Origin: a virus
Length of the DNA: 64,000 bases
Strand: one strand, 5' to 3'
IMG/VR virus record: IMGVR_UViG_3300028920_000035
Location: 83,623 to 147,622 of that record
Shown here piece by piece: positions 1 to 64,000 of the stretch. Position 1 is the stretch's first letter, and each line of letters opens with the position of its first letter. A model generated the notes under the pieces. It did not search any database, was not told where the DNA came from, and saw only the letters and a program-made list of their open reading frames with translations. Made by a program: the position numbers and the translations under genes.

Positions 1-1
1 T

Positions 2-2827
2 TCCAAGACCGACCTCTACGACGTGCGGCATGTCGTCAACCCCAATGGGTTCGACTACGACACGCTCCTGCGCACCAACCTCGACCGGTTGCTCCGTGGC
101 ACCATGCGTTCGAACTGGAAGCGCACGGGCGCGGGACCCCGCGGCACCTTCGTCAACTACCAGGACAAAATTGGTTCGTCAGCGGCGCTTGGTGTAACCA
201 CCGTGGGTGCGGCCGATAACGTACGGCAGGTCTACTCCGATGCCTCAGTAGTCCAACCGTACACGGCCATCGTCCGCTCGACCACCAACGGCATCATTGC
301 GGCCGAGCCAATCTCATTGACTTGGGACCTTTCGGTCGAGGCCAACCTTCAACGTCCCGCCAACACCCAGTACATCGGGTCCGCAGGGGACACGGTTACC
401 ATCGGAATTGCCCAGTTCAAGAACTCGGGCATCGACTCTGACCAGGTTCGATTCGCGACGACCCAGGACTTCGCGGGCGCCGTTGAGATCCGTCAAGAGA
501 CTTCAGGTTCCCCCTTGGTTGAAGGACCCGACTACACCCTCACCACGCCCACGACCTCCGATGACGATCTTGTCATCACGTTCACGGGTTCGTTCGGGAC
601 CTACGATCGAGAGTTCCACATCAAGTTCCACCTGATCTACGGCCCAGGTGTGGGGTTGAGTCGACGACCTGATTCGGTGTCGAGTGTCGTTTTGCTGAAC
701 CCGGACAGCTCAATTCTGAGCCAGCAGGAGAACATCCCGACCAACAACGTCCCCATGCGGGCGGCGTGGCTCCCCTTGTGGAGCAAGCACCGAGCCGACA
801 GCGCCAACCCAACGCTTCTGAACAGCCTGCCAGTGACGGCCGAGGCTTATGTAGACCCCGGCAGCAAGACGGTAGCGTTCACGCCTTTCCGAAAAATCGA
901 GTTTTCCAACTACCAGCCCTTGATTTCGAGCACAGGACCTCACGAAAACGACCCCCTGGCCTTGTTCTTGCCAGCCCCCAGCACATTCCACTTCCTTCAG
1001 GTTGATGATGACCTGATGCCCAAGTGGGGCGCCGTCCGCGTACCTATCCGCCATACTGCGGACGCTACCTTCAAGGGAGGGATCAACTTCGGGGTGTGTG
1101 ATGACCCCACGGGGGCGTTCAACTCGGACTTCCTCGCCGATGCCAAGTTCACGACTTGGAACTTCGTCAGCTCGTCTTCGGCGGCCTACAACACCCTGAT
1201 CGCTACTCCTGGCCAGGATTATGCGGGAATCCGCCATTTCACGGATACCCGCGGGCTGGGGCGAAAGGGTCTGGAGCTACCTCCCCAGTACGGCATTGCT
1301 CGACTCTATGCGGTCTATGAAGCGCTCGACTTCGACAACCCCGTGACCCCCGGTCAACCCGTCAACCTGCTGAAGCAGACTTTCGACGGAGACACCTTCT
1401 GGATCGAGACCAACAGCGGGGAGGAGACCTTCATCCTCAACGCCGAGTGCATCGACATCTCGCGGTCCCCGAACCCCATCGTGGACTTTGCGTCGGGGCA
1501 GTATGTCATTGAGGCAGTGATCTTTGGCTTCACCGCAGGATCGTGGGACCGTGGAGGCAGCCCCTTCGGACTGTTGCTGCGGACCGGGCACGCGGACCCC
1601 GTTGACATGCCCACCTTGGTCATCCCAGCGCCTCTCCCCGACAACGACGAGGCCGCCATCAACTACTCGCGGACTCCTTACATGGGCGACGCTTGGGCGA
1701 GTCAGACCACCCAGACAGACTTGCCCTATCTGCCGGGCCCCATCGCCAGTTCGGTGGCATATCAGCTGGCGACCACGGAGCTGGACGAGACCGCGCTGTC
1801 CCGTCCCAACGAGAAGGTGCTGGAGGTCCTGTCGAGCGTGAGTTTTTACACCACCTTGGGCACAGGTCGCCTCTCCGGTGACTTCGAGGGTACCAACGTT
1901 CTGACCAACGTGTGCTTCGAGGATGCCGCCAACTACCCTCCAGGCAGTCCCACCGACGACCGCCCGACGCTCCTAGTGGGCGCGCTCCACGACGAGACCT
2001 TCTCTCTCGGCACCGAGTACTTGGGGTGCACCACTCGCCTTCCCATGGGCGCGCTCTTCCGGGACAAGGACTTCCGCGGCAACCTGCCAGGTGGAGGCTC
2101 AGTCCAGCGTCCATTGGTCATCGTGGATGACCACTCCCCAGGTACGTTCGCGGCGGGCATCCAAGCCGGCAAGACCTACGAGCAGAACGAACTACCCGTC
2201 AGCACGTCCAGCGTGGCCGCCGGGCATGGTGGTGAGGTCGTGGTCCACGTGGACGGCGAGACCGGCAATTACGGCCTACTAACCAACTACCGTACGACCC
2301 GCGGGGGCTCGGCCTTCGTGGCAAGCGGGCCTCATCCCGGCGGCGAACTGGGAAATGCCTTCGCCGTGGCGGGCCCCAGCCCCAGTTGGGCTGGTGTACT
2401 TACGGGCACAGCGTACCTCGTGCGCAATACCCCGACCAACATCGGCGCCACCGAGGTCAGCGCGGGCAGCGAGCTGATGATGCTGGTTGTCACCACGGCC
2501 CAACGACGGGGCCCGTCGGGCGCTGAGATGCGGACCATCATCGGCACCAGTGGATCCTGGGAAGGCTACTCCGCGGCGGACCTCTACCGTCTGGATGGGC
2601 ACCCCCTGGTTAACGACCATGTGCGCCTCGACCTTGATCCGGGAGAGGTCGCGCTCTCTCGAAAGATCCCCTGGCAAGCCTTTGCTGGCGGGCCCCTATC
2701 GGTTTCGGCCCTGGCCGTCGCACCTTCCCCAGAGCCTCCAACCCCCGCCCAAGGGCACGTCATCTGGTCCGATGGAACCTCACTATACGTGAAGGATTCC
2801 AACGGCTCCATCAGCACTCTTCCCTGA
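2..2827 (+). CDS. Large virion or tail-fibre-like protein, 5' end cut off
   Basis: The reading frame is open to the window edge, so the first codons are missing. A GTG at 23 is the first start-like codon but lies inside apparent coding sequence. The visible part is about 940 residues, rich in Gly, Thr, Asn and Pro, with no signal peptide, TM segment or enzymatic motif I can recognise. The C-terminus (VIWSDGTSLYVKDSNG) resembles the short beta-rich ends of tail-fibre or tail-needle proteins. It is followed by small membrane-protein genes, as often seen at the end of a structural block. Structural role is inference; the family was not recognised. Confidence 0.6.
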   Translation, partial: SKTDLYDVRHVVNPNGFDYDTLLRTNLDRLLRGTMRSNWKRTGAGPRGTFVNYQDKIGSSAALGVTTVGAADNVRQVYSDASVVQPYTAIVRSTTNGIIAAEPISLTWDLSVEANLQRPANTQYIGSAGDTVTIGIAQFKNSGIDSDQVRFATTQDFAGAVEIRQETSGSPLVEGPDYTLTTPTTSDDDLVITFTGSFGTYDREFHIKFHLIYGPGVGLSRRPDSVSSVVLLNPDSSILSQQENIPTNNVPMRAAWLPLWSKHRADSANPTLLNSLPVTAEAYVDPGSKTVAFTPFRKIEFSNYQPLISSTGPHENDPLALFLPAPSTFHFLQVDDDLMPKWGAVRVPIRHTADATFKGGINFGVCDDPTGAFNSDFLADAKFTTWNFVSSSSAAYNTLIATPGQDYAGIRHFTDTRGLGRKGLELPPQYGIARLYAVYEALDFDNPVTPGQPVNLLKQTFDGDTFWIETNSGEETFILNAECIDISRSPNPIVDFASGQYVIEAVIFGFTAGSWDRGGSPFGLLLRTGHADPVDMPTLVIPAPLPDNDEAAINYSRTPYMGDAWASQTTQTDLPYLPGPIASSVAYQLATTELDETALSRPNEKVLEVLSSVSFYTTLGTGRLSGDFEGTNVLTNVCFEDAANYPPGSPTDDRPTLLVGALHDETFSLGTEYLGCTTRLPMGALFRDKDFRGNLPGGGSVQRPLVIVDDHSPGTFAAGIQAGKTYEQNELPVSTSSVAAGHGGEVVVHVDGETGNYGLLTNYRTTRGGSAFVASGPHPGGELGNAFAVAGPSPSWAGVLTGTAYLVRNTPTNIGATEVSAGSELMMLVVTTAQRRGPSGAEMRTIIGTSGSWEGYSAADLYRLDGHPLVNDHVRLDLDPGEVALSRKIPWQAFAGGPLSVSALAVAPSPEPPTPAQGHVIWSDGTSLYVKDSNGSISTLP

Positions 2828-2850
2828 GGACACTATCCCGGTGCTCTGAG

Positions 2851-3063
2851 ATGACCAAGAGACACGCCACCCGCAAGCCCTCCCCTCTGATGCTCATGCG
2901 TAGGCAGGCCAGAGCGACTCGCCAGGCGCTCCAGGAAGCGGCCCTAGTAGTGAGTACCCTCCCGTCAGAGCCGCCGTCAGAGCCGCCGTCAGAGCCGAAG
3001 AAAGGCAACCACCACCAAGTCATCGTCACTGAGACGCTGGCCTCAAATGAATCTGCGGGATAG
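2851..3063 (+). CDS. Small basic protein with PPSE repeats, unknown
   Basis: A 70-residue protein starting at an ATG 24 nt after the preceding stop. The N-terminal half is basic (Arg/Lys-rich) and the middle holds three SEPP units encoded by a perfect 12-nt tandem repeat near 2966-2998. No family recognised. It sits between a structural-like gene and the holin-like gene and reads in the same direction. The start lacks a strong Shine-Dalgarno sequence, so the gene is plausible rather than certain. Confidence 0.5.
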   Translation: MTKRHATRKPSPLMLMRRQARATRQALQEAALVVSTLPSEPPSEPPSEPKKGNHHQVIVTETLASNESAG

Positions 3064-3094
3064 AGCCCCGCGGTAGATACGGAAGGAATGTAAA

Positions 3095-3502
3095 ATGGAC
3101 CCCATTCAAGCACTTTGGAACCCAGGCACCCTCATCGTCGCGATGGTGGCCGTTATCGGCACGTTTTTCATTCGGCAGATCGTCGAAACCATCGTGCCAG
3201 ACCTCAAGAAAACCAGTGACGAGAACGACCTGACTCAAGCCACCTACAAGACCCAGTTCGCACGGTGGTGGAACAAGGTCATCCTTCATGCACTGCCCGT
3301 CTTCATCGGCGGCCTGTGTGGGTTGGGGCACAGCGTCTGGCTCTTCCCTGGGGTCGACACTACCGGCGCCCGCGTGATGGTCGGCATCGTCCTTGGCTGG
3401 TTCAGCACTTTCCTTTACAAGATCATCCGCAAGGTCGTCAAACAGAAGACCGGTGTCGAGATCCATGAAGGTCCTCCACCCGTGGGCACACCCCAGGATT
3501 GA
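3095..3502 (+). CDS. Three-TM membrane protein, holin-like
   Basis: A 135-residue protein with three hydrophobic segments at about residues 12-35, 64-86 and 95-114. The tail is short, charged and proline-rich. The ATG follows GGAAGGAATG, a good ribosome-binding region. Size, three TM helices and the position after a structural gene fit a phage holin, which would permeabilise the inner membrane at lysis. No residue motif proves this. It is followed after 9 nt by another membrane protein, so a lysis or membrane cluster is likely. Confidence 0.55.
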   Translation: MDPIQALWNPGTLIVAMVAVIGTFFIRQIVETIVPDLKKTSDENDLTQATYKTQFARWWNKVILHALPVFIGGLCGLGHSVWLFPGVDTTGARVMVGIVLGWFSTFLYKIIRKVVKQKTGVEIHEGPPPVGTPQD

Positions 3503-3511
3503 GAGGTCCCC

Positions 3512-4042
3512 GTGGCGTTCTGGAAGTCTTTTGGCCAGACGCTCAAGAAGGGATGGGACTGGTTCTCGGTTTGGATTCTGGGCCCCGGTGCGGCCCTGTT
3601 CGTAGTCCTGGGAGCCCTCGTTCTACTCTTCTTCGGCGCCAAAAACGTTCAGGTTGGTGGGATCCTCGACAAGCTGTTCAATCGCGACCGCAAGGACGGG
3701 GGCGGAGGCAAGGCCGTAGACGTTGCCAACACCGTCCCCAAGGGTCGTGTCGACAAGGACGGCAAGATCATCAAGCCAGGCGAACCCGACAGCAAGGGCA
3801 CGACCCAGGCGGTGGTGGTCCCCATCAAAAAACCCGGGCTGTTCAAGCGGCCCGACAAGGTAGAGATTGTGCCACCGGGCAAGAAAGAGCCCGTCGAGAT
3901 TGATCTCCCCGACGGTGTGAAGGCAAAGGACGTGGATGCCGTTATCATCGTCAAGCCCAACGTGAAAGTCGTCGCCGTCAAGCAGCACAGCCAGGTCAAG
4001 GGCAAAGACCTTGACGACTTGCTCGACAGGTACGGAGGATGA
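3512..4042 (+). CDS. Single-TM protein with long hydrophilic tail
   Basis: A 176-residue protein from GTG 3512 (upstream GAGAGG). The amphipathic start (FWKSFGQTLKKGWDW) is followed by one TM helix at about residues 28-48, then a Lys/Asp/Gly-rich region. A C-terminal part has alternating Val/Lys strands (DAVIIVKPNVKVVAVKQ). Not recognised. A single N-terminal TM with a soluble tail next to a holin-like gene would suit an inner-membrane spanin or a holin partner, but no coiled coil typical of i-spanins is visible. Confidence 0.6.
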   Translation: MAFWKSFGQTLKKGWDWFSVWILGPGAALFVVLGALVLLFFGAKNVQVGGILDKLFNRDRKDGGGGKAVDVANTVPKGRVDKDGKIIKPGEPDSKGTTQAVVVPIKKPGLFKRPDKVEIVPPGKKEPVEIDLPDGVKAKDVDAVIIVKPNVKVVAVKQHSQVKGKDLDDLLDRYGG

Positions 4043-4049
4043 GGTAGCG

Positions 4050-4652
4050 ATGATTCCCTTCATCATCTTTGGAGCTGACACCGTCACCACGACGGCCGCG
4101 CCCGTGCAGGAATGCCAGGGGACCTGCGTCCCTGATGAAGACCTCCAGACGCTGCTGGCGGCGGCTCGCGAGCTACGGTGCTACAAGCCGGACAGCGACC
4201 ACTACCAGGCGCCCACGCTTGAAGCTGACCCCATCACCATCATCGTGGACGAAGACAACCGTGTCTTCTTCAGCGGCGCCGAGCCCCATCCCTACAAGCT
4301 CCACCTCAAGTGGTGCGAGACCGAGGTGGAGTTCGAGGGTAAGCTCAACGTCGTTGCTGCCGTCCAGGAGGACCCCTGGTGGGGGTTCCGCTTCCGACCC
4401 AAGGCGTACCTTGGGTACCTGCCCCTCGTCGCTCTGGAGAGCAAGGAGGGGCTCGACGGGATGGATGCGGGGCTGCTCCTCGATTTCTTCTATGTCAGCT
4501 GGTTCAACGTCAATGCCGCGGTCGGATTCCGCAGTGTGGGCGCGGGATTTGGCATCGATATCACGAAGAACTTCGGGGGCTACGTCGGCTATGGGCTGAG
4601 CTATCAAGAGCCCTACCACGGGGTCAATGGTGCTCTTTGGTTCGCGTTCTGA
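4050..4652 (+). CDS. Possible outer-membrane beta-barrel-like protein
   Basis: The ATG at 4050 is preceded by GGAGGATGAGG at good spacing, which I prefer to an upstream TTG in the same frame. Protein of 200 residues. The N-terminal third has Cys and charged helical sequence. The rest alternates hydrophobic and polar residues with many Gly/Tyr/Phe and ends in WFAF, like the C-terminal strand signature of outer-membrane barrels. There is no clear signal peptide, although the first residues (IPFIIFGAD) are hydrophobic. An outer-membrane or spanin-related role is speculative. Confidence 0.55.
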   Translation: MIPFIIFGADTVTTTAAPVQECQGTCVPDEDLQTLLAAARELRCYKPDSDHYQAPTLEADPITIIVDEDNRVFFSGAEPHPYKLHLKWCETEVEFEGKLNVVAAVQEDPWWGFRFRPKAYLGYLPLVALESKEGLDGMDAGLLLDFFYVSWFNVNAAVGFRSVGAGFGIDITKNFGGYVGYGLSYQEPYHGVNGALWFAF

Positions 4653-4677
4653 TTCCTCTTGTGGGTCGGGTCTGGTG

Positions 4678-5253
4678 ATGGCCTATCGCTATGACCGTCG
4701 GACGGCGGCCGGGCCCATTCCCCTTGACAAGGGTGATATCAAGGAGCTGGCGGACCGCATCCTGAAGAAGCTGCCTCTATACCTCAAGTTCCGTGACGAC
4801 TACATGGACACTCCCATGCAGAGGGCGCGGGGGTACAATCCCAACCGTTGGCAGTACGAGGTTGAGGAAGGTTTCTCGACGACCAACGTGCGCAACCACC
4901 CGATTCAGGTCGAGGTACATGTTGGCTTCAAAAAGCCTGAAGTTGCGTGGGGTGGGCGTGACTATGTCACCGGGGGAGCGGTTTCGTCACGATGGTATGG
5001 GGCGGATCGACGCGGCCGGGGGCGCGGCTTTGGTCTGCACACCAAGCTGACCGTCAACTCCACGCAATTTGTCGAACAGGCGTTGAAAGCATCAGCAACC
5101 TGGAAGCGCATTCAAGGCGCATTGAATCCCCACAACGAGCGCAAGATTCGAGAAGCCGTGTCACGGGCCCTGGTGCGTGAATGGCCACGTCTACAAGAGC
5201 TGTACCCTCAGGACCCTGACGACGAGTGGGACGAGACGCTCAACCTACCCTAG
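4678..5253 (+). CDS. Unknown protein, 191 aa
   Basis: Start chosen at ATG 4678 (MAYRYDRRTAAG), 25 nt after the previous stop. An upstream in-frame codon would overlap the previous gene. Soluble, mixed-charge protein with an Arg/Gly-rich central segment (RWYGADRRGRGRG) and an acidic C-terminus. No domain recognised. Its 3' end overlaps the convergent minus-strand gene by 14 nt. Confidence 0.6.
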   Translation: MAYRYDRRTAAGPIPLDKGDIKELADRILKKLPLYLKFRDDYMDTPMQRARGYNPNRWQYEVEEGFSTTNVRNHPIQVEVHVGFKKPEVAWGGRDYVTGGAVSSRWYGADRRGRGRGFGLHTKLTVNSTQFVEQALKASATWKRIQGALNPHNERKIREAVSRALVREWPRLQELYPQDPDDEWDETLNLP

Positions 5254-5707
5254 CGACTAGCTGCCGTTGTTTGATTTCGCCGAGCAGCTCGCGAGTGGCA
5301 CGCATCAAGGCCATCCCTGCGACCTCAGGGGCGGACTTCTTGACGACCTCTACTCGCTTGTCAAGCTGGGGGCGCCGGTCGAAGTCGAAGGGTACATAGG
5401 AAACCAGAACCTGGGCAGCGCGGGGTACTGAAAGGGCAATAGAAAAGGCGTCCAGGTGGTGACGTCCGGTAAAGAAGTAGTAGACCACACCACGGGACTC
5501 GCTCGCTCCCAGCTGGTAGCGCTCCCCGGTAGCCTTCGAGATCATGAACATAAAGCGCTCAAGCATAGCGTTGAGGCTCAGCTTGGCTTCGACGAACCCC
5601 TCGCCTGGGTCAAAGGCAACACGCGTACGAACCCAGTTGGGTACCTCCAGCGTCGGACGAAGTCGGTGAAGGTAGTAGCGGGCGGCGACTCTCTTTGCGA
5701 TGCTCAT
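5240..5707 (-). CDS. Unknown protein beginning with the RVAARY motif
   Basis: The start is ATG at 5707, giving MSIAKRVAARYYLHRL and a 155-residue protein. The N-terminal RVAARY motif is shared with several other proteins in this window and strongly supports this start over longer readings. The rest shows hydrophobic strands and helices (ERFMFMISKATGERYQL, HHLDAFSIALSVP) with no known family. A GGTGTA-type promoter motif lies 38 nt upstream on the same strand, back to back with the promoter of the helicase gene. Function unknown. Confidence 0.65.
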   Translation of the reverse strand: MSIAKRVAARYYLHRLRPTLEVPNWVRTRVAFDPGEGFVEAKLSLNAMLERFMFMISKATGERYQLGASESRGVVYYFFTGRHHLDAFSIALSVPRAAQVLVSYVPFDFDRRPQLDKRVEVVKKSAPEVAGMALMRATRELLGEIKQRQLVARVG

Positions 5708-5745
5708 CACCGTAGCGAGCGGAACAAAAGATTGTGGTGTCGTTG

Positions 5746-5757
5746 AGGGTACACCAC
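5746..5757 (-). promoter_or_regulatory. GGTGTA-type promoter motif for the 5707 gene
   Basis: Reads GTGGTGTACCCT on the minus strand. The hexamer ends 38 nt before the ATG at 5707. It matches the GG/TG plus TANNNT pattern found at many gene starts in this window. No good -35 is visible. Confidence 0.4.
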
Positions 5758-5800
5758 TACCGGTTGTGAGTGGCTGAAAAGACGTGGTTCTGCTTAAGGG

Positions 5801-5812
5801 CCGGTGTAGCCT
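5801..5812 (+). promoter_or_regulatory. GGTGTA-type promoter motif for the SNF2 helicase gene
   Basis: CCGGTGTAGCCT with the presumed -10 (TAGCCT) ending 6 nt before ATG 5819, so transcription would begin at or next to the start codon. The intervening GAGGAA could alternatively act as a ribosome-binding site. Confidence 0.55.
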
Positions 5813-5818
5813 GAGGAA

Positions 5819-8707
5819 ATGCCAGATCCGATCAAGCTGTCGACCAAGCAGCGGGAGAAGTACGATCATCTTCTGAAGGTTCGAGCCAGCAAGACCTGCA
5901 CGCTCAAGGGTACGCCACGGATGGCGAAGGAGATCACGGGTCTCGATGGGCAGCGAGTCCCTTTCAAGTTGCGGTACTACCAGGTCCAGGGTGCATACCA
6001 TTTGCTGGCGATGCGGCGCATGGTCTTGGGGGATGCGACGGGTCTAGGTAAGACCGTTGAGGCACTGGTGGCCATGGCGCACATCTGGGGCATTGAGCCA
6101 TCGACGCGCTTCGTGATCGTCGCTCCCAAGAGTGCCCTGTACCAGTGGGCTAGCGAGATCGAACGCTTTCTCGTGGGCGTTGAGCCCATCGTGGTCGAAA
6201 CCCCTAAAGCGGCCAAGGGACGGGCTCGCATCCAAGCTCGCGGAGATGCCTACCGTCGTTGGCTCGAAGCCATGAACGAGCGTCGGCATGCCGTGCTGAT
6301 CATGAACTACGCAACCCTGATCCGGGACTGGAATCACGGCGCGTTTCAACCCGCGTTGCCCAACGGCAAACCCGACCCTAAGGCGCCCGTCAAGCCAGGA
6401 CTCCTCGACCGAGTGATGGCGGCTGCGACCCGACGTAACCTAGGTGTCTTCTTTGACGAATGTTTCGACTACCACACACCAATCACCTTGGCGGATGGGT
6501 CCACTGAATTGATCGGCAAGATTGTCTGCACCAAGACTCCGGTTGAGGTGCAATCGTGGAATTTTGAGAAGGGTTGTGCAGAGACGAGAAGGGTCGTGTC
6601 CTGGTTTCGCAACCCGTTGCGTGACCATCACCTGTTGAAGATATCGTTTCGATATGCCAACTCTTGCCGGGTCACCAAGAGCCATAAATTCTACAAGACC
6701 AACGGCAAGTCTGTTCGTGCCGGCAGCCTGAGGCCCGGCGCTGAGACGGCTTTCTTGAGTCTGAAGGTCCCCTCCTTTGACCAAGAGCAAGTTGTCTTGG
6801 GAAGCCTGCTTGGCGACGCTTGCATCCGCAACCCAGAAGGGGCTTGGGGGGTCACGTTTACCCAAGGTGAGGACCAGCTAGACTATCTGACTTTCAAGCG
6901 AGAGGTCCTGTTGTCGCTAGGAGTGTCTGAGTTCAACTCCGGGCCCAGTGGCTACAACCCTGCTAAAACCGTACACCACTTCAGGTTGGGGGCGAACCCT
7001 TTCATCAACTCGCGGCACCACCTGCACAATGGGGCCCGTAAGACGGTCACAGTCGATTGGTTGGACGCCATTCAACCTCTCGGCTTGGCGGTCTGGTACG
7101 GAGACGACGGCTCTCTTGGAGAGTATCGCTCCAAGAAAGGTGCAATTCGGCGCCACATCATTCTCAACACACAAGGTTTCACCAAAGCCGAAAACGACCT
7201 TCTAGCAGGTTGGTTAAGGTGGCGGTGGGGTGTCAAAGCCAAGGTGCGCCTGTCGAGCAAAGGTTTCTACCTGTACCTTCCCCACGATGCAGCCGAACGC
7301 TTTTTGGGGTTGCTACCAGGGGCTTTGCCTGGGATCGAGTACAAATTTCCCGACAAGAAGCCTCTCCCGCTTCTCGACAGAGAACCTCACACGGGATTAG
7401 TTCGAGATGAGGTTGTGGAGGTGGTACCCTGGTCACGGGCGCCCAAGAAGCGCGACTGCCAACAATATGTCTATGATATCGAGGTGGAGGGTAACCATAA
7501 CTACTTCGCGGCTGGAACGCTCGTCTCTAATTGCCAGGCATTCAAGAACATGCGCACGAAAACCTGGGAGATCTGTCGCTACTTGTCAGACAGATCAGAC
7601 CGGGCCTATGGGCTTAGTGCGACCATCATCCAGAATCGCCTGGAGGAAGCGTTTGCCATTTTCAAGTGCCTTGTTCCCAAGCTATTCACCACGAAGACAG
7701 CATTCCTGGAGGACTACTGCCACACGCAGCTTCAGCCGGTCAAAGGAGGGCGCAAGGTACCGATCGTCGTAGGGTACAAGAACCTCAAGCACTTTCGGAA
7801 TCGCATTGACCCCTTCTACTTGGGACGGCTCAAGCACGAGGTCAGTGATGAGCTACCGGTCCTGACGACACGTGAGGTCCGGGTCACTCTCAGCAAGGCC
7901 GAAGAGGTCAAATACAGGGAAGCCCTGACCGGTGTGCTGGAACTGGGCGATGGTGATGTGCGCGACTATGAAGAGCACAAGGCATTGGTCGCCCTGACCT
8001 ACTGCCAGCAAGTCGTCAACTCGCTCGCCCTGCTCAAGTTCGAGGAAGGAGATGAGGTAGGTCACGACCAATTCGACCTTGAAGCAGGAGACTACAAATC
8101 ACACAAGGTCGGATCCCTCAGCAGCAAGGAACAGGCGTTGGTCGATCTGCTCACCGAAGAGTTGGATGGTCAGAACGTCATTATCTACACGCGGTTCGAG
8201 TCATGGGTCGGCCGCCTCCAGACCATTCTGAAAAGGCACAAGATCGAGGCGGTTCGCATCACGGGCAGGGAGACCAATGCTAAATTGAGGCGAGAGGCCC
8301 AGGAAGCCTTCCAGGACCCTCAGAACCCGGTGCGAGTTGTGGTCATCACCGACGCCGGTAGCGAGTCTATTAACCTCCAGACGGCCATCGCCGAGGTCTT
8401 CCTCGATAGTCCCTACAATTGGGGCAAGTACGTGCAGATCATTGGTCGCATGATCCGCATTGGGTCCCCTCACCGCGGTGTGCTCGCCTACCATTTCATT
8501 GCCGAGCGGCCCCTCAAGAAGGACGCACGGACTATTGACGATCATGTGCTCAAGCTGTTGGCGAAGAAGAAGAACCTCGTTGACAAGGTGCTGGGAGAGG
8601 CAGCTGTGGGCGCCTTGGAGTTCGACTCTGACGACACCAACTCCATCCGGGCGCTTATCAACGCGATGGCCGGCAAAGAGGGAGACGCGAAGAAGGGGAA
8701 GAAGTGA
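5819..8707 (+). CDS. SNF2/DEAD-like DNA helicase, intein-containing precursor
   Basis: Precursor of 962 residues; after removal of a 357-residue intein the mature protein is about 605. Helicase motif I is GLGKT (Lys78). The Walker B box DE ends at residue 214 and is interrupted by the intein, restoring DECQAF after splicing. Motif III-like SATI, motif V-like DAGSESINLQ and motif VI QIIGRMIRIGS follow in the C-terminal RecA domain. This order is typical of SNF2-family superfamily 2 translocases encoded by phages. It starts the replication operon; the next gene begins inside its stop (GTGA). Activity as an ATP-dependent DNA translocase or helicase is inferred from motifs. Confidence 0.88.
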   Translation: MPDPIKLSTKQREKYDHLLKVRASKTCTLKGTPRMAKEITGLDGQRVPFKLRYYQVQGAYHLLAMRRMVLGDATGLGKTVEALVAMAHIWGIEPSTRFVIVAPKSALYQWASEIERFLVGVEPIVVETPKAAKGRARIQARGDAYRRWLEAMNERRHAVLIMNYATLIRDWNHGAFQPALPNGKPDPKAPVKPGLLDRVMAAATRRNLGVFFDECFDYHTPITLADGSTELIGKIVCTKTPVEVQSWNFEKGCAETRRVVSWFRNPLRDHHLLKISFRYANSCRVTKSHKFYKTNGKSVRAGSLRPGAETAFLSLKVPSFDQEQVVLGSLLGDACIRNPEGAWGVTFTQGEDQLDYLTFKREVLLSLGVSEFNSGPSGYNPAKTVHHFRLGANPFINSRHHLHNGARKTVTVDWLDAIQPLGLAVWYGDDGSLGEYRSKKGAIRRHIILNTQGFTKAENDLLAGWLRWRWGVKAKVRLSSKGFYLYLPHDAAERFLGLLPGALPGIEYKFPDKKPLPLLDREPHTGLVRDEVVEVVPWSRAPKKRDCQQYVYDIEVEGNHNYFAAGTLVSNCQAFKNMRTKTWEICRYLSDRSDRAYGLSATIIQNRLEEAFAIFKCLVPKLFTTKTAFLEDYCHTQLQPVKGGRKVPIVVGYKNLKHFRNRIDPFYLGRLKHEVSDELPVLTTREVRVTLSKAEEVKYREALTGVLELGDGDVRDYEEHKALVALTYCQQVVNSLALLKFEEGDEVGHDQFDLEAGDYKSHKVGSLSSKEQALVDLLTEELDGQNVIIYTRFESWVGRLQTILKRHKIEAVRITGRETNAKLRREAQEAFQDPQNPVRVVVITDAGSESINLQTAIAEVFLDSPYNWGKYVQIIGRMIRIGSPHRGVLAYHFIAERPLKKDARTIDDHVLKLLAKKKNLVDKVLGEAAVGALEFDSDDTNSIRALINAMAGKEGDAKKGKK
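6461..7531 (+). other. Intein in SNF2 helicase (LAGLIDADG type)
   Basis: A 357-residue in-frame insertion. It starts at Cys (CFDYHTPITLADG), has block B TKSHK, two LAGLIDADG-type motifs (LLGDACI and VWYGDDG), and ends FAAGTLVSN followed by Cys+1. The penultimate residue is Ser rather than the usual His. It sits directly in the Walker B DE of the host enzyme, a typical conserved-site target. Both endonuclease motifs keep acidic residues, so homing activity is possible. Confidence 0.9.
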
Positions 8708-9663
8708 CCGACGAGCTGTGCCCCCGTTGTGGAAAGGCGCCCATTGAAGGGTGTCGGGGGAAGGGGTTCATCCTGAAGGAGTCCGCCACTGGAGAGACCT
8801 CGCGGACTTGCCCGAACATCTTGATCGGACGCTTCTACGCAAAGTGGCAGCGAACCTTGGGGCAGGATGCTCAGCCTATGATCGACATTCCGCCCGACAA
8901 GCGGTATCGGGAGTCCCCCCTCTACGTGAAGGGGGAGATCGACCTGACTCGGAACAACCTGCTCATCACTGGGTGTGCGTGGATTCGCTTCTTGAACCAC
9001 CTGCGCTGGGTTCTGCTTGTGAAAGGTCTTGACTTTCATGCGCGGACCACAACGGATGCCCGCATCCAAAACGTGTTTGTCGGAGCTGAGGCCACGAAGG
9101 GCAGTCCCGACAACAAACACGAGTTCCTCACCACAAACCGGTCCCTTTACGACCACGCGGCTCCGCCGGATCTGCTGATTATTCGACTAGGGGTGTTGAG
9201 CTACCGGTACAAATCAGCTCCTGGTGCTTTACTGGATACATTGCGTATCAGGGAGTCGCTGCACCGCCCCGTTTGGCTAGTGGAAATCCCAGGCCGCCCC
9301 TTCGAGGATTGTGCTTCTCATGACGGGGACGTTGAGGTGGAAATCAGCCGATTCCCTCGACTGGAGCTTGGAGCCGATGACCACGACCCGAGCGCCCTTG
9401 ACATGACCGAGGGGGAAGACCTGTTGGGAGAATTGGGTGAACCCGAACCCATAGACGAACCCGTAGACGAGCCGATGGGAAGGGTCGAGGAAGGAGTCGA
9501 AGAAGACGAAGAAGACGAAGACGAAGACGACAAAGAAGAAGATGAAGAGGACCTTTGTGGCGAAGATAGTCCGATCGGCGGTCCTTCTAACCCCTGGGCC
9601 CGCGGTCGGGGTTATCCAAAGAAGCGAGGGGGAGGGGGAGGGGGAGGGGGAGGTCCAATATGA
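8704..9663 (+). CDS. Zinc-finger protein, possible helicase loader
   Basis: GTG start overlapping the previous stop. The N-terminus has a putative zinc site (CPRC, then two more Cys within 35 residues). The central part contains DLLIIRLG...RYKSAPGALLDTL and RPVWLVEIPGRPF, which resemble the Walker B/sensor portion of DnaC-like AAA proteins. I see no P-loop, so an ATPase fold would be degenerate. The C-terminus is strongly acidic (Glu/Asp runs about residues 250-285) and ends in a run of nine Gly. Its place immediately before the DnaB-type helicase gene (ATGA overlap) supports a loader or accessory role; this is inference. Confidence 0.7.
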   Translation: MTDELCPRCGKAPIEGCRGKGFILKESATGETSRTCPNILIGRFYAKWQRTLGQDAQPMIDIPPDKRYRESPLYVKGEIDLTRNNLLITGCAWIRFLNHLRWVLLVKGLDFHARTTTDARIQNVFVGAEATKGSPDNKHEFLTTNRSLYDHAAPPDLLIIRLGVLSYRYKSAPGALLDTLRIRESLHRPVWLVEIPGRPFEDCASHDGDVEVEISRFPRLELGADDHDPSALDMTEGEDLLGELGEPEPIDEPVDEPMGRVEEGVEEDEEDEDEDDKEEDEEDLCGEDSPIGGPSNPWARGRGYPKKRGGGGGGGGGPI

Positions 9664-12395
9664 AGCGACTACTCCGTGGTATCATTGCCTTCGACGACAA
9701 GACCCCTATGCACTTGTTGGTGGCCAATTTCCGCCGCCTTCGCACGAGCGGGTATCAGTGGCAGCCCACCGACAAGCAGATCTTCGACTTCTGTGCGGAC
9801 CACCTGCACCGCTACATGGAGATGCCATCCGTTCGTAGTCTGGTCGACTACTACGAGGTAGCCCACGACACCGAGGCGTTGGAGCGACTCAAGGACATCT
9901 CCAGCGCACAGCTCTACACGGACAGTGGGTATGCCCGTCTACTCGACGACGAGCTGGAGAAGCAGGTCCGCGTCAAGATGCGGGCCCTCGTCAAAGAAAC
10001 CAATGAGATCCTCGAAAGGGGGCTGACCTTTGGGGAGGGGCAGAAAAAGCGGCGCGTCCAAGGACCACGTGAGGCACTGGTGCATTTCACCGAGAAAGGG
10101 CATGACCTCCTACCCCCGGTCGGAAACGCCCTGACCCGTGGTGACCTACGCGATACTGTTGAGTGGGCTCGTGAACGCTACCACGAGGCCGAGATCAACA
10201 AAAGCAAGGTTTACGGCGCTTTCATGGGCCTCAACCACGTGGACACCCAATGCCATGGGTGCAAGCGCGGCGAGCTGTGGCTCCATGCAGCTTTCCCAGG
10301 CGAGTTGAAGACCGCCACAGCCCTGAACTGGGCCTACCACCTCGTCACGCGGTATAGGCACAATGTCTTCTATGTCAACTTGGAGATGAAGTACGAGCAG
10401 GTCATGACACAGGTCTATGTCCTGCACTCATCACACGCCAAGTGGGGGCGCCCCCCGCTCGACTATCGCAAGGCCCGTGATGGGGAACTGAGTCCCAAAG
10501 ACAAGGATTTTTACTTCGAAGTTCTCAACGACTTCGAGAGCAATCCCGAGTACTGTCGGTTCGAGCTTTGGTGCCCGGACCACAACGTGACGATTCAGTC
10601 GACTCGGACCGAAGCTGAGACACTCCATCGTAAGATGGACGTGGGAATGACGTTCATCGACCACGGAGGCATCGTGACGCCGCCTCCGGATCAGAAGGGG
10701 AAGGGTACTACCGAAGCTCTGAACGCGGTGATTCGAGAAACCAAGAAGTTTGCCCTGCATTTCAACAATGGCGAGGGGATGGCGATCTGCATGCTGTTCC
10801 AGATCAACCGCTTGGGGAAGGATGACGCCGACAAAAACGAGGGTCGCTACAAGATGAAAGCGTTGTCATACGCCAATGAGTGCCTAGTTGAAGGGACGTT
10901 GGTGCGAACGGCCAACGGCCTTGTCCCCATTGAGTGCGTCCCGAAAGGTATGCGCGTTTGGAGCAGTACGGGCTGGAAGACGGTTCAGGCTCGCTTGGAC
11001 AATGGCATTCGCGAAACTGTTGAAGTGCGTACCTCTGGAGGTCAAGCAATTCGAGTAACCCCAGACCATTTGTTTCGGACGTTGACACCAGAGGGCAAGG
11101 TTGGGTGGACCGCTGCCGCGGAGTTGAGGGGGCGGTGCGTGCTATCTGACCTGGTGACGTCCTGGGTGTCTGGAAAGGCAGTCACATTACCACCTCTAGT
11201 TATCCAGAAGTATGAGAAGCCCTCAGGAGAGCAGAGCACACCTTTGCAGACCCCTAAGGTCATGACTCCAGAGCTTGCGTACCTGCTGGGCGCTCACGAC
11301 GGCGACGGCCTAGCATTGGACGCCTATCGTGTAGGCTGGACGGGCAACCTCGAAGAGAGGGCCGTGTGCTGCCAGATTCAAACCGCATTTAAGGCTACGT
11401 TTGGGCACGAGATCAAGGAGACTAACTGTCCCTCACGGCCTGGTTCGTTTGAACTGACTAAATGGTCAAAGCCCTTGAAACGTTGGTGCCTTGAGGTTGG
11501 CATGGACCGTCAGCCCTGTATTAGCCCCTACGTGCTGCAAGCAGGGTCGGAAGTCCAGTGCTCGTATCTACGAGGCCTTTGGGATACGGACGGTAGCATC
11601 AACAATCAAGGTGTCTTGTCGATCAACATGGCCGCTGTCAAGGAGCCTCTTCTACGACAGGCCCAACTGCTGCTTGCGGGGTTGGGCATCGCCTCAACGT
11701 TGCGCCCTGGAAAGGACCGTTGCCTATTGTGGATCACGTCACAAGATGCGCGTGACCGGTTTGCTGCTGTCATTGGGCTCTCTGAGTCTTGGAAGCATCG
11801 TCGTCTACAGCTACAGGCCCGTAAACGACCCTTGGAAAAGGGAACCTGGCCCCTAGGCGAGGTCTACCTGAAGCTGTACGAACGCTATGCACGCAAGCGT
11901 GGATGCCTCGACGGCATGGTCTTCCACCGCACTTGCTCGGTGGCAGCAACACAGGTGCGAAAAGGCCGACGGGACGTCCCTCAAGGGGCGTTGGTCAAGC
12001 TCTTGAGTGCCCTTGGGGGTGTTTGTGACGATCAGGTCGATTTCTTGAAGGCATTGGTTCTCAACTGCCGCCCCCAAATAGTGGAGAGTGTCACACCTGC
12101 CGGTAAGGCCCCAGTGTATGACCTGGATGTGGGAGGAGACCACGAATTCTCTGCCGGAGGGCTTCTCGTTCACAATTGCGAACGGTCGGCGGACTACATC
12201 ACCACGACGTACCTGAACGACGAGCTGCGAGAGAGCGGGGAGACCATCATGTGCAATCTGAAGAACCGGGACAATCCGATCTTCAACCCCATCATCTTGA
12301 ACATCGACTGGGGTTCGCGGCGCCTCTACGACCGGTCTGTGCCCGGGGAAGACGACGCTGTCGAGGATGCTGATCTGATGACAGCCATGGCCTAG
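9660..12395 (+). CDS. dnaB: DnaB-type replicative helicase, intein-containing precursor
   Basis: Precursor of 911 residues; about 479 after loss of a 432-residue intein. The N-terminal helical part is followed by a RecA-like core: GELWLHAAFPGELKTATAL in the Walker A position (Lys217), VFYVNLEMK, MTFIDHGGIV as Walker B, and AICMLFQINRLGKDD. The Walker A is deviant: Lys-Thr is kept but the glycine before Lys is Leu. The intein lies between NE and CERSADY, in the region of DnaB motif H4. The mature C-terminus CNLKNRDNP matches DnaB-type helicases. It would unwind the phage replication fork with the adjacent primase and polymerase. Confidence 0.85.
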   Translation: MKRLLRGIIAFDDKTPMHLLVANFRRLRTSGYQWQPTDKQIFDFCADHLHRYMEMPSVRSLVDYYEVAHDTEALERLKDISSAQLYTDSGYARLLDDELEKQVRVKMRALVKETNEILERGLTFGEGQKKRRVQGPREALVHFTEKGHDLLPPVGNALTRGDLRDTVEWARERYHEAEINKSKVYGAFMGLNHVDTQCHGCKRGELWLHAAFPGELKTATALNWAYHLVTRYRHNVFYVNLEMKYEQVMTQVYVLHSSHAKWGRPPLDYRKARDGELSPKDKDFYFEVLNDFESNPEYCRFELWCPDHNVTIQSTRTEAETLHRKMDVGMTFIDHGGIVTPPPDQKGKGTTEALNAVIRETKKFALHFNNGEGMAICMLFQINRLGKDDADKNEGRYKMKALSYANECLVEGTLVRTANGLVPIECVPKGMRVWSSTGWKTVQARLDNGIRETVEVRTSGGQAIRVTPDHLFRTLTPEGKVGWTAAAELRGRCVLSDLVTSWVSGKAVTLPPLVIQKYEKPSGEQSTPLQTPKVMTPELAYLLGAHDGDGLALDAYRVGWTGNLEERAVCCQIQTAFKATFGHEIKETNCPSRPGSFELTKWSKPLKRWCLEVGMDRQPCISPYVLQAGSEVQCSYLRGLWDTDGSINNQGVLSINMAAVKEPLLRQAQLLLAGLGIASTLRPGKDRCLLWITSQDARDRFAAVIGLSESWKHRRLQLQARKRPLEKGTWPLGEVYLKLYERYARKRGCLDGMVFHRTCSVAATQVRKGRRDVPQGALVKLLSALGGVCDDQVDFLKALVLNCRPQIVESVTPAGKAPVYDLDVGGDHEFSAGGLLVHNCERSADYITTTYLNDELRESGETIMCNLKNRDNPIFNPIILNIDWGSRRLYDRSVPGEDDAVEDADLMTAMA
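10881..12176 (+). other. Intein in DnaB-type helicase (LAGLIDADG type)
   Basis: A 432-residue insertion beginning CLVEGTLVRTANGLV, with block B TPDHLF, LAGLIDADG motifs LLGAHDGDG and LRGLWDTDG, and C-terminus SAGGLLVHN followed by Cys+1. All canonical splicing residues (Cys1, TxxH, His-Asn, Cys+1) are present. Both endonuclease motifs keep acidic residues, so homing could be active. Confidence 0.92.
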
Positions 12396-12408
12396 AAAGG
12401 AATGCAGG

Positions 12409-12474
12409 ATGGACTACAGAGATCGACAAGAGCGTGCGGAAGCGATAGGGCAACGAGAGGTATTCCATGGCTGA
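12409..12474 (+). CDS. Possible 21-aa micro-ORF
   Basis: ATG at 12409 follows AAAGGAATGCAGG and encodes 21 mostly charged residues. Its stop overlaps the start region of the next gene by 8 nt. It may be a real peptide or only a coupling leader for the following gene. Low confidence because of the length. Confidence 0.25.
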   Translation: MDYRDRQERAEAIGQREVFHG

Positions 12475-12700
12475 CCTGAAGAAGGAGCCGACGAAGGAGA
12501 GAATCAAGCTTGGCTGTCAATTCGGCCCGCACACGCTGACCGAGCTGGGCCCTTATCAGGGTTCGGGGTACCACATCACGATGCGCAGTTCGATGGACCC
12601 CCCGACGTGGGGAATCCAAACCCGCCACTTCAGTGTGGAGTTCACCGCGGCGGGCGACGTCGACATCGGGTGTTCCGACGGGAAGGAGCGGAGTGGCTAG
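12467..12700 (+). CDS. Small protein, 77 aa, unknown
   Basis: ATG 12467 is preceded by GAGAGG at 5-6 nt. The protein looks like a compact beta-rich domain (TLTELGPYQGSGYHITMRS, RHFSVEFTAAGDVDIG). Position between helicase and primase genes, and overlap with the primase start by 8 nt, suggests a replication accessory role. No family recognised. Confidence 0.6.
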   Translation: MADLKKEPTKERIKLGCQFGPHTLTELGPYQGSGYHITMRSSMDPPTWGIQTRHFSVEFTAAGDVDIGCSDGKERSG

Positions 12701-13361
12701 GGACTACGAACGTCAAGCCGCCGCTGAGGATGCGGTACACCAAGCCTGGCTAGATTGGCTGAAGCAGCGGGTCGATAACATCCACAATCATGTCACGGCC
12801 CACTCCATCCTTCAGCGGTTTGGCGTCGAGCTGGTAGCTTCGGACGACGACGAGGAGCAGTTCCGGTGCCCCTTCCACGGACTGGATCGGAAGCCTAGCG
12901 CCCGGGTGTACCCTTCGAGCCCGTTGGGACCGAGCCACGCCTGGTGCTTCGTCTGCCGTGAACGGTGGGATGCCATTGCCTTGTGGCGGAAATTCGGTGA
13001 CTCCAGCGCGAAGTTTTCGCAGTCCGTGCGCGAGATTGAAGACGCCTACGGATTGACGAGGCCCCCACGTCCGAATGGGTCCCAGCTGCCTGTGCCGCTG
13101 GACCCCAGCATCGAGGCAGCCAAGCTAGCCAAGGGGGAATTCGACCGCCTGCTGCTTGCGGTAGACCGCCGCCTGAAGTCGACCCGGAGCGTCTTCAGAG
13201 CGCTGGATGATCTCCAAGGATTCCTGGCCTTGGGGCAGGTAGCTGACAAGCTTGCGGGCGCGGTCGAGCGGGGCAAGGCTGACCCGGCCAAATCGATGCC
13301 AACGTTACGGCGTCTGCTGGACAAGATCGCGGAGAAGGTGCGGTCCGTACCGGAGGGGTGA
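12693..13361 (+). CDS. DNA primase CHC2-type zinc-binding protein
   Basis: GTG 12693 follows GGAAGGAG and overlaps the previous stop; protein of 222 residues. Cys59-x2-His62 and Cys85-x2-Cys88 (CPFH...CFVC), followed by WDAIALWRKFG, match the CHC2 zinc ribbon of bacterial and phage primases. No Toprim catalytic core follows; the C-terminal half is helical. It is therefore either the zinc/DNA-recognition subunit of a split primase or a primase-like regulator. No separate Toprim gene is seen in this window. It sits directly between helicase and polymerase genes. Confidence 0.75.
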   Translation: MARDYERQAAAEDAVHQAWLDWLKQRVDNIHNHVTAHSILQRFGVELVASDDDEEQFRCPFHGLDRKPSARVYPSSPLGPSHAWCFVCRERWDAIALWRKFGDSSAKFSQSVREIEDAYGLTRPPRPNGSQLPVPLDPSIEAAKLAKGEFDRLLLAVDRRLKSTRSVFRALDDLQGFLALGQVADKLAGAVERGKADPAKSMPTLRRLLDKIAEKVRSVPEG

Positions 13362-13798
13362 TGCGGCAAGTCCAAATCAACTTGAGGGAACGTGGTGGCG
13401 ATGTGCAGGTTTTGCTCATTTCCTCACATCGAGGGTGCTGGGAAGAGCCTTGGGACTTGTTGCGTGGCACGGCCCCTGGGGCCCTGCTGAGCGTCGTTTT
13501 GCGAGAAGATGTGGAGCACGCTCTCCACGGTCTGTCTCAGCCTTTGAGTGCCGCCCTGGGCCTACCCCCAGAGGGGTGCCTGCTCAAGCTCCCGAAGACG
13601 GCTCGGCGCTGTCATCGAGAGCAAAAGTGCCCTCTTTACGACCCACGGGTCTGCCATCTCCAGAGTGGCAAGCTGCCGTTGAGTTTCGAGCCCGCCGGCT
13701 TCGACGACGACCGGCTCCGGCTCCAAATCGCGGAACTGGTCCGGTACTGGCGGGAAGAGGTGTATGTAGTAGTCGTCGAGGAGCCAGAGCCCGCATGA
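13361..13798 (+). CDS. Unknown protein in replication operon, 145 aa
   Basis: Begins at ATG 13361, overlapping the previous stop; a GTG three bases upstream is also possible. A central Cys-containing segment (RRCHREQKCPLYDPRVCHL) has four Cys/His that could bind a metal. The C-terminus is a helix followed by a Val-rich strand (EVYVVVVEEPEPA). No family recognised. ATGA overlap with the polymerase start indicates co-translation with it. Confidence 0.65.
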   Translation: MRQVQINLRERGGDVQVLLISSHRGCWEEPWDLLRGTAPGALLSVVLREDVEHALHGLSQPLSAALGLPPEGCLLKLPKTARRCHREQKCPLYDPRVCHLQSGKLPLSFEPAGFDDDRLRLQIAELVRYWREEVYVVVVEEPEPA

Positions 13799-16700
13799 GT
13801 GACGATGACGACGACCTGATGGCTGACGTGATGGCCGAGATCCTGCCCACTGCTGCCAAGGAGGAGCAGAAGGCACCTGATCTGGATTCTGACGAAGCGG
13901 CTGATCTGGACGATTTCATGGCCGGTATGAACCTCCAGCAGGAGGACACCATCGACCCTGAGCTGCTCAAGCCGTGGATGAAGTACCACAAGATGGAGCT
14001 GGTCCAGGACATCGGTCGGGTGAAGGAGGTCATCAACGGCGCCATCGAGTTCGGGACCTGCTCGCTCGATCTTGAATCCACGGGGCTTGACACCCGCATC
14101 GACTTCGACAGTGGGGGGAAGCCCCACACCAAGTCCAAGGTGGTGGGCTACTGCGTCGGCTACGACGGCAACGGTTACTACATCCCGGTGCGGCACAATT
14201 TCGACCCCATCATGGGCGAAGAGAATCCCAACGTCTCGCCCGCTCTGGTGGACCCCGAGATCACGCGCCTGTGTTACGCGGCTCAGCCGGTCCTGACGGA
14301 AGAAGGCAAGGCCAACGACCCTTTGGCGTCCAACGACATCGCCGAACCCGGTAAGGTCAAGCTCCTGTTCTGGCATGCCAAATTCGACCAGGAAATGCTG
14401 TACCCCGTCACAGGTATAGACTTCTGGCACCCGGAATCCTACGAGGACGGGATGCTCATGTTCTACTGCGTCTATAGCGACGACATGAGCTACGAATTGA
14501 AGCAAAAGGCCAAGCAGTTCCTGCGCATCAAAGACCCGGAAACAGGGGAAGAGTACCCCTACGAGATGATCAAGTACGACAAGCTGTTCCCGAAGGGTAC
14601 CCCCAAGGAGAACCGTCGTATCCACACGCGCTACCCCCGCCCCGACAACGAGGTCACGCGCTACGGTTGTTCAGACGCCATCTGCACGGAGCTGCTCTGC
14701 AAGCTCCCCTGGCTGGTCGAGAGGCTCGAAAAGACCAACCGAGGAATCTACCGTTTGGAGAAGATGACGACTCAGGCCGTGCGCATCATGGAACGGTCCC
14801 GAGTGCTCATCGACAAGGCGGCCATCGAGGCCGTGCGCCAAGAGGCCATCACAGCTCTTAAGGAAGTTGAGAAGCAGATCAAAGGCATCGCTGAGGGGGT
14901 CGGATTCCACGACTTTAATCCAGGCTCAACGGAACAGTTGGCATCCCTGCTCTTTGACAAGAAGTGGCTCAACCTTGAACCGAAGCCTGATAAGACCACC
15001 GAAGGGCAGTACAAGACCGACGCCAAGACCCTGGAAAAGTTGATGGAGCGCCCCGGCGCCCCGGCGATTCTCAAGCTGTCCCTGACCTACCGCCAGATCC
15101 AGAAGGTCCAGGGTACCTACCTCGACAAGATGGTCGAGAACGTTGACGAGTTTGATCAGCTACGGTTCGATTTCAAGCAGCATGGTGCTGCTACAGGCCG
15201 CTTCTCGGCGCCTCAGGAGCAGAAGGAGGAGCGTGCGTTTGGTCGGGAGGGCTACTCGGGCATCCCAATTCAAGGGATCCCCGCTCGCGACAACCCAAAG
15301 AAGCCAAAAGTGGCGGGCTCGCTCCGAAAGGGTTTCATCGCCCGGCCCGGCTACGTCATCGTGAAGGTGGACTACGCGGGGCAGGAACTGCGAATCGTCA
15401 CCAACCTGTCGGGCGAGCCCGTTTGGGAGAAGGAGTTCCTCGAAGGCACGGGCGACCTCCATACCATCACGGCGAAGGCGTTCTTCCCTGGTCTCCAGCG
15501 AACCGACCCCGACTTCAAGGTCAAGCGAACCTCGGGCAAGTGTGTCCACCCCGACACCCTCGTCTGCGGCGTCAAAGGCTATCGGCCTCTACGTAGCCTG
15601 ACGCTATTCCCAAAGGAAAGTGACCGATTTTTGGGGGCCTCGCCTCCCGACGTAGAGATCGACGGGAACCCCGTCGTCGATACCTACAACGGCGGAGTGA
15701 AGAAGCTCTACCATGTCGTGACGAGCAAGGGCATCGTCACTTGCACTGCCAACCATCGTTTCAGGCTTGCGAACGGTTCTCTGGTTCGAGCGGGGGACCT
15801 CCAAAAGGGACAAGAACTAGCTCCCGTTGAGCTTCCCTCGTTGAGGGGGAGGGTAGGGGCTTCACGTCGATTAGGTCTATGGAAGGGTGTGCCGAGGGGT
15901 GAGTATAGACTTGGACTTCCGGAATGCTACTTTGCAGGGCTGTACCTGGGAGATGGTACGGTCAGCAATTCGGGGGCACGGTTGACCCATGGTCGAATAG
16001 GGAAAACCTGCCCCCTGGGCGTACCCTACAAGGAGTGGCAGCAAATCTTGCTCAAGGCCTGCACTGACGTAGGGCTTGACCCCACTCCTGAGGCAACAAG
16101 CCTCTACCTAGGTAGCCGAGTAGTGGTACGCTATCTAGAAGCGTTGGAGTTGGTCGTACCTCGACCGGGTACAGCTCAAGGTCGCATGAAGAACCTGCGG
16201 GTGCCCTCGTGGGTGTTAGAGCAGGGGCAGAAAGGCTTCATGGCATTCCTGGCAGGGCTCTTAGATACTGACGGGTCGGTATCTCACCAAATGCATACTA
16301 TCGAGGTCACAACCAAGGATTTCATCTTCGCGGGACAGTTGGCAGCTCTGGCACAAGCCTGTGGGCTGCCCTTGAGCGTTGAACCAACTTTCAACAAGAC
16401 CTACCGCAAGCACTATGCCCGACTGCACCTGACGGTTGGGTCTGCGTGGTCCTTCCGTAAGCATTTGCGCCATCCAGGCAAGGTTCTTCGGCTAAAGGCC
16501 CCTCAAAAGCAGTCAAGTATAACCAACGAGAACATCGTCAAGAAGGTGTTTCCCGCTGGTAAGAGCGCTTGCCTCGACGTGACTATGGGCACAGTCGACC
16601 ACCTGTACCGTGCCAACGGGATGTTGACTCATAATTCGGCCAACTTCTCGCTCATTTATGGCGGCGGCGTTCAGGCGGTCATGCGTGCCACGGGTTGCGA

Positions 16701-19080
16701 TAAGACGGAGGCGGCTCGCAAACTCGGCAACTTCCACGACAGCGTGCCGAAGTTTGCCAAGTGGGTGAAGAAGCAGCACGCGGGGGTGAAGAGGCATCTG
16801 GGCGTGCGCACAGCATTCGGCCGTTTCATCGCCATTCCAAATGCAGCGGTGAAGGTTGGTGACGTCAAAAAGGACTATTGGGGTCGTCCCATCCTTAAGG
16901 AAGGGCAAGAGCAGCGGTTAACCGATAAGGACGTCCGCATCATGCGGTCCTCGTCCGAGCGAGTCAGCACGAATTACCCCATTCAAGGCTGTCTCGATTC
17001 AAGATCCTTGGTTAATACCCAAGATGGTTGGGTTTCTATCGGTAGTCTTGTTGAGGCTGGGCAACCTTTTGTAGTGTGGACCGGCTCTCGATGGGCCGAA
17101 GCAACAGCCCATGATATGGGCCCCTGCGAGCTGGCTGAGGTAAAGCTCAAGGACGGCACCATTGTTCGCTGTGACACTCGCCACAAGCTGCTGGTCGTCA
17201 GCGACGCTGGCTATCGGTGGGTCGAGTATCAAGACCTTGAGCCTGGCATGGCGGTAGCCACAGCGCTTTGCGAGCCTGTAGAGTATGAACCTTCACCTCT
17301 ACCGTCTATGAGCCAACGCGAACGGTCCCGCGCCCGACCCCAAATCAACGAACTAGAAGCGTTCTGGTATTGGATGGGGCGCTACGTGGGGGACGGTCGG
17401 ATCGACCATCGGGGAGGTATACAGTTCTTCTTTGGGGAGCATGAACGTGAGGCTGTCGACCGGTGCCTTCAATTTTGGGAGGTATTTGGCCTCAACTCAA
17501 CGTGGGGCCTCAAGATACACACGCCGCATAAAAAGGAGTCCTCTCGATACACGGTCAATGTGTGGAGCGTGGACCTTCTGGATTGGCTTAAAGAGTTGGG
17601 GTTTGAGCCCGCCACAGCTCACACCAAGCGATGCCCGCGCCGCATCTTCGGAGAGACTTTGGCTCACCGTCGAGCGTTTTTACGCGGCGTCATGGCGTCG
17701 GATGGCCGCAAGCCTCCGCTTGTTACGGCCAAAGGCAACCCCTACAACGTCCACCTCTGTCAGCGGCCGCTACTTGAGGACCTCAAGCTGTTGTTCCGCA
17801 GCGCTGGGGTCGAATCGGCCTTGCGAGGCCCTTACCGTAGTGGTGAAGACCAGAACGGCGACGATACGATCAGCTACCGTCTGGATCTGAACCGCCGGAT
17901 GTATGAGCGCCATGTCGTGGGCTGCACAGACGTTCGACATCCGAAGTTCTGCGACATGTTTGCGCCTCAGTTCTTGGTCGGTGAGCTTCTGAAAGCAGGC
18001 TCCTGGACACGTGCAGACTTCCCCGATGAGTCGAGCTATAATCTGTACTTACGCCTCAGAGTTGGAGGACGTGTCACGGTTTACACTTTGCAACGTCTCT
18101 GCCAACTGCTGGGCGTCAAGTTGCCGCTCCCTGTCTATGGGTTCAAGCGAATTGTCACAAAACAGGCACTAGGGTGTGTAGAGCACACCTACACGCTGAG
18201 TGTTCAGGACAAGCTGCATCGCTTCGAAGCTGATGGGGTCATCACCAAAAACTCGGGCGCCGACATCTGCAAGATCGCACTCGTCAAGTGCGTCAAGGCG
18301 TTCCACAAGCGTGGATGGTTGCGCAACGGCGGCGACGATTCCGTGCGGATGCTGATGACCGTCCACGACGAGATCGTGTTCGAGATTCGTGAGAGCCGGC
18401 TGATGGATGCCGTGCCAGTTATCAGCGAGGCCATGGAAAGCCCGGACAAGATGACGCGGCCCGCGTGGAAGGTGCCCCTGGTGGTGGAGCCCCTGGTGGG
18501 TCACAGCTGGGACGCTAATGTTGATTGGCTATCCATGATCAAGGGTGTGGACGAGGACGGTAAGCCCTATGAAGTGCCTGAATGGCTGCTCCCGATGATT
18601 GACCTGGAGCGAATTCGCAAGGACGAGGCCGCACGTTTGGAGCGCAAGGGTCAGCCTGCCCCAGTTGTCGCCAAGCCCCAGCCCACCAGTACGCCCGCGG
18701 GCGTACCCCCAGCAGCCGCCGCCACGACGGTGACCACAGCGTCTGCCCCAGCCAAGGTCAAGACGAATAGTTTCCCGAAAGAGACGAAGGAAGCCTACAA
18801 AACGGGCTCAATTGCCACGTTTGCTGTGACTCGGGAGCACCTGACACCAGATTCGGTGTGGATGATTGGCAATGCTCAACTGAACTGCCACCCTGTACGG
18901 GTGGCAGCCGAGCGGGGTTGTAGCAACCGCTGCAACCTGCGCCTGATCACTATCGAGGGGGACCTCCTGATCGACCCGGCGTTCAACAGCGACGGACGAT
19001 GGGACATTGACCCAGAGGCGTTCAGTCGCAAAATGAGGGAGCACAACTTCCCCTACGACTTCCGGATTGACGACAAGTGA
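13795..19080 (+). CDS. polA: Family A DNA polymerase with 3'-5' exonuclease, two inteins
   Basis: ATG 13795 overlaps the preceding stop; longer readings would run through the previous gene. Precursor of 1761 residues, about 975 mature. Exonuclease motifs: D92/E94 (SLDLESTG), D198 (AKFDQE) and Y290xxxD294. Polymerase motif A is VKVDYAGQELRI (D526). Motif B is RTSGK/SANFSLIYGGG, split by intein 1 after K582. NYPIQG/SGADI is split by intein 2. Motif C is MTVHDEIVF (H1524-D-E). There is no 5' nuclease domain, as usual for phage family A replicases. A Pro/Ala/Thr linker and an extra C-terminal domain of about 130 residues with Cys residues follow the polymerase core. Confidence 0.93.
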   Translation: MSDDDDDLMADVMAEILPTAAKEEQKAPDLDSDEAADLDDFMAGMNLQQEDTIDPELLKPWMKYHKMELVQDIGRVKEVINGAIEFGTCSLDLESTGLDTRIDFDSGGKPHTKSKVVGYCVGYDGNGYYIPVRHNFDPIMGEENPNVSPALVDPEITRLCYAAQPVLTEEGKANDPLASNDIAEPGKVKLLFWHAKFDQEMLYPVTGIDFWHPESYEDGMLMFYCVYSDDMSYELKQKAKQFLRIKDPETGEEYPYEMIKYDKLFPKGTPKENRRIHTRYPRPDNEVTRYGCSDAICTELLCKLPWLVERLEKTNRGIYRLEKMTTQAVRIMERSRVLIDKAAIEAVRQEAITALKEVEKQIKGIAEGVGFHDFNPGSTEQLASLLFDKKWLNLEPKPDKTTEGQYKTDAKTLEKLMERPGAPAILKLSLTYRQIQKVQGTYLDKMVENVDEFDQLRFDFKQHGAATGRFSAPQEQKEERAFGREGYSGIPIQGIPARDNPKKPKVAGSLRKGFIARPGYVIVKVDYAGQELRIVTNLSGEPVWEKEFLEGTGDLHTITAKAFFPGLQRTDPDFKVKRTSGKCVHPDTLVCGVKGYRPLRSLTLFPKESDRFLGASPPDVEIDGNPVVDTYNGGVKKLYHVVTSKGIVTCTANHRFRLANGSLVRAGDLQKGQELAPVELPSLRGRVGASRRLGLWKGVPRGEYRLGLPECYFAGLYLGDGTVSNSGARLTHGRIGKTCPLGVPYKEWQQILLKACTDVGLDPTPEATSLYLGSRVVVRYLEALELVVPRPGTAQGRMKNLRVPSWVLEQGQKGFMAFLAGLLDTDGSVSHQMHTIEVTTKDFIFAGQLAALAQACGLPLSVEPTFNKTYRKHYARLHLTVGSAWSFRKHLRHPGKVLRLKAPQKQSSITNENIVKKVFPAGKSACLDVTMGTVDHLYRANGMLTHNSANFSLIYGGGVQAVMRATGCDKTEAARKLGNFHDSVPKFAKWVKKQHAGVKRHLGVRTAFGRFIAIPNAAVKVGDVKKDYWGRPILKEGQEQRLTDKDVRIMRSSSERVSTNYPIQGCLDSRSLVNTQDGWVSIGSLVEAGQPFVVWTGSRWAEATAHDMGPCELAEVKLKDGTIVRCDTRHKLLVVSDAGYRWVEYQDLEPGMAVATALCEPVEYEPSPLPSMSQRERSRARPQINELEAFWYWMGRYVGDGRIDHRGGIQFFFGEHEREAVDRCLQFWEVFGLNSTWGLKIHTPHKKESSRYTVNVWSVDLLDWLKELGFEPATAHTKRCPRRIFGETLAHRRAFLRGVMASDGRKPPLVTAKGNPYNVHLCQRPLLEDLKLLFRSAGVESALRGPYRSGEDQNGDDTISYRLDLNRRMYERHVVGCTDVRHPKFCDMFAPQFLVGELLKAGSWTRADFPDESSYNLYLRLRVGGRVTVYTLQRLCQLLGVKLPLPVYGFKRIVTKQALGCVEHTYTLSVQDKLHRFEADGVITKNSGADICKIALVKCVKAFHKRGWLRNGGDDSVRMLMTVHDEIVFEIRESRLMDAVPVISEAMESPDKMTRPAWKVPLVVEPLVGHSWDANVDWLSMIKGVDEDGKPYEVPEWLLPMIDLERIRKDEAARLERKGQPAPVVAKPQPTSTPAGVPPAAAATTVTTASAPAKVKTNSFPKETKEAYKTGSIATFAVTREHLTPDSVWMIGNAQLNCHPVRVAAERGCSNRCNLRLITIEGDLLIDPAFNSDGRWDIDPEAFSRKMREHNFPYDFRIDDK
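15541..16635 (+). other. Intein 1 in DNA polymerase (motif B site)
   Basis: A 365-residue insertion with N-terminus CVHPDTLVCGVKGY, block B TANHRF, LAGLIDADG motifs FAGLYLGDG and LAGLLDTDG, and C-terminus RANGMLTHN followed by Ser+1. The site is right after the catalytic Lys of the O-helix motif, so unspliced polymerase should be inactive. Confidence 0.93.
16990..18252 (+). other. Intein 2 in DNA polymerase (YPIQG site)
   Basis: A 421-residue insertion with N-terminus CLDSRSLVNTQDGWV, block B DTRHKL, LAGLIDADG motifs WMGRYVGDG and LRGVMASDG, and C-terminus EADGVITKN followed by Ser+1. The penultimate residue is Lys instead of His, an atypical C-terminal cleavage site. It interrupts the conserved NYPIQGSGAD motif of family A polymerases. 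Confidence 0.9.
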
Positions 19081-19685
19081 TTCGCAAGAACGACTATATC
19101 CAGCTCTGCAACGAGCAGCGAGCACCAGACTTCGAGGCCAATGTCTGCATCCGGTGTGCTCAATTGGAGTGCTCACGGAGCATCGCGAGCCGGGTCAGCA
19201 AGTTCGATGACCGTACCCAGAACTGGCACGAGAGGCTGTTCACTGACGTGCCGCGCATGGCGGAAACCGACCCAAGATTTAGCCAGATCTCAGGCCAGAA
19301 GTTCATCGACATCCCCGGCAGGATTCCCGAGGTCGGGCTGGCACCACCGTCGGACTGGGTCGACCTCAACACCACTGAGCCTGGGGTGAGGGCGCCCCCA
19401 CGCAAGGTTGGACCTCCCTCACCCCAGCCGGCGCCCCCTGAGCCCAGTCTGGAACCCGAGCCCCCGGCATCTTCAAAGCTTCCGCTCGTGCGAATGATAA
19501 ACTCGCCATTGCAGACGAGCATCATGTTGGACGGTGCAAATGCAGCCGTCGCACCAGCGACGACTGACCCTTGGGCAGTGCCCATTCCGCCGGGCCACGC
19601 CCCCGCTCCAGAAACGGGCGGCGTGCAGAAAGTAAAGCCAGGGGCTACAATCCGCTTCGGGGGAGGGGGCGAGTCTAAAAAATGA
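19077..19685 (+). CDS. Cys-containing N-terminal domain plus proline-rich tail
   Basis: GTG 19077 overlaps the polymerase stop. The first 45 residues contain LCNEQ...CIRCAQLECSRS, four Cys that could form a zinc site, followed by a predicted helix. Residues 110-200 are Pro/Ala-rich and low complexity, ending GGGGESKK. Last gene of the replication operon. Function unknown; a DNA-binding or tether protein is possible. Confidence 0.6.
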   Translation: MIRKNDYIQLCNEQRAPDFEANVCIRCAQLECSRSIASRVSKFDDRTQNWHERLFTDVPRMAETDPRFSQISGQKFIDIPGRIPEVGLAPPSDWVDLNTTEPGVRAPPRKVGPPSPQPAPPEPSLEPEPPASSKLPLVRMINSPLQTSIMLDGANAAVAPATTDPWAVPIPPGHAPAPETGGVQKVKPGATIRFGGGGESKK

Positions 19686-19720
19686 GCCCCCTCCAATTAC
19701 CGACGAATTGGGTAAGGGGC

Positions 19721-19732
19721 CCGGTGTATAGT
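19721..19732 (+). promoter_or_regulatory. GGTGTA-type promoter for the DUF2997/DUF1257 genes
   Basis: CCGGTGTATAGT; the hexamer TATAGT is the closest of all sites to the sigma-70 -10 consensus. It ends 47 nt before ATG 19780, so this transcript has a real leader with TCAGGAG as ribosome-binding site. Confidence 0.55.
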
Positions 19733-19779
19733 CCAGTACAACCCGATCAACCCAACCAACTCAGGAGTGAAACACACCC

Positions 19780-19950
19780 ATGATTGTCAAATTCACCGTC
19801 GCGAGAAACGGAGAGACCAAGACCGAGGTCGTCGACAGGGAAGGCCAGAACTGTAAAAACGTCTTGAAGGTCACGCAGGCACTCGGCAAGGAAAAATCTC
19901 ACGAAATAACCGGCCCCGATTGTGATAAGGTCGATGAGGCACAGCTTTGA
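19780..19950 (+). CDS. DUF2997-like small protein
   Basis: ATG 19780 lies 11 nt after AGGAG and encodes 56 residues. The pattern (MIVKFTVARNGETKTEV, then G..C.......LGK) matches DUF2997 proteins, in which a beta-hairpin precedes a G-x-x-C helix (here Cys25). DUF2997 is commonly encoded next to DUF1257 and a Ycf46-type ATPase in bacteria, which is exactly the arrangement here. Biochemical role unknown; probably a partner in the same complex as the next two genes. Confidence 0.7.
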   Translation: MIVKFTVARNGETKTEVVDREGQNCKNVLKVTQALGKEKSHEITGPDCDKVDEAQL

Positions 19951-19981
19951 AGTAAGACGCCACAGCTTGAAGGGAGACAAC

Positions 19982-20320
19982 ATGTCACATCGAGTAGTTA
20001 CCACAACGAACATTACAGATAAGAAGATCGCCACCATGGCGCTCAACAAGAAGGGATGGGCCTTCGTCGACGAAGGTACTTCCCTCCGCATCACCAGCGG
20101 CCCGATGGATCGCGCGACGATCAACCTCAAGACGGGGGAGGTCGTTGGGGACAGCGACTTCCACGGATACAGCCGCGGGACGGGAAACAGCTCGCTCGAA
20201 GCCCTGAACCAGGAGTACGCGGTTCAGAAGATTCGCGCCACTGTCCGGAAGCAGGGTGGTACCATCCAGAGCCAGAAGACGGTCGGCGAGCAGGTCATCT
20301 TGATGGCTCACATGGCCTGA
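19982..20320 (+). CDS. DUF1257 (Ycf35-like) protein
   Basis: ATG 19982 follows GAAGGGAGA; protein of 112 residues. It begins MSHRVVTTTNITDKKIATMAL and continues KKGW, matching the start of DUF1257/Ycf35 proteins (MSHf....T.i.d...l..AL...G). A central beta-rich part and a helix EALNQEYAVQKIRATVRKQG close the domain, as in Ycf35. Family members are found beside DUF2997 and Ycf46-like ATPases in bacteria and plastids. Function is not established in the family. Confidence 0.78.
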   Translation: MSHRVVTTTNITDKKIATMALNKKGWAFVDEGTSLRITSGPMDRATINLKTGEVVGDSDFHGYSRGTGNSSLEALNQEYAVQKIRATVRKQGGTIQSQKTVGEQVILMAHMA

Positions 20321-20347
20321 ACCCCAGCTGGTCGTCCAAGCCCGCGA

Positions 20348-20377
20348 GAACCCCGCTCTGGAAACAGTGTGGGGTTC
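20348..20377 (+). terminator. Hairpin between DUF1257 and the AAA gene
   Basis: GAACCCC (20348-20354) pairs with GGGGTTC (20371-20377) over a 16-nt loop. There is no U-tract after it, so termination is doubtful. It may instead be an attenuator or mRNA-stability stem, as a new promoter motif follows at 20441. Confidence 0.3.
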
Positions 20378-20440
20378 GTTGTGTCTGGACCCCCAAAAAA
20401 GAGTACTGGACTTTCAACTTCTACCTTTCGATGAACCAAA

Positions 20441-20451
20441 CGGTGTAAAGG
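20441..20451 (+). promoter_or_regulatory. GGTGTA-type promoter motif for the AAA ATPase gene
   Basis: CGGTGTAAAGG with the hexamer ending 6 nt before ATG 20458; the spacer GTCGAC has no Shine-Dalgarno. A leaderless mRNA is likely if this is the promoter. Confidence 0.55.
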
Positions 20452-20457
20452 GTCGAC

Positions 20458-22041
20458 ATGAGCATCCCCGAGGCATTGAATCTGCACCTGCACGCTCTCA
20501 CTCGCTGCATCTACTACGTCACCGAGGAAGAAGACCAATTTCTCCTCAAGTTTCGTGACAAGCTCGATGCCGGCAAGGTTAAGAAGTCACAAAAGGCTTT
20601 TGTCTTCTCCGCCACTCACGGTTTAATTGGCTTGGAGCAGATGATCAAGGATTGGAGCACCCGCGCCCACCACGAGAGCGAAGAAGTGGGTGACATCCAC
20701 GAAGCTCTCGTCCGCGCTTACCGTGACAACCCTGAGGATAAGATCAACTTCTATATCATCACAGACCCGGACCGGTGGTTGCAGGATCCCCACGTCGTCC
20801 GCCGTATACTGAACATCATCCATCAGCTCCACAACGATCTGCGCACCATCAAGGTGCTCATTTTCGTGGGGCCTCGGCTCTACATTCCCGAGAAACTTCA
20901 GAGGTATATTGAAGTCATCACCGACTCAGGCTTGACTGACGAGGAGATTCAGGCGCAGATTGACGACATCTGCGGCCAACTCCGCATCGAATCCCCCGCA
21001 GGATCGGCCAAGCATTTCCGTGGCCTGACCTCCTATGAGGTCAACAGCGCCATCGCGCAGTCGATCGTCAGGACGCGCAGAGATCCACCCAAGCGCATCG
21101 AGCCGCGCATCGTTGGTGAGTTCAAGCGGGCCCAGCTGAACAAGACCGACCTGGTGAGCTACGTGGATGTGGCAGACTACACGTTCGATGCGGTAGGTGG
21201 TCTCCAACGCTTCAAGAAGTGGGCCACAAAGAACCATGCCTGTTGGACCACTGAGGGTCAGAAGTACGGTCTCACACCACCCAAAGGGGTGCTCGCCGTG
21301 GGGGTATGGGGGTGTGGTAAGAGCATCAGCATGAAGGCACTGGCCAATGCTTGGCGGCTCCCTCTCATCCAGCTCGAAATGGGCAAGCTTCGTAGCTCGG
21401 GCGTCGGTGAGACAGAGGCCAACACCTACCGTGCCATTCGGCTGATCGAGGCTGTAGCCCCTTGCTTGCTTTGGATCGATGAGGCCGAGAAGTCCCTGAG
21501 CGGATCCCATTCATCGAGCTACTCGGACTCTGGCACCACCTCGCGCGTCGTCGGAATCTGGTCGAACTGGCTCCAGGAGACGAACGCCCAAGTGTGCATG
21601 GCAATGACGGCCAACTCGCTGGCCACCCTTCCCGTGGAGTTCGTCAACCGCATGGACGAGCGGTTCTTCTTCGACTTGCCCGTCGAGGAAGAGCGGGTCG
21701 ACATCCTGAAGATCCACATCGCTGCCAAGGGACAGGACCCGTCCACATACAAGCTCGCCAAGCTGGCCGAGGCCGCCAGCCAGATGGTTGGACGTGAGAT
21801 CATGCAGGCGGTCAATGCGGCCATGACCGAGAGCTTCGACCAGGACAAGCCGAATCTCGACGGCGAGATCTTGGAGGCCGAGTTGCGGAACAAGCCGCGT
21901 ATCTTCAAGACGATGATCGACGAGGTTCGGGAAATTTTAGATTGGGTCGGCTACGACGAGGAACGTGGGGACGGTATCCGGGCCCGCATGGCGTCCGAGT
22001 TCCGGGGTGATAGCTTCAAGTTCGTGAGCGGCGGCGGCTGA
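20458..22041 (+). CDS. Ycf46-like AAA+ ATPase
   Basis: 527 residues. The N-terminal domain (about 1-190) begins with helices and YYVTEEEDQFL, matching the Ycf46 N-terminus (region where Ycf46 has IYIVTSEE), and then a Rossmann-like part (INFYIITDPDRWL, VLIFVGPRLYIP). The AAA core has Walker A GVWGCGKS (Lys288), Walker B CLLWIDEAEK, sensor 1 MAMTAN and FVNRMDERFFFDLP with an arginine finger position. Together with DUF2997 and DUF1257 just upstream it forms a module well known in cyanobacteria and other bacteria. The substrate is unknown; AAA remodelling or unfolding activity is inferred. Confidence 0.85.
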   Translation: MSIPEALNLHLHALTRCIYYVTEEEDQFLLKFRDKLDAGKVKKSQKAFVFSATHGLIGLEQMIKDWSTRAHHESEEVGDIHEALVRAYRDNPEDKINFYIITDPDRWLQDPHVVRRILNIIHQLHNDLRTIKVLIFVGPRLYIPEKLQRYIEVITDSGLTDEEIQAQIDDICGQLRIESPAGSAKHFRGLTSYEVNSAIAQSIVRTRRDPPKRIEPRIVGEFKRAQLNKTDLVSYVDVADYTFDAVGGLQRFKKWATKNHACWTTEGQKYGLTPPKGVLAVGVWGCGKSISMKALANAWRLPLIQLEMGKLRSSGVGETEANTYRAIRLIEAVAPCLLWIDEAEKSLSGSHSSSYSDSGTTSRVVGIWSNWLQETNAQVCMAMTANSLATLPVEFVNRMDERFFFDLPVEEERVDILKIHIAAKGQDPSTYKLAKLAEAASQMVGREIMQAVNAAMTESFDQDKPNLDGEILEAELRNKPRIFKTMIDEVREILDWVGYDEERGDGIRARMASEFRGDSFKFVSGGG

Positions 22042-23219
22042 TGCCCGGAGACGACGACCTACTAGAGCGGTACAAGCCACAGGACATCCAGTCCACGGCA
22101 GACCCTGACCCCGAGCTGCTGCTCGACGGTCGGGCTGCCATCATGGGCGATCAAGAGACCCGCCGCTCTTTGTGCGAGGGGCGGGAGACTGGACAGGCCC
22201 GCACCGATTTACGGGACAACCTGGCCCTCCAGCTCGCCTCCCATTGGCATGGTGAGGTCGGCCTAGACTCGTGCATCGAGGTCGCGACATACCTCGTGGA
22301 TGAGTACCTGACGCTCGGGGAGGGCATTTTCCTGATCAACCGCGCCACGGGCAAGGTCGAGGCTCAACTCAGCGAAGACGACCTTTACAAGCCGAACCCC
22401 GTCCCGCGCGAAGATGGCACGCTCGCCCAGCCTCTGGCCCGCATTCGGCCCAACATCCTGTCCAACCTCGCCGTTTGGGTGGGGGACCGCGAGCGCGAGT
22501 CCCGCATCTTGGCAGAACTCTCCCGTCGGGCCAACCTCACGCCCCTGTTGGAGCAGGAGGGCGACCAACGGCTCCAGGTCGCCTCCAGACGCGGCCGGGC
22601 CCAGATAGTGGCCGAGGTAGCCCAGAACTCTCCCGCACGGCTTTTGGGCTCGTTGAGTGGCCCCCTGGGGGCCTTCACGCGCCGCTTTCCGGTAATCAAC
22701 ACTTTGCCGGACCACACAGAGTATCTGGTGGAGGTCACGGGAGAGACTCTGGCTCGTACGCGTCAGGGCGTCCAAGACCCACTCACGACCAACTTGGCCT
22801 ACTCGCCCTCCACTCAACTGCGATCCTCTCTACCGGCCAACTGGCTGAGACAAGTGCTCAAACTGTTCGCCGAAACAGCTCACCGGCAATCTCCGCCGGG
22901 TGCTATCCCCTTGAGCCAGCTGACTCGCCAAGATCTGGCTGATGCGGATCTCTGGATTGTGGACCCCAACCTGATGCAGGCGTTCCGGGAACTCGACCCC
23001 AAGCTCATCCTCATCCCCATTCCGGGGGCGCCTCCGCTTGGCATCGAGCCAGGGGAGACCGGGTGGCTTCAGGTGCCGAACGCTTTCACGGCCGCGAGTC
23101 GCGAGATGTTTGATCGGTGGCAGGTTGAAGCTGGGCTTCAGGTAACCCTTTGGTACAATCCAGACTTTATCAACCTGCTGGAGATCTCCGACATCCCCCA
23201 GCAGGCACAGGTGATCTGA
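22041..23219 (+). CDS. Unknown protein, 392 aa
   Basis: TGATG overlap with the ATPase gene indicates coupled translation. A soluble acidic protein, mostly helical, with two segments that look like conserved blocks: LRDNLALQLASHW...VDEYLTLGEGIFLINR and DLWIVDPNLMQAFRELDPKL. No nucleotide-binding or metal motif seen. Its tight coupling to the Ycf46-like gene suggests a partner or substrate; this is inference. Confidence 0.65.
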   Translation: MPGDDDLLERYKPQDIQSTADPDPELLLDGRAAIMGDQETRRSLCEGRETGQARTDLRDNLALQLASHWHGEVGLDSCIEVATYLVDEYLTLGEGIFLINRATGKVEAQLSEDDLYKPNPVPREDGTLAQPLARIRPNILSNLAVWVGDRERESRILAELSRRANLTPLLEQEGDQRLQVASRRGRAQIVAEVAQNSPARLLGSLSGPLGAFTRRFPVINTLPDHTEYLVEVTGETLARTRQGVQDPLTTNLAYSPSTQLRSSLPANWLRQVLKLFAETAHRQSPPGAIPLSQLTRQDLADADLWIVDPNLMQAFRELDPKLILIPIPGAPPLGIEPGETGWLQVPNAFTAASREMFDRWQVEAGLQVTLWYNPDFINLLEISDIPQQAQVI

Positions 23220-23509
23220 TGCAAGGAACCCAAGAAGCTGTTGATTTCCTCCAGAATTTCGCCAAGGCGATGCAAGTGCCCTACATCGAGGGTCACCTTA
23301 CGTCCAAGAAGTCTGAAGCCACCTGTACCCGCAACTACTCGACCCTGGAACGGACCTTGGCGGCCGTGAAAGCTGAGCGCCTGAAGCAGCTCTGGTACCA
23401 CGAACCAACTCGGTCCGTGGTCATGGGGACCATGAGCAACAACCGGTACAGCATCCTGTACACTGAATTTCGAGCCAAGATCAGCCTGATTCGGAAGGTT
23501 TTTAGCTAA
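23219..23509 (+). CDS. Unknown small protein, paralogue of next gene
   Basis: ATG 23219 overlaps the previous stop; 96 residues. The stretch STLERTLAAVKAERLKQLWY followed by HEPTRSVVMGTM aligns with FERSLAVVQHGGVRGMWFH and VPTQRLVVSM in the next protein, so the two genes are tandem paralogues. The core looks like a short helix followed by a beta-hairpin. Function unknown. Confidence 0.6.
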   Translation: MQGTQEAVDFLQNFAKAMQVPYIEGHLTSKKSEATCTRNYSTLERTLAAVKAERLKQLWYHEPTRSVVMGTMSNNRYSILYTEFRAKISLIRKVFS

Positions 23510-23901
23510 TGGCCGACCTCTTCATCCGCCTAGCTCGCACGCTGTCTAACGAGGCCCAGGTGGGGTATGCTGAAGACAACGAGTACGCTGATGATGACGA
23601 GGGCGCGGCGACGGTGGGGTCCAGCTTCGAGCGGAGTCTCGCTGTCGTCCAGCACGGTGGGGTCCGAGGCATGTGGTTTCACGTCCCAACCCAGCGGCTT
23701 GTCGTCAGCATGGTCAACTTCATTGGGGAAGGACCTGAGTTACGTGTCCTCTCCCGCGTGGCGTTTACTCCCCAGGAGATGGTGGACAACTACTACAAGA
23801 TCAGGGACGCCTTAGGTGTTCGCTTGGAAATGCCTTGGGGCAATGAGGTCCGGGCGGAGTTGCTCACCGAAGCAAAAGGAGTGCTCAGTGCCAAGTCATG
23901 A
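23509..23901 (+). CDS. Unknown protein, paralogue of preceding gene
   Basis: Start overlaps the previous stop (TAATG); 130 residues. Shares the ER-LA-V...W-H-PT-R-VV pattern with the preceding protein but has an extra acidic N-terminal insert (EDNEYADDDEG) and a C-terminal extension (LEMPWGNEVRAELL). No recognised family. Confidence 0.6.
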   Translation: MADLFIRLARTLSNEAQVGYAEDNEYADDDEGAATVGSSFERSLAVVQHGGVRGMWFHVPTQRLVVSMVNFIGEGPELRVLSRVAFTPQEMVDNYYKIRDALGVRLEMPWGNEVRAELLTEAKGVLSAKS

Positions 23902-24286
23902 AGAGGCACAAGCTATCGTCGAGACCCAAAACCACATCATCCTGGTGCGCAATCTGCTCAACTTCGCGGCCATGGAGCTGTTGCGGCGGGGGGAGGTCCA
24001 CGACCAGAGCAAGCTGGTCGAACCCGAGCTTTCGACGTTCATCGAGTACACACCACGCCTGAAGGGGATGACCTACCAGAGCGCCGAGTATCAGCAGTGC
24101 CTGGCCGAGATGACACCCGCGCTCGAACACCATTACGCTAACAACCGACACCACCCTCAACATTTTGAGGATGGTGTGGACGGGATGAATGTCCTCGACC
24201 TTCTGGAGATGTTCCTCGATTGGTACGCCTCGACCAAGCGACACGATGACGGCCGCCCGTTCGACGAGGGACTGGTGAAGAGGTAA
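23888..24286 (+). CDS. DUF5662 family protein
   Basis: GTG 23888 follows AAAGGAG at 5 nt and overlaps the previous gene by 14 nt; 132 residues. The sequence runs ETQNHI..VR..L, EVHDQSKLVEPEL, EYTPRLKGMTY, ALEHHYANNRHHPQHFEDG, DLLEMFLDW, which matches DUF5662, a family common in phages and some bacteria. Conserved His and Asp (HD, HH, RHHP) suggest a metal-dependent helical hydrolase of HD type, but activity is not known. Confidence 0.85.
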   Translation: MPSHEEAQAIVETQNHIILVRNLLNFAAMELLRRGEVHDQSKLVEPELSTFIEYTPRLKGMTYQSAEYQQCLAEMTPALEHHYANNRHHPQHFEDGVDGMNVLDLLEMFLDWYASTKRHDDGRPFDEGLVKR

Positions 24287-24293
24287 GTCTGGT

Positions 24294-24491
24294 ATGGCAG
24301 GTTGCTACTCGTTCGTCGTTTGCTCCAAGACGCCCGTGGGCATCGAGAAGCCCATGGTGCTCCTGGACGAGGGCGTGCAGGTGTTCACGGCCTTCGTTGA
24401 TGACCTTGAAGAGTTCAAAAAGCGGCTGGAATCGGAAGGGGTCGAGATCCGCAATGTGAACTGTCTCGACGGTTTGGGGTCCCGAACTTAG
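24294..24491 (+). CDS. Small unknown protein, 65 aa
   Basis: ATG 7 nt after the previous stop, with GAAGAGGTAAG upstream acting as ribosome-binding region. Two predicted beta strands, then a helix (DDLEEFKKRLESEGV). No family recognised. It belongs to the same gene run as its neighbours. Confidence 0.55.
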   Translation: MAGCYSFVVCSKTPVGIEKPMVLLDEGVQVFTAFVDDLEEFKKRLESEGVEIRNVNCLDGLGSRT

Positions 24492-24500
24492 GGAAACATC

Positions 24501-24761
24501 ATGTCCAAGCTCGCCAAGCTCGCATCCTTCATGCAGGTGCCCAAGAGCATCCCGGTAGCCGTCTGTGCCAAAGGTGTTGTCTTACCTGTCGGTAGGTACT
24601 TGATTTTTGACGACAGCGTCATGCCGGTTACTCGTGAAGTAGCAACCGTTGATAACGGGAAGGTCATGGTGGATAAGGTTGTTTCTGATGGATTTCATAA
24701 GTGGCGAGTTCGAACCATACGGTATGGGGAGCTTGAGGTGTCGTTTAGAGATCAGGATTGA
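24501..24761 (+). CDS. Small unknown protein, 86 aa
   Basis: ATG 24501 follows TAGGGAAA. Beta-rich, with GRYLIFDDSVMPVTREVATV and KWRVRTIRYGELEVSF resembling a small barrel. The 3' end overlaps the convergent glycosyltransferase gene by 17 nt. Last gene of the plus-strand run from the Ycf46-like ATPase. Confidence 0.55.
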   Translation: MSKLAKLASFMQVPKSIPVAVCAKGVVLPVGRYLIFDDSVMPVTREVATVDNGKVMVDKVVSDGFHKWRVRTIRYGELEVSFRDQD

Positions 24762-26574
24762 AGTCCGCGGGGGCGATGAGCATCTGAAGGTGCTCGGGCA
24801 TCGCTCCGCTGGCGACCATGTTCTGCATGAGGCGCTCGGTCTGAGCCATCCCGCCCTGGTCAGGGGGTACGGCTTTCACGGGGGCGGGGAGGATGTGGGC
24901 CAGATAGAATGCCTCTTCGAGAGTGAGGAAGCTAGGGGACTTGTCGAACCTCCGCTTCGAGCCCGCGGCGATGCCGTAAGTCTCGGGCCCGAACTCGATG
25001 ACGTTCAGGTACAACTCCAGGATTTCACGCTTGGAAAGGCACCCCTCCAGCATCCAGGCTAGGAGGACCTCCCGCGCCTTGCGCTGGATGGTCTGATGGC
25101 GGGTCAGCCACAGGTTTCGCACGAGCTGCATGGTGATAGTCGAGCCCCCACGAACGATGGAGTCAGCCTCGACGTTCTGCTTAAGCGAGTTGTTGATGGC
25201 CAAGAGATGAACCCCTTTGTGGTGAAGGAAGCCGGGGTCTTCGAGTGCAATGAACACGTCGGGGACATGGGGAGGGAGAAGCCCTAGCGGAGTCCACCCC
25301 TTCGTGCCAGGGCCCGTCTCCCGAAGGTAGCGATCCGCCCCATTGGCCTTGTAGACGCTTTGCTTGAAGGAGCGCTTGAGGTTAGCAATGAGAGCGTGAT
25401 CACACCGCAGCTTGCAATCCTGTTCGATCTTGAGCTGGGGCGACATCGTCACTGTCGCGGTGAGGTGGCCTGAGACCGCGTTGCCCAAGGAGTAGTCCGC
25501 CAAGTCCCCCGATACCGGTCCTGGGAGGTTTCGGAGCCAGCCCGCACAAGGGGCAGTGGCACTGAGCTGCCCATCCTGAACTTGTACGTGGATGGCCTCA
25601 TCATCGCCAATCTGAATGCTGATGCCGGCTTGCCGCCACCGATTGGGGTCCGCTAGTACCTTGACGTGGTTGATGTCGGCCGCCAGTACCTTGACGTGGT
25701 TGATGTCGGCCGCCGTCAAGACCGTACCCGCTCGGTTGACCCTCCGCGTTTTGAAAAGAGGGTGGTTGGTCCGAACAGTGCGGGCCCAAATTTGGTATCC
25801 GCTGGTGTCAGGGTTGCCATTGTCGATGACGCTGAGACGAAGGTCATCGAATGCCCACAGGGGTCCTTGTTTCATGGGTTCAGGTAGGGAACTCTCCACC
25901 TGAACCGACTCAGCTCGTAGCATGAGGCGCTCGGTTTGAGAGCTCAGCGCTTCGTCAATGTCGAGAACGGGCACCGAGATGTGTTCGAGCACGACCCGGC
26001 TGGGTTCGAAATACAGGAGCTTGCTCCAGCGCTCAGGAAGCTTGAGCCGATTAGGGTCAATTCGCGTGACAGCACGTTCGACCTTGATGGCCCGCTCCTT
26101 TTGGTCATAGCTCCCCCGCCTCAAGGTGACCTCACCCTTCGGGTGGGTGACTCGGGCCGCATTGAAAGTCACCGCGTCGGCGGTCACATCGAGGTCGGAG
26201 CTGTGGAAGGTGAGACTTCCCCGACGCACCGTTGCGTCGAGGTCATATGCCTCAATACTCAGCCCGCGTTGTGCCCCGCCCGGTGTAGAGCTGGGTTTGG
26301 TAAGCGTCAGATCGATCTTACCACCTTGGATTGTAACCTTCTTGTCGGCACTGACGTGCACGTACTTCAGGGTCGCGGTCAACCCAGGTCGTTCGACGAC
26401 AACACCTTCACACTCGACGGAGCGGTCCCAGGAGACGTTGAGCTGCTCGATGCTCTTCACTTCTGGGTACTCTTGCAGCACGTAGTGACGTGCCAACGGA
26501 TTGACCGCAGCTATTGCAACAACCGTAAAGGCCACCAGGATGGTGGCCACCAAGATCAGCTTGAGTCTACTCAT
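24745..26574 (-). CDS. GT51 peptidoglycan glycosyltransferase, membrane-anchored
   Basis: Start at ATG 26574 (MSRLKLILVATILVAF); 609 residues. One N-terminal TM (about 5-24) should place the rest in the periplasm. Residues about 30-400 form a long beta-rich region with no call. The C-terminal 180 residues carry GT51 signatures: E445-D-P-G-F-L-H-H-K-G, RGGSTITMQLVRNLW, REVLLAWMLE, KREILELYLNVIEFG, GIAAGSKRRFDKSP and LTLEEAFYLAHIL. Both catalytic Glu positions are present. No transpeptidase domain follows, so it resembles monofunctional glycosyltransferases fused to an extra N-terminal domain. It would polymerise lipid II. A perfect 30-nt tandem duplication lies at 25655-25714. Confidence 0.9.
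   Translation of the reverse strand: MSRLKLILVATILVAFTVVAIAAVNPLARHYVLQEYPEVKSIEQLNVSWDRSVECEGVVVERPGLTATLKYVHVSADKKVTIQGGKIDLTLTKPSSTPGGAQRGLSIEAYDLDATVRRGSLTFHSSDLDVTADAVTFNAARVTHPKGEVTLRRGSYDQKERAIKVERAVTRIDPNRLKLPERWSKLLYFEPSRVVLEHISVPVLDIDEALSSQTERLMLRAESVQVESSLPEPMKQGPLWAFDDLRLSVIDNGNPDTSGYQIWARTVRTNHPLFKTRRVNRAGTVLTAADINHVKVLAADINHVKVLADPNRWRQAGISIQIGDDEAIHVQVQDGQLSATAPCAGWLRNLPGPVSGDLADYSLGNAVSGHLTATVTMSPQLKIEQDCKLRCDHALIANLKRSFKQSVYKANGADRYLRETGPGTKGWTPLGLLPPHVPDVFIALEDPGFLHHKGVHLLAINNSLKQNVEADSIVRGGSTITMQLVRNLWLTRHQTIQRKAREVLLAWMLEGCLSKREILELYLNVIEFGPETYGIAAGSKRRFDKSPSFLTLEEAFYLAHILPAPVKAVPPDQGGMAQTERLMQNMVASGAMPEHLQMLIAPADFNPDL
25655..25714. repeat. Perfect 30-nt tandem duplication inside the GT51 gene
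   Basis: Two adjacent identical 30-nt units (25655-25684 and 25685-25714) encode the decapeptide LAADINHVKV twice in the N-terminal region of the glycosyltransferase. The reading frame is kept. The perfect identity points to a recent slippage or unequal-recombination event. Confidence 0.95.
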
Positions 26575-26601
26575 GCTTACATCCCTATACTGGAAAGACC
26601 A
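26575..26601. promoter_or_regulatory. Divergent promoter region, 27 nt
   Basis: Only 27 nt separate the divergent start codons. TATACT on the plus strand (26586-26591) ends 10 nt before ATG 26602, and the minus strand reads GTATAGGG across the same bases. The two genes may share a compact bidirectional promoter. The GGTG element seen elsewhere is absent. Confidence 0.35.
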
Positions 26602-27021
26602 ATGCCCAACTTCATAGCAGTAGAACTGAAGGATGGCGAACACCCCTTACCCATTGTGGGGGAGTTCACCCACCTGGCCCACCGAAAAGGGGTCATCTTC
26701 AGAGAGACCGAAACCCTTGGGGTCATGACCCTTGGGTCGAGGCGATTCCTGCGTTGTCGGACGGATTGCTACCGCCTCGAAGAGCTGGCCGCCGAAATGG
26801 TGACCACTGGAGGAAGAGCCATGGTCATACCCAAAGGTTCAGGAGGTTACACGATTCTCTTGCCCGGTGGTAGAACTGGGTCCGTCCCAGGGACTACCAT
26901 GCAGGCCGTACCCCTTCCCGCTCAGCGGGTACAGTACCGAGGGCCAAAACTCAAGTTCTGGGAGCGGCAGTTCCCAAGCCCCCGTGAGCCTCTCAATCGT
27001 GGGCCGCAAGAAGAAAAATAA
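26602..27021 (+). CDS. Unknown protein, 139 aa
   Basis: ATG 26602 is chosen because it lies just after the divergent promoter; a longer frame upstream would be antisense to the glycosyltransferase gene. The N-terminal 60 residues are beta-rich (FIAVELKDGEHPLPIVGEFT) and the C-terminus is basic and proline-rich. No family recognised. Confidence 0.6.
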   Translation: MPNFIAVELKDGEHPLPIVGEFTHLAHRKGVIFRETETLGVMTLGSRRFLRCRTDCYRLEELAAEMVTTGGRAMVIPKGSGGYTILLPGGRTGSVPGTTMQAVPLPAQRVQYRGPKLKFWERQFPSPREPLNRGPQEEK

Positions 27022-27038
27022 CATGACCGGTCACAAGG

Positions 27039-27050
27039 CCGGTGTAAAGT
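27039..27050 (+). promoter_or_regulatory. GGTGTA-type promoter motif for clpX
   Basis: CCGGTGTAAAGT; the hexamer TAAAGT ends 5 nt before ATG 27056. A preceding ATGACC 16 nt upstream is a weak -35 candidate. The spacer GAATC has no Shine-Dalgarno. Confidence 0.55.
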
Positions 27051-27055
27051 GAATC

Positions 27056-28318
27056 ATGCCTGATAAACGTTGCAGTTTCTGCGGGCGACCCGCAAACGAG
27101 GTCAAAAGTTTGATCGCAGCGGCTGACGACGGCCCCTTCATCTGCGACCGGTGTATTGGCCGGGCCGGCCAGAGGATCGCTCAGTCCAGCAAGACTGAGG
27201 GTGACGGTGAGGGGCGCAAGCCGCTGCCCTCACCTCGGGAGCTGAAAGCCCATCTCGACGACTACGTGATTTCCCAGGAGACAGCCAAGATCGTGCTGTC
27301 GTCGGCCTTCTACAAACACTATCTGCGGCGCGAGGCCACACGAAGGGGGGCCCTACCGGGGGCCAGCGAGGCCGAGCCTGAGAAGTCCAACGTCGTCTTG
27401 GCGGGGCCGAGCGGCTGTGGCAAGACCCAGTGTGCACGGGCCATTGCTAAGAAGCTGGGAGTCCCATTCTACGTGGGCGACGCAACTACCTTGACCCAGG
27501 CGGGGTATGTCGGGGCGGATGTTGAGTCACTTCTTCAGGGGCTGATCGCAGAGGCCGGTAACGACGTTGAGAAAGCCCAGTGGGGCATCATCTTCCTCGA
27601 CGAGGGTGACAAACTCGCCCGTAAGTCGGGGCGGGGGTCCACGGGCTACCGAGACGTGACAGGGGAGGGCGTCCAGCAGGCGCTACTTAAGCTCGTCGAG
27701 GGGTCGAAGGTGAACGTCCCTCGCGGCATGGCTCGGATGATCTCGACCAACCAGGAGTCGGACATGATCGACACAACCAACATCCTGTTCGTCTTCGCGG
27801 GTTCATTTGCAGGCATCGAGGAAATTGTTGGCCAGCGGCTCAACAAGAATACCGGAGTGGGGTTCGGCAAGGACAGTAAGCGCGACTTCACGTCGCGCGA
27901 GGTCTACGAGAACATCACGGACGAGGACATTTTGGAGTTCGGGATCATCCCCGAGCTGGCGGGTCGCCTGCCCGTAGTGACCAGTGTGTTGCCGCTCACA
28001 CAGGACGAGATGTACCGGATCCTGACCGAGACCAAGGACGCCTTGGTCAAGCAATTCCGTTTCCAGTTCCGTCTGGATCGAATCGACCTCCAGTTTGAAG
28101 AAGCCGCGCTGCGGGAGATTGCCAAGCAGGCGTGTGATAGTCCCAAGGGCGCCCGCGCGTTGCGGGGTATCGTCGAAAAAGCCCTGGCCCCCTACGTTTT
28201 CGCGTTTGCGGGCCCTAACTCGGAAGCAAGCCGCATTGTCGTGACCGAAGCTCTCATCAAGGGCGAGGGTGAGGCCCTCGTCACACGACGCGCGCATGCT
28301 GTGGCTGCACAGGCGTAG
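27056..28318 (+). CDS. clpX: ClpX ATPase, phage-encoded
   Basis: 420 residues, the normal ClpX length. The N-terminal C4 zinc domain (CSFCGRP...CDRC) is followed by the AAA core: Walker A GPSGCGKT (Lys123), pore loop GYVG, Walker [10 protein letters not shown] (D182/E183), [21 protein letters not shown] and sensor 2 [13 protein letters not shown]. The position of the ClpP-binding IGF loop is occupied by VGF, so ClpP docking may be retained. No ClpP gene is in the window. A likely role is to redirect host ClpP or unfold selected proteins during infection. It has its own near-leaderless promoter motif. Confidence 0.95.
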
Positions 28319-28323
28319 ACCCA

Positions 28324-28509
28324 ATGATCGGAGCGAGTGCGGGTCCTTACTACGCCCGACTCAGACTTGGCCGTCTGAGGATTCATTGGATTTTCCCGTG
28401 GGGCTGGGTGTATAACTGGCGATCCTATCTTTGGGAGTATACCCCTGACGACGGAACGTGGTTCGTACGCGTCGTGGGCGTGGAGATCAGCTGGGTTCGT
28501 CGCGAGTAG
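28324..28509 (+). CDS. Small aromatic-rich protein, 61 aa
   Basis: ATG 5 nt after the clpX stop. Unusually rich in Trp and Tyr (six Trp in 61 residues, WIFPWGWVYNWRSYLWEY). Could be membrane-associated. The ribosome-binding site is weak, and the composition may be a by-product, so the gene is only plausible. Confidence 0.45.
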   Translation: MIGASAGPYYARLRLGRLRIHWIFPWGWVYNWRSYLWEYTPDDGTWFVRVVGVEISWVRRE

Positions 28510-28534
28510 TCTTTTTGTGGGACGTGCCCCAGTG

Positions 28535-29299
28535 ATGACCGTCGCAAGCCGTGTAGCCACCCGCTGGAAAGCCGCCAACGTTGTCCCCTTTAGGGGCCGT
28601 CCCAGAGGTCCTCAGGTGGCCATTGGAAGCCGCAAGTACGTTTTGAGCGACTACTGGCCCATGGGAACGGCTGGTGACGGTGAGGCTCCCGCAGCAGGAG
28701 CCCGGGTCATCGACGTGGGGGGCGACAAGTTCCGCTGGTTGTGGGCCTATGACACTGACAAGCAGGTTCTCGCCATGTGGCGCTACACAGACGGGGATGA
28801 GAAGCACTACGAGAACGCCCACCGTGCGGCTCAGCACATTCACAAGCTGGAGAAGCGAGGGCAGCTCAATCGTGTCACCAATGCCGAGTTTCGGATAATC
28901 GAGCGCGAGATGAGCCGTCGCTATGAGGATGTCATCAAAACGCTTCGGGAACACGCCCGGTCTCTCGGCGGCGATTGGCAGGAGCAGGTCAACGCCATCG
29001 CCCGTGATTTCTTCGACCACAAGGTCCGCCCCCTCATCGAGCGAGCCCTGAGTGACGCCGCCCGTGGTGCCGTCCCGATGGGGTTCAGGTTCAATGAGCG
29101 TATACCCCAGAGCCGTGATCAGCAGATTCGGGCTCACATCGTCAGTCAGATGGTCCACCAGCGGTTCAACGAGCGCTTGATCGAGGACACGATGCGCACC
29201 CAAGGGCTCGATCCCGAGATGAGAGGGGTGGATAACCAAGCTGCCTACTGGGCAGTGAGCGAGCTCAGACAAGATGTGTACGAAGAGTACCTACGGTGA
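28535..29299 (+). CDS. Unknown helical protein starting with an RVA-R motif
   Basis: ATG 28535 gives MTVASRVATRWKAANVV, a variant of the RVAARY motif seen in several proteins here, which favours this start over GTG 28517. 254 residues. The middle is a small beta-rich part (FRWLWAYDTDKQVLAMWRY), then long charged helices to the C-terminus. No family recognised. The next gene starts inside its stop codon. Confidence 0.65.
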   Translation: MTVASRVATRWKAANVVPFRGRPRGPQVAIGSRKYVLSDYWPMGTAGDGEAPAAGARVIDVGGDKFRWLWAYDTDKQVLAMWRYTDGDEKHYENAHRAAQHIHKLEKRGQLNRVTNAEFRIIEREMSRRYEDVIKTLREHARSLGGDWQEQVNAIARDFFDHKVRPLIERALSDAARGAVPMGFRFNERIPQSRDQQIRAHIVSQMVHQRFNERLIEDTMRTQGLDPEMRGVDNQAAYWAVSELRQDVYEEYLR

Positions 29300-29865
29300 A
29301 CACCACCTGGCCGATGCGGGATGTGGACATCAGGGAGCACCTCCACACGTTTCTCGCCCACTACTTCCAAGGTGATTCAACAGTTATAGACGAGTTGGGT
29401 ATCTGCCAGGGCCAGGTCAGGGTGGACGTAGCTGTCGTGAACGAAAGTCTGCACGGCTTCGAGATCAAGGCCGCTGCCGATACGTTGACGAGGTTAGATC
29501 GACAGATCGCCTACTATAGTCGCGTGCTGGACTACGCCTATCTTGTAGCCACTCCGAACCATTTGGCGGTAGCGCGGGACAAGACCCCCCTTTGGTGGGG
29601 TATCTACGAGGCTCGCATTCGGGGAGGCCAGCTGGAGCTACTCAGGCGTTGGGAGGCACACCCCAACCCTCACTTGGATGTCCGAGCCCTGGCCGAATTG
29701 CTCTGGCATCACGACGTGCTGGGGATGCTGCAACAGCGGGGGGCCTGTCGAGGGGTCAGGGGTAAGCCTCGAAGATTTGCCTGGGATCGTCTATGCGAGG
29801 TCTACGAGGTAAACGAGATCAGGAACGCCGTCAGAGCAAGACTTAAGGAAAGGGCATCCGCTTGA
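29296..29865 (+). CDS. sce7726 family protein (nuclease-like)
   Basis: GTG 29296 overlaps the previous stop; 189 residues. Signatures are MRDVDIREHLHTFL, DELGICQGQVRVDVAVVN, LHGFEIKAAADTLTRL, QIAYYSRVLDYAYLV and LLWHHDVLGML, the pattern of sce7726 proteins. The D-V-A-V...E-I-K arrangement resembles a PD-(D/E)xK nuclease core. Family function is not experimentally clear; a DNA-cleaving or restriction-like role is inferred. Confidence 0.85.
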   Translation: MNTTWPMRDVDIREHLHTFLAHYFQGDSTVIDELGICQGQVRVDVAVVNESLHGFEIKAAADTLTRLDRQIAYYSRVLDYAYLVATPNHLAVARDKTPLWWGIYEARIRGGQLELLRRWEAHPNPHLDVRALAELLWHHDVLGMLQQRGACRGVRGKPRRFAWDRLCEVYEVNEIRNAVRARLKERASA

Positions 29866-29874
29866 CCCTTGGGA

Positions 29875-29886
29875 TCGGTGTATAAC
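29875..29886 (+). promoter_or_regulatory. GGTGTA-type promoter motif for the DUF1848 gene
   Basis: TCGGTGTATAAC; the hexamer TATAAC ends 6 nt before ATG 29893. TTGACC lies 13 nt upstream of the hexamer, too close for a standard -35. No Shine-Dalgarno is present between motif and start. Confidence 0.55.
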
Positions 29887-29892
29887 CATAAC

Positions 29893-30738
29893 ATGACCAT
29901 CATCAACAGCGGTACCCAGGAAAACATGCTCTACAGTGTATCCCGCTGGACAGACGCCCCTGGCACACCTGGTAAGTGGCGCTGGTTCAAGAACCAATTC
30001 CAGCAGGGGCACATGATGGCCGTAGACCCTCGAACAGCAGTACCCAGTCGCTGGAGCCTGGCTCCAGCGGACGTCCTAGGGTTCGTCTTCTGGACGCGGA
30101 AACCCGCGGCCTTGATTGAAGACCGGGCCCTCCTGGACCCCTACAGGTTCCATGTGCATTATACTTTGACGGGTTGGTCCGAAGTTGAGCACGGGGCCCC
30201 CGACATCCATGAAGGGTTGGAAGCTCTGGACCAGCTGGTCCAGGCATTTGGCCCTGAACGGGTGACATGGCGCTTCAGCCCGATCCCCACGGTACCGGAC
30301 GTGGTTGACCGTTTTGAGGTCATCGCCACGATCGCGGCTCTCCTGAAGCTGCCCGAGGTCTACGTTGCGTTTTTGCAGGAAAACGATTTGATGCAGGAAC
30401 CGAGGGAGCGGCACGAACGCGAGCAATTGCTCCGATCCATGGCCGCGCGGTCCCATGGGTTGAAGGTCAGGCTGTGTCAGGAAGACACTACTTTAACCAC
30501 TCACACGCTTGAACCGAGACTGCCTCTTCCTCGTAACCTTGACACAGGGGTGTGCGAGGATGGGAAGCGGTACTTGGTTCGGTCGTCAGTAGGCTCTACT
30601 TGTAAATTGCCAAAGGAATCATGTGGTTGTGCCTTGGCGGTCGACCCTTTCACCATCAACGAGTCATGCGGCATGGGGTGTGCCTACTGCTACGCTGCTG
30701 ATCGGAGCCTTGCTCCCCGCAAACGAAATACAACATAG
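29893..30738 (+). CDS. DUF1848 family protein (radical-SAM-like Cys cluster)
   Basis: 281 residues from ATG 29893. The N-terminus MLYSVSRWTDAP, then PADVLGFVFWTRKPAAL, FHVHYTLTGW, FGPERVTWRFSPI and the C-terminal CGCA...NESCGMGCAYCYA match DUF1848. In that family the C-terminal CxxxCxYCY arrangement resembles a radical-SAM or iron-sulphur ligand set. Substrate and reaction are unknown. It carries its own near-leaderless promoter motif and is not obviously coupled to its neighbours. Confidence 0.85.
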   Translation: MTIINSGTQENMLYSVSRWTDAPGTPGKWRWFKNQFQQGHMMAVDPRTAVPSRWSLAPADVLGFVFWTRKPAALIEDRALLDPYRFHVHYTLTGWSEVEHGAPDIHEGLEALDQLVQAFGPERVTWRFSPIPTVPDVVDRFEVIATIAALLKLPEVYVAFLQENDLMQEPRERHEREQLLRSMAARSHGLKVRLCQEDTTLTTHTLEPRLPLPRNLDTGVCEDGKRYLVRSSVGSTCKLPKESCGCALAVDPFTINESCGMGCAYCYAADRSLAPRKRNTT

Positions 30739-30808
30739 GGTTCTACTTTTCTCGTGAATCGTCGTAAGATTGATCTAGAACACCCGAGAAACCGAGAGGG
30801 GGTACCTC

Positions 30809-31129
30809 ATGCAATCCACGATCGAAAGAGTAGGAGGCGGGAGAAGACCGTTGTCTCTGGAACCGCCACCGCCTGGAGACTCCGAGGACCTGTCGGACGT
30901 CGAGATCAAGAACGCCGTCGACACTCGTGACCGTCAAGACCTAGCCCAACGCATCGCCACTGCCCTACGCATCATCGGACCCGAGGGGTCCGAGTGCGCC
31001 TTTACGCTGAAGGGCCATGAACTACGGCGACGCAACCACCATCTCTATTGGCGTGTCCGCCTAGTCTCCCCAGAAGAGCCAGAGAGGGTGCTGGTCTTCC
31101 GGGCAGATTGGCTGAACGAACAGCAGTGA
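30809..31129 (+). CDS. Unknown protein, 106 aa
   Basis: ATG 30809 has GAGAGGGGG upstream. A TAAGAT hexamer at about 30766 may be its promoter, within the 70-nt gap after the DUF1848 gene. The N-terminus is disordered and proline-rich; the rest alternates helix and strand (RIATALRIIG, YWRVRLVSP, RVLVFRADWL). No family recognised. Confidence 0.55.
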   Translation: MQSTIERVGGGRRPLSLEPPPPGDSEDLSDVEIKNAVDTRDRQDLAQRIATALRIIGPEGSECAFTLKGHELRRRNHHLYWRVRLVSPEEPERVLVFRADWLNEQQ

Positions 31130-31131
31130 CC

Positions 31132-31160
31132 TTGATGGCCTGGCCAGTCAGGACTATACT
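31132..31160 (+). promoter_or_regulatory. Sigma-70-like promoter for the 31169 gene
   Basis: TTGATG, a 17-nt spacer and TATACT (31155-31160). The -10 ends 8 nt before ATG 31169, so the transcript would again be almost leaderless, although TCCAGGA could act as ribosome-binding site. Confidence 0.55.
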
Positions 31161-31168
31161 TCCAGGAC

Positions 31169-31588
31169 ATGGCCGACAACAACTGCACTCAAGAACCAGG
31201 TACCTGTAGTGGCGATGCCAGCCTTGGTGACAGCTTGAACACTGTCCCGGAGTGCAGCACTGAGGGTGAGGTCTGCACCTTCTGCGATGGGGACCGCATC
31301 CACAACGTGTGGATCGAGGGAGGTGACCCAGAGACGGGGGAGGGTGGAGCCTGCCTGCTCGACACGATGGACCGCGACGAGATCATCTACGTCCTTCAGC
31401 GTGACGAGAGATCCCGCGCAGACCTGAGGCGGGTCACGACCAATCCCGAGCTGCTCGCGATGGCAGACGAGATCCCGCGCCTCCCAACGGCGGAGTGTGG
31501 GGACCAGCTACAGTCGAGCACCAACCAGAACAGCAATTCCATTCCTTTCTACTCCATCTTCCGTGGCCAGCCGCCTTTTGCTCAGTAG
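31169..31588 (+). CDS. Cys-containing unknown protein, 139 aa
   Basis: The N-terminal half has six Cys (CTQEPGTC, CSTEGEVCTFCDGD), possibly a metal site with the CTFC pair; the C-terminal half has a helix DRDEIIYVLQRDE. No signal peptide. Not recognised. Followed after 7 nt by another small gene. Confidence 0.55.
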   Translation: MADNNCTQEPGTCSGDASLGDSLNTVPECSTEGEVCTFCDGDRIHNVWIEGGDPETGEGGACLLDTMDRDEIIYVLQRDERSRADLRRVTTNPELLAMADEIPRLPTAECGDQLQSSTNQNSNSIPFYSIFRGQPPFAQ

Positions 31589-31595
31589 GGGGCAT

Positions 31596-31913
31596 ATGAG
31601 CTCGGCAGCACGAAAGCTTAGGCGCAAGAAAGACTCGACCTCTCGGGATCCGGTACGAGCGCTGAATCAAGCCATATCTCAGCTCCAGACCATGGGAGGG
31701 CTGGATGACCTGGCCCAGGTGCCCCGGCACCTCGATGAGCTGCGACGCCTTCTGGAAACGCTGATTGATGACTACGAGGGTCTCAATCAGCGGCAGGAGC
31801 TTATCAGCCACCTACTGTACCACCTGTCCGGAACCTCTGGTGACAAGAAGGTGCATCAGTTACGAGGTCAGCTTCGGACGATGATGGGATCAGAATCGGA
31901 TGAAGGATCGTGA
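31596..31913 (+). CDS. Coiled-coil protein, 105 aa
   Basis: ATG 31596 is preceded by AGTAGGGGG. Basic N-terminus (ARKLRRKKDS), then long amphipathic helices (LDELRRLLETLIDDYE, ELISHLLYHL). It looks like a small oligomeric or DNA-associated helical protein. An alternative frame upstream overlaps the previous gene and is less likely. Confidence 0.55.
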   Translation: MSSAARKLRRKKDSTSRDPVRALNQAISQLQTMGGLDDLAQVPRHLDELRRLLETLIDDYEGLNQRQELISHLLYHLSGTSGDKKVHQLRGQLRTMMGSESDEGS

Positions 31914-32156
31914 ATGGCAAGGGAACTGGGGTCGGTCAAATCGAGGGTGAAACCCATAGCAAAACATCCCACGGGTCCAGCGGCGTGGAATGGGCTGTTG
32001 AAGAAAGTGATCCGGCACGTCGAGGTCACCGACCCGACGCGGGCGGCGTCCCTCAAAACGGCGCTAACCCAGGGGCGAGCGGAGAGGGCCCTCCGGCAGC
32101 TGGGCATCATCAGCGAGAAAGACATCGTACGAGAGTTCCCCTCCCGTACGAAATAG
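31914..32156 (+). CDS. Small basic protein, 80 aa
   Basis: ATG 31914 follows the previous stop directly. Very basic with predicted helices (AWNGLLKKVIRHVEVTD, ERALRQLGII). It may bind nucleic acid. A second frame overlaps here, but the compact helical sequence favours this one. Confidence 0.5.
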   Translation: MARELGSVKSRVKPIAKHPTGPAAWNGLLKKVIRHVEVTDPTRAASLKTALTQGRAERALRQLGIISEKDIVREFPSRTK

Positions 32157-32158
32157 AC

Positions 32159-32470
32159 TTGCTCGAAACCGAGCTTCGACAGGCGTTTGAGACTGGAAAC
32201 CCTCAATTAGCTTGGGGATTGGTGCTCCAACTCGTGGAGTTGGCCCGCCAAGCCATGGACGAAGCCGGCAAAGCGCGCTTCAAGTCCAATCTAGGGACTG
32301 ACATCTGCCGTCACTGTACGGGATTGCAGGCTGGGCCCGGGGTGGAAGCTACCTGCTACCAGCTACAACGGTGTCATTTCACAAACTTGAGGAGCGATAA
32401 ATTAGACTCCCATCAGGCTATAGTTGCCCGACTCTTGGAGAGCGACCATTGGGCAGATAGACGGGGTTGA
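32159..32470 (+). CDS. Helical protein with C-terminal CxxC zinc-like site
   Basis: The clear coding part begins near LLETELRQAFETGN and there is no ATG or GTG close by. TTG 32159, 2 nt after the previous stop, is the best start and gives 103 residues. The N-terminus forms two helices. The C-terminus has CRHC...C...C, consistent with a zinc site. A frame upstream is open but antagonistic to the preceding gene. Start is uncertain. Confidence 0.5.
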   Translation: MLETELRQAFETGNPQLAWGLVLQLVELARQAMDEAGKARFKSNLGTDICRHCTGLQAGPGVEATCYQLQRCHFTNLRSDKLDSHQAIVARLLESDHWADRRG

Positions 32471-32504
32471 CACTAACCCCCAACAGTGTTCTTTTTCGAC
32501 CCAC

Positions 32505-32538
32505 CTAACCCTTGTGTACAGCTAACCCTTGTGTACAG
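32505..32538. repeat. Tandem 17-nt repeat in promoter region
   Basis: Two perfect copies of CTAACCCTTGTGTACAG (32505-32521 and 32522-32538). The second copy supplies TTGTGT exactly 17 nt upstream of the TAAAGA hexamer at 32552, so the repeat duplicates a -35-like element. It could also be a tandem binding site for a regulator. Confidence 0.9.
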
Positions 32539-32545
32539 CCAAGGG

Positions 32546-32557
32546 TCGGTGTAAAGA
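32546..32557 (+). promoter_or_regulatory. GGTGTA-type promoter for the histone-like gene
   Basis: TCGGTGTAAAGA with TTGTGT as -35 at 17-nt spacing, the most complete promoter of this class in the window. It lies 50 nt before ATG 32608 and 3 nt before the leader-peptide ATG 32561. Confidence 0.6.
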
Positions 32558-32560
32558 TCG

Positions 32561-32607
32561 ATGAACCGACTGAGACCGCGCCGAATCACGTCAAGGAGCA
32601 GACGAAG

Positions 32608-32611
<4 letters not shown>
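32561..32611 (+). CDS. Possible 16-aa Arg-rich leader peptide
   Basis: ATG 32561 opens a 16-residue frame, MNRLRPRRITSRSRRR, whose TGA overlaps the ATG of the histone-like gene (ATGA). Nine of sixteen residues are Arg. It could couple or regulate translation of the following gene, or be fortuitous. The main gene has its own ribosome-binding site AAGGAG. Confidence 0.3.
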
Positions 32612-33924
<1,313 letters not shown>

Positions 33925-33925
33925 T

Positions 33926-33937
33926 CCGGTGTAAGAT
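33926..33937 (+). promoter_or_regulatory. GGTGTA-type promoter motif for the 33946 gene
   Basis: CCGGTGTAAGAT; the hexamer TAAGAT ends 8 nt before GTG 33946. It supports GTG as the true start of the next gene. Confidence 0.5.
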
Positions 33938-33945
33938 CAGAAGAC

Positions 33946-34281
33946 GTGGGCAACCTACAAGCTGCATGCAGAGCGTACCTCAATAGCGAACTGAGGTACA
34001 CAACCCTCCACCACCGTCTGAGCGACTTGCTTGGCGAGAATGCTCACTTGCTCCTGGTGTTCCAGGTCGAGGAAGCCGCTCGTGACAAGGCCAGGGATGA
34101 TTTGCAGTGCCTAGCCTCCCAAGAGGGGGCTTCTCAAGAGGCGGTGGAGCGGCTGAGCCAGGCAATCTTACCAGCGGCACGGGAACGAGCAATCGAGACG
34201 CTAGGTAGAGACCACGGTCAAGAGTTTGTCCAGGAAGCTCTCGACGGTTGGGAACCCGACCTACAAGGAATTGGTAAGTGA
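33946..34281 (+). CDS. Helical unknown protein, 111 aa
   Basis: GTG start positioned right after a GGTGTA-type motif. Almost entirely helical with charged heptads (LLLVFQVEEAARDKARDDL, EAVERLSQAILPAARERAIE). No family recognised. First gene of a tightly overlapped run to 36370. Confidence 0.6.
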   Translation: MGNLQAACRAYLNSELRYTTLHHRLSDLLGENAHLLLVFQVEEAARDKARDDLQCLASQEGASQEAVERLSQAILPAARERAIETLGRDHGQEFVQEALDGWEPDLQGIGK

Positions 34282-34763
34282 AGGTCGGGGACGTCGTTGA
34301 GTACCAAAAGGTCTTGTACCGCGTTTTGCGGGCCAACCGCCTGGTGCACGCGATGGTCCTTGCTCCGTGGGGCTCCGACAACATCGAGGTCGCCGACAAC
34401 GACCCCGAAGTGAAGGAACTGCACAATCCTGCCGACAAGTGGCCCGTGGCCATCGTGATGCTTAAGCATCGCGCGGGCCCCATGCGTGAGGTGATGCGCC
34501 GGGGGAAGGCTTTGACGCCGCTGCTAGAGTGGATGCCGGGGGACCCCTTCCGTCCAGGAGGCGCCATCTTCCTGAATCCCGATCTACACCTGAAACGAGG
34601 CGAGGTCCTCACCGTTCGCCACCAGGACGGGACGACAAGCAGGGTCTCCATCAGCGCGGGGTTCGGGACCGTCGCGCAAAAGCGCAAAGGCATACTCAAG
34701 AAGCCCAAGCTCAAGCCCAACGCCTTCGATCGCATCTGGGCAGGTGAGGACGACGATGACTAG
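34278..34763 (+). CDS. Unknown protein, 161 aa
   Basis: GTG overlaps the previous stop. It begins MKVGDVVEYQKVLYRVLRAN, a beta-rich start like small barrel domains. The middle is mixed alpha/beta, and the C-terminus is basic then acidic (KRKGILKKPKLKP, AGEDDDD). No family recognised. Confidence 0.6.
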   Translation: MKVGDVVEYQKVLYRVLRANRLVHAMVLAPWGSDNIEVADNDPEVKELHNPADKWPVAIVMLKHRAGPMREVMRRGKALTPLLEWMPGDPFRPGGAIFLNPDLHLKRGEVLTVRHQDGTTSRVSISAGFGTVAQKRKGILKKPKLKPNAFDRIWAGEDDDD

Positions 34764-35388
34764 GCGTCTTCCCTTGGCAACTGAGCATGCCTTCTCTCAC
34801 GCCCGTCAGAGCCGCATAAGCGAGGTCTCGAGGTTCGAGGCCCAACTGCACCAGCAGCGCGCTGAAAAGACCTTGAGGACTACGTGCACACGCGGATGCC
34901 ACCATTGTTGCTACTACCCTATGACATGCTCCCTCCTGGAAGGGATCGAGCTGCACCATCACTTGAAGGGGAAAGGGTTGTGGTCAGCGCCGTTGCAGAA
35001 GGCGTGTGTGATGCATGTGGGCAAGACTTGGGCCCTCCCGCATCCGGTCTGGCTTCTGAGCATGATCCCCTGCCCATTGTTGCAAGAAGGGGAGTGCCTT
35101 GCCTACGACGCGCGGCCCGTCGATTGCCGCACCATTTGGGCCAAAGGGGACCCCCACTACTGCCACCCCCACCGGTTTTCGGTGGAGACCCCCTTCGTGG
35201 ACCGCAAGCAGGTGCAGGCAGAGGTGGCCCGGATCGATGATGCAGCCCTTCAGCGATATCGACTTGTATACATACCGCTCCCAATCAGCAAAGCACTACT
35301 GCTGGCCGAGGCTCTCGACCGCGGAGAGCTCGAACTGGAAGAGCTGGGGGCGAAGCTTTATGCTGACTACCAGAAGGCCCACCAATGA
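34756..35388 (+). CDS. YkgJ-like Cys-cluster protein
   Basis: ATG 34756 is preceded by GTGAGGA; 210 residues. CTRGCHHCCYYPMTCSLLEG near residue 45 and IPCPLLQEGECLAYDARPVDC near residue 105 match the YkgJ family of putative zinc- or iron-chelating proteins. The C-terminal third is helical. Family biochemistry is unknown; metal binding is inferred from the eight or more Cys. A half-copy of the same type of domain is found in the chimera at 46431-46937. Confidence 0.8.
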   Translation: MTRRLPLATEHAFSHARQSRISEVSRFEAQLHQQRAEKTLRTTCTRGCHHCCYYPMTCSLLEGIELHHHLKGKGLWSAPLQKACVMHVGKTWALPHPVWLLSMIPCPLLQEGECLAYDARPVDCRTIWAKGDPHYCHPHRFSVETPFVDRKQVQAEVARIDDAALQRYRLVYIPLPISKALLLAEALDRGELELEELGAKLYADYQKAHQ

Positions 35389-35684
35389 AGCCCACCTGTG
35401 TCGTCTGCAACCAGCCCGTGGATATCGATCATTGTCAGCGCCTGCCGCTCAACAATGAGGAGCGATCAGTCATCCAAGCTGTCGAGGGAGTGGCTCCCCA
35501 GGAGCTATACTGCTGTCATCCGTGCTGGCGGGTGTTGCAGGACCCCAACGCCGCTAGCCAACTTATGAAGGGCATTTACCAGCAGTCAGCACAGCTAGCT
35601 GGCGTGCCCTCGCATGAAGCTGAACGGCAGGCGGACGTCTACCACGCCCGCCTGCTCGAACGCACCAAAGCAAGGAACACATGA
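35385..35684 (+). CDS. Small zinc-binding-like protein, 99 aa
   Basis: ATGA overlap on both sides. CVVCNQPV...H and YCCHPCW give a CxxC...CxxC arrangement typical of a zinc ribbon, followed by helices (NAASQLMKGIYQQSAQLA). A DNA- or protein-binding adaptor is likely. Family not recognised. Confidence 0.65.
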   Translation: MKPTCVVCNQPVDIDHCQRLPLNNEERSVIQAVEGVAPQELYCCHPCWRVLQDPNAASQLMKGIYQQSAQLAGVPSHEAERQADVYHARLLERTKARNT

Positions 35685-36370
35685 AGCTCAATGTTGACCA
35701 AATACATCAGCACCTCGACCGCATTCGCCATAAGCAGGGGGAGGAAGCCTTCAAAAAGGCCAGGTGCAACTTCGCGCGGTCCCTGATCCTCGCTGAGGGT
35801 GGGAGTCAGTTCCTGTCGGATTCTCTCGGCTTCAAGCCAGACGAGCTGGCCAAGCTGGAGGCCGAAGCTCGGGAGATGATGGCGGCGAAGAGCCCCGAGG
35901 CTGCAATGTCGATGATGCTGAAGCAGCAGCTCCCTCACTGCAAGACACAGGCGCAGTTCAATCTCTTCATGGCAGCCTTCGAGGCTCTTCGGGCAGTCAT
36001 GGATGCCACCTTCGCAGGCAACGAGGTCACGGCGTCCAAAGCTCGTGAGCTGCTGAACCGTATCATCGACCAAGCTGCTGGGGTGACTCGGGCCGTTAGT
36101 CAGCTTGAAGACGAGCCTGAGGCCGCGCAGGGGGCGCTCGCCGAAGAGCTGAAGAAAGAGCCCATCGAGTTCCATGAGCATGACGAGCAGCGACAATTGC
36201 TTGCCGAGCTATCAGTGATCCAAGATCGGTGTGGGCTCGACCAATGGTATGCGGAGACTCAGTCTCGGAGGGAGGGGATTCGGGACCAGGCCCTGCGCAA
36301 TGAGCTGTACGACGAGATTCGGCGTAAAAGGGGCACCCTGACAGCAGTTTTTGGCAATCAGTCGAACTGA
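35681..36370 (+). CDS. Helical unknown protein, 229 aa
   Basis: ATGA overlap with the previous gene. Mostly alpha-helical with Ala/Glu/Leu-rich segments (MMAAKSPEAAMSMMLKQQL, ALRAVMDATFAGNEVTASKA). No catalytic motif. Ends just before the promoter motif of the exonuclease gene. Confidence 0.6.
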   Translation: MKLNVDQIHQHLDRIRHKQGEEAFKKARCNFARSLILAEGGSQFLSDSLGFKPDELAKLEAEAREMMAAKSPEAAMSMMLKQQLPHCKTQAQFNLFMAAFEALRAVMDATFAGNEVTASKARELLNRIIDQAAGVTRAVSQLEDEPEAAQGALAEELKKEPIEFHEHDEQRQLLAELSVIQDRCGLDQWYAETQSRREGIRDQALRNELYDEIRRKRGTLTAVFGNQSN

Positions 36371-36382
36371 CCGGTGTATTGG
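36371..36382 (+). promoter_or_regulatory. GGTGTA-type promoter motif for the exonuclease gene
   Basis: CCGGTGTATTGG; the hexamer TATTGG (36377-36382) ends 6 nt before ATG 36389. The first bases of the motif overlap the end of the preceding gene region. Confidence 0.5.
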
Positions 36383-36388
36383 TCGGTT

Positions 36389-37174
36389 ATGGAAAAGGAC
36401 CGACTACTTTACACCATCTGCTACATTGATGTCGAGACCACGGGCCTCGATGAGGATGTGCATGAGATCACCGAGATAGGCGCCATTCGCGTGAACTACC
36501 CGCGAGACTTCTTCGACGGGGGCGAGCCCGAAGAGGTCAGCCGCTTGTCAGTCAAGGTCAAGATCAAGGGCGTCGTCGACCCCAGCGCAGGCTATCTGAA
36601 CCATTTCGACTCTGAGGTGTGGGCTACGGAAGGGGTCGAGCTGCACGAGGCCATGTACAAACTCTTCCCGCTCATCAAGGAGGCCAACCTTGGTGGTTGG
36701 AACGTGGACTTCGACCGACGACGCATCTGGAATGCTTTCCGTCGGTTCAACTGGCAGTGGCCCTCCGGAACCGGCCACCGTTTGCTGGACGTGCAGTCAC
36801 TCGCTCGACCTTTCATTGCGGCCTACTTCCGAGAGGAGAGGCACTTGCGCAAGATCCGGTTGGAGGAAGTAGCCAGAGCGATGAAACTCGTCGACCGCGA
36901 GAATGAAGACCAGCTGCACTCGGCTCTGTTCGACTGTGAGCTGGCTTGGAAGATCAACGACCTGCTGGCGCATGCCTACTACCGAGGAACTCTTGAAACA
37001 GGGTTGATCACTTTACCGTCACAATCGGCGACCCCTCTCCCAGTAGAAAATGTACCTGACCCTTCAGCCCCGCCCCCAGTAGAAAATGTACCTGACCCTT
37101 CAGCCCCTCCTGATCGGGACACCCTTGCATCCGGTCTTACACCAGTTGTAGGTAAGCCTGCGACACTGCCGTGA
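36389..37174 (+). CDS. DEDDh 3'-5' exonuclease (DnaQ-like)
   Basis: ATG 36389 is set 6 nt after the promoter motif; 261 residues. Exo I is YIDVETTGLD (D14, E16), Exo II includes GGWNVDFDRRRI, and Exo III is HSALFDCELAWKI, giving the DEDDh set. This is a single-strand DNA or RNA 3'-5' exonuclease fold, possibly for proofreading, repair or RNA turnover. The C-terminal 45 residues are disordered and contain two copies of a 12-residue repeat VENVPDPSAPPP encoded by a 36-nt tandem repeat. Confidence 0.88.
   Translation: MEKDRLLYTICYIDVETTGLDEDVHEITEIGAIRVNYPRDFFDGGEPEEVSRLSVKVKIKGVVDPSAGYLNHFDSEVWATEGVELHEAMYKLFPLIKEANLGGWNVDFDRRRIWNAFRRFNWQWPSGTGHRLLDVQSLARPFIAAYFREERHLRKIRLEEVARAMKLVDRENEDQLHSALFDCELAWKINDLLAHAYYRGTLETGLITLPSQSATPLPVENVPDPSAPPPVENVPDPSAPPDRDTLASGLTPVVGKPATLP
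37039..37110. repeat. 36-nt tandem repeat in exonuclease C-terminus
   Basis: Two nearly identical 36-nt units (37039-37074, 37075-37110) encode a Pro-rich 12-residue repeat. The copies differ by about one base at the end of the unit. Confidence 0.85.
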
Positions 37175-37337
37175 GGCCGCTCCCTTCCATTCAGAGGACT
37201 AGGCGTCCAGGAGCCACCTGGGTGGGGGCCTGTCCAAGGCCGTCTGCATCGGGTGTGGTTGTCAAGGTATTTGGTCAGCCACACAGCACCCAAAATCGGA
37301 CACAAGCGAATGATTTTCTTGTGGCCTCGCTTCATGC
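37175..37337. other. 163-nt intergenic region
   Basis: No gene, tRNA or strong terminator seen. GGGTGTGGTTGTCAAGG near 37254 is a weak relative of the GGTGTA motif. The start of the next gene has a second out-of-frame ATG 4 nt upstream and no good ribosome-binding site. Confidence 0.5.
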
Positions 37338-40300
37338 ATGGGTATCGCCGCGCGGGTTGCCGCTCGCTACAAGAGCAAGAAGACGACCGACAAGGGCAAC
37401 GTCATCTACGAGTATAGCACTGCTCAGGTCCAGCATCGCAACCGCGAAAAAGCTAAACGCCTGGAAAAGCTGGAGTCCAACGTCACCAAACTGCGGACTC
37501 AAGTTGAGAAGGACCTCAGCGCCAAGGACGTCAAGAAGCGGCAGACCGCACTCGCGGTGGGCCTCATTGATCATACGTTTGAACGAGTGGGGAACGATGA
37601 AAGCGCTGACGAAGGTCACTTTGGCGTCACCGGCTGGCAGAAGAAGCACGTCACGTTCTCGGGCGGCAAAGCGACCCTTCAATACATCGGCAAGTCGGGG
37701 ATCGAGCAGGAGAAGACCGTCACCGACCAGAAGCTAGTCACCGAGCTGAAACGGGCCGCAGACGCCTGTGGGGACGATTCAGACTGCCTGCTGGCGGATG
37801 TGAGCGCAGAGGACGTCAACGCCTATCTCAAGCCCTACGATGTGACAGCCAAGGACCTGCGGGGCTTCCATGCCAACCGGGTCATGCGAGAGAAGCTCCA
37901 GACCGCGCGCAAGGGTCAGCTTCCCAACGACAAGAAGAAGCGAGAGGAGAAGCTCAAGGCTGAATGGAAGAAGGCGCTTGAGGCCACGGCCAAAGCGGTG
38001 GGGCACGAGCCTTCAACGCTGGGTAACCAGTATCTCGTGCCGGGACTCCAGGACGACTTCATGAGGGACGGCGTGGTCAGCGAGCCCGGCAGCAAGACCG
38101 CAGGCGTCGTCAAGCTCGACCTCGCGTGGGTCGAGAAGATGCGCAAGGACTTCTTGACCCTGCTCAAGAACATCCCCCACATCAAGACCTTCAAGGAGGC
38201 CCATCGAGTCCGCGAGGGCCTTCGGGTCTACCGCGAACAGTTCGACAAGCTATTCCACGAGCGGTTCCTCCGGCACACCCTCAAGTACGACTACGAGGAC
38301 TACGGGATCAGCGAGGACTACGCCAAATACTACACCAAGCAGTTGGGTACTCCGTCGTGGGACTTCTACATCGCGCTGGCAGAGATGCCGATCGGCTTCG
38401 TGGACGACTACTGGGACGAAGACCGCCTGATGGCCCGCTTCACGCAGGAAGCCCCCAAGTGGGAGACTCGCCTCAAGCGCAAGGCCCAGAAGTTCTGGAA
38501 GGTACTCCGAGACGTGCTCCAGGACTTCAAGAACCGGGAGCGGGAGATCCAGGTCAAGACCCTGGACGTGGAACAGGTGACGCTCGAAGGGTTCCGCGTC
38601 CAGGTGCGGGGGTTCGACCCGAGCGACGACATTGACGTCGAGTCACTGGAGGTCTTCAAGAAGGGGCTGAGGATCTACCGACGCAACGCGGCGGCTCGCT
38701 ACCCCCGCTTGCTCAAGGACCAGGTGCCGATCGTCTACGACTGTGAAGTGAATCTGGACAAGGGCGGGACCTACAGTCACAGCGGCCTGATCACGTTCTA
38801 TGCCTCGGCGGTCATCAAGGAGCCCCCCGCTCGTGCCGCCCACATCCTTGCTCACGAGATGGGGCACCACGAGTGGCGTCTGCTCGATGGGAAGGCACGG
38901 GAGTTCTGGGAGACGGCCATCGCAGGCGACTACGGCGACATCGACCTAGCCGAAGTTGTAGCCAAGTGGCCCAGGGGGGCGTGGGCCTTCGACTTCACCA
39001 GGTACATGGCCGACACCGACCCTGTACTAGCCCTTCAGATGGAGGGCCTCGTCCACAGCCAGAACCACGAAGAGCTGAACACCAAGGAGGACTTCCAGGC
39101 CCTGTTGAGCAGCGGCCAGCGGACGCTGCGGGTGCCCAAGACGCCCATCACGGGGTACGCCAACAAGAACCCCCAGGAGGCGTTCTGCGAGGCTGTGGGT
39201 CTGCTGGTGGCCTACGGACCCCGGGCCCTCCACGAACGCGTACGCGGCTGGCTGGGCATCATCCTGGGCAACGAGGTCAAGGTCGCGGCCCGCGTGGCCG
39301 CCCGCTACCGCGCGGCCTTTGACGGCTCGACGCCGTTCGGACCGATGGACCCCGACAGCGTGATCAAGCGGGCCACCCTGGCCCATCGCGTGGCGCGCCG
39401 CTTCATCGCCGACAGCTACGGCGACCCGAAGACCTACCTCGACGCGATGACCGAGGCGCTCCGACGCTACCAGATGTACCGTGACCTCTTGCCGACGATG
39501 CGCAAGGCAGAGCGGTGGGTCGACCAGAACCCGGGCGTGCCCCCGGGCACCGCCCTGACGGGGGACGGCGAGCTGGACAAGGTGCTGCACAACTTCCGGA
39601 TGTTCCTCGTGAAGTATGCCTACGCCGTCCAGGCCATGTATCCGACGATGTGGCGCGCAGGCGGGTCCAAGGTCTTCCTTGCGCTGCTCCAGCAGTACAG
39701 CTTCTCCGACCGGCGCCTACGGTCAAGGGTCGAGCAGGGGGCCAAGTTCTATGGCAAGACACGCTCCAGGAAGCCTCGGCCCGCCCAGTCTGTAGCCGTC
39801 TTCGACAAGGCGTTCACCCAGTATCTGGAGCACCTCGAAACCATCCGCGATGCACTGAAGAAGGGCGTCCCTCATGGTGCTGAAGGTGCAGCCCAGGCGA
39901 AGATCCCCGCGGGCCCCTTCACCCTGGTCAACACGGGCGGCTTCGACGACAAGACGATGGATCTCGTCGCCAAGCTCGCCGTCAAGGCCGCGGGCCTGCT
40001 CAAGCAGCACGGGTACGGCCGTGCCGTCTACGGCGACATCCACATCAGCAACACGGTGGGGCGGTCGTCAAAGGTGTTGGCATTCTACTCGGTCAACACC
40101 GACGAGATGTTCGTTCGGGCCAACCTCAAGGGGAAGTTCGACAGCGCGCTTCACACCATCCTGCACGAGCTGGGGCACCGGTACGAGAAGTTCGTCGCTG
40201 CGAACGACATCCGCGCCATCTACCGCCGCCTGAGCAACCAAACGTCGGACCAGCGCCGGTCCTCCGACCTGAAGTACCCCAAGGAGGGGGAGACCGCCGT

Positions 40301-40571
40301 CGAGCGCGGCAAGACCTTCGTCGTGTCAGGCACCGAGTACACGGGACGTGGCGTCCGCGTGAATCTCAGGCTTCAGGACGACGCGACCAAGCAGTTCCAC
40401 ACGACAATCGACGGCTGGTACGCGATGACCGGCCAGGTCAGCCCCGCAGGCGCCTTCATCAGCAAGTACGCCCGCACGGACCCGAGCGAAAACTTTGCGG
40501 AGATGGTCGCCCACCACTGTCTTGGCACGCTGCCCCAGGAGCAAGTCGAGCTGCTCGAAGCGATCATCTGA
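37338..40571 (+). CDS. Topoisomerase IB fused to two HExxH metalloprotease-like domains
   Basis: 1077 residues beginning MGIAARVAARYKSKK. Residues about 30-250 form a type IB topoisomerase core: R83-VGNDE, ATLQYIGKSG (K119), TAKDLRGFHANR, and TLGNQYLVPG with candidate nucleophile Tyr232. After a helical region comes zincin 1: H506-EMGH, with EAFCEAVGLL as third-ligand region. A second motif VKVAARVAARYRAAF and LAHRVARRFIA (about 650-690) precede zincin 2: H943-ELGH with ENFAEMVAHH. I know no such fusion. Relaxation of supercoils and proteolysis are inferred from motifs; the protein may be virion-packaged or processed. Confidence 0.82.
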   Translation: MGIAARVAARYKSKKTTDKGNVIYEYSTAQVQHRNREKAKRLEKLESNVTKLRTQVEKDLSAKDVKKRQTALAVGLIDHTFERVGNDESADEGHFGVTGWQKKHVTFSGGKATLQYIGKSGIEQEKTVTDQKLVTELKRAADACGDDSDCLLADVSAEDVNAYLKPYDVTAKDLRGFHANRVMREKLQTARKGQLPNDKKKREEKLKAEWKKALEATAKAVGHEPSTLGNQYLVPGLQDDFMRDGVVSEPGSKTAGVVKLDLAWVEKMRKDFLTLLKNIPHIKTFKEAHRVREGLRVYREQFDKLFHERFLRHTLKYDYEDYGISEDYAKYYTKQLGTPSWDFYIALAEMPIGFVDDYWDEDRLMARFTQEAPKWETRLKRKAQKFWKVLRDVLQDFKNREREIQVKTLDVEQVTLEGFRVQVRGFDPSDDIDVESLEVFKKGLRIYRRNAAARYPRLLKDQVPIVYDCEVNLDKGGTYSHSGLITFYASAVIKEPPARAAHILAHEMGHHEWRLLDGKAREFWETAIAGDYGDIDLAEVVAKWPRGAWAFDFTRYMADTDPVLALQMEGLVHSQNHEELNTKEDFQALLSSGQRTLRVPKTPITGYANKNPQEAFCEAVGLLVAYGPRALHERVRGWLGIILGNEVKVAARVAARYRAAFDGSTPFGPMDPDSVIKRATLAHRVARRFIADSYGDPKTYLDAMTEALRRYQMYRDLLPTMRKAERWVDQNPGVPPGTALTGDGELDKVLHNFRMFLVKYAYAVQAMYPTMWRAGGSKVFLALLQQYSFSDRRLRSRVEQGAKFYGKTRSRKPRPAQSVAVFDKAFTQYLEHLETIRDALKKGVPHGAEGAAQAKIPAGPFTLVNTGGFDDKTMDLVAKLAVKAAGLLKQHGYGRAVYGDIHISNTVGRSSKVLAFYSVNTDEMFVRANLKGKFDSALHTILHELGHRYEKFVAANDIRAIYRRLSNQTSDQRRSSDLKYPKEGETAVERGKTFVVSGTEYTGRGVRVNLRLQDDATKQFHTTIDGWYAMTGQVSPAGAFISKYARTDPSENFAEMVAHHCLGTLPQEQVELLEAII

Positions 40572-40599
40572 CGGTTCCATCTATGCCCCGCCCTTGTGC

Positions 40600-40989
40600 G
40601 TGGCATCCCTCGACGAGCTGGAACTCTTGGACCGCAGCATCGCTGACCTCGACGCCCGTTGGGAGCGCAACTTCAAAGCCTGGACTCGTCGACGAAACCT
40701 CCAAGAAACGGCGGTTGCCTACCTCGGCAACAAGTGTCAAATCTGCGGTTACGGCACGTGCATCGAGGCCCTCGACTTCCACCATGTCGACCCCCAAGAG
40801 AAAGATTTCAACATCAGCGACCGTATCACGAGCTTCGAGGCCATCAAGCCCGAGCTGGACAAGTGTGAGCTACTGTGTTGCCGTTGCCATCGCGAAGTCC
40901 ACGCGGGGATGCATCCGACGCATCTCGTCATGGAAGACGAGGACCGATCATATGATCCAGGAAACTTTCCCATGGCTGCTATGGGCTGA
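40600..40989 (+). CDS. HNH endonuclease-like protein
   Basis: The conserved part runs CQICGY, ALDFHHVDPQEKDF, LLCCRCHREVHAG, the Cys4/His HNH layout. There is no ATG in frame nearby; GTG 40600 or TTG 40594 are the candidate starts, 28 or 22 nt after the preceding stop, giving about 129 residues. It may be a free-standing homing-type nuclease inserted between genes or a phage packaging/recombination nuclease. Confidence 0.8.
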   Translation: MASLDELELLDRSIADLDARWERNFKAWTRRRNLQETAVAYLGNKCQICGYGTCIEALDFHHVDPQEKDFNISDRITSFEAIKPELDKCELLCCRCHREVHAGMHPTHLVMEDEDRSYDPGNFPMAAMG

Positions 40990-41015
40990 TTTCTTGAACG
41001 TTTCAGGATAGAATC

Positions 41016-42560
41016 ATGACGTACGATTACCGCATTGCCGCCGTTACGCTAGAAGAAAAAGGTACTGGGTCGTATAAGGTTTTTGGACCCTATGCCGAGA
41101 TGCAGAGGATCATCCCGCTGCTGAAAAAGCAGAAAAAGTGGCGGTACAACGGTCTTGACAAGTCGTGGGAGAGTCGTGACTTGGGACCTCGCCAGCTGGC
41201 CAAGGTGAAGGAGGCCCTAGGGCTTGCCCCCGCTGCCCCCGCTGCCAAAGCCTCCCCTCGAGTGTTCAACAACTTCGTCGAGAAAGCCCTTAAAGTACAG
41301 GGCCCCAAGGGCAGTTTCGATTTCGATCGGAAGGGTGAAGTCCTCACCCTCAAGCTGGTGGGAAACCCCACACAGGAAAAGGGCCTGATGGAGGTCTTGG
41401 CTACGGCACGGAAAGCGGGCGCCGAGGGTAACTACCCCTACCTCGAGATGACTTCCGCGGCATTCAACGCTAAAGCTGGGAAGGCTCTTCTTGAGCAACT
41501 TTCCAATTTGAACGCGGCCGTTGAGGAGGCCCTTAAAGAGCGTGCAGTGGCGAAGGCGCTCTTGGGAAACATGCTGCCTTTCCAGGCATTAGGTATTCGA
41601 GGCAAGTTTACAGACACAGTTACCTGGGAAGGGGCTACTCGCCCCTACGCCGAATTGTTCAAGAGCAACAAGTTCCGGTGGACCGGATCTCATTGGGACG
41701 CAGCCCTAGTCAAGGGCCTACCCTCTCGTGTCGAAGCCATCATTGACCGGTTAAAGAGTGACGCCCAGGAAGCGGATCAGGCTGCCACCAAGCTGGGTCT
41801 CCCTCAGCTGTACCCGAACCTGGAGATCAGGGTATTCACTGTCGACGGGTACATTCGATTCTTGGGGGACCTCCGAAAGTACAAGGATGGCCTCTATTCA
41901 GCTGGGCTGTTGTGGGACGGCTCCTATTGGGAGGGGAACCTAGCCAAAGTTGATGTTGATGACCTTCAGAACGTTCTGAAGGCCATTGAAGCGGACGACA
42001 CTGCCGAAACCACTGACAAGGGTCCGGCTAAGGTGCGTAGGGGTCGCCCCAACCAACGCGGCGACCACTGCCAAGACTGCGGCGGGTGGGTTGAACCTGG
42101 AGACGGCATCATTGAACGGGTCCTTGACGAGGACGACGACAGGATGATCTGGGTCGTCTACCACCGGGATATTGAGGTTTGTCAGCAGACCAAGACCCGA
42201 CGGCGGCAACAGCGTGAGGAAGAGGCCAAGCGGCAACAAACTAAGCGCCAAGCTGAGCGCGCACTACGGGATTATGCCATCAAACAAGGCAAGTCCCCCG
42301 ACCCCAACAACAAGCGGGTCACGCTCAAAGGTCGTCGAATCTACCTCGACGAGACAGCGCTCGCCTATGGCGGGGGCTACTGGGTTGTCATCGAGCCCGG
42401 CAACCAGTACTTCTGGTACGTCATCAACAACGGCGCCGATGGCGACGACTGGTCTCGCAACAACGTTTCCACCGGAGGCGCGGGCGCTATCGGGTATCGC
42501 GTTCCCCTGACTGAAGAGGCCAAGCAGCAGATCGAGATCATCTCGGGTGAGAAGATTTAG
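41016..42560 (+). CDS. Unknown 514-aa protein with repeated W-x-G modules
   Basis: ATG 41016 has CAGGA 8 nt upstream and a TAGAAT just before it. The sequence holds repeated short units such as KKWRYNGLDKSWESRDL, NKFRWTGSHWDAALV and LLWDGSYWEGNLA, spaced about 170 and 90 residues, each like a small beta-hairpin. A CQDCGGW...C Cys site follows at about 350. A basic coiled coil (TRRRQQREEEAKRQQTKR) precedes the C-terminal beta-rich domain. Possibly a nucleic-acid-binding protein. No family assigned. Confidence 0.65.
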   Translation: MTYDYRIAAVTLEEKGTGSYKVFGPYAEMQRIIPLLKKQKKWRYNGLDKSWESRDLGPRQLAKVKEALGLAPAAPAAKASPRVFNNFVEKALKVQGPKGSFDFDRKGEVLTLKLVGNPTQEKGLMEVLATARKAGAEGNYPYLEMTSAAFNAKAGKALLEQLSNLNAAVEEALKERAVAKALLGNMLPFQALGIRGKFTDTVTWEGATRPYAELFKSNKFRWTGSHWDAALVKGLPSRVEAIIDRLKSDAQEADQAATKLGLPQLYPNLEIRVFTVDGYIRFLGDLRKYKDGLYSAGLLWDGSYWEGNLAKVDVDDLQNVLKAIEADDTAETTDKGPAKVRRGRPNQRGDHCQDCGGWVEPGDGIIERVLDEDDDRMIWVVYHRDIEVCQQTKTRRRQQREEEAKRQQTKRQAERALRDYAIKQGKSPDPNNKRVTLKGRRIYLDETALAYGGGYWVVIEPGNQYFWYVINNGADGDDWSRNNVSTGGAGAIGYRVPLTEEAKQQIEIISGEKI

Positions 42561-42597
42561 TCCACACTTTGAGGCTGGTCTAAAGCCCCGTGAACAC

Positions 42598-42855
42598 TCA
42601 TTTGCAGCCGATGTGCTCCTTGCAACGCCACCGGTAGCTCCCGGTGTTGGACATTCCGGAGTCGCGGTGAACCGCGTATTTGGTGCAGCCCCTGACCCCA
42701 CACTTGTATGGGTGGATACGTGGGCTGAGCCTACCCCCAGCTTGCCGGCGACGATGTCCTAGCACGCCCGACCGATGACGGTACACGGGGATCGCAGACC
42801 CAGGCGGACTCTCGACCTGCTCCCATTCGGTTTCAGAAGGGACAGGGGCTCTCAT
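42598..42855 (-). CDS. Small Cys/His protein, 85 aa
   Basis: ATG 42855 overlaps the stop of a 24-aa micro-gene. The first 50 residues are Arg/Pro-rich; the last 35 contain CGVRGCTKYAVH and WRCKEHIGC, a likely zinc site. Last gene of the minus-strand operon that starts near 46937. Unknown function. Confidence 0.55.
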   Translation of the reverse strand: MRAPVPSETEWEQVESPPGSAIPVYRHRSGVLGHRRRQAGGRLSPRIHPYKCGVRGCTKYAVHRDSGMSNTGSYRWRCKEHIGCK

Positions 42856-42926
42856 CCGCCGCCCTCACTCAAGCAGTAAGGGCCGCTCTTGCGGGGGTTC
42901 CTGTAGAAAACATAGTACTTAGTCAT
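42852..42926 (-). CDS. 24-aa micro-gene MTKYYVFYRNPRKSGPYCLS...
   Basis: ATG 42926 overlaps the stop of the dam gene (ATGA) and its own TGA overlaps the next ATG. The composition (Tyr/Phe-rich N-terminus, basic middle, GGG end) is not random-looking. The perfect stop-start overlaps on both sides argue that it is translated. Confidence 0.5.
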   Translation of the reverse strand: MTKYYVFYRNPRKSGPYCLSEGGG

Positions 42927-43786
42927 TCTGGTCTCCCAACGATCACCAGTTCGCCCACGGGACCACGGCGGTCCCCCTTCGAGTTGATCGCTCGTCGCGC
43001 CTGGATTTCGTGCAGCTCAAAGCCAGCGTAGAGCCGGCGGACGAGTTCGCAGTCAGAGTTTGAGGCTACGACGGTCACTCCTCGTTCCACGAGTCGCCGG
43101 CACGCTGCGACGAGCCTCGACTGGTCGTCAAGCGTGAACCCACCCTGGGTGTACCCGTCGCTGAAGTTGCTGGTTGGCGAGAGGGGCACGTAGGGTGGGT
43201 CGAAGTACACGAGATCGCCCGGGCGCGGCCACTCGCAGATTTCCCAGAAGTCCCCAAGGTGAATCTGGGCCCAGCGGTTCAGCTCGCGAGAACAGGCGTG
43301 AATGGTCTCTTCCTTGTAGACCAGCGGTGGCTTCTGGACCCACCTCTCCCCCTTGGGGTCGCCGTAGGGAACGTTGAACTTCCCCTGCTTGTTGACCCGC
43401 CACAAGCCGTTGAAGCAGGTCTTGTTGAGGTAGATGAACCGGATGGCGCGAGCCACGGGGTCGAGGTCCTCGGGGTCGTAGCCCCGAAGCATCATGTAGG
43501 TGTCCTTGTCGACGGTGAGGCCCTGGAGGCCGCGCACCAGCTCGTCAGGGAAGTCGCGCACGATCTTGTACGTCGTGATCAGGTCGGGGTTGACGTCGTT
43601 CAGGACCGCGTGCTCGAACCGCTGCTCGGTCGCGAGGTGAAAGAAGAGGGCACCCCCGCCGAAGAACGGCTCGTAGTAGGTCCGAATCGTCTCGGGGAAG
43701 AACGGCAGGATCTTGTCCAGCAGACCGCGCTTGCCGCCGGCCCATTTGAGGAAGGGGCGGGCACCCTTGGCTTTCGTGCTAGCCAT
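42923..43786 (-). CDS. dam: D12-class (Dam-like) N6-adenine DNA methyltransferase
   Basis: 287 residues. PFLKWAGGKRGLLDKI is the N-terminal signature, YYEPFFGGGALFFHL the AdoMet-binding FxGxG, LNKTCFNGLWRVN a conserved D12 block, and GDLVYFDPPYVPL the DPPY catalytic motif. It transfers methyl groups to adenine in a short DNA site, classically GATC for Dam; the site here is not known. It overlaps RNase HII by 8 nt. Likely protects phage DNA from restriction. Confidence 0.93.
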   Translation of the reverse strand: MASTKAKGARPFLKWAGGKRGLLDKILPFFPETIRTYYEPFFGGGALFFHLATEQRFEHAVLNDVNPDLITTYKIVRDFPDELVRGLQGLTVDKDTYMMLRGYDPEDLDPVARAIRFIYLNKTCFNGLWRVNKQGKFNVPYGDPKGERWVQKPPLVYKEETIHACSRELNRWAQIHLGDFWEICEWPRPGDLVYFDPPYVPLSPTSNFSDGYTQGGFTLDDQSRLVAACRRLVERGVTVVASNSDCELVRRLYAGFELHEIQARRAINSKGDRRGPVGELVIVGRPE

Positions 43787-44453
43787 CTTCGTCCATCATC
43801 TCCCACAGGCGCTGGGGTTGGTCGTCCTCCAGCTCCTTCACGATGTCGGCCACAGGCTTGTAGCTGCGACGGTGCTGCGGCGTCGGCCCCAGCTCCCGGA
43901 GCTTGGCCTTGTGTTCGGGGGTGACGTAGCCCTTGTTCTCGGCCCAACCGTAGCCCGGAAACTCCTTGCCCAGCTTGACCAGCTCTCGGTCGCGCCAGAC
44001 TTTCGCCATCACGGACGCCAGGGCACACTCAGGGACGTCCATGTCGGCCTTGGGTAGGCTGATGACGGGGTGGTCCAAACCCAGCTCCAGAAGTCCGTCG
44101 ACGACCACCAAGGCGGGCACCTCGTCGGGGACGGCTGCGATGGCTGCGGCAAGGGCGTTGCAGAAGGCCATGCGTCTCGCCGTCGCGGGGCCCATCTTGT
44201 CGACCTCCCACGCCTCATAGCGGCAGACGGTGGTGAAAACCTCGGGATGCTCAGAGTAGGCGCTCCACACAGCCTCGCGCTCGGCCTCCGTCATCTGCTT
44301 GGAGTCCCGTACACGTTCGTCGTCCCAACCTGTGGGCGCGGCCACGGCTCCTACGGCCAGGGGCCCCGCCATGCAGCCCCAGCCGACCTCATCCGCGCCA
44401 ACGACCCACCCTGGGTGGCCGTCCACTCGGGCGTGGCCTGTCTTTCGTCTCAT
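43779..44453 (-). CDS. rnhB: Ribonuclease HII
   Basis: Start chosen at ATG 44453, 7 nt after a GGTGTA-type motif; 224 residues. GADEVGWGCMAGPLAVGAV (D21, E22), RDSKQMTEAER, LVVVDG, KADMDVPECALASVMAKVWR and GYGWAENKGYVTPEH..L...GPTPQHRRSY match RNase HII, with the DEDD metal-binding set. It removes ribonucleotides or RNA primers from DNA. Placed with dam and a second methyltransferase in one operon. Confidence 0.93.
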   Translation of the reverse strand: MRRKTGHARVDGHPGWVVGADEVGWGCMAGPLAVGAVAAPTGWDDERVRDSKQMTEAEREAVWSAYSEHPEVFTTVCRYEAWEVDKMGPATARRMAFCNALAAAIAAVPDEVPALVVVDGLLELGLDHPVISLPKADMDVPECALASVMAKVWRDRELVKLGKEFPGYGWAENKGYVTPEHKAKLRELGPTPQHRRSYKPVADIVKELEDDQPQRLWEMMDEDG

Positions 44454-44460
44454 GCTGGTC

Positions 44461-44472
44461 ACGTTACACCGT
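44461..44472 (-). promoter_or_regulatory. GGTGTA-type promoter motif for rnhB
   Basis: ACGGTGTAACGT on the minus strand; the hexamer TAACGT ends 7 nt before ATG 44453. It lies just before the end of the upstream gene, so rnhB and dam may be transcribed separately from the operon. Confidence 0.5.
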
Positions 44473-44691
44473 TCAGTCGGGAGCCCGAATCCAGTACCAG
44501 TCCCGAGGCCAGTCGTCCCCCTCGCCGATCACCTTGTAGTCGTCGAAGTCGGTCACGATGCTGTAGCCCTGGTGGGTCTCGACATGGCCGTATCCGGTGC
44601 GGGTCAGCTGACCCTTGTCGCTGTGGCGCAGGATGATGATGCCGGCCCGCTTGTAGACGGTGAAGCGGGGGTCCTCGCTGCTCCAGGTCAT
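44473..44691 (-). CDS. Small acidic unknown protein, 72 aa
   Basis: ATG 44691 (MTWSSEDPRFTVYKR) is preceded by GAAGAAGAAG and overlaps the stop of the small TM gene. Beta-rich with several Trp/Tyr (GYGHVETHQGYSIVTDFDD, WPRDWYWIRAPD). Family not recognised. Confidence 0.6.
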   Translation of the reverse strand: MTWSSEDPRFTVYKRAGIIILRHSDKGQLTRTGYGHVETHQGYSIVTDFDDYKVIGEGDDWPRDWYWIRAPD

Positions 44692-44849
44692 GGCTTCTTC
44701 TTCTGATGGCGGACTTCCCAAAGCAGAAGGGCATTCGAGGTGACCACGATGCCCCCCAGAAGGTTGTTCGAGATTTCGAGCCCAAGGACCATCTTGAGCA
44801 TCATGACCGAGGTCATGACGATGAGCGGGATGCCCAGAGCAACTTTCAC
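44688..44849 (-). CDS. 53-aa membrane protein
   Basis: GTG 44849 overlaps the methyltransferase stop and the TGA overlaps the next ATG. The peptide starts MKVALGIPLIVMTSVMMLKM and has two hydrophobic stretches and a basic end RHQKKKP. It is a likely one- or two-TM protein with a cytoplasmic tail. Perfect stop-start overlaps support translation. Confidence 0.55.
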   Translation of the reverse strand: MKVALGIPLIVMTSVMMLKMVLGLEISNNLLGGIVVTSNALLLWEVRHQKKKP

Positions 44850-45727
44850 TCTCCCAGCTCCATCGCGAGGTCGAAGTTCTCGCGCTCGCTGTTGTGGGCT
44901 TGGGCCGGGCGTAGGCGCTCCTCGATGGTCGAGAGGTAGTCGGGGTTCAACTCGATGCCCTGGACCTTTCGACCCATAGCAGCGGCTACGGCAAGAGTCG
45001 TCCCGCTGCCAGCAAAGGGATCAAGAATGAGGTCACCAGGGCGCGACGTGGCCATGATGCAGAGTTTGGCCAGCTCTTCGGGCATGACGGCAAAGTGTGC
45101 GCCGGGGTAAGGCGCCCCATGGATGGTCCAAACGGACCGCTTGTTGCGCATTGTGTGCTCGCCCGAGCGTATTCGAGCGGCGAGTCCGTCGAGCCCCGTA
45201 TTGCCCCCGTTGCCCGCACCATACCGCTCGCTGGTGTCGTAGTGCGCCGTGGTGCGCTGAGCGTTGGTTTCGGCCAGGGGCTCAGCGATGGCCTCCCAGT
45301 CGTAGTAGTACCGCTCACCCTTGCTGAAGAGGAACAGGTGCTCGTGACTGCGGGTGGGGCGGTCCTTGACTGACTCGGGCAGCCCCGCGGGCTTGCTCCA
45401 GATGACCTCGGCCCTGAGCAGAGCGTGTTTCTTGAAGGCCAGCGCCACCTGCCAGGGAATGCCTTGCAGCTCGCGATCGTGGTAGGTATCGCCCAGGTTC
45501 AGCCACAAGACCCCATCAGGCTTGAGTGTCTTCATGGCCGTGGCAAGGACCCGCACGAGCCGTTTGATGTAGACGTCCGGCTTGGGCTCTTGGCCTAGTT
45601 GAGCTTCGTGCCCATAGTCCCGCTGCCCCCAGTACGGTGGCGACGTGATGATCGCTTGAACCGACTGATTGGGAACCTTTTTGAGGAGACGGGCGGCGTC
45701 GCCGACGAGGATGGGTGGGTTAGGCAT
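44846..45727 (-). CDS. Type II-like DNA methyltransferase (SPPYW, N4-C or N6-A)
   Basis: 293 residues. N-terminal ILVGDAARLLKKVP and IITSPPYWGQRDYG contain the SPPY catalytic motif. The C-terminal LILDPFAGSGTTLAVAAAMG and VQGIELNPDY carry the AdoMet-binding site, in the beta-class order. SPPYW suggests N4-cytosine or N6-adenine methylation; the target is unknown. No restriction endonuclease gene is adjacent, so protection or regulation is more likely than a restriction system. Confidence 0.93.
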   Translation of the reverse strand: MPNPPILVGDAARLLKKVPNQSVQAIITSPPYWGQRDYGHEAQLGQEPKPDVYIKRLVRVLATAMKTLKPDGVLWLNLGDTYHDRELQGIPWQVALAFKKHALLRAEVIWSKPAGLPESVKDRPTRSHEHLFLFSKGERYYYDWEAIAEPLAETNAQRTTAHYDTSERYGAGNGGNTGLDGLAARIRSGEHTMRNKRSVWTIHGAPYPGAHFAVMPEELAKLCIMATSRPGDLILDPFAGSGTTLAVAAAMGRKVQGIELNPDYLSTIEERLRPAQAHNSERENFDLAMELGE

Positions 45728-45888
45728 TCCTTGTCCCAGGAGTGTCCCGGCAGAATGGTAGCTGATGTGAACTTACACCGCCAGCCGGCACTTACACATA
45801 ACTGCTTGACTTTTTTGGCAAAGGCAATGGCCTCGTTGACGTTGGTGTCGGCGGGGAGGTACAACTCGATGTCATAGGTGATCTTCAT
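45595..45888 (-). CDS. Small unknown protein, C-terminus overlapping the methyltransferase
   Basis: ATG 45888 starts MKITYDIELYLPADTNVNEA with a well-formed helix (IAFAKKVKQLCVSAGW). The frame then runs 133 nt into the methyltransferase gene, where it becomes Ser/Arg-rich (KRSSRRHRTGGSG), unlike a folded domain. Either the real protein is the first 60 residues and a stop was lost, or the overlap is genuine. The methyltransferase start is firmly placed by its motif, so the overlap is real in the DNA. Confidence 0.45.
   Translation of the reverse strand: MKITYDIELYLPADTNVNEAIAFAKKVKQLCVSAGWRCKFTSATILPGHSWDKECLTHPSSSATPPVSSKRFPISRFKRSSRRHRTGGSGTMGTKLN
45770..45781 (-). promoter_or_regulatory. 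GGTGTA-type promoter motif upstream of the methyltransferase
   Basis: GCGGTGTAAGTT on the minus strand inside the upstream small gene; the hexamer ends 42 nt before ATG 45727. It could drive a separate methyltransferase transcript. Lies in coding sequence, so chance is possible. Confidence 0.3.
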
Positions 45889-45946
45889 GGGCCGCACGGT
45901 AAGCAGGGCTACCGAAGTGGGCCAAGAAACGGGCTACAGTCGGATC

Positions 45947-46348
45947 TCAGATTGGTGGATCTTCATAAACAGGGCGACGGTCCACGATGCGGAAGTCGGG
46001 CCAGAAGACCAGTTGATGCCCGCTCTTGACTCGAACCGTCTTGCGTTCCACCGAAGTGGGGTCGTCAGGCTCGGCAAGGTGGGCCCAAAAGGTTGGATGA
46101 TGAGGCTCAACGGTCACGTCCCAGAAGGGTGGCTCGGTCTCGGCGCAGTAGCACCCCATGCAGATGTAGCGTCCGTCCTTCATGTAGACGAACCCCTCGT
46201 GGTTGCCCGCTCCTGGGCACTTGCCCGGTTGCAGTTCGTCCTGGTCGTAGGGCTCATCCAACTCATCGAGGTACCGAGTGGTGGCGCAGGTCTCACACAC
46301 GAGCATGTAGCCGGTGTCGTCACGCATCAAGATAGCGCCGTGCATCAT
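45947..46348 (-). CDS. Cys-rich zinc-ribbon-like protein, 133 aa
   Basis: ATG 46348 (MMHGAILMRD) overlaps the stop of a 29-aa micro-gene. CETCATTRYLDEL, GKCPG, and ICMGCYC give several CxxC pairs, like zinc ribbons, and the C-terminal part is Pro/Val-rich. Function unknown; possibly a DNA- or RNA-binding adaptor. Confidence 0.6.
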   Translation of the reverse strand: MMHGAILMRDDTGYMLVCETCATTRYLDELDEPYDQDELQPGKCPGAGNHEGFVYMKDGRYICMGCYCAETEPPFWDVTVEPHHPTFWAHLAEPDDPTSVERKTVRVKSGHQLVFWPDFRIVDRRPVYEDPPI

Positions 46349-46434
46349 GGGCGCGTCCCCAGACGCTTGATGGTAAGGTACTCACCCGCGCCCGCACAGA
46401 TGTCGAGGGTGACCTTTGCACCCATCTCCCTCAT
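46345..46434 (-). CDS. 29-aa micro-gene
   Basis: ATG 46434 overlaps the stop of the DUF932/YkgJ chimera and its TGA overlaps the start of the Cys-rich gene. Peptide MREMGAKVTLDICAGAGEYL plus a short basic tail. Its DICAGAGEYL resembles an AdoMet-binding loop (D-x-x-x-G-x-G), possibly a remnant or start of a methyltransferase fold. Too short to assign. Confidence 0.4.
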   Translation of the reverse strand: MREMGAKVTLDICAGAGEYLTIKRLGTRP

Positions 46435-46937
46435 GAATCCTCGACCAAATTGAGGGCCATGCGACGGATGTTAAGGCAGGTGCGGTCGCCAGCCTTGACG
46501 GCCTCGCGACACACCTTGGGGCGCTGGTCGTAGACAGAACACGAGCAACGGCCTCCGCCCTTGACCTTCGCCAGGATCCACACGCGCTGACCACCCTTGA
46601 GCGACCCGGCCGTCTCCAATGTCACGTGACCCTCGTCGATCACGGGCTGGAAGAACTGGAACGCCGCCGCGTTCTGAAGGGGCTCATAGGTGGGGCCCAC
46701 GACGCCCAGGACCTTGCGATCCGTGCTGCGAACGACCGCGCGGTTGGGCAGCTTGACGTCGTTGCCGTCGACCTTGCAGTAGGTCGGCTGCATTGAGACT
46801 GTCCAGTCGAGCCCCGCGAGCTTGATCGCCTCCTCGATGGTGGGCGGGTTATCCAGGATGGTGCCGAGCCCATGCCACGGAACCTCGCGGACGCTGAAAG
46901 TGCTGGCCTGGTTGTTGACCGTCTCGATTTCGTGCAT
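46431..46937 (-). CDS. Truncated DUF932-like protein fused to half of a YkgJ-like domain
   Basis: Residues 1-130 (MHEIETVNNQASTFSVREVP, WHGLGTILDNPPTIEEAIKL, VLGVVGPTYEPLQNAAAFQF, GGQRVWILAKVKG) match the N-terminal part of the phage/plasmid-like DUF932 family, which is normally about 300 or more residues. At GGGRCSCSVYDQRPKVCREAV the sequence switches to the C-terminal half of a YkgJ-type Cys cluster and ends 40 residues later. Both families are incomplete, so this looks like a deletion fusion that kept an open frame. Whether it functions is unknown. Confidence 0.75.
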   Translation of the reverse strand: MHEIETVNNQASTFSVREVPWHGLGTILDNPPTIEEAIKLAGLDWTVSMQPTYCKVDGNDVKLPNRAVVRSTDRKVLGVVGPTYEPLQNAAAFQFFQPVIDEGHVTLETAGSLKGGQRVWILAKVKGGGRCSCSVYDQRPKVCREAVKAGDRTCLNIRRMALNLVEDS

Positions 46938-46968
46938 TTTCTCAATTCCGGGTGGGGGGTTGGAACCT

Positions 46969-47009
46969 ATTTGTAGCTACACCGTTGAGCTGAATTTGGA
47001 GCTACAAAT
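46969..47009. promoter_or_regulatory. Perfect 10-bp inverted repeat flanking a promoter (operator candidate)
   Basis: ATTTGTAGCT (46969-46978) and AGCTACAAAT (47000-47009) are perfect reverse complements, 31 bp apart centre to centre (about three helical turns). The left arm covers the -10 hexamer of the minus-strand motif ACGGTGTAGCTA (46974-46985); the right arm covers its -35 region. This is a good geometry for a dimeric repressor site. Confidence 0.55.
46974..46985 (-). promoter_or_regulatory. GGTGTA-type promoter motif for the 46937 operon
   Basis: ACGGTGTAGCTA on the minus strand; the hexamer ends 36 nt before ATG 46937. GGAATTGAGAAAATG supplies the ribosome-binding region. Flanked by the inverted repeat described separately. 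Confidence 0.5.
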
Positions 47010-47049
47010 TCGCCTGGCACCATAAGTGTGCAGAATCGCTGGTGCCGGG

Positions 47050-47109
47050 TGCCGGATGATGGTTGTGGCATGTATGTACCCCCATACGTGCCACAACCAT
47101 CATCCGGCA
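47050..47109 (+). other. 27-bp stem, 6-nt loop hairpin
   Basis: Left arm 47050-47076 and right arm 47083-47109 pair over 27 positions with one mismatch (a G-U wobble in RNA); the loop is TACCCC. No T-tract follows. It lies between the divergent promoter region and a decayed gene copy. Too long and perfect for chance; could be a structured RNA, an IS-end remnant, a protein-binding cruciform or a terminator-like barrier. Confidence 0.85.
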
Positions 47110-47304
47110 TCACCATCACCGCTTTCAACAAGCTCGCCCTAGAGTATGCCCAGCGCTGCTCGAAGATCTGCAAGGGCGTCATCAGCGGGGGTTCCCCTAG
47201 GCAACACTCAGATTGCCTTAGGGTACTTCAAGAAGCTGACCGAGATCCTGAAGATCGCGGTGCGCTTCAATCGGACCCACGGGGGCAAGGTGGTCAGGCT
47301 TTAA
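47106..47304 (+). pseudogene. Frameshifted, internally deleted copy of the next gene
   Basis: TAFNKLALEYAQRCSKICKGV in one frame resembles SSFNAIACQYAERCQAICEGV of the next gene. A different frame further on reads QIALGYFKKLTEILKIAVRF then NRTHGGKVVRL and stops at 47302, matching TAQSFFRKMVELAEVVAQF then NRDYGSQTFEA. The middle of the gene (about 50 residues) is missing. This is a decayed tandem duplicate with a deletion and a frame change. Confidence 0.7.
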
Positions 47305-47306
47305 CC

Positions 47307-47642
47307 ATGGCCGACTTACTGAAGAAGAGCAGTTTCAACGCCATCGCCTGTCAGTACGCCGAACGCTGCCAGGCTATCTGCGAAGGAGTTACCTGCCCTG
47401 ATCCTGACGGGTATGGCTGCCGGTTCTATGTTTCCCTGGAGGGACATTCAGCCGCCATCGTCTACTTCGAGCTGGGTATTCTCACTGGTGGGCTATTCAC
47501 CCCTGAGGGTTCCATCGGTCTAATGACCGCCCCCACTGTGGATTCGGAGACGGCCCAGTCGTTCTTCCGGAAGATGGTCGAGCTGGCCGAAGTGGTGGCT
47601 CAGTTCAATCGGGACTACGGTTCCCAAACGTTCGAGGCATAG
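47307..47642 (+). CDS. Unknown protein, 111 aa, intact paralogue
   Basis: ATG 47307 is 2 nt after the stop of the decayed copy, so it uses its position rather than a strong ribosome-binding site. N-terminal helix with Cys (CQYAERCQAICEGVTC), a beta-rich middle (CRFYVSLEGHSAAIVYFEL), and a C-terminal helix. Family not recognised. Faces the convergent gene at 47652. Confidence 0.6.
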   Translation: MADLLKKSSFNAIACQYAERCQAICEGVTCPDPDGYGCRFYVSLEGHSAAIVYFELGILTGGLFTPEGSIGLMTAPTVDSETAQSFFRKMVELAEVVAQFNRDYGSQTFEA

Positions 47643-47651
47643 GGCCTCCGT

Positions 47652-48179
47652 TCAAAGGAACGTGTGGACCCCGAGGTAGGGGACGTTCTGGGCGCCCACC
47701 TTGGGCGCCTGGGCCACGTACCCTACCTCTTGCAGGTTGGGAGCCCGAGGGTCACTGCTGGCGGCCCACTCGTCTTCTTTGGTAAACAGGCCCCGTAGGG
47801 ACCACTTGAGCTTGTCGCCCGCCTGGTAGTCGACCTCGACAAGAGGGCCCGCTTGTCGGGACGCATACGTGTACCGCTCATAGGTCCGAGTCGACATGAT
47901 CCAGGAGCCCGAGCACAGGACGATATACTCATATTTCGGCTGCTGGCCGGTCATGGCCGTCAGCACATCAGAATCTTCGGTGGACCCCACGAGCGCGAAC
48001 CCCGCGCCACGGCCGCCGTCAACAAAGCCACAGTGGAAGCCGTCGAGGGGATGGTTTACCCACCGGAAGCCCTGTCCTCCGGCCCAGCCCGCGGCGATGG
48101 CCGCTGGCTCAACGCTCACGGGGTACGCAATCCCCTTGACAAACACCACAACGTCGCGAGTGCGGAAGACCTCAGGCAC
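47652..48179 (-). CDS. Unknown protein, 175 aa
   Basis: GTG 48179 with GAGG upstream. Starts MPEVFRTRDVVVFVKGIAYP, a beta-strand-rich protein with many Gly/Tyr (GWAGGQGFRWVNHP). Ends ALVGAQNVPYLGVHTFL-like. No catalytic motif. It is convergent with the 47307 gene, separated by a weak CGTTC/GAACG stem. Confidence 0.55.
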   Translation of the reverse strand: MPEVFRTRDVVVFVKGIAYPVSVEPAAIAAGWAGGQGFRWVNHPLDGFHCGFVDGGRGAGFALVGSTEDSDVLTAMTGQQPKYEYIVLCSGSWIMSTRTYERYTYASRQAGPLVEVDYQAGDKLKWSLRGLFTKEDEWAASSDPRAPNLQEVGYVAQAPKVGAQNVPYLGVHTFL

Positions 48180-48202
48180 ACCTCAACCGGCTGATAAACT
48201 CT

Positions 48203-48442
48203 TTACTTCTTCTGTTTTCCGAGCTTGAAGTATTCGCAAGCTTGACAAAACCCTTTGAGAAAGCCGTAAGCCTCCTCAACGGTGTGGCAGAATCCTAGCT
48301 TCGCCCCCACCGCGTACCCGGGGTAGTGGATCACGTCGGGTACAAATACCATAGCAGAATCGACGAATGACACCTCTAGGTGAAGCTCCTCAGCGAGCTG
48401 CGTCACCCTTCGGCATATGTGAAATTTATCAACTGTTGTCAT
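48203..48442 (-). CDS. Small unknown protein, 79 aa
   Basis: ATG 48442 begins MTTVDKFHICRRVTQLAEEL. One helix, then beta-strands (LEVSFVDSAMVFVPDVI) and a C-terminal Cys-containing helix (FLKGFCQACEYFKLGKQKK). No family recognised. Confidence 0.5.
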   Translation of the reverse strand: MTTVDKFHICRRVTQLAEELHLEVSFVDSAMVFVPDVIHYPGYAVGAKLGFCHTVEEAYGFLKGFCQACEYFKLGKQKK

Positions 48443-48486
48443 GTCAGTACTCAGTAGCGCTGTGCTTGGGCACAGTTAGTGATTAT

Positions 48487-49209
48487 TTAACCGTCTTGGC
48501 TTTTGAACAGGAGCACGAGCCCCACACAAGAGCCAAAGTCTCGCCACCGCCGCACCTTATGTAGTAACAGATCCAGCTCGCTGGTGAGGCGGACCTCCGA
48601 CACCCTAGTCATGTGTTCCAACCCGTCGAAGACAATCAGGGTGGGCTCCAGGATGCCGCTCGAATAGGCCATAGCCAGCAAGCAGAGCACGGTATCAAGC
48701 TGATCCGCGGGGCCCGCCAACACATCCTCAACGTGAGCCCACTCTAACAGCTGGCGGTCCACACCATCAAGGTCATGGTTGTGCAACCACCGAAACAAGG
48801 CCGCGTGGGTCTGCTTGGGAAGCTGGGGCTCACTCAACCGGAAACGCAGATCCCAAATCCCACTCAGAAGGTGGGCCAGGTTCGCCGAACGATCGACCAG
48901 CTCCTGTAACTCAGAGCTGATCACGAGGTGGGGGGCCCTTGCCAGGGACCATAGCAGCTCCCCTGTGTCCCCTGTGGCTAGCTTAACAAACGTTTTGATG
49001 AACCCCTGGTTGAGCCATTCGTCGGACATGACAACCGACCACTCGATCCCTTGGAGGGCCCGAGTCAGACCGGGCGAGTCGCTGTCCAATAGAGTGAGAA
49101 CCGATTGCTGAGCTGAATGGAAATAGTCGAGCCATGTGCAGACTTGAGTCTCACACGACGTGAGCCTCAGATCCGACCAGTCTAGCTCTTCCTCCACCAT
49201 CATGCCCAT
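48487..49209 (-). CDS. Unknown protein with Walker-B-like strand, 240 aa
   Basis: ATG 49209 follows GGGACAAGG. Helical throughout; EPTLIVFDGLEHM resembles a Walker B strand (hhhhD) and GSCVGLVLLFKSQDG a following core strand. No P-loop is visible, so an ATPase fold is uncertain. It is the third gene in a minus-strand run with 49235 and 49767. Confidence 0.55.
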   Translation of the reverse strand: MGMMVEEELDWSDLRLTSCETQVCTWLDYFHSAQQSVLTLLDSDSPGLTRALQGIEWSVVMSDEWLNQGFIKTFVKLATGDTGELLWSLARAPHLVISSELQELVDRSANLAHLLSGIWDLRFRLSEPQLPKQTHAALFRWLHNHDLDGVDRQLLEWAHVEDVLAGPADQLDTVLCLLAMAYSSGILEPTLIVFDGLEHMTRVSEVRLTSELDLLLHKVRRWRDFGSCVGLVLLFKSQDG

Positions 49210-49234
49210 TGAACCTTGTCCCGACTCATTGAAG

Positions 49235-49780
49235 CTAATCTACCTTGAAATGCTCGTCCAAGCGGACTTCAACCATGCGGTCATCGTCTTGGAAAGAGAC
49301 GATCAAAACACCATCGATATCCTTCTTGAGCTTGTACTCCCGAAGCCTTCCTAGCCGCCGGACTACCTCGATTCCCATCAAGGCGTGAACCCCTGTAGCA
49401 TATGCACCTACACTAGACGCGCAGATCCGTTCTAGCAAGGAAATGGGGATCGCTTCGACGAATTCCTTCAGCTCGTCGGGCGTCATATCCTGACCTTCCA
49501 GAATGATAGATAGGAGACCCGCGAGATCGTGCCCTTTCAGCTCCTCTAACCAACATTCTAGGAAGGTTTTGACGGTTGCGACTATTAGCTCGGCTAGTAT
49601 CTCGATGGTTGTGTGCTTTCCGTCAAGTTCCTGGATCCTGGGTTGCATTTTGAAGGTCGTCTTGGCGCTGGCGACTTTCAACGCTTCATGAATGTTGAGA
49701 GGGTGGTTCCTAACGACCTTGATGGCCTTTGACGGTCGAACCTCGTTCCAGACGTCCTCCAGTTCCTCATCTGTCGCCAT
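49235..49780 (-). CDS. Unknown protein, 181 aa
   Basis: ATG 49780 overlaps the end of the upstream gene by 14 nt. Acidic N-terminus, then helices (LAELIVATVKTFLECWLEEL) and a C-terminal beta-hairpin (DGVLIVSFQDDDRMVEVRL). No family recognised. Probably co-transcribed with its neighbours from the promoter motif at 50220. Confidence 0.55.
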   Translation of the reverse strand: MATDEELEDVWNEVRPSKAIKVVRNHPLNIHEALKVASAKTTFKMQPRIQELDGKHTTIEILAELIVATVKTFLECWLEELKGHDLAGLLSIILEGQDMTPDELKEFVEAIPISLLERICASSVGAYATGVHALMGIEVVRRLGRLREYKLKKDIDGVLIVSFQDDDRMVEVRLDEHFKVD

Positions 49781-50213
49781 TGAAGTCCTCGGTTAAGAGT
49801 CTGCGGTTCAGCCACTCAGGGACGGGAGTGTCAGAGCCGAAGCCATATGCGAGCCACCGTTCAGGCTCGTTTCGAAGTTGCAGGATACGACCCCCCAATA
49901 GCAAACGTTGAACGGCTTCCTGAATGGCCTGAACTGTCTGAGTATTCTTCCTGTGTTTGCGGACGAAGGCTCGGACAGAACCTCTCATGTGGGCAACGAC
50001 CCACGCCCGAGCAACCGGGGGGCAAAGGAAGTAAACCCTTTGCTTGTCTCGACCAGCTAGCCATAAAGCAGTCACGAAGACCGCCATGAACCGTTTGGGA
50101 TCCAGTGCCACATAGGAGTAACCCCTAACCCCAGACTCATACTGACGGTAGAAATAGGCCTGTATCTTGTTGGGGGGGCTCCCAACCAAGGCTTCATGGA
50201 ATCGCTCAAGCAC
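49767..50213 (-). CDS. Unknown basic protein, 148 aa
   Basis: GTG 50213 lies 6 nt after a GGTGTA-type motif, matching the spacing of other near-leaderless genes. Sequence VLERFHEALVGSPPNKIQAY, then a helix with Trp/Arg (VTALWLAGRDKQRVYFLCPP, AHMRGSVRAFVRKHRKN). Mixed helical, positively charged. Function unknown. Confidence 0.55.
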   Translation of the reverse strand: MLERFHEALVGSPPNKIQAYFYRQYESGVRGYSYVALDPKRFMAVFVTALWLAGRDKQRVYFLCPPVARAWVVAHMRGSVRAFVRKHRKNTQTVQAIQEAVQRLLLGGRILQLRNEPERWLAYGFGSDTPVPEWLNRRLLTEDFNGDR

Positions 50214-50219
50214 ACTTCT

Positions 50220-50231
50220 TCTGTACACCGG
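50220..50231 (-). promoter_or_regulatory. GGTGTA-type promoter motif for the 50213 gene
   Basis: CCGGTGTACAGA on the minus strand; the hexamer TACAGA ends 6 nt before GTG 50213. Divergent from the plus-strand gene at 50269. Confidence 0.5.
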
Positions 50232-50268
50232 AACAGGCAGCAAGATTTATTTATGGGCCGACACAAGC

Positions 50269-50859
50269 ATGAAGCAGTTATCGAACGCCGAGCTGGTCAG
50301 TCTCAAAAACCGTTGCCAGGTAGCGGTACGTCGGGGATATACTGTGGGGCAGGCGTCTTCATATGCCCGGCGTCTTGCTGGAGAGATCCAGGGCCAAGTT
50401 CCAGCAAGAGTGAAGCAGGAGTCTCCCGAACACGTCCTCTGGCTCCTCTGGCTTTGCAAGAAAGTTGAAGAAGCCCGGGCAGGTAAGCCCATGCCGCCCA
50501 TGCCGCCCATGCTGCCCAAGCCTGGCGTTTCTTTACCTCTACCTCTACCTCTACCTCTACCTCTGCCACCTCCACCTCCGGCTCTTGAACCGGAGTTTAA
50601 GAATGAGGAGAATGTGGTCGAGGTTACAGAAGCCGTCGTCGTCGAAGAGACGGTCGGCGACGAAACCGGCGACGACGACGATGGCGATGTTGCTGCGGAC
50701 CTCATCCCTGAGGATGAGGACTTGGATGGGATGACCAAGACCGAGCTATACGACGTTGCCCAGACGATCGAACTGTCGGGTCGCAGCGGCTTGGACAAAG
50801 AAGACCTACTTGCCGCTCTGAAGGTCCGACGCAACCGTAGCCGGACCCGACGCCAGTAG
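50269..50859 (+). CDS. Protein with SAP/Rho-N-like C-terminal domain
   Basis: ATG 50269; 196 residues. Helical N-terminal domain, Pro-Leu repeats (LPLPLPLPLP, from a CTACCT-type hexanucleotide run at about 50532-50562), an acidic linker, and a C-terminal TKTELYDVAQTIELSGRSGL plus DKEDLLAALKVRR, which matches the SAP/Rho-N-like DNA-binding helix-turn-helix. Likely binds DNA or RNA through this tail. The N-terminal role is unknown. Confidence 0.65.
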   Translation: MKQLSNAELVSLKNRCQVAVRRGYTVGQASSYARRLAGEIQGQVPARVKQESPEHVLWLLWLCKKVEEARAGKPMPPMPPMLPKPGVSLPLPLPLPLPLPPPPPALEPEFKNEENVVEVTEAVVVEETVGDETGDDDDGDVAADLIPEDEDLDGMTKTELYDVAQTIELSGRSGLDKEDLLAALKVRRNRSRTRRQ

Positions 50860-50861
50860 CC

Positions 50862-51968
50862 TCAAGCACACACTTTGTCGCGCCACGCCTGAAGCAGCGC
50901 CTTGCGCGTCTCGGGCCCCACGCCATCCTCGTTGATGCCCGCGAGCATCTGGAAGATCTCGACCGCTTGCCCTGTCTTGCGGCCCCAGATGCCGTCAACA
51001 CCATCGTCCTTGGGGCCCGAGCGTCCGAGGTCATAGCCCATGTCAACCAGGACCTGCTGAACCTCATCGGTCTCATAGAAGTCGGGCTCACTATCATCCG
51101 TCGGGGGGGCAACGTTCGCCCACTCCTTCAGCTCGGAGGCGAAGTCGGGAAGGTCGACCTCGAAGAGGCGCTCGATGACCGGGCGGATCTTGTCGTACCG
51201 ATGAGGGTAGATGCTGATGCGAGGGCCAAAGGTCAGCTCCTTCAGGATGGCGATGCACCAGTCGGGACTCCACTTGGCCGCTCCTGTGCTTTTGACGGCC
51301 TTCTGGAGGCCCTTCGAGGCGTGGCTGGGATTGTTGGCCGCGAACGACAGAAACGCCGCCCTGAGGGCTCCCACCCACTTCTCGTCGGGGTAGCCGTCGA
51401 ACAGCACCCGTTGAGCATCCTTCGTCGCGAAGGACCGCACTCGTTGCGCCGTGTAACTCACCTGAATGCGGTCGGCCTCTGGCTGGGCCAGACACTCGGC
51501 CATGCACTTGCACCAAAGGCGGGCGTGGGCCTTGGACACCTCGTCCCACGAGCCCCGCTTGCCGTTCGAGTTGAGCAGGAAGGTATGCTGCTGCTCAAGC
51601 AGCTCATCAACCTCGTTGCTACCCCGGAAGAAGCGCCACTTGGTGCCGCTTTTGCGCCGGAACCCAACCTTACTAGACACCATGGCCGGGCGTAGGGCGT
51701 CGAGCAGACCCTCGTCTTGGGTGGCAATGGCACCTAGGAGCTTCGAGGTCAGGAAAAAGCTTGCCTCACACCACTGAAAGTAGCCGACCGAGATGATGCA
51801 TCGGTCGTACATGTTGACGGCGTTCCCTGACCCACCCTCAGTTTGGGTAATGACCGCCATGATGCGGTCCTCTGCCGTTGGGTTGGCAGGTAGGCTGTAC
51901 TTGACAGTCCCGGGGGTCCACGGACCTTCATAGTTGGAATACTTGCCCCATTTGAGAATGATGCTCAT
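50862..51968 (-). CDS. Endolysin-like protein with PG-binding domain
   Basis: Start at ATG 51968 with AGGGG upstream; 368 residues. The N-terminal region (MAVITQTEGGSGNAVNMYDR, then SVGYFQW) resembles lysozyme or transglycosylase catalytic sites, with Glu44 as candidate acid. The C-terminal 75 residues (VQQVLVDMGYDLG, DGVDGIWGRKTGQAVEIFQM, DGVGPETRKAL) match a PG_binding_1 domain. It would cleave peptidoglycan at lysis. A TM/coiled-coil gene lies just upstream in the same direction. Confidence 0.8.
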   Translation of the reverse strand: MSIILKWGKYSNYEGPWTPGTVKYSLPANPTAEDRIMAVITQTEGGSGNAVNMYDRCIISVGYFQWCEASFFLTSKLLGAIATQDEGLLDALRPAMVSSKVGFRRKSGTKWRFFRGSNEVDELLEQQHTFLLNSNGKRGSWDEVSKAHARLWCKCMAECLAQPEADRIQVSYTAQRVRSFATKDAQRVLFDGYPDEKWVGALRAAFLSFAANNPSHASKGLQKAVKSTGAAKWSPDWCIAILKELTFGPRISIYPHRYDKIRPVIERLFEVDLPDFASELKEWANVAPPTDDSEPDFYETDEVQQVLVDMGYDLGRSGPKDDGVDGIWGRKTGQAVEIFQMLAGINEDGVGPETRKALLQAWRDKVCA

Positions 51969-52021
51969 TTCACGGCCCCTTTCATAGGTATGTTTGGCCT
52001 TCACCAAGATCACCCGTAGGG

Positions 52022-52375
52022 TTAATCAAGGTCCCCCAGGCGCTCGAACGCCGTGGGTAGCTCTTTAGACTCTTTGCGGATGGCGTTGCACACGACATTT
52101 GTCAGCATGCCAAGCCGTTGAGGGGGCTCCTGGAACCGCACAAGGCCGTCGACGATCCGCTCTTGTTGCGACAGGGATTGAGCCAAAATCTGGTTTGCCC
52201 TGTCAAGAGACTCAAAGCGCTCTTGTTGCGCGGCAATTTGTTCTTTGAGAGCGTTGACCTGTTCTTGGAGTTCGACCGCGCACCGGAAAGCTCGGTGCTT
52301 GAACCAAACCGACACCATAATCGCAAGCAGGGCTACGGTGCAGGAAATGACCGACCATGACAGGCTTTCTAACAT
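52022..52375 (-). CDS. Single-TM coiled-coil protein (holin/spanin-like)
   Basis: 117 residues. TM helix at about 7-25 (VISCTVALLAIMVSVWF), then a coiled coil (VELQEQVNALKEQIAAQQER). ATG 52375 is 7 nt after a GGTGTA-type motif, with AGGGGG between. Topology fits an i-spanin or lysis regulator upstream of the endolysin gene. No holin motif, so the assignment is by position. Confidence 0.65.
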   Translation of the reverse strand: MLESLSWSVISCTVALLAIMVSVWFKHRAFRCAVELQEQVNALKEQIAAQQERFESLDRANQILAQSLSQQERIVDGLVRFQEPPQRLGMLTNVVCNAIRKESKELPTAFERLGDLD

Positions 52376-52382
52376 TGCCCCC

Positions 52383-52394
52383 TACATACACCGA
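52383..52394 (-). promoter_or_regulatory. GGTGTA-type promoter motif for the 52375 lysis genes
   Basis: TCGGTGTATGTA on the minus strand; the hexamer ends 7 nt before ATG 52375. The spacer GGGGGCA may serve as ribosome-binding site. Confidence 0.5.
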
Positions 52395-52430
52395 GCCGGC
52401 CTGATAAAGCACTCATTGGCCGGGCCAGTC

Positions 52431-53795
52431 ATGAACCACCGATTCCCGCCCTGCACCGCCACCTCGAAGAGGGAGTTGGCCAAGGAGCTGGAGGAGCGCG
52501 AGAGCATCATCATCGCGGCCGTACAGGCCGGTGAATACCAAGTCGATTGGAAGACCCTCACCATCGAAGAGGGCAGCCATGCTGTCGAGCTACACGTCTT
52601 CGCCGATGCTCTGAAGATCGATGGGGTTCGGGTCAATGCCAGTGCCCAGACCTGCCAGCACATTGCCGACCTCATCGGTGCTTGCTTGCTGACACCCAAA
52701 ATCGCGGATCAGGTGTGGCTCCAGCGGGAGACCACGCTCTCCCCCCGCACCCAAAGCATCAACGCCACGACACCCGGCATGATCAAGCACTCGGAGGCCG
52801 TTGAGGAGCAACTCGAAGGGCAGACGGGGCTCCTCGATACCATCGGCAAGCTGTGGGTCCTCGACGAGGACATCTTGCGCAACCAGCGGCTCCCCCAGCA
52901 AGCCATGAACTATGGGTGGCACTTCGCCCCTGGGCGGAAGTGGGGTGGTATCAATGGCAACCCCACGGCGAGCCTCATCAAGGACCCCGAGACCCGTCAG
53001 TACGTCCACATGATCCAGTCCCGTGGATGGCACCATGACATCCACCATGTCGACTACTGTTTGGCCCCCTCAACTCGCGTTTTGACGGCTGATTTGTGTT
53101 GGGTCGACATCGCTTCCCTTGTAGAGGGGGATCAACTCATCGGATTCGATGAGAAGCTGTCAAGGCCGCACCTACGGCGAGCGACCGTTCAAAAAGTCAC
53201 CCTCCTGGAGCAACCTTGCTTCGAGGTCGAAACGTCACGGGCTACGGTTGTCGCTTCTGCGGCACATAGATGGCCTGTGAAGGGAGCCGCCAGGGCTACT
53301 AACCGAGGGGTGGCCAACGGAAAGGCTTGGTCCAATACTCGCAGGTGTATGGGCTGGGTCGCGACTGAGGACCTCAAACCAGGGCAGCAGATCCCTTATC
53401 TCTGTGACCCTTGGGAGCAAGACACTTCCTGGGACGGGGCCTGGATGGCCGGCATCATCGACGGGGAAGGGTGGCTGAGTGGAACTACTTTTGGGGTAGC
53501 CCAGGAGGAGATTCATGCAGAGGTCCTGAACATCCGAAATGCTGGAGTTCGCCCGGTGGTGGGCATTCAGACCAGCACTGGTACTTTCATCGCGGAGGGG
53601 CTACTATCGCACAACTCACAAATCGTCCGATTGGTGGCCCGCGACTGCACTCTAGACGGCAAGCACGCAGACCTTGCCGACGTACTCAAGGGTGATCTAG
53701 CTTACCTGGTCAGCCACAACGGACCCCTGAGCTTTTCCCGACACCCGTTCGTCGAGCACGAGCACGTCGGCATGACCATCTTTGGAGACGCCTGA
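52431..53795 (+). CDS. Conserved phage/bacterial protein interrupted by a mini-intein
   Basis: ATG 52431 chosen; precursor of 454 residues, 268 after removal of a 186-residue intein. Mature sequence: an N-terminal helical part, TPKIADQVWLQRE, AMNYGWHFAPG, HDIHHVDYSQIVRLVARDC and the end GPLSFSRHPFVEHEHVG. The YGWH ... DYSQ.VRLV pattern recalls a family of bacterial and phage hypothetical proteins I cannot name. The intein sits right before the Ser of DYS, which suggests that site is important. Function unknown. Confidence 0.7.
   Translation: MNHRFPPCTATSKRELAKELEERESIIIAAVQAGEYQVDWKTLTIEEGSHAVELHVFADALKIDGVRVNASAQTCQHIADLIGACLLTPKIADQVWLQRETTLSPRTQSINATTPGMIKHSEAVEEQLEGQTGLLDTIGKLWVLDEDILRNQRLPQQAMNYGWHFAPGRKWGGINGNPTASLIKDPETRQYVHMIQSRGWHHDIHHVDYCLAPSTRVLTADLCWVDIASLVEGDQLIGFDEKLSRPHLRRATVQKVTLLEQPCFEVETSRATVVASAAHRWPVKGAARATNRGVANGKAWSNTRRCMGWVATEDLKPGQQIPYLCDPWEQDTSWDGAWMAGIIDGEGWLSGTTFGVAQEEIHAEVLNIRNAGVRPVVGIQTSTGTFIAEGLLSHNSQIVRLVARDCTLDGKHADLADVLKGDLAYLVSHNGPLSFSRHPFVEHEHVGMTIFGDA
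53058..53615 (+). other. Mini-intein (degenerate endonuclease)
   Basis: A 186-residue insertion: N-terminus CLAPSTRVLTADLCWVD, block B-like SAAHRW, one LAGLIDADG-like motif (MAGIIDGEGW) and C-terminus IAEGLLSHN followed by Ser+1. The block B Thr is Ser and the second endonuclease motif is missing, so splicing may be retained but homing should be lost. It is half the length of the other four inteins here. Confidence 0.85.
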
Positions 53796-53800
53796 TCATC

Positions 53801-56242
53801 ATGGGACTCGGCGCTGAACTGATCCAAAGGATCGAGAGAGCGCTCGCTGCCAAGGATGGGCGGGCCCTCGAAGAGATTGCCAAGTGGGCCCGCACGAACT
53901 TCCGCTTCGAGTCAAGCAAGACGCCACGAGGTCAGAAGGACCTCAAGGCAGCCGCCCAGCGGTTCTTTGGCTCTTTGACGCTTGCCACGGGTTTGACCGA
54001 AGATGGGTGGAAGCACACGGCCGAGTGGTGGAAAAGTTTCAAGCGTGACGTGCCTTCCCTCGTACTCCACTTCAGCGCCGAGGGCGATCAGGCGCGTGGC
54101 AAGAAAGAGCAGGTGGTCGAGCTGAAGTTGAGCCATGCTACCTACTTCAACCGATCGGGCATGGCCGAGGCCACGTTCCGCAAGTACGCCAAAGCCGTTG
54201 AAGAGACGCTGGCCTCACTGAAGGGGTGGCGCACGAAAGCCCTGAATGGCAACCTGAAGGTTGTCTTCGTGGGTTCCCAGATGAGGGTGCAAGGCAAGTA
54301 CCGCGAGGCCCTGGACGAGATGTGGGTCAAGGCCACTCCCAAGGTCCTCAAACGCTCGGGCGGCACCTACGGGAGCCCCGAGTACATCCTCGTGCATGAG
54401 CTGGGTCACCGCTACGAGCGTTTCAACTCGCTACCCACCGTGGGCTTCGGTCGGGATGCCGTGTGGCGCACGACACGCTACAGCTGGAACGACGGTGAGG
54501 ACTTTGCCGAGCTGTTTGCTCTGGGGCACTTCAACATCCGAGGCCAGTGGGGGGAGAAACTCGACCTCTTTGAGAAGACGATGGCGGGTAAGACGGCCAA
54601 CATCATCGAGGTGGGTAGGTGCAACCACCAAGCACTCACTCAGTGGTGGGAGCAAAAGGCCACAGACTTGACGTTTATCGACGCGGGGATTGCAGCTCGG
54701 GTTGCTGCCGAGTACACGAAAGGTAAGCCGAGCTACCCCCATCGCACGGACCGCGCTCAACCGACCAATGCGAACCTGTGGGACGACGTGCTGAACGTCG
54801 CGAGTGGTCGTCGCAACGAGCTGAGCATCGGGGACCGCACCATTCACGCACCCAACGAAGGACGTGGCTTCAGCAACATGCCCCAGAACCCACAGGGGAT
54901 CAGCTGGGCCGTCAAACAATACAAAGGATTTGGCGGAGGCTGGAAGGAAGCCAGGAGGGTCACGGTAGAATTCCAAAATCGAGCTGGCCGCATCCTCGAC
55001 GCAGGGGGCATCATGGCGGTCCCTCTGGGCAATGAGCAAGAGCGTCTGTGGATGGCCCGTCTGGCCCACACGGGGTACGCCGAGAAGATTGGCGAGAATG
55101 AGCGAGAGACCCTGTGGGTACGCACCGGAACCAAAAAGATCTCTGACCAGGGCATCCTGTTTCTGTCCAAGCTCAGCAATGGCATCAAGGGCAAGTTCGA
55201 CCTTGACGCCGCCAAGGGTGCTTTGGAGCCGCTCGGGTTCAAGTTCGAGGACGCGGTGGCGGCCCTTCCCCTCGACTACTTCGGTATCAAGAAGGTGGTC
55301 AACCAGAAGCACCCTGAGCTCCCCTGGGACGTAACCGACAGCTCCCTCATCTCGCCTCGACGGGGAGCGGCCGCATTCGAGACCGAAACTGAGGCCCTAA
55401 AAGCGTTGAAGCGGGTCCAAGGGCTCTTCACGGCCAGCCCACCCAAGGGGCCCGCCCGCCCCAAAAAGGGCGAGCTGTACGCCTACTGGAAAAGTACCCG
55501 GGTCCGCCCCGGGTTCGACAAGAGCACCTTCGAGCTGGAGTGGGTCGTCAAGGTCTGGGTGGGCGTACCCAGTCTGCGCATCACGTCGCCCAAGGGAGTG
55601 GTTCTGGACATCCCCACGTTGGATCGGGACCTGCGCAAGAACACCAGCTCGGCCAGCTTTTGGACGTTCATTTACAAGAAGTGCGAAGGCCAAGCCTTGG
55701 CCCAGGCCAAGCTTCAAGAGCTGGGAGAGGGGGCCATCGAAGCGGCCAAACCCCAGCCCAAGAATCCTCGAGGTCTAGCCAACACAGGCACGTGTGGTGT
55801 TTGCGAGCAGAACGTCAAGCTCAGCAAGGGCCGCATCATGCGCCATGGGTGGAAGGTCCAGGGCAGTCGCTGGAAGGGCTCCTATGGTAACTCGTGGCAC
55901 TCTGGACCGTGCTTTGGGGTAAATTACGAGCCATGGGAGGTCAGCTCCAGATCAGCCAAGGACTTCCTCAAGCACCTCCAGAAGGCCGTTCTACCGGTCG
56001 CCGAGGCACGACTGGGACAGGCCAAGCTCAAGCCCGATGTCCTGGTGGTCCGGGACTTCCGTAGTCAACCGCAAGAGTTTCCCCGCGGCGAGGAGAAGAC
56101 CGCCACGCGATTCAAGTACGACGAGGCTTGGGGGAAACGGTTAGCGAGCGCTGAGGAAGAGCTGAAGGCCGTTAAGGACGCCATCCAATTCTTCGAGACA
56201 CGGATTCAAGGCTGGAAAGCCCAACCCCTCCCTGGAAAGTGA
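53801..56242 (+). CDS. Zincin-like multidomain protein with RVAAEY motif
   Basis: 813 residues. Zincin: H199-ELGH-RYE with GEDFAELFALG as third-ligand region, the same layout as zincin 2 of the 37338 protein. A RVAAEY motif (GIAARVAAEYTKGK, about 305) follows and starts a second part with an NVASGRRNELSIGDRTIHAP block. Near residue 660 a CGVCEQNV...MRHGW...GPCFG zinc-like module occurs, and the C-terminus is helical. The gene follows the mini-intein gene by 5 nt. Proteolytic activity is inferred from HExxH. Confidence 0.75.
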   Translation: MGLGAELIQRIERALAAKDGRALEEIAKWARTNFRFESSKTPRGQKDLKAAAQRFFGSLTLATGLTEDGWKHTAEWWKSFKRDVPSLVLHFSAEGDQARGKKEQVVELKLSHATYFNRSGMAEATFRKYAKAVEETLASLKGWRTKALNGNLKVVFVGSQMRVQGKYREALDEMWVKATPKVLKRSGGTYGSPEYILVHELGHRYERFNSLPTVGFGRDAVWRTTRYSWNDGEDFAELFALGHFNIRGQWGEKLDLFEKTMAGKTANIIEVGRCNHQALTQWWEQKATDLTFIDAGIAARVAAEYTKGKPSYPHRTDRAQPTNANLWDDVLNVASGRRNELSIGDRTIHAPNEGRGFSNMPQNPQGISWAVKQYKGFGGGWKEARRVTVEFQNRAGRILDAGGIMAVPLGNEQERLWMARLAHTGYAEKIGENERETLWVRTGTKKISDQGILFLSKLSNGIKGKFDLDAAKGALEPLGFKFEDAVAALPLDYFGIKKVVNQKHPELPWDVTDSSLISPRRGAAAFETETEALKALKRVQGLFTASPPKGPARPKKGELYAYWKSTRVRPGFDKSTFELEWVVKVWVGVPSLRITSPKGVVLDIPTLDRDLRKNTSSASFWTFIYKKCEGQALAQAKLQELGEGAIEAAKPQPKNPRGLANTGTCGVCEQNVKLSKGRIMRHGWKVQGSRWKGSYGNSWHSGPCFGVNYEPWEVSSRSAKDFLKHLQKAVLPVAEARLGQAKLKPDVLVVRDFRSQPQEFPRGEEKTATRFKYDEAWGKRLASAEEELKAVKDAIQFFETRIQGWKAQPLPGK

Positions 56243-56245
56243 TTC

Positions 56246-56893
56246 ATGGCATTCATCGGCATTAAGCTACCTGAGGGCGCAGCCCGAGTGCTGCACAGGA
56301 TCGATGGCATCCCTGGCGACCGGGTTCCCCGAGACCACGCGCACGTGACCATGGTTTTCTTGGGGGATGAAGTCCCGTTTACAGTCCTGAATCGTGTCAT
56401 CGAGGTGATTGCCAAGCTTGGTGAGACGACACAGCCCTTCCCCTGCTACACGAGCTTGGTCTCAACGTTCCCCTCCGATTCCGATTCCGACTCCGACACG
56501 GTGCCCATCATCTGTCGCGTCAACTCAAACGAGCTGCACGACCTGCAAGCTCGTCTGTGCAAGGAACTCGACAAGGCGCGGGTGCCCTACTCAAAGAAGT
56601 ACCCCGAGTACAAGCCACACACGACACTGGCCTTTGCACCGTCCAAGAATGCCGAGGTCTGGCACGATCGAACCATTCCTACGGTGAGTTGGGGCGTCAA
56701 CGAGATCACGCTGTGGGGTGGGGATGAGGGGGATGAGCGATTGGTCGTCACCGTGCCCTTCGCTCTCAAGCTTGAACTTCCCAAGCGGGTGGCCGCACGC
56801 TACCGGTTCAAGCATCTTCATCATCTTCATCCTTGCCACCATCTTCCTGGTCGTCGCTGCTGGATACCTCTTCATCGTCCCCGAGCGCATTGA
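56246..56893 (+). CDS. 2H phosphoesterase-like protein with C-terminal RVAARY
   Basis: 215 residues. HxT motifs at H33-V-T and H125-T-T (HAHVTMVFLG, KPHTTLAF) define the 2H family (2'-5' RNA ligase/cyclic phosphodiesterase). Phage 2H enzymes include ones that degrade 2'-5' or cyclic signal nucleotides; the substrate here is unknown. At about residue 185 it ends KLELPKRVAARYRFK, followed by a low-complexity His/Leu tail overlapping the convergent gene by 86 nt. Confidence 0.8.
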   Translation: MAFIGIKLPEGAARVLHRIDGIPGDRVPRDHAHVTMVFLGDEVPFTVLNRVIEVIAKLGETTQPFPCYTSLVSTFPSDSDSDSDTVPIICRVNSNELHDLQARLCKELDKARVPYSKKYPEYKPHTTLAFAPSKNAEVWHDRTIPTVSWGVNEITLWGGDEGDERLVVTVPFALKLELPKRVAARYRFKHLHHLHPCHHLPGRRCWIPLHRPRAH

Positions 56894-57302
56894 CCACCGA
56901 TTCTCCGGCATCATACCCCTCACCATCGCTGCCATGTTCGCCTACTTCTTCGTCTGGCGTGATGCCCAGCGCTTGCTCCTCAAGCGCTAACGGGATGGTC
57001 GAAACCCAGTAGACGTCGCACTCACCGCCGCGAGTCGCTGCGGTCTCGCTCTCCAACACATAAGTCTTACCCTTCAGGCTACGAATCTTCCCGGCGCCTT
57101 CGAGCCACGCGATCCCCTGGCGCAACGTGTTGTCACCATACCCGTGTTGCTCACCCCAACGGTCAAGATCGTTCCAGGTTCGAAGAGTGTTGTCGAGGAA
57201 GACCCGGATCGGGCGAGTAGCCTTGACCCACCCCGGATGGTTCGAGGGGCTGGAAAAGTTGAAGCCACCGCGACAAGGCGGTTGTCGTTTCGTACTGGCC
57301 AT
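56808..57302 (-). CDS. Winged-helix-like protein with acidic tail
   Basis: ATG 57302, 164 residues. IRVFLDNTLRTWNDLDRWGE, NTLRQGIAWLEGAGKIRSLK and TYVLES look like a small helix-turn-helix domain with a beta-wing. A long acidic tail (DDEEVSSSDDQEDGGKDEDD) follows. It may be a DNA-binding regulator. Convergent overlap of 86 nt with the phosphoesterase gene. Confidence 0.6.
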   Translation of the reverse strand: MASTKRQPPCRGGFNFSSPSNHPGWVKATRPIRVFLDNTLRTWNDLDRWGEQHGYGDNTLRQGIAWLEGAGKIRSLKGKTYVLESETAATRGGECDVYWVSTIPLALEEQALGITPDEEVGEHGSDGEGYDAGESVVNALGDDEEVSSSDDQEDGGKDEDDEDA

Positions 57303-57316
57303 TACATCATCACTGG

Positions 57317-57508
57317 GTGGGCCCTTTAGATTACACTGAACTAGCGGAAAGGGTTGCTATGATCAGCACCCAATGTAAGGACCCCGCAGTCAGGCGACAC
57401 GCAAAGAGAGTTGAGTTGCTCATGTACGAGTTGGCGGCCGATGCCCGGGAGTCCTACCCGACGGCCTGGGAAAGACTTGCCAACGACTCGTCGACGATGG
57501 ACACTTAG
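57317..57508 (+). CDS. Small helical protein ending in WERLAND
   Basis: GTG 57317 gives MGPLDYTELAERVAMISTQC and 63 residues; ATG 57359 is another option. Highly helical. The C-terminus (AWERLANDSSTMDT) resembles the end of the next protein (SLWERLADD), so the two may share a short C-terminal tag. No family recognised. Confidence 0.5.
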   Translation: MGPLDYTELAERVAMISTQCKDPAVRRHAKRVELLMYELAADARESYPTAWERLANDSSTMDT

Positions 57509-57511
57509 GCC

Positions 57512-58147
57512 ATGCCCCGTGAAGACGACCTCCCGCTACTAAACCCAAGCATGCTAATGAGCGTGGCAGGGGCGCGGGAATTGGAGGCCGCTGAGGCTTT
57601 CGCAGGACGGCCCCAGGGGGTCCAACTCTACGCGGACAGCCATGACCGTCTGCGAGCCATCGACGACCAAGGTGCTGAAATCTCCCTGGACGACCTAGAC
57701 GCGGGTAGTGTCGGAGAAGCTGACCCCGCCTTGGAGCAGATGTTCATGAACGGGGTACCAGAACAGTTCCGCGAGGCACATGCCAGGACCTCGGTCGATG
57801 CGATGCCGATTCAGTTTGACGCGGAGTTCAGTGAACCTGTGGGTGGTGCATCCACGCCCAACGAACGGGTGCGGTTCCAAGTTGGGCGAGAGAGCCCACC
57901 GGCCCGCCCCTTCTCTGGGGGCGTGCAATCCCAAGACGGGCTCGTAGTCTCTCGTATCAGGCCCAATGGCCAAGTCGAGCATGTCCCCCGCCCCCGAATC
58001 TCCGACGGCGCTGGGCGGCCCCTGGCGCCCGCTGTGCCTCGTATAGGCGGCTCTCAACCTCTCCCGACTCGAACGGCCGCCCAAAGCGCCCCGACACCCG
58101 CCGCCGTAGTAGGACCGTCGCTGTGGGAGCGCCTGGCGGACGACTAG
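57512..58147 (+). CDS. Disordered, acidic/proline-rich protein, 211 aa
   Basis: ATG 57512. The N-terminal 60 residues are helical and acidic (ARELEAAEAFAGRPQG). The rest is Pro/Gly/Ser/Arg-rich with no regular fold, ending SLWERLADD. No known domain. The 3' end overlaps the convergent 58144 gene by 4 nt. Confidence 0.55.
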   Translation: MPREDDLPLLNPSMLMSVAGARELEAAEAFAGRPQGVQLYADSHDRLRAIDDQGAEISLDDLDAGSVGEADPALEQMFMNGVPEQFREAHARTSVDAMPIQFDAEFSEPVGGASTPNERVRFQVGRESPPARPFSGGVQSQDGLVVSRIRPNGQVEHVPRPRISDGAGRPLAPAVPRIGGSQPLPTRTAAQSAPTPAAVVGPSLWERLADD

Positions 58148-58455
58148 TTCGGGGGGTCACTCTCTTTGCTAGGAGCCACGATCACTGAAATCTTCGCGCC
58201 GTTTTGGCGACTCATCTCGGCGTGGATGGCTCTCCCCAAACGAAGACTCACGTGCTGGAAGGCCAGTTTGGCGGTTTCGAAGTCCTCAACCAACTTGTGC
58301 AGATCGGGGTGGACCTCAGAATCACTGTCGTCGTGAACACGTTGATAGACGCTCGCCAACGCGATGATCAACTCCCGCCGGTTTACGTAGTCAGTAGCAT
58401 TCTCGATCCTCTCGAAGACCTCGAGGAGCTGTGGGGGGTATTGAGGGTCTGGCAT
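58144..58455 (-). CDS. Helical unknown protein, 103 aa
   Basis: ATG 58455 (MPDPQYPPQLLEVFERIENA) is preferred over TTG 58461. The body is helical (YVNRRELIIALASVYQRVH, ETAKLAFQHVSLRLGR) with an exposed hydrophilic C-terminus. No family recognised. Downstream of the CHAP-like gene in the same transcript. Confidence 0.55.
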   Translation of the reverse strand: MPDPQYPPQLLEVFERIENATDYVNRRELIIALASVYQRVHDDSDSEVHPDLHKLVEDFETAKLAFQHVSLRLGRAIHAEMSRQNGAKISVIVAPSKESDPPN

Positions 58456-58457
58456 GG

Positions 58458-59144
58458 TCAAGCGTTGGCGGTTCGAGCCTTCCAGTCGGCTTCGAAGTCG
58501 GCCTCAGCTCGAACCTCGTCCAGCATCTGCTGGGTAGTGAGAGCCACGAGGCCTTTGAGGTAGTCGATCTGCCAGGATTTGAGCAGATGTTTCGGGGACT
58601 GGCTGTTCTCGCGTGGGTAGGCAATGAAGCCCAGGAGTCTGGAGTGGTTGAAGGGGGTCCACTCGATACGGGTAGCATTGATGCCAGTAGGGTTGGGAGC
58701 CTCGTTGGCGCCGATGTTCTGGTAGTGGCTCCCGTCCACCGACATCACACGGTCCACATGCCCCCACCAGGCGGTTTCGGGGCGTCCGGGGATGCTCCGG
58801 TCATAGATGGCGAGATCGCCTTTTTCGGGCAGCCAGACACCTGCCAGGACCTCGCTCTTTTCGTGCCACGTGGCCGACGCAATCGAATCGCACATCAGCT
58901 CTTTGGCCCCGGCTCGGTACTGGTGGGGAAGGTTAGGGGGGCTATCCACGCCCATCTCCAGGAGTGTTTGCGCGGCACACCAGCTGGCGAAGGCCGCACA
59001 ATGATTACCCTTCTTGATTCCGAGGATCTTCCCACCCCGCACACAGTTTTGGAAGTACACGGCCACGTCCACGGCCGTGGGTGGGTTGACTCGGGCCATT
59101 TCTCGCTCAGCCACTTTCACGCACATCTCGCCAAACGTCATCAT
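58458..59144 (-). CDS. CHAP-like cell-wall amidase/endopeptidase
   Basis: ATG 59144 follows GGAAAGGATCGGAG; 228 residues. NHCAAFASWCA (Cys49 candidate nucleophile) and GDLAIYDR...WWGHVDRV (His) follow the Cys-His order of CHAP/NlpC-type hydrolases. Such enzymes cleave peptide bonds or amides in peptidoglycan. It may be a virion-associated or lysis enzyme; a nearby cluster of TM/coiled-coil genes on the other strand supports a lysis role. Confidence 0.75.
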   Translation of the reverse strand: MMTFGEMCVKVAEREMARVNPPTAVDVAVYFQNCVRGGKILGIKKGNHCAAFASWCAAQTLLEMGVDSPPNLPHQYRAGAKELMCDSIASATWHEKSEVLAGVWLPEKGDLAIYDRSIPGRPETAWWGHVDRVMSVDGSHYQNIGANEAPNPTGINATRIEWTPFNHSRLLGFIAYPRENSQSPKHLLKSWQIDYLKGLVALTTQQMLDEVRAEADFEADWKARTANA

Positions 59145-59200
59145 CTCCGATCCTTTCCGCTGGGTCCCTGAAGCTACTCTACTCCTCCGAACCCAGACAC

Positions 59201-59551
59201 TCAAACGCCGTCGTGACCATCGTCGAGAAGTTGAAAGGCATTGGGCCGGTCCAGGATACGACTCAGGGCCCGCCCGAGCGCTACAGGCAAAGTCACACAC
59301 TCGCGGCACCCTGTACCCTTGCAAGCGGGGTCTTCCCAGTTGCAACCGTAGGGGTCCTCCCCTTCCCCGTGGTAATGCCACCCCAACCTGAGCAGCCAGT
59401 GACCGGGGTGTTGGGGATCCGTGCGCGGGTCCCCAACACCGCCTCGTAACTGGGTCTGAAGGGTCTGAAGGGTCTGAAGGGCTTCTTGCAATCTGGTGGT
59501 CACAATATCGAGCCTTGCATCGAGGTTAGCACTTCGCTCACCATACCCCAA
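59201..59551 (-). CDS. Coiled-coil protein with Cys-rich C-terminus
   Basis: Start set at TTG 59551, as no ATG/GTG is in frame close by; 116 residues. N-terminal coiled coil with a LQTLQTLQT repeat from tandem GGTCTGAAG units, then GWHYHGEGEDPYGCNWEDPA and CKGTGCREC, giving four Cys in a likely zinc site. Function unknown. Divergent from the 59595 gene. Confidence 0.5.
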   Translation of the reverse strand: MGYGERSANLDARLDIVTTRLQEALQTLQTLQTQLRGGVGDPRTDPQHPGHWLLRLGWHYHGEGEDPYGCNWEDPACKGTGCRECVTLPVALGRALSRILDRPNAFQLLDDGHDGV

Positions 59552-59594
59552 TCGAGGATCTTTCGATGAGCCTACCCTCCGGTAGAGGAGAATC

Positions 59595-59759
59595 GTGCAG
59601 CTAGACCTTAGCCAACTGGGATCAAAAGAACTGAAGGACCTCTCACTGAAGGTAAAAACCGAGCGGGAACGACGGGGCAGGAAGAACCCCTTGAACCACC
59701 CCCCGCCCCAGTGGTCCATCCCCAAGAAAGCGGTCATAGGTGATCGACAGCAGCCATGA
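59595..59759 (+). CDS. Small basic protein, 54 aa
   Basis: GTG 59595 follows GAGGAGAAT; the peptide begins MQLDLSQLGSKELKDLSLK and is basic (TERERRGRKNPLN). Its TGA overlaps the ATG of the TM gene at 59756 (ATGA). An amphipathic N-terminal helix suggests a membrane-peripheral or regulatory peptide. Confidence 0.55.
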   Translation: MQLDLSQLGSKELKDLSLKVKTERERRGRKNPLNHPPPQWSIPKKAVIGDRQQP

Positions 59760-60187
59760 TACTCGCCGCCAAGGCCGAAAGCGTTACTGACGCCTTCTCC
59801 TACCTCATTGGGCAGGGGGTCTTGGGTGTCATCTGTGTTTTGCTGATCATCGGCCTGGTCTATCTCTACAAGGACTGGAAAACGGCCCACGAGAAGCTGG
59901 CCAAGGCCGAGACTCAGGCCAAAGCTGACCGTGCAGAGGACCAGCGGCGGATGGCAGAGATCCTGAGCAACATCACGTTGTCATCGAGCGAGCTGGCACG
60001 TGAATCAACTCGTAGCAACGACTCGGTGAAGGCGGCACTGGACACACAGTCGTCGGCATTCGACCGTCAGGAGAGAGCGTTCGTTGAGCAAGCACGTACC
60101 CTTGACGGGATGAAGCGTTCGCTCGACGATCTGGAACGCGAGCAGGTACACCTGACGGCCATCGTCAAAGCGAACGGCAAGAACTGA
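59756..60187 (+). CDS. TM plus coiled-coil protein, 143 aa
   Basis: TM helix at about residues 20-41 (VLGVICVLLIIGLVYLY), then a long coiled coil (EKLAKAETQAKADRAEDQRR, through residue 135). N-out/C-in or the reverse cannot be told. The layout matches an i-spanin-like or lysis-inhibition protein. ATGA overlap with the previous gene, TGATG with the next. Confidence 0.65.
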   Translation: MILAAKAESVTDAFSYLIGQGVLGVICVLLIIGLVYLYKDWKTAHEKLAKAETQAKADRAEDQRRMAEILSNITLSSSELARESTRSNDSVKAALDTQSSAFDRQERAFVEQARTLDGMKRSLDDLEREQVHLTAIVKANGKN

Positions 60188-60420
60188 TGCTGAGGGATTT
60201 ACTGAGGTGGATCATGGCAGTTTGGAACCGCATGTTCGGGAGGTCCATACCCATCGTTGAAGCGCCCTCCAAGACCGAGATGGACCATGCCAAACTCGCG
60301 TTCGAGCGCGAGATGAAGGCCGCTCTCGGGGCTGATCAAGAGCTAAAAGCGGCGGCCGACCGCTTGCGGGAGAATCGGGAACGGAGGCAGGAAGCCCTCC
60401 GCAAGTTGGAGGAGACATGA
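60187..60420 (+). CDS. Small helical protein with hydrophobic N-terminus
   Basis: ATG 60187 overlaps the previous stop; 77 residues. The start MLRDLLRWIMAVWNRMFG is an amphipathic or TM-like helix, followed by charged helices (ELKAAADRLRENRERRQEAL). Part of a three-gene TM/coiled-coil cluster. Confidence 0.6.
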   Translation: MLRDLLRWIMAVWNRMFGRSIPIVEAPSKTEMDHAKLAFEREMKAALGADQELKAAADRLRENRERRQEALRKLEET

Positions 60421-61058
60421 GCAAGTTCAAGGAGCCCCAGTTGTCCACGAAGGAGATCGCAGCGGCCCGCGCTGAAGTCAAAGCTGCGGTGGGAGGCTTG
60501 AATAAGCCCCCCAAGCCGGAGCCTCAGGACCCCGTAAATTCCGCCGAGGCAATGAGGGAGGGAGCTGAAGCCTTTCTCCAGTCGCTCGACAGCATCGACA
60601 TGACACTCTTAGTGTTGATCAGCCGATTCCGCCGGTCGAGCCACATCCAGCTCGTGGTTGGCTCCCTGATGGCGGTCTCACTCCTCACGCTCGTCTATGT
60701 CACCTTTGTGCTGGTCGACATGGCACATGGGGTCAACACTCTAGTCAAGGATCAGAAGCAGGCCACGACCAAACTCGCTGAAACACGGACCAAGGTCGAG
60801 GAAACGCTATCCAAACTCGCCACCACCCAGAAAGAAGTCAAAGAAACCAAGGAGAGGGTCGAGCAGGTAGCTGAAGCGACTCCCAAGGTCGAAATCGACG
60901 AGGAAACGGGTAAGGCCAGCGTCGTTGTTCCCTTCAGCAAGAGCACTTCTGACCAGGGCCCGCCGCCGGTCCCCGCGCCAGCATCTGCACCCGCTCCGGC
61001 ACCACCGCCGCGTGGGGTTCGGGTCCCGTTGGGTATTGACGCGGCCGAAGCGCTCTGA
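60417..61058 (+). CDS. TM plus coiled-coil protein, 213 aa
   Basis: ATGA overlap with the previous gene. TM at about residues 80-103 (LVVGSLMAVSLLTLVYVTFV), then a long coiled coil (KVEETLSKLATTQKEVKETK, to about 145) and a Pro/Ala-rich tail. Likely extends into the periplasm or cytoplasm as a tether. Third in the TM/coiled-coil cluster; a role in lysis timing is inferred. Confidence 0.65.
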   Translation: MSKFKEPQLSTKEIAAARAEVKAAVGGLNKPPKPEPQDPVNSAEAMREGAEAFLQSLDSIDMTLLVLISRFRRSSHIQLVVGSLMAVSLLTLVYVTFVLVDMAHGVNTLVKDQKQATTKLAETRTKVEETLSKLATTQKEVKETKERVEQVAEATPKVEIDEETGKASVVVPFSKSTSDQGPPPVPAPASAPAPAPPPRGVRVPLGIDAAEAL

Positions 61059-61069
61059 AACCTGCGTGC

Positions 61070-61207
61070 TCACACGGCGTAGTCTTCCAAGGATGGGGTC
61101 CAGCGATTCGCGAGACCTCGATTGGCGTCCACCATGAACAGGTGCCCCGTTGCTGCCTCATACCAGAACTCCACATCGCTTGGGGCGCCCAACTTCACGA
61201 CGACCAC
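61070..61207 (-). CDS. Small unknown protein, uncertain start
   Basis: A clearly structured reading (LYSGQYVVVVKLGAPSDVEF, FMVDANRGLANRWTPSLEDY) ends at TGA 61072-61070. The only in-frame conventional start is GTG 61207 (45 residues), but coding continues upstream to 61246, where the codon is ATC after GGACGGGGGTGGGA. A non-AUG start (ATC 61246 or CTG) is possible. It is downstream of the 61265 gene in the same strand. Confidence 0.45.
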   Translation of the reverse strand: MVVVKLGAPSDVEFWYEAATGHLFMVDANRGLANRWTPSLEDYAV

Positions 61208-61264
61208 ATACTGGCCAGAGTAGAGACTCAGTTCGAGGTCAGTGATTCAGTCCCACCCCCGTCC

Positions 61265-61942
61265 TCAGGGGGTCGTCCTCAGCAGCTTGTCGAGGCGTTT
61301 GATCTCCTGCCGGATCGGCTCGACGTGCTTCAAAAGCTCGGGCTGGACCGAGCGGTTCAGAGCATCCCTCCAGTCAGGGTCCTTGTACGGCTTGCGCTTT
61401 TTCATGGCCGCCAGAGCTTTCTGCATGAGAGAGAAGTCGTCGACATCGTGAAGGTCCACGACCTTTTTGACGCCCCAGTGGTCCACCAGGCACCAGTCGA
61501 GCTGCTTACCCCGAAGGTGCCCCCACTCGCCGTTCTCGTCGCAGCGGTCGATGCGGTCAGAAAGGCGCGTGAGTACGGGCCACTCACCGTCGCTGTCGTA
61601 GGAGATGAACGACTTGGGCCTGACGAACCACAGCAACGTCGGCTTGGGCTCGGTGTACCGCTCATAGGTCAGCATCCGCTTGCGCTCGCCGATGCGCAAG
61701 GCGATCCACTTGCACGCGGTAAAGGCATAGAACCGTTCGGCCCCGCTGGCGTTGCCGTCGAATCCGACCTGGAGCTTCTGGTGCGCGTAGGTGGGGCCTG
61801 TCTTCGGGTTGCTGATGTAGCCGCTGCCGACCGTGCCCTTGGGGTACAGCTTGCCCACGGGGCGCCAGTGCTTCCTGAGCACCTTCATCAGGTGGCGGCG
61901 GTCTTGAGCAGACTTGCAAACGGTGGAGACTGAATACCCCAT
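61265..61942 (-). CDS. Unknown protein, 225 aa
   Basis: ATG 61942 with GGAGTAGAG upstream. Mixed alpha/beta with Tyr/Trp-rich parts (KWIALRIGERKRMLTYERYT, LVDHWGVKKVVDLHDVDDF) and a helical C-terminus. No catalytic signature. Preceded by a small Cys-rich gene in the same direction. Confidence 0.6.
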   Translation of the reverse strand: MGYSVSTVCKSAQDRRHLMKVLRKHWRPVGKLYPKGTVGSGYISNPKTGPTYAHQKLQVGFDGNASGAERFYAFTACKWIALRIGERKRMLTYERYTEPKPTLLWFVRPKSFISYDSDGEWPVLTRLSDRIDRCDENGEWGHLRGKQLDWCLVDHWGVKKVVDLHDVDDFSLMQKALAAMKKRKPYKDPDWRDALNRSVQPELLKHVEPIRQEIKRLDKLLRTTP

Positions 61943-61946
61943 GGCT

Positions 61947-62267
61947 CTACTCCAGCTCGTCTTCTTCGACTATCAGCTCGAAGGACGTTCGTGGTTGAGT
62001 TTCGCTCCGGCGTAGGAGCACGTTGACCAGAGCCTGCCGCGCCTGCTGGGGGGTGCAGTCACGGTCGGGAGACCACCGCTCAACGAGGATGAAGGTGGCC
62101 CCCCTCAGGTCTCCCCGGGCCACCCTGTCAAAGTTGCAGCGGGCGTACCCATGCTTCGAGCATAAGCCGTTCAAGCAGTTCCTACAGCCCTCTACGGGTG
62201 TACCTCCTTCAAAGCTATCGGGCGGGATGAGGCCCGTTGCCAGATGGGCAGAGAACTCCCTAGACAT
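61947..62267 (-). CDS. Zinc-ribbon-like protein, 106 aa
   Basis: ATG 62267 (MSREFSAHLATGLIPPDSFE) overlaps the end of the upstream gene. GCRNCLNGLCSKHGYARC has four Cys within 16 residues, a likely zinc site. The C-terminal half is helix/strand (QQARQALVNVLLRRS). Unknown role. Confidence 0.6.
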   Translation of the reverse strand: MSREFSAHLATGLIPPDSFEGGTPVEGCRNCLNGLCSKHGYARCNFDRVARGDLRGATFILVERWSPDRDCTPQQARQALVNVLLRRSETQPRTSFELIVEEDELE

Positions 62268-62799
62268 CCTCGAACCCCGCGAAGAGGTCCTTGTCGGGGT
62301 CTGGGGCGTAGTCGTCGCCTTCGTCAAGACGGTTCCAGTACGTACGGAGGGGGTGGGCATTTTCTTCAGCTACGATCAGAGGGGGCATGACTAGGGTGCC
62401 TTCGCCAAGGACCAGGGCCGAAGCAAAATCATGGCGAATCGTTCGCAATTCCAGGCCACAGCCTTGGAGATTGGCAGTTTGCTCGGTCGCCAGCCAGGGC
62501 TTGTTGGCATTGGCTGATGGCACCTTGGAAATGAGCACTCGACGGGCGTGGGATCCATGGAGCGTGACGCGGGCCCCACGCTGAGCCCAGGGAGGCCACT
62601 GTCCGATCTTCTGAATCTCCCACCAGTTGACACACTCCTGCTGGAACGTGTGAAGGGGGACCGAATCGGTCTTGGTCTTTCCTGCATACCAGATGACCGC
62701 CTCGCCAGGGGTCAAGCTTATCAGCTCGAAACGCGAGAGTTTCTGATTTTCGCACTCAAAGCGGCCGAGATCGCCCTTGCGCCACTTGCCCTTCCTCAT
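62260..62799 (-). CDS. Unknown protein, 179 aa
   Basis: ATG 62799 follows GGGGGAGGC. Beta-rich N-terminal half (VIWYAGKTKTDSVPLHTF) with Trp-rich patches and a Leu/Val-rich C-terminal half (LVLGEGTLVMPPLIVAEE). Acidic tail. Gene order with the 62796 gene suggests one transcript from the motif at 63129. No family recognised. Confidence 0.55.
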   Translation of the reverse strand: MRKGKWRKGDLGRFECENQKLSRFELISLTPGEAVIWYAGKTKTDSVPLHTFQQECVNWWEIQKIGQWPPWAQRGARVTLHGSHARRVLISKVPSANANKPWLATEQTANLQGCGLELRTIRHDFASALVLGEGTLVMPPLIVAEENAHPLRTYWNRLDEGDDYAPDPDKDLFAGFEDV

Positions 62800-63116
62800 G
62801 CCTCCCCCATGACCTGTCTGTTGCCGAAGATACTGTCCCAGCCCGTGCGGTAGGCATCGGACGTGATCTTAGCTGGGCCAGAACCCGATCGGCTGGAGTC
62901 CTCGTCGACGGTATACCGTCCATCGGAACGCTTTCGACACATGATCTCCCCCGGTTGAAGCGGACCGTCCACCGGTCGAATACCGCCGATCCCAGCCTCA
63001 ACTACATGGTCGGCCCGGTGCCTGCGATACAAGTGAAGTTTCCAGTTGCCATCGTTTCCCACGGAAGGACCCAGTTCCAGAAAGTCCCCTTCGTTGCACT
63101 TTTTCTGGTTTGCCAT
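62796..63116 (-). CDS. Unknown protein, 106 aa
   Basis: ATG 63116 starts MANQKKCNEGDFLELGPSVG. Short beta-rich domain (WKLHLYRRHRADHVVEAG) and a Ser/Arg-rich end. A GGTGTA-type motif lies 12 nt upstream on the same strand. Function unknown. Confidence 0.55.
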   Translation of the reverse strand: MANQKKCNEGDFLELGPSVGNDGNWKLHLYRRHRADHVVEAGIGGIRPVDGPLQPGEIMCRKRSDGRYTVDEDSSRSGSGPAKITSDAYRTGWDSIFGNRQVMGEA

Positions 63117-63128
63117 GATCGTCGCACT

Positions 63129-63140
63129 ACTCTACACCGC
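63129..63140 (-). promoter_or_regulatory. GGTGTA-type promoter motif for the 63116 gene
   Basis: GCGGTGTAGAGT on the minus strand; hexamer TAGAGT ends 12 nt before ATG 63116. Divergent from the plus-strand ATG at 63147. Confidence 0.45.
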
Positions 63141-63146
63141 GAAGGT

Positions 63147-63362
63147 ATGGACCACGACAACTACGTTCGCGTCGGAACCAATCCCCAGACGATGGAGCTT
63201 GTCTTCTTCAACAGCTGCGACATCCGCAGCGTTTCCCAACGAGTTCAGGATGCCTGCACGAAGGTCGGCAGCTTGGGTGCCACCCCTCACATCGCCATGT
63301 GGAAGCAGGTAGCGGGTCTGAACTACAGTATCATCGGCGAGACCAAGAATCAGCGGTGGTGA
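63147..63362 (+). CDS. Small unknown protein, 71 aa
   Basis: ATG 63147 with GCGAAGGT upstream. MDHDNYVRVGTNPQTMELVF, then a helix (VSQRVQDACTKVGSLG) and a beta part. Divergent from 63116, with only 30 nt between the two start codons. No family recognised. Confidence 0.5.
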   Translation: MDHDNYVRVGTNPQTMELVFFNSCDIRSVSQRVQDACTKVGSLGATPHIAMWKQVAGLNYSIIGETKNQRW

Positions 63363-63374
63363 TTGGTGTAAACT
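63363..63374 (+). promoter_or_regulatory. GGTGTA-type promoter motif for the 63382 gene
   Basis: TTGGTGTAAACT; the hexamer TAAACT ends 7 nt before ATG 63382. No Shine-Dalgarno in the spacer GGTCATC. Confidence 0.55.
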
Positions 63375-63381
63375 GGTCATC

Positions 63382-63747
63382 ATGGAGTCCACCATCCCCT
63401 TCCTACATCCACTGACCGCGATCTTGGCGTTGGTGGGCGTGGCTTTGGGGTACCTGGCGGGAGTTTTTCTTGGTGTTCGCTACGAACGGCAGCGGCTCGA
63501 CCCTACGCTTCCTACGGACGAGTTCGAGCGTCGCATGACCAGGCAGAAGACCATTCAGCTGCTGCTCGCTCACGGCCAGCTGTACATCAACCACGAGGCG
63601 GTCCACACTCTGGAGGGACTGGACGAGCTGGAGCAAGGAGAGATCTTCCGCTTTCTCCAAGATTCTTCCAACGAGCCCGACCCCAACCTCCAAGCATGGG
63701 CAAAGACCCTTCATCGTAAATTCAGCAACCAACGGATGCTTCATTGA
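63382..63747 (+). CDS. Single-TM protein, 121 aa
   Basis: ATG 63382, set by the promoter spacing. TM helix at about residues 11-31 (LTAILALVGVALGYLAGVFL), then a cytoplasmic or periplasmic helical domain (RQKTIQLLLAHGQLYINHEA). No family recognised. Followed in TGATG overlap by the NADAR-like gene. Confidence 0.6.
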   Translation: MESTIPFLHPLTAILALVGVALGYLAGVFLGVRYERQRLDPTLPTDEFERRMTRQKTIQLLLAHGQLYINHEAVHTLEGLDELEQGEIFRFLQDSSNEPDPNLQAWAKTLHRKFSNQRMLH

Positions 63748-63947
63748 TGGCCCCGAAGATTCCCGGGATTCAGGCCGAACTGCTGTCCACGAAGAACGCC
63801 ATCCTCATCGAGGATGCAGTGGCAGACCCCTACTGGGGGCAGGGGCCCAGCAAAGTAGGTGAGAACAAACTGGGTCGGCAGCTGATGTGCATCAGGGCGG
63901 CTCTTCAAACGGGTCGAGGTCGTCCCGTAGACGATCCCATGCCGTAA
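63747..63947 (+). CDS. NADAR-like C-terminal fragment, 66 aa
   Basis: ATG 63747 overlaps the previous stop. IQAELLSTKNAILIEDAVAD and PYWGQGPSKVGENKLGRQLM resemble the C-terminal third of NADAR (YbiA-type) domains, where the D-YWG-G...G-N-LG..LM block is conserved. The N-terminal two-thirds is absent, so it is either a truncated remnant or a minimal version. NADAR proteins act on ADP-ribose-related substrates; function of this fragment is doubtful. Confidence 0.55.
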   Translation: MAPKIPGIQAELLSTKNAILIEDAVADPYWGQGPSKVGENKLGRQLMCIRAALQTGRGRPVDDPMP

Positions 63948-64000
63948 GGGTGATGGTCAGCGGGGGTGAGTGCTCTGAAGTCTGTGAACGTATACGATGT

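What the first reader, a model, noticed from the sequence alone, without database searches (positions are those of the whole stretch)
53801..56242. Second zincin-RVAAEY protein shares the layout of the topoisomerase fusion
The 813-residue protein has H199-ELGHRYE and EDFAEL, closely matching HELGHRYEKF and ENFAEM of the 37338 protein, followed by RVAAEY. The two proteins appear to have been built by shuffling a zincin plus RVAARY unit. A further CxxC/MRHGW/GPCFG module is present in the C-terminal half.
Basis: partly seen in the sequence, partly recalled or inferred. Interest (0 to 1): 0.6.

Follow-up and report, generated by a model that had tools for sequence, protein, structure and literature searches.

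The report
Tagged, mix-and-match huge-phage effector protein
A giant-phage protein turns out to be several independent enzyme-like modules joined together and marked with a short peptide, RVA-x-R-Y/W, that the same phages attach to dozens of unrelated proteins, most likely as a shipping label that packs them into the virus particle for injection into the host cell.

Summary
The 813-aa ORF at 53801-56242 carries a zincin (HELGHRYE, EDFAEL), RVAAEY and a CxxC/MRHGW/GPCFG module, and its zincin is homologous to the C-terminal zincin of the topoisomerase IB fusion well beyond HExxH (E 4.6e-5 pairwise). The two zincins are old paralogues in separate, supported clades, so local shuffling of one zincin+RVAARY unit did not make them. 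The modules are real: in related huge phages they occur as separate genes, in reversed order, or fused to a 2H phosphoesterase. The most interesting part is the small one. RVAxR(Y/W/F)L is a recurrent tag: in six large-phage genomes a profile finds 92 tags in 76 genes from 44 unrelated families (reversed control 1, shuffled 3). RVAAR is the commonest 5-mer across genes in three genomes. Tags sit near N-termini, at C-termini or between modules, on accessory enzymes (TopoIB, zincins, GNAT, 2H, SAM lyase). No capsid, tail or replisome family was seen among them. One cargo module carries instead a T4-style capsid-targeting peptide in a T4-like phage. Best explanation: RVAxRY acts as a capsid-targeting tag for injected effectors. 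This is inferred; no virion data exist. No paper held mentions RVAARY.

The parts
53801..56242 (+). 813-aa modular protein: zincin - RVAAEY tag - module B - module C
53801..54604 (+). module A: zincin domain with N-terminal helical extension (residues 1-268)
   Evidence: orthologues in L223, L224/G001, L225, L226/G004, L227; AF2 of residues 80-300 pLDDT 81, pTM 0.72; Foldseek nearest: lethal-factor family and other zincins
54395..54409 (+). HExxH zinc motif H199-E-L-G-H203, invariant
54497..54511 (+). E233-D-F-A-E237, candidate third zinc ligand helix, invariant E/F/A/E in orthologues
54686..54715 (+). GIAARVAAEY tag between modules A and B
   Evidence: PSSM score 15.3; position found
54734..55033 (+). 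module B (LWDD...RTIHAPNEGRG...WAVKQY.GFGGGW)
   Evidence: only in the L223 record and G001 besides this phage, and there in front of the zincin
55046..56236 (+). module C, separate gene or other fusion in other phages
55793..55912 (+). C665-x2-C668 ... H682 ... C704 (CxxC, MRHGW, GPCFG), probable zinc-binding end of module C
   Evidence: invariant in A7; phrog_28271 E 5.5e-7
56246..56893 (+). next gene: 2H phosphoesterase (RNA 2',3'-cyclic phosphodiesterase-like) with a RVAARY tag near its C-terminus
   Evidence: PF13563 E 3.3e-13, TIGR02258 1.4e-11; fused directly to the zincin in G004
56786..56803 (+). RVAARY tag of the 2H protein
37338..40571 (+). 1077-aa TopoIB - zincin - tag/tag - zincin protein (the compared protein)
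   Evidence: PF01028 E 4.4e-27 at residues 32-227; zincins at 506 and 943
37353..37370 (+). N-terminal RVAARY tag of the TopoIB fusion
   Evidence: PSSM 29.5
39291..39308 (+). internal RVAARY tag of the TopoIB fusion
   Evidence: PSSM 27.6
39387..39404 (+). internal RVARRF tag of the TopoIB fusion
   Evidence: PSSM 22.1
28517..29299 (+). 260-aa protein of unknown function with N-terminal tag SRVATRW (28550-28567)
   Evidence: PSSM 25.3
5240..5707 (-). 155-aa protein of unknown function with N-terminal tag MSIAKRVAARYYL
   Evidence: no Pfam match

Best explanation
The 53801 protein is a multi-module effector of a huge-phage lineage (lethal-factor-like zincin + module B + Cys/His module C). The RVAxR(Y/W/F)L peptide in it is one copy of a portable targeting tag that these phages put on about 5% of their genes. 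Shown: the tag is real, repeated on unrelated proteins, found near N-termini, at C-termini or between modules, and placed on accessory enzymes rather than on the capsid, tail or replication families that were recognised. Inferred: it works like the T4 capsid-targeting sequence, a short helix that docks cargo into the prohead so that the cargo is injected with the DNA. The zincin then acts in the host as an effector protease, or frees neighbouring modules. Fused proteins with several tags are best read as once-separate tagged cargoes that merged.
For: RVAAR is the most frequent 5-mer across distinct genes in G001, G002 and G004, with HELGH second in G001. PSSM: 92 tags in 76 of 1,428 genes, reversed 1, shuffled 3; 44 families with the tag masked; N-terminal 43 tags versus 13 expected, C-terminal 14 versus 8. 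Tagged families include TopoIB, GNAT, zincin, 2H, SAM lyase, CCA, DnaJ, ferritin and C39, with no capsid, tail or replisome family listed. An untagged sample gives RecA, DNA ligase, clamp loader, sigma factor and DNA methyltransferase. Of six zincin-A orthologues, five have a tag beside the zincin: N-terminal in L225 and L227, C-terminal in L223, between 2H and zincin in G004, between zincin and B here. Module C carries RVAGRY in G004 but MKIHEILTEE in G014 (E 8.7e-35 between them). G014 is a T4-like fragment (terminase, SSB, UvsX-like, sheath) with about 11 T4-CTS-like N-termini on PRTase, zeta kinase, NTase, NUDIX and others. T4 ipII and ipIII start MKTYQEFIAEA. T4 CTS function: PMC9026906, PMC3012670; P1 DarB N-terminal packaging signal: PMC9024508.
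Against: There is no virion proteome for any tagged phage, so packaging is not shown. The T4 gp21 protease and gp23 capsid Pfam models hit none of the genomes (the control was also silent, so inconclusive), so a T4-type core is not demonstrated. T4 CTS is N-terminal, while this tag is also C-terminal and internal. The substitution of one tag for the other on homologous cargo rests on a single family (module C); one module-C orthologue (L235) shows no tag. Only 12 of 22 zincin genes are tagged at the threshold used.
Confidence: 0.5

Rival explanations
1. The tag is a protease recognition or processing site: the phage zincins (or a prohead protease) cut at RVAxRY to split fused polyproteins into single modules, as proposed for zincins in polyvalent proteins.
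For: Tags lie between modules that are separate genes elsewhere; zincin genes are enriched for tags; Iyer et al. 2017 (PMC5512222) propose zincin processing of polyvalent proteins.
Against: About 60% of tags are within 40 residues of the N-terminus or 30 of the C-terminus, many 5-15 residues from an end of small proteins, where cutting frees nothing. Standalone 308-315 aa zincins with an N-terminal tag (L225, L227) have no second module to release. G010 has tags but no zincin of this family was found there.
Confidence: 0.15
2. The tag targets proteins to another phage-built compartment or hub (replication compartment, a scaffold, RNA polymerase or clamp), like bacterial-microcompartment encapsulation peptides, which are amphipathic helices on cargo enzymes.
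For: The tag is a short, probably amphipathic helix (hydrophobic moment peaks at 80-100 degrees per residue, z 9.7 against shuffles) at N- or C-termini or between domains. BMC encapsulation peptides are terminal amphipathic helices joined by a disordered linker to diverse enzymes at either end (PMC12339742).
Against: Replication proteins, which should be residents of a replication compartment, were not seen among the tagged set. The column-permutation test for helicity is only p 0.08.
Confidence: 0.17
3. The tag is a membrane-binding amphipathic helix that brings effectors to the host inner membrane.
For: Basic, amphipathic, found at termini.
Against: Recognisable cargo is mostly nucleic-acid, nucleotide and acetyl-transfer enzymes with no membrane theme; the hydrophobic face is Ala-rich and weak.
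Confidence: 0.06
4. 53801 and 37338 are products of a recent local duplication or shuffling of one zincin+RVAARY unit.
For: Similar HELGHRYE and E-x-FAE motifs, 28% identity in the core.
Against: The tree puts them in different supported clades, each with orthologues in other huge phages; tag position relative to the zincin differs.
Confidence: 0.04

Closest known systems
Polyvalent proteins of phages and conjugative elements (Iyer et al. 2017, PMC5512222)
   Same: Multi-module proteins with zincin peptidase hubs and 2H phosphoesterases, domains in variable order, proposed to be delivered into the host.
   Different: The passages read here do not describe an RVAxRY peptide or modules B and C (the paper was searched by term, not read in full), and here the theme extends to many small single-domain tagged proteins.
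T4 internal head proteins and their capsid-targeting sequence (PMC9026906, PMC3012670)
   Same: A set of diverse accessory or anti-host proteins sharing only a short peptide; one cargo family carries either peptide in different phages.
   Different: Sequence is unrelated (RVAxRYL versus MKTYQEFIAEA); the tag is also C-terminal and internal; no gp21/gp23-type head detected; cleavage unknown.
Phage P1 DarB/DdrB (Dar system; PMC9024508, PMC5512222)
   Same: Large effector with N-terminal capsid-targeting signal; DdrB has a zincin and is processed.
   Different: The P1 signal is described for one protein; here one tag is repeated on dozens of proteins.
Bacterial microcompartment encapsulation peptides (PMC12339742)
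   Same: Short amphipathic helix on diverse cargo enzymes at N- or C-terminus.
   Different: Different sequence and biological container; an analogy of mechanism only.
Lethal-factor-type zincins (Pfam ATLF, PF07737)
   Same: Y-x6/7-E-x-F-A-E helix motif; best PDB sequence match E 0.034 and best Foldseek match E 1.9e-3, TMq 0.44.
   Different: Weak scores; no evidence of the same substrate; separate phage family with a large variable insert between the two zinc-ligand helices.

Membership tests
Zincin metallopeptidase (lethal-factor-like) | HExxH on one helix plus a Glu ligand on a later helix | tested here: met
   H199, E200, H203 and ExFAE invariant among six orthologues, invariant or near-invariant across 15 paralogues
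Zincin metallopeptidase (lethal-factor-like) | zincin fold | tested here: inconclusive
   AF2 pLDDT 81, pTM 0.72; Foldseek best hits are zincins (lethal factor, LTA4H, collagenase) but none at E <= 0.001, TMq <= 0.46
Zincin metallopeptidase (lethal-factor-like) | proteolytic activity | not testable with these tools
   needs an assay
Polyvalent protein | several unrelated effector domains in one polypeptide, in varying order among relatives | tested here: met
   A-tag-B-C here; B-A in G001; B-A-tag in L223; 2H-tag-A in G004; tag-A alone in L225 and L227
Polyvalent protein | contains domains of the published polyvalent set (zincin, 2H, ART and others) | tested here: met
   zincin here, 2H in the neighbouring gene and fused in G004
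Polyvalent protein | delivered into the host with the genome | not testable with these tools
   no virion or infection data for these metagenomic phages
T4-type capsid-targeting sequence | N-terminal MKTYQEFIxEA-like sequence | tested here: not met
   Consensus here is [ILAV]AxRVAAR[YWF]Lx[AK]; T4 letters. Not filed as a T4 CTS; only function-like
T4-type capsid-targeting sequence | short peptide shared by otherwise unrelated accessory proteins | tested here: met
   44 families with the tag masked
T4-type capsid-targeting sequence | T4-type prohead protease and capsid in the genome | tested here: inconclusive
   no Pfam hit in 10 records, but the control genomes were silent too
T4-type capsid-targeting sequence | directs cargo into the head | not testable with these tools
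   needs virion proteomics or a reporter fusion

The most novel reading that the evidence does not exclude
Huge phages use a position-independent address tag, RVAxR(Y/W/F)L, unrelated to the T4 signal, to pack dozens of different enzymes into one particle. The tag marks about 5% of their genes as injected effectors, and phages of different lineages swap the same cargo between tag systems.
Probability: 0.45. Interest if true: 0.85.

Novelty: new variant of a known kind. Interest (0 to 1): 0.68.

Why it matters
Most genes of huge phages have no known role. A short tag readable from sequence would single out which unknown proteins act together, and if it is a packaging tag, which ones enter the host first. 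It also gives a ready test: virion proteomics or a tag-GFP fusion in any culturable relative. A tag that functions at either end would be a new protein-delivery handle in phages much larger than T4.

Tried and rejected
1) Looking for RVAARY in papers: no paper held contains RVAARY, VAARYL, RVARRYL and similar. 2) Recent duplication of the two window zincins: rejected by the tree. 3) The motif as chance in GC-rich ORFs: rejected by reversed, shuffled and backwards-pattern controls. In small IMG/VR contigs the same DNA pattern does hit one repeated phage protein family and antisense frames; those were not counted. 4) T4 capsid and prohead-protease Pfam models: no hits, control silent, left open. 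5) The zincin family in bacterial genomes: one GTDB scan gave no relative, so no host clue. 6) AF2 with six sequences gave a poor catalytic half; repeated with 15 sequences. 7) Isolates with the zincin, the 2H gene, the zeta-like kinase or module B: none in the phage collection; only module C hits isolates, and TopoIB hits LR745208 and three Xanthomonas and one Erwinia phage. 8) The strict 26-base tag pattern in Mx1 and Tunturi_5: absent; 3 hits in the huge phage LR745208 with 0 in the control.

Full report
What is there. The window is bases 83,623-147,622 of a 147,622-base IMG/VR virus record. The 53801-56242 ORF encodes 813 residues and lies 5 bases after the preceding ORF and 3 bases before a 2H phosphoesterase gene, as in an operon.

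Zincin comparison. The 53801 zincin is related to the C-terminal zincin of the TopoIB fusion: tblastn E 4.6e-5, 34% over 98 residues; profile 9.7e-7, 4e-31 after iteration. The shared core includes the strand Y-G-x-x-x-I, the helix HELGHRY and, after an insert of 30 to 140 residues, Y...ExFAExF. Iterative searches find 22 genes of this family in six large-phage genomes, about ten of them in the 407-kb G001. A tree places the two window zincins in different supported groups, each with orthologues in other huge phages. They are therefore old paralogues. The Y-x6/7-ExFAE helix resembles lethal-factor-type zincins: PDB sequence E 0.034, Pfam ATLF 0.0012 among the tagged relatives, Foldseek best E 1.9e-3 from a pLDDT 81 model. 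The fold is probably zincin; the substrate is unknown.

Modules. tblastn against related genomes separates the protein into A (1-268), B (about 299-411) and C (about 416-812). In G001 the order is B-A. In the 437-kb L223 record it is B-A followed by a terminal tag. In G004 A is fused behind a 2H phosphoesterase with RVAARSY between them, and C is the adjacent separate gene. In L225 and L227 A stands alone with an N-terminal tag. In G005 C sits in an 866-residue frame with RVAKKW, RVAEEWF and RVALRF between parts. The A family was found only in contigs of 208-452 kb besides this record, and module B only in two others.

The tag. An unbiased count of 5-mers over distinct genes has RVAAR first in G001, G002 and G004, and HELGH second in G001. 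A strict pattern RVAxR[YFWH] gives 58 occurrences against about 1.3 from shuffling. A 12-column profile gives 92 tags in 76 of 1,428 genes against 1 reversed and 3 shuffled. With the tag masked these genes fall into 44 families. Consensus: [ILAV]-A-x-R-V-A-A-R-[YWF]-L-x-[AK]. C-terminal examples: MASRVAARYLEKTRRV-end, MAERIADRYLKE-end. Hydrophobic moment peaks near helical spacing, but the column-permutation control is only p 0.08. At the DNA level 14 records give 46 matches against 3 for the backwards pattern.

What carries it. Pfam and PHROG on 52 tag-carrying proteins, including the two window proteins of this operon: TopoIB (5), GNAT (4), 2H (2), lethal-factor-like zincin (2), SWIM (2), and single cases of CCA/polyA polymerase, HAD RNA-repair, SAM lyase, C39 peptidase, DnaJ, ferritin and others. 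The tables show only the commonest 25 families, and most tagged proteins scanned singly have no match. A sample of 138 untagged genes returns RecA/UvsX, NAD ligase, clamp loader, sigma factors, methyltransferases and HNH nucleases. Zincin genes are tagged far more often than others.

Link to capsid targeting. A module-C homologue in the 34-kb contig G014 begins MKIHEILTEE where RVA-type phages have the tag; it matches tagged G004_318883 at E 8.7e-35. G014 is T4-like by terminase, SSB, UvsX-like and sheath PHROGs. About eleven of its ORFs start with MK..EFL.E-like peptides, among them a PRTase, a zeta-like kinase, a nucleotidyltransferase and a NUDIX protein. T4 ipII and ipIII start MKTYQEFIAEA and ipI MKTFKEF, and that peptide is the proven capsid-targeting sequence, with only the first ten residues of IPIII needed (PMC9026906). 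A T4 review describes internal proteins as diverse defence proteins with only the CTS conserved (PMC3012670). P1 DarB also has an N-terminal capsid signal (PMC9024508).

Interpretation. The likeliest reading is that RVAxRY does for these phages what the CTS does for T4, with the difference that it is also found at C-termini and inside fusions. Because standalone tagged zincins exist and one genome holds about ten paralogues, the zincin is more likely an injected protease acting on host proteins than only a self-processing domain. The packaging step, injection and protease activity are inferred, not shown.

Limits. Gene calls were made with a simple codon-usage script and miss some genes, such as 5240-5707 minus. 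The profile was trained on the strict matches of the same genomes, so the shuffled and reversed controls, not the score itself, carry the significance. Relatedness between genomes inflates some counts; the family count (44) is the safer figure. Positions called N-terminal depend on start-codon choice. The functional equivalence with the T4 CTS rests on one cargo family.

Noticed in passing
13252-19080 (+): Family A DNA polymerase reading frame of 1942 aa interrupted by intein/LAGLIDADG sequence (PF00476, PF14528, PF14890).
   Followed up: partly
5819-8707 and 9660-12395 (+): SNF2-type and DnaB-type helicases each carry an intein with a LAGLIDADG domain; together with the polymerase, several replication genes of this phage hold inteins.
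   Followed up: partly
52245-53795 (+): The ORF just upstream of the 813-aa gene looks intein-bearing by eye (CLAPSTRVLTADLCWVDIASL ... GLLSHN-S), but no Pfam intein match was returned.
   Followed up: no
5240-5707 (-): A 155-aa tagged protein (MSIAKRVAARYYL...) on the minus strand between two plus-strand genes.
   Followed up: partly
L250/L251 (G014, 34 kb): A T4-like contig with about eleven ORFs starting with a T4-CTS-like peptide, a rich set of candidate head-packaged proteins, including one with HEMTH.
   Followed up: partly
G001 (407 kb), e.g. 325352-328791: About ten zincin paralogues in one phage genome, two of them adjacent with tags at both ends.
   Followed up: partly
27056-28318 (+): Phage-encoded ClpX-like ATPase with C4 zinc finger.
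   Followed up: no
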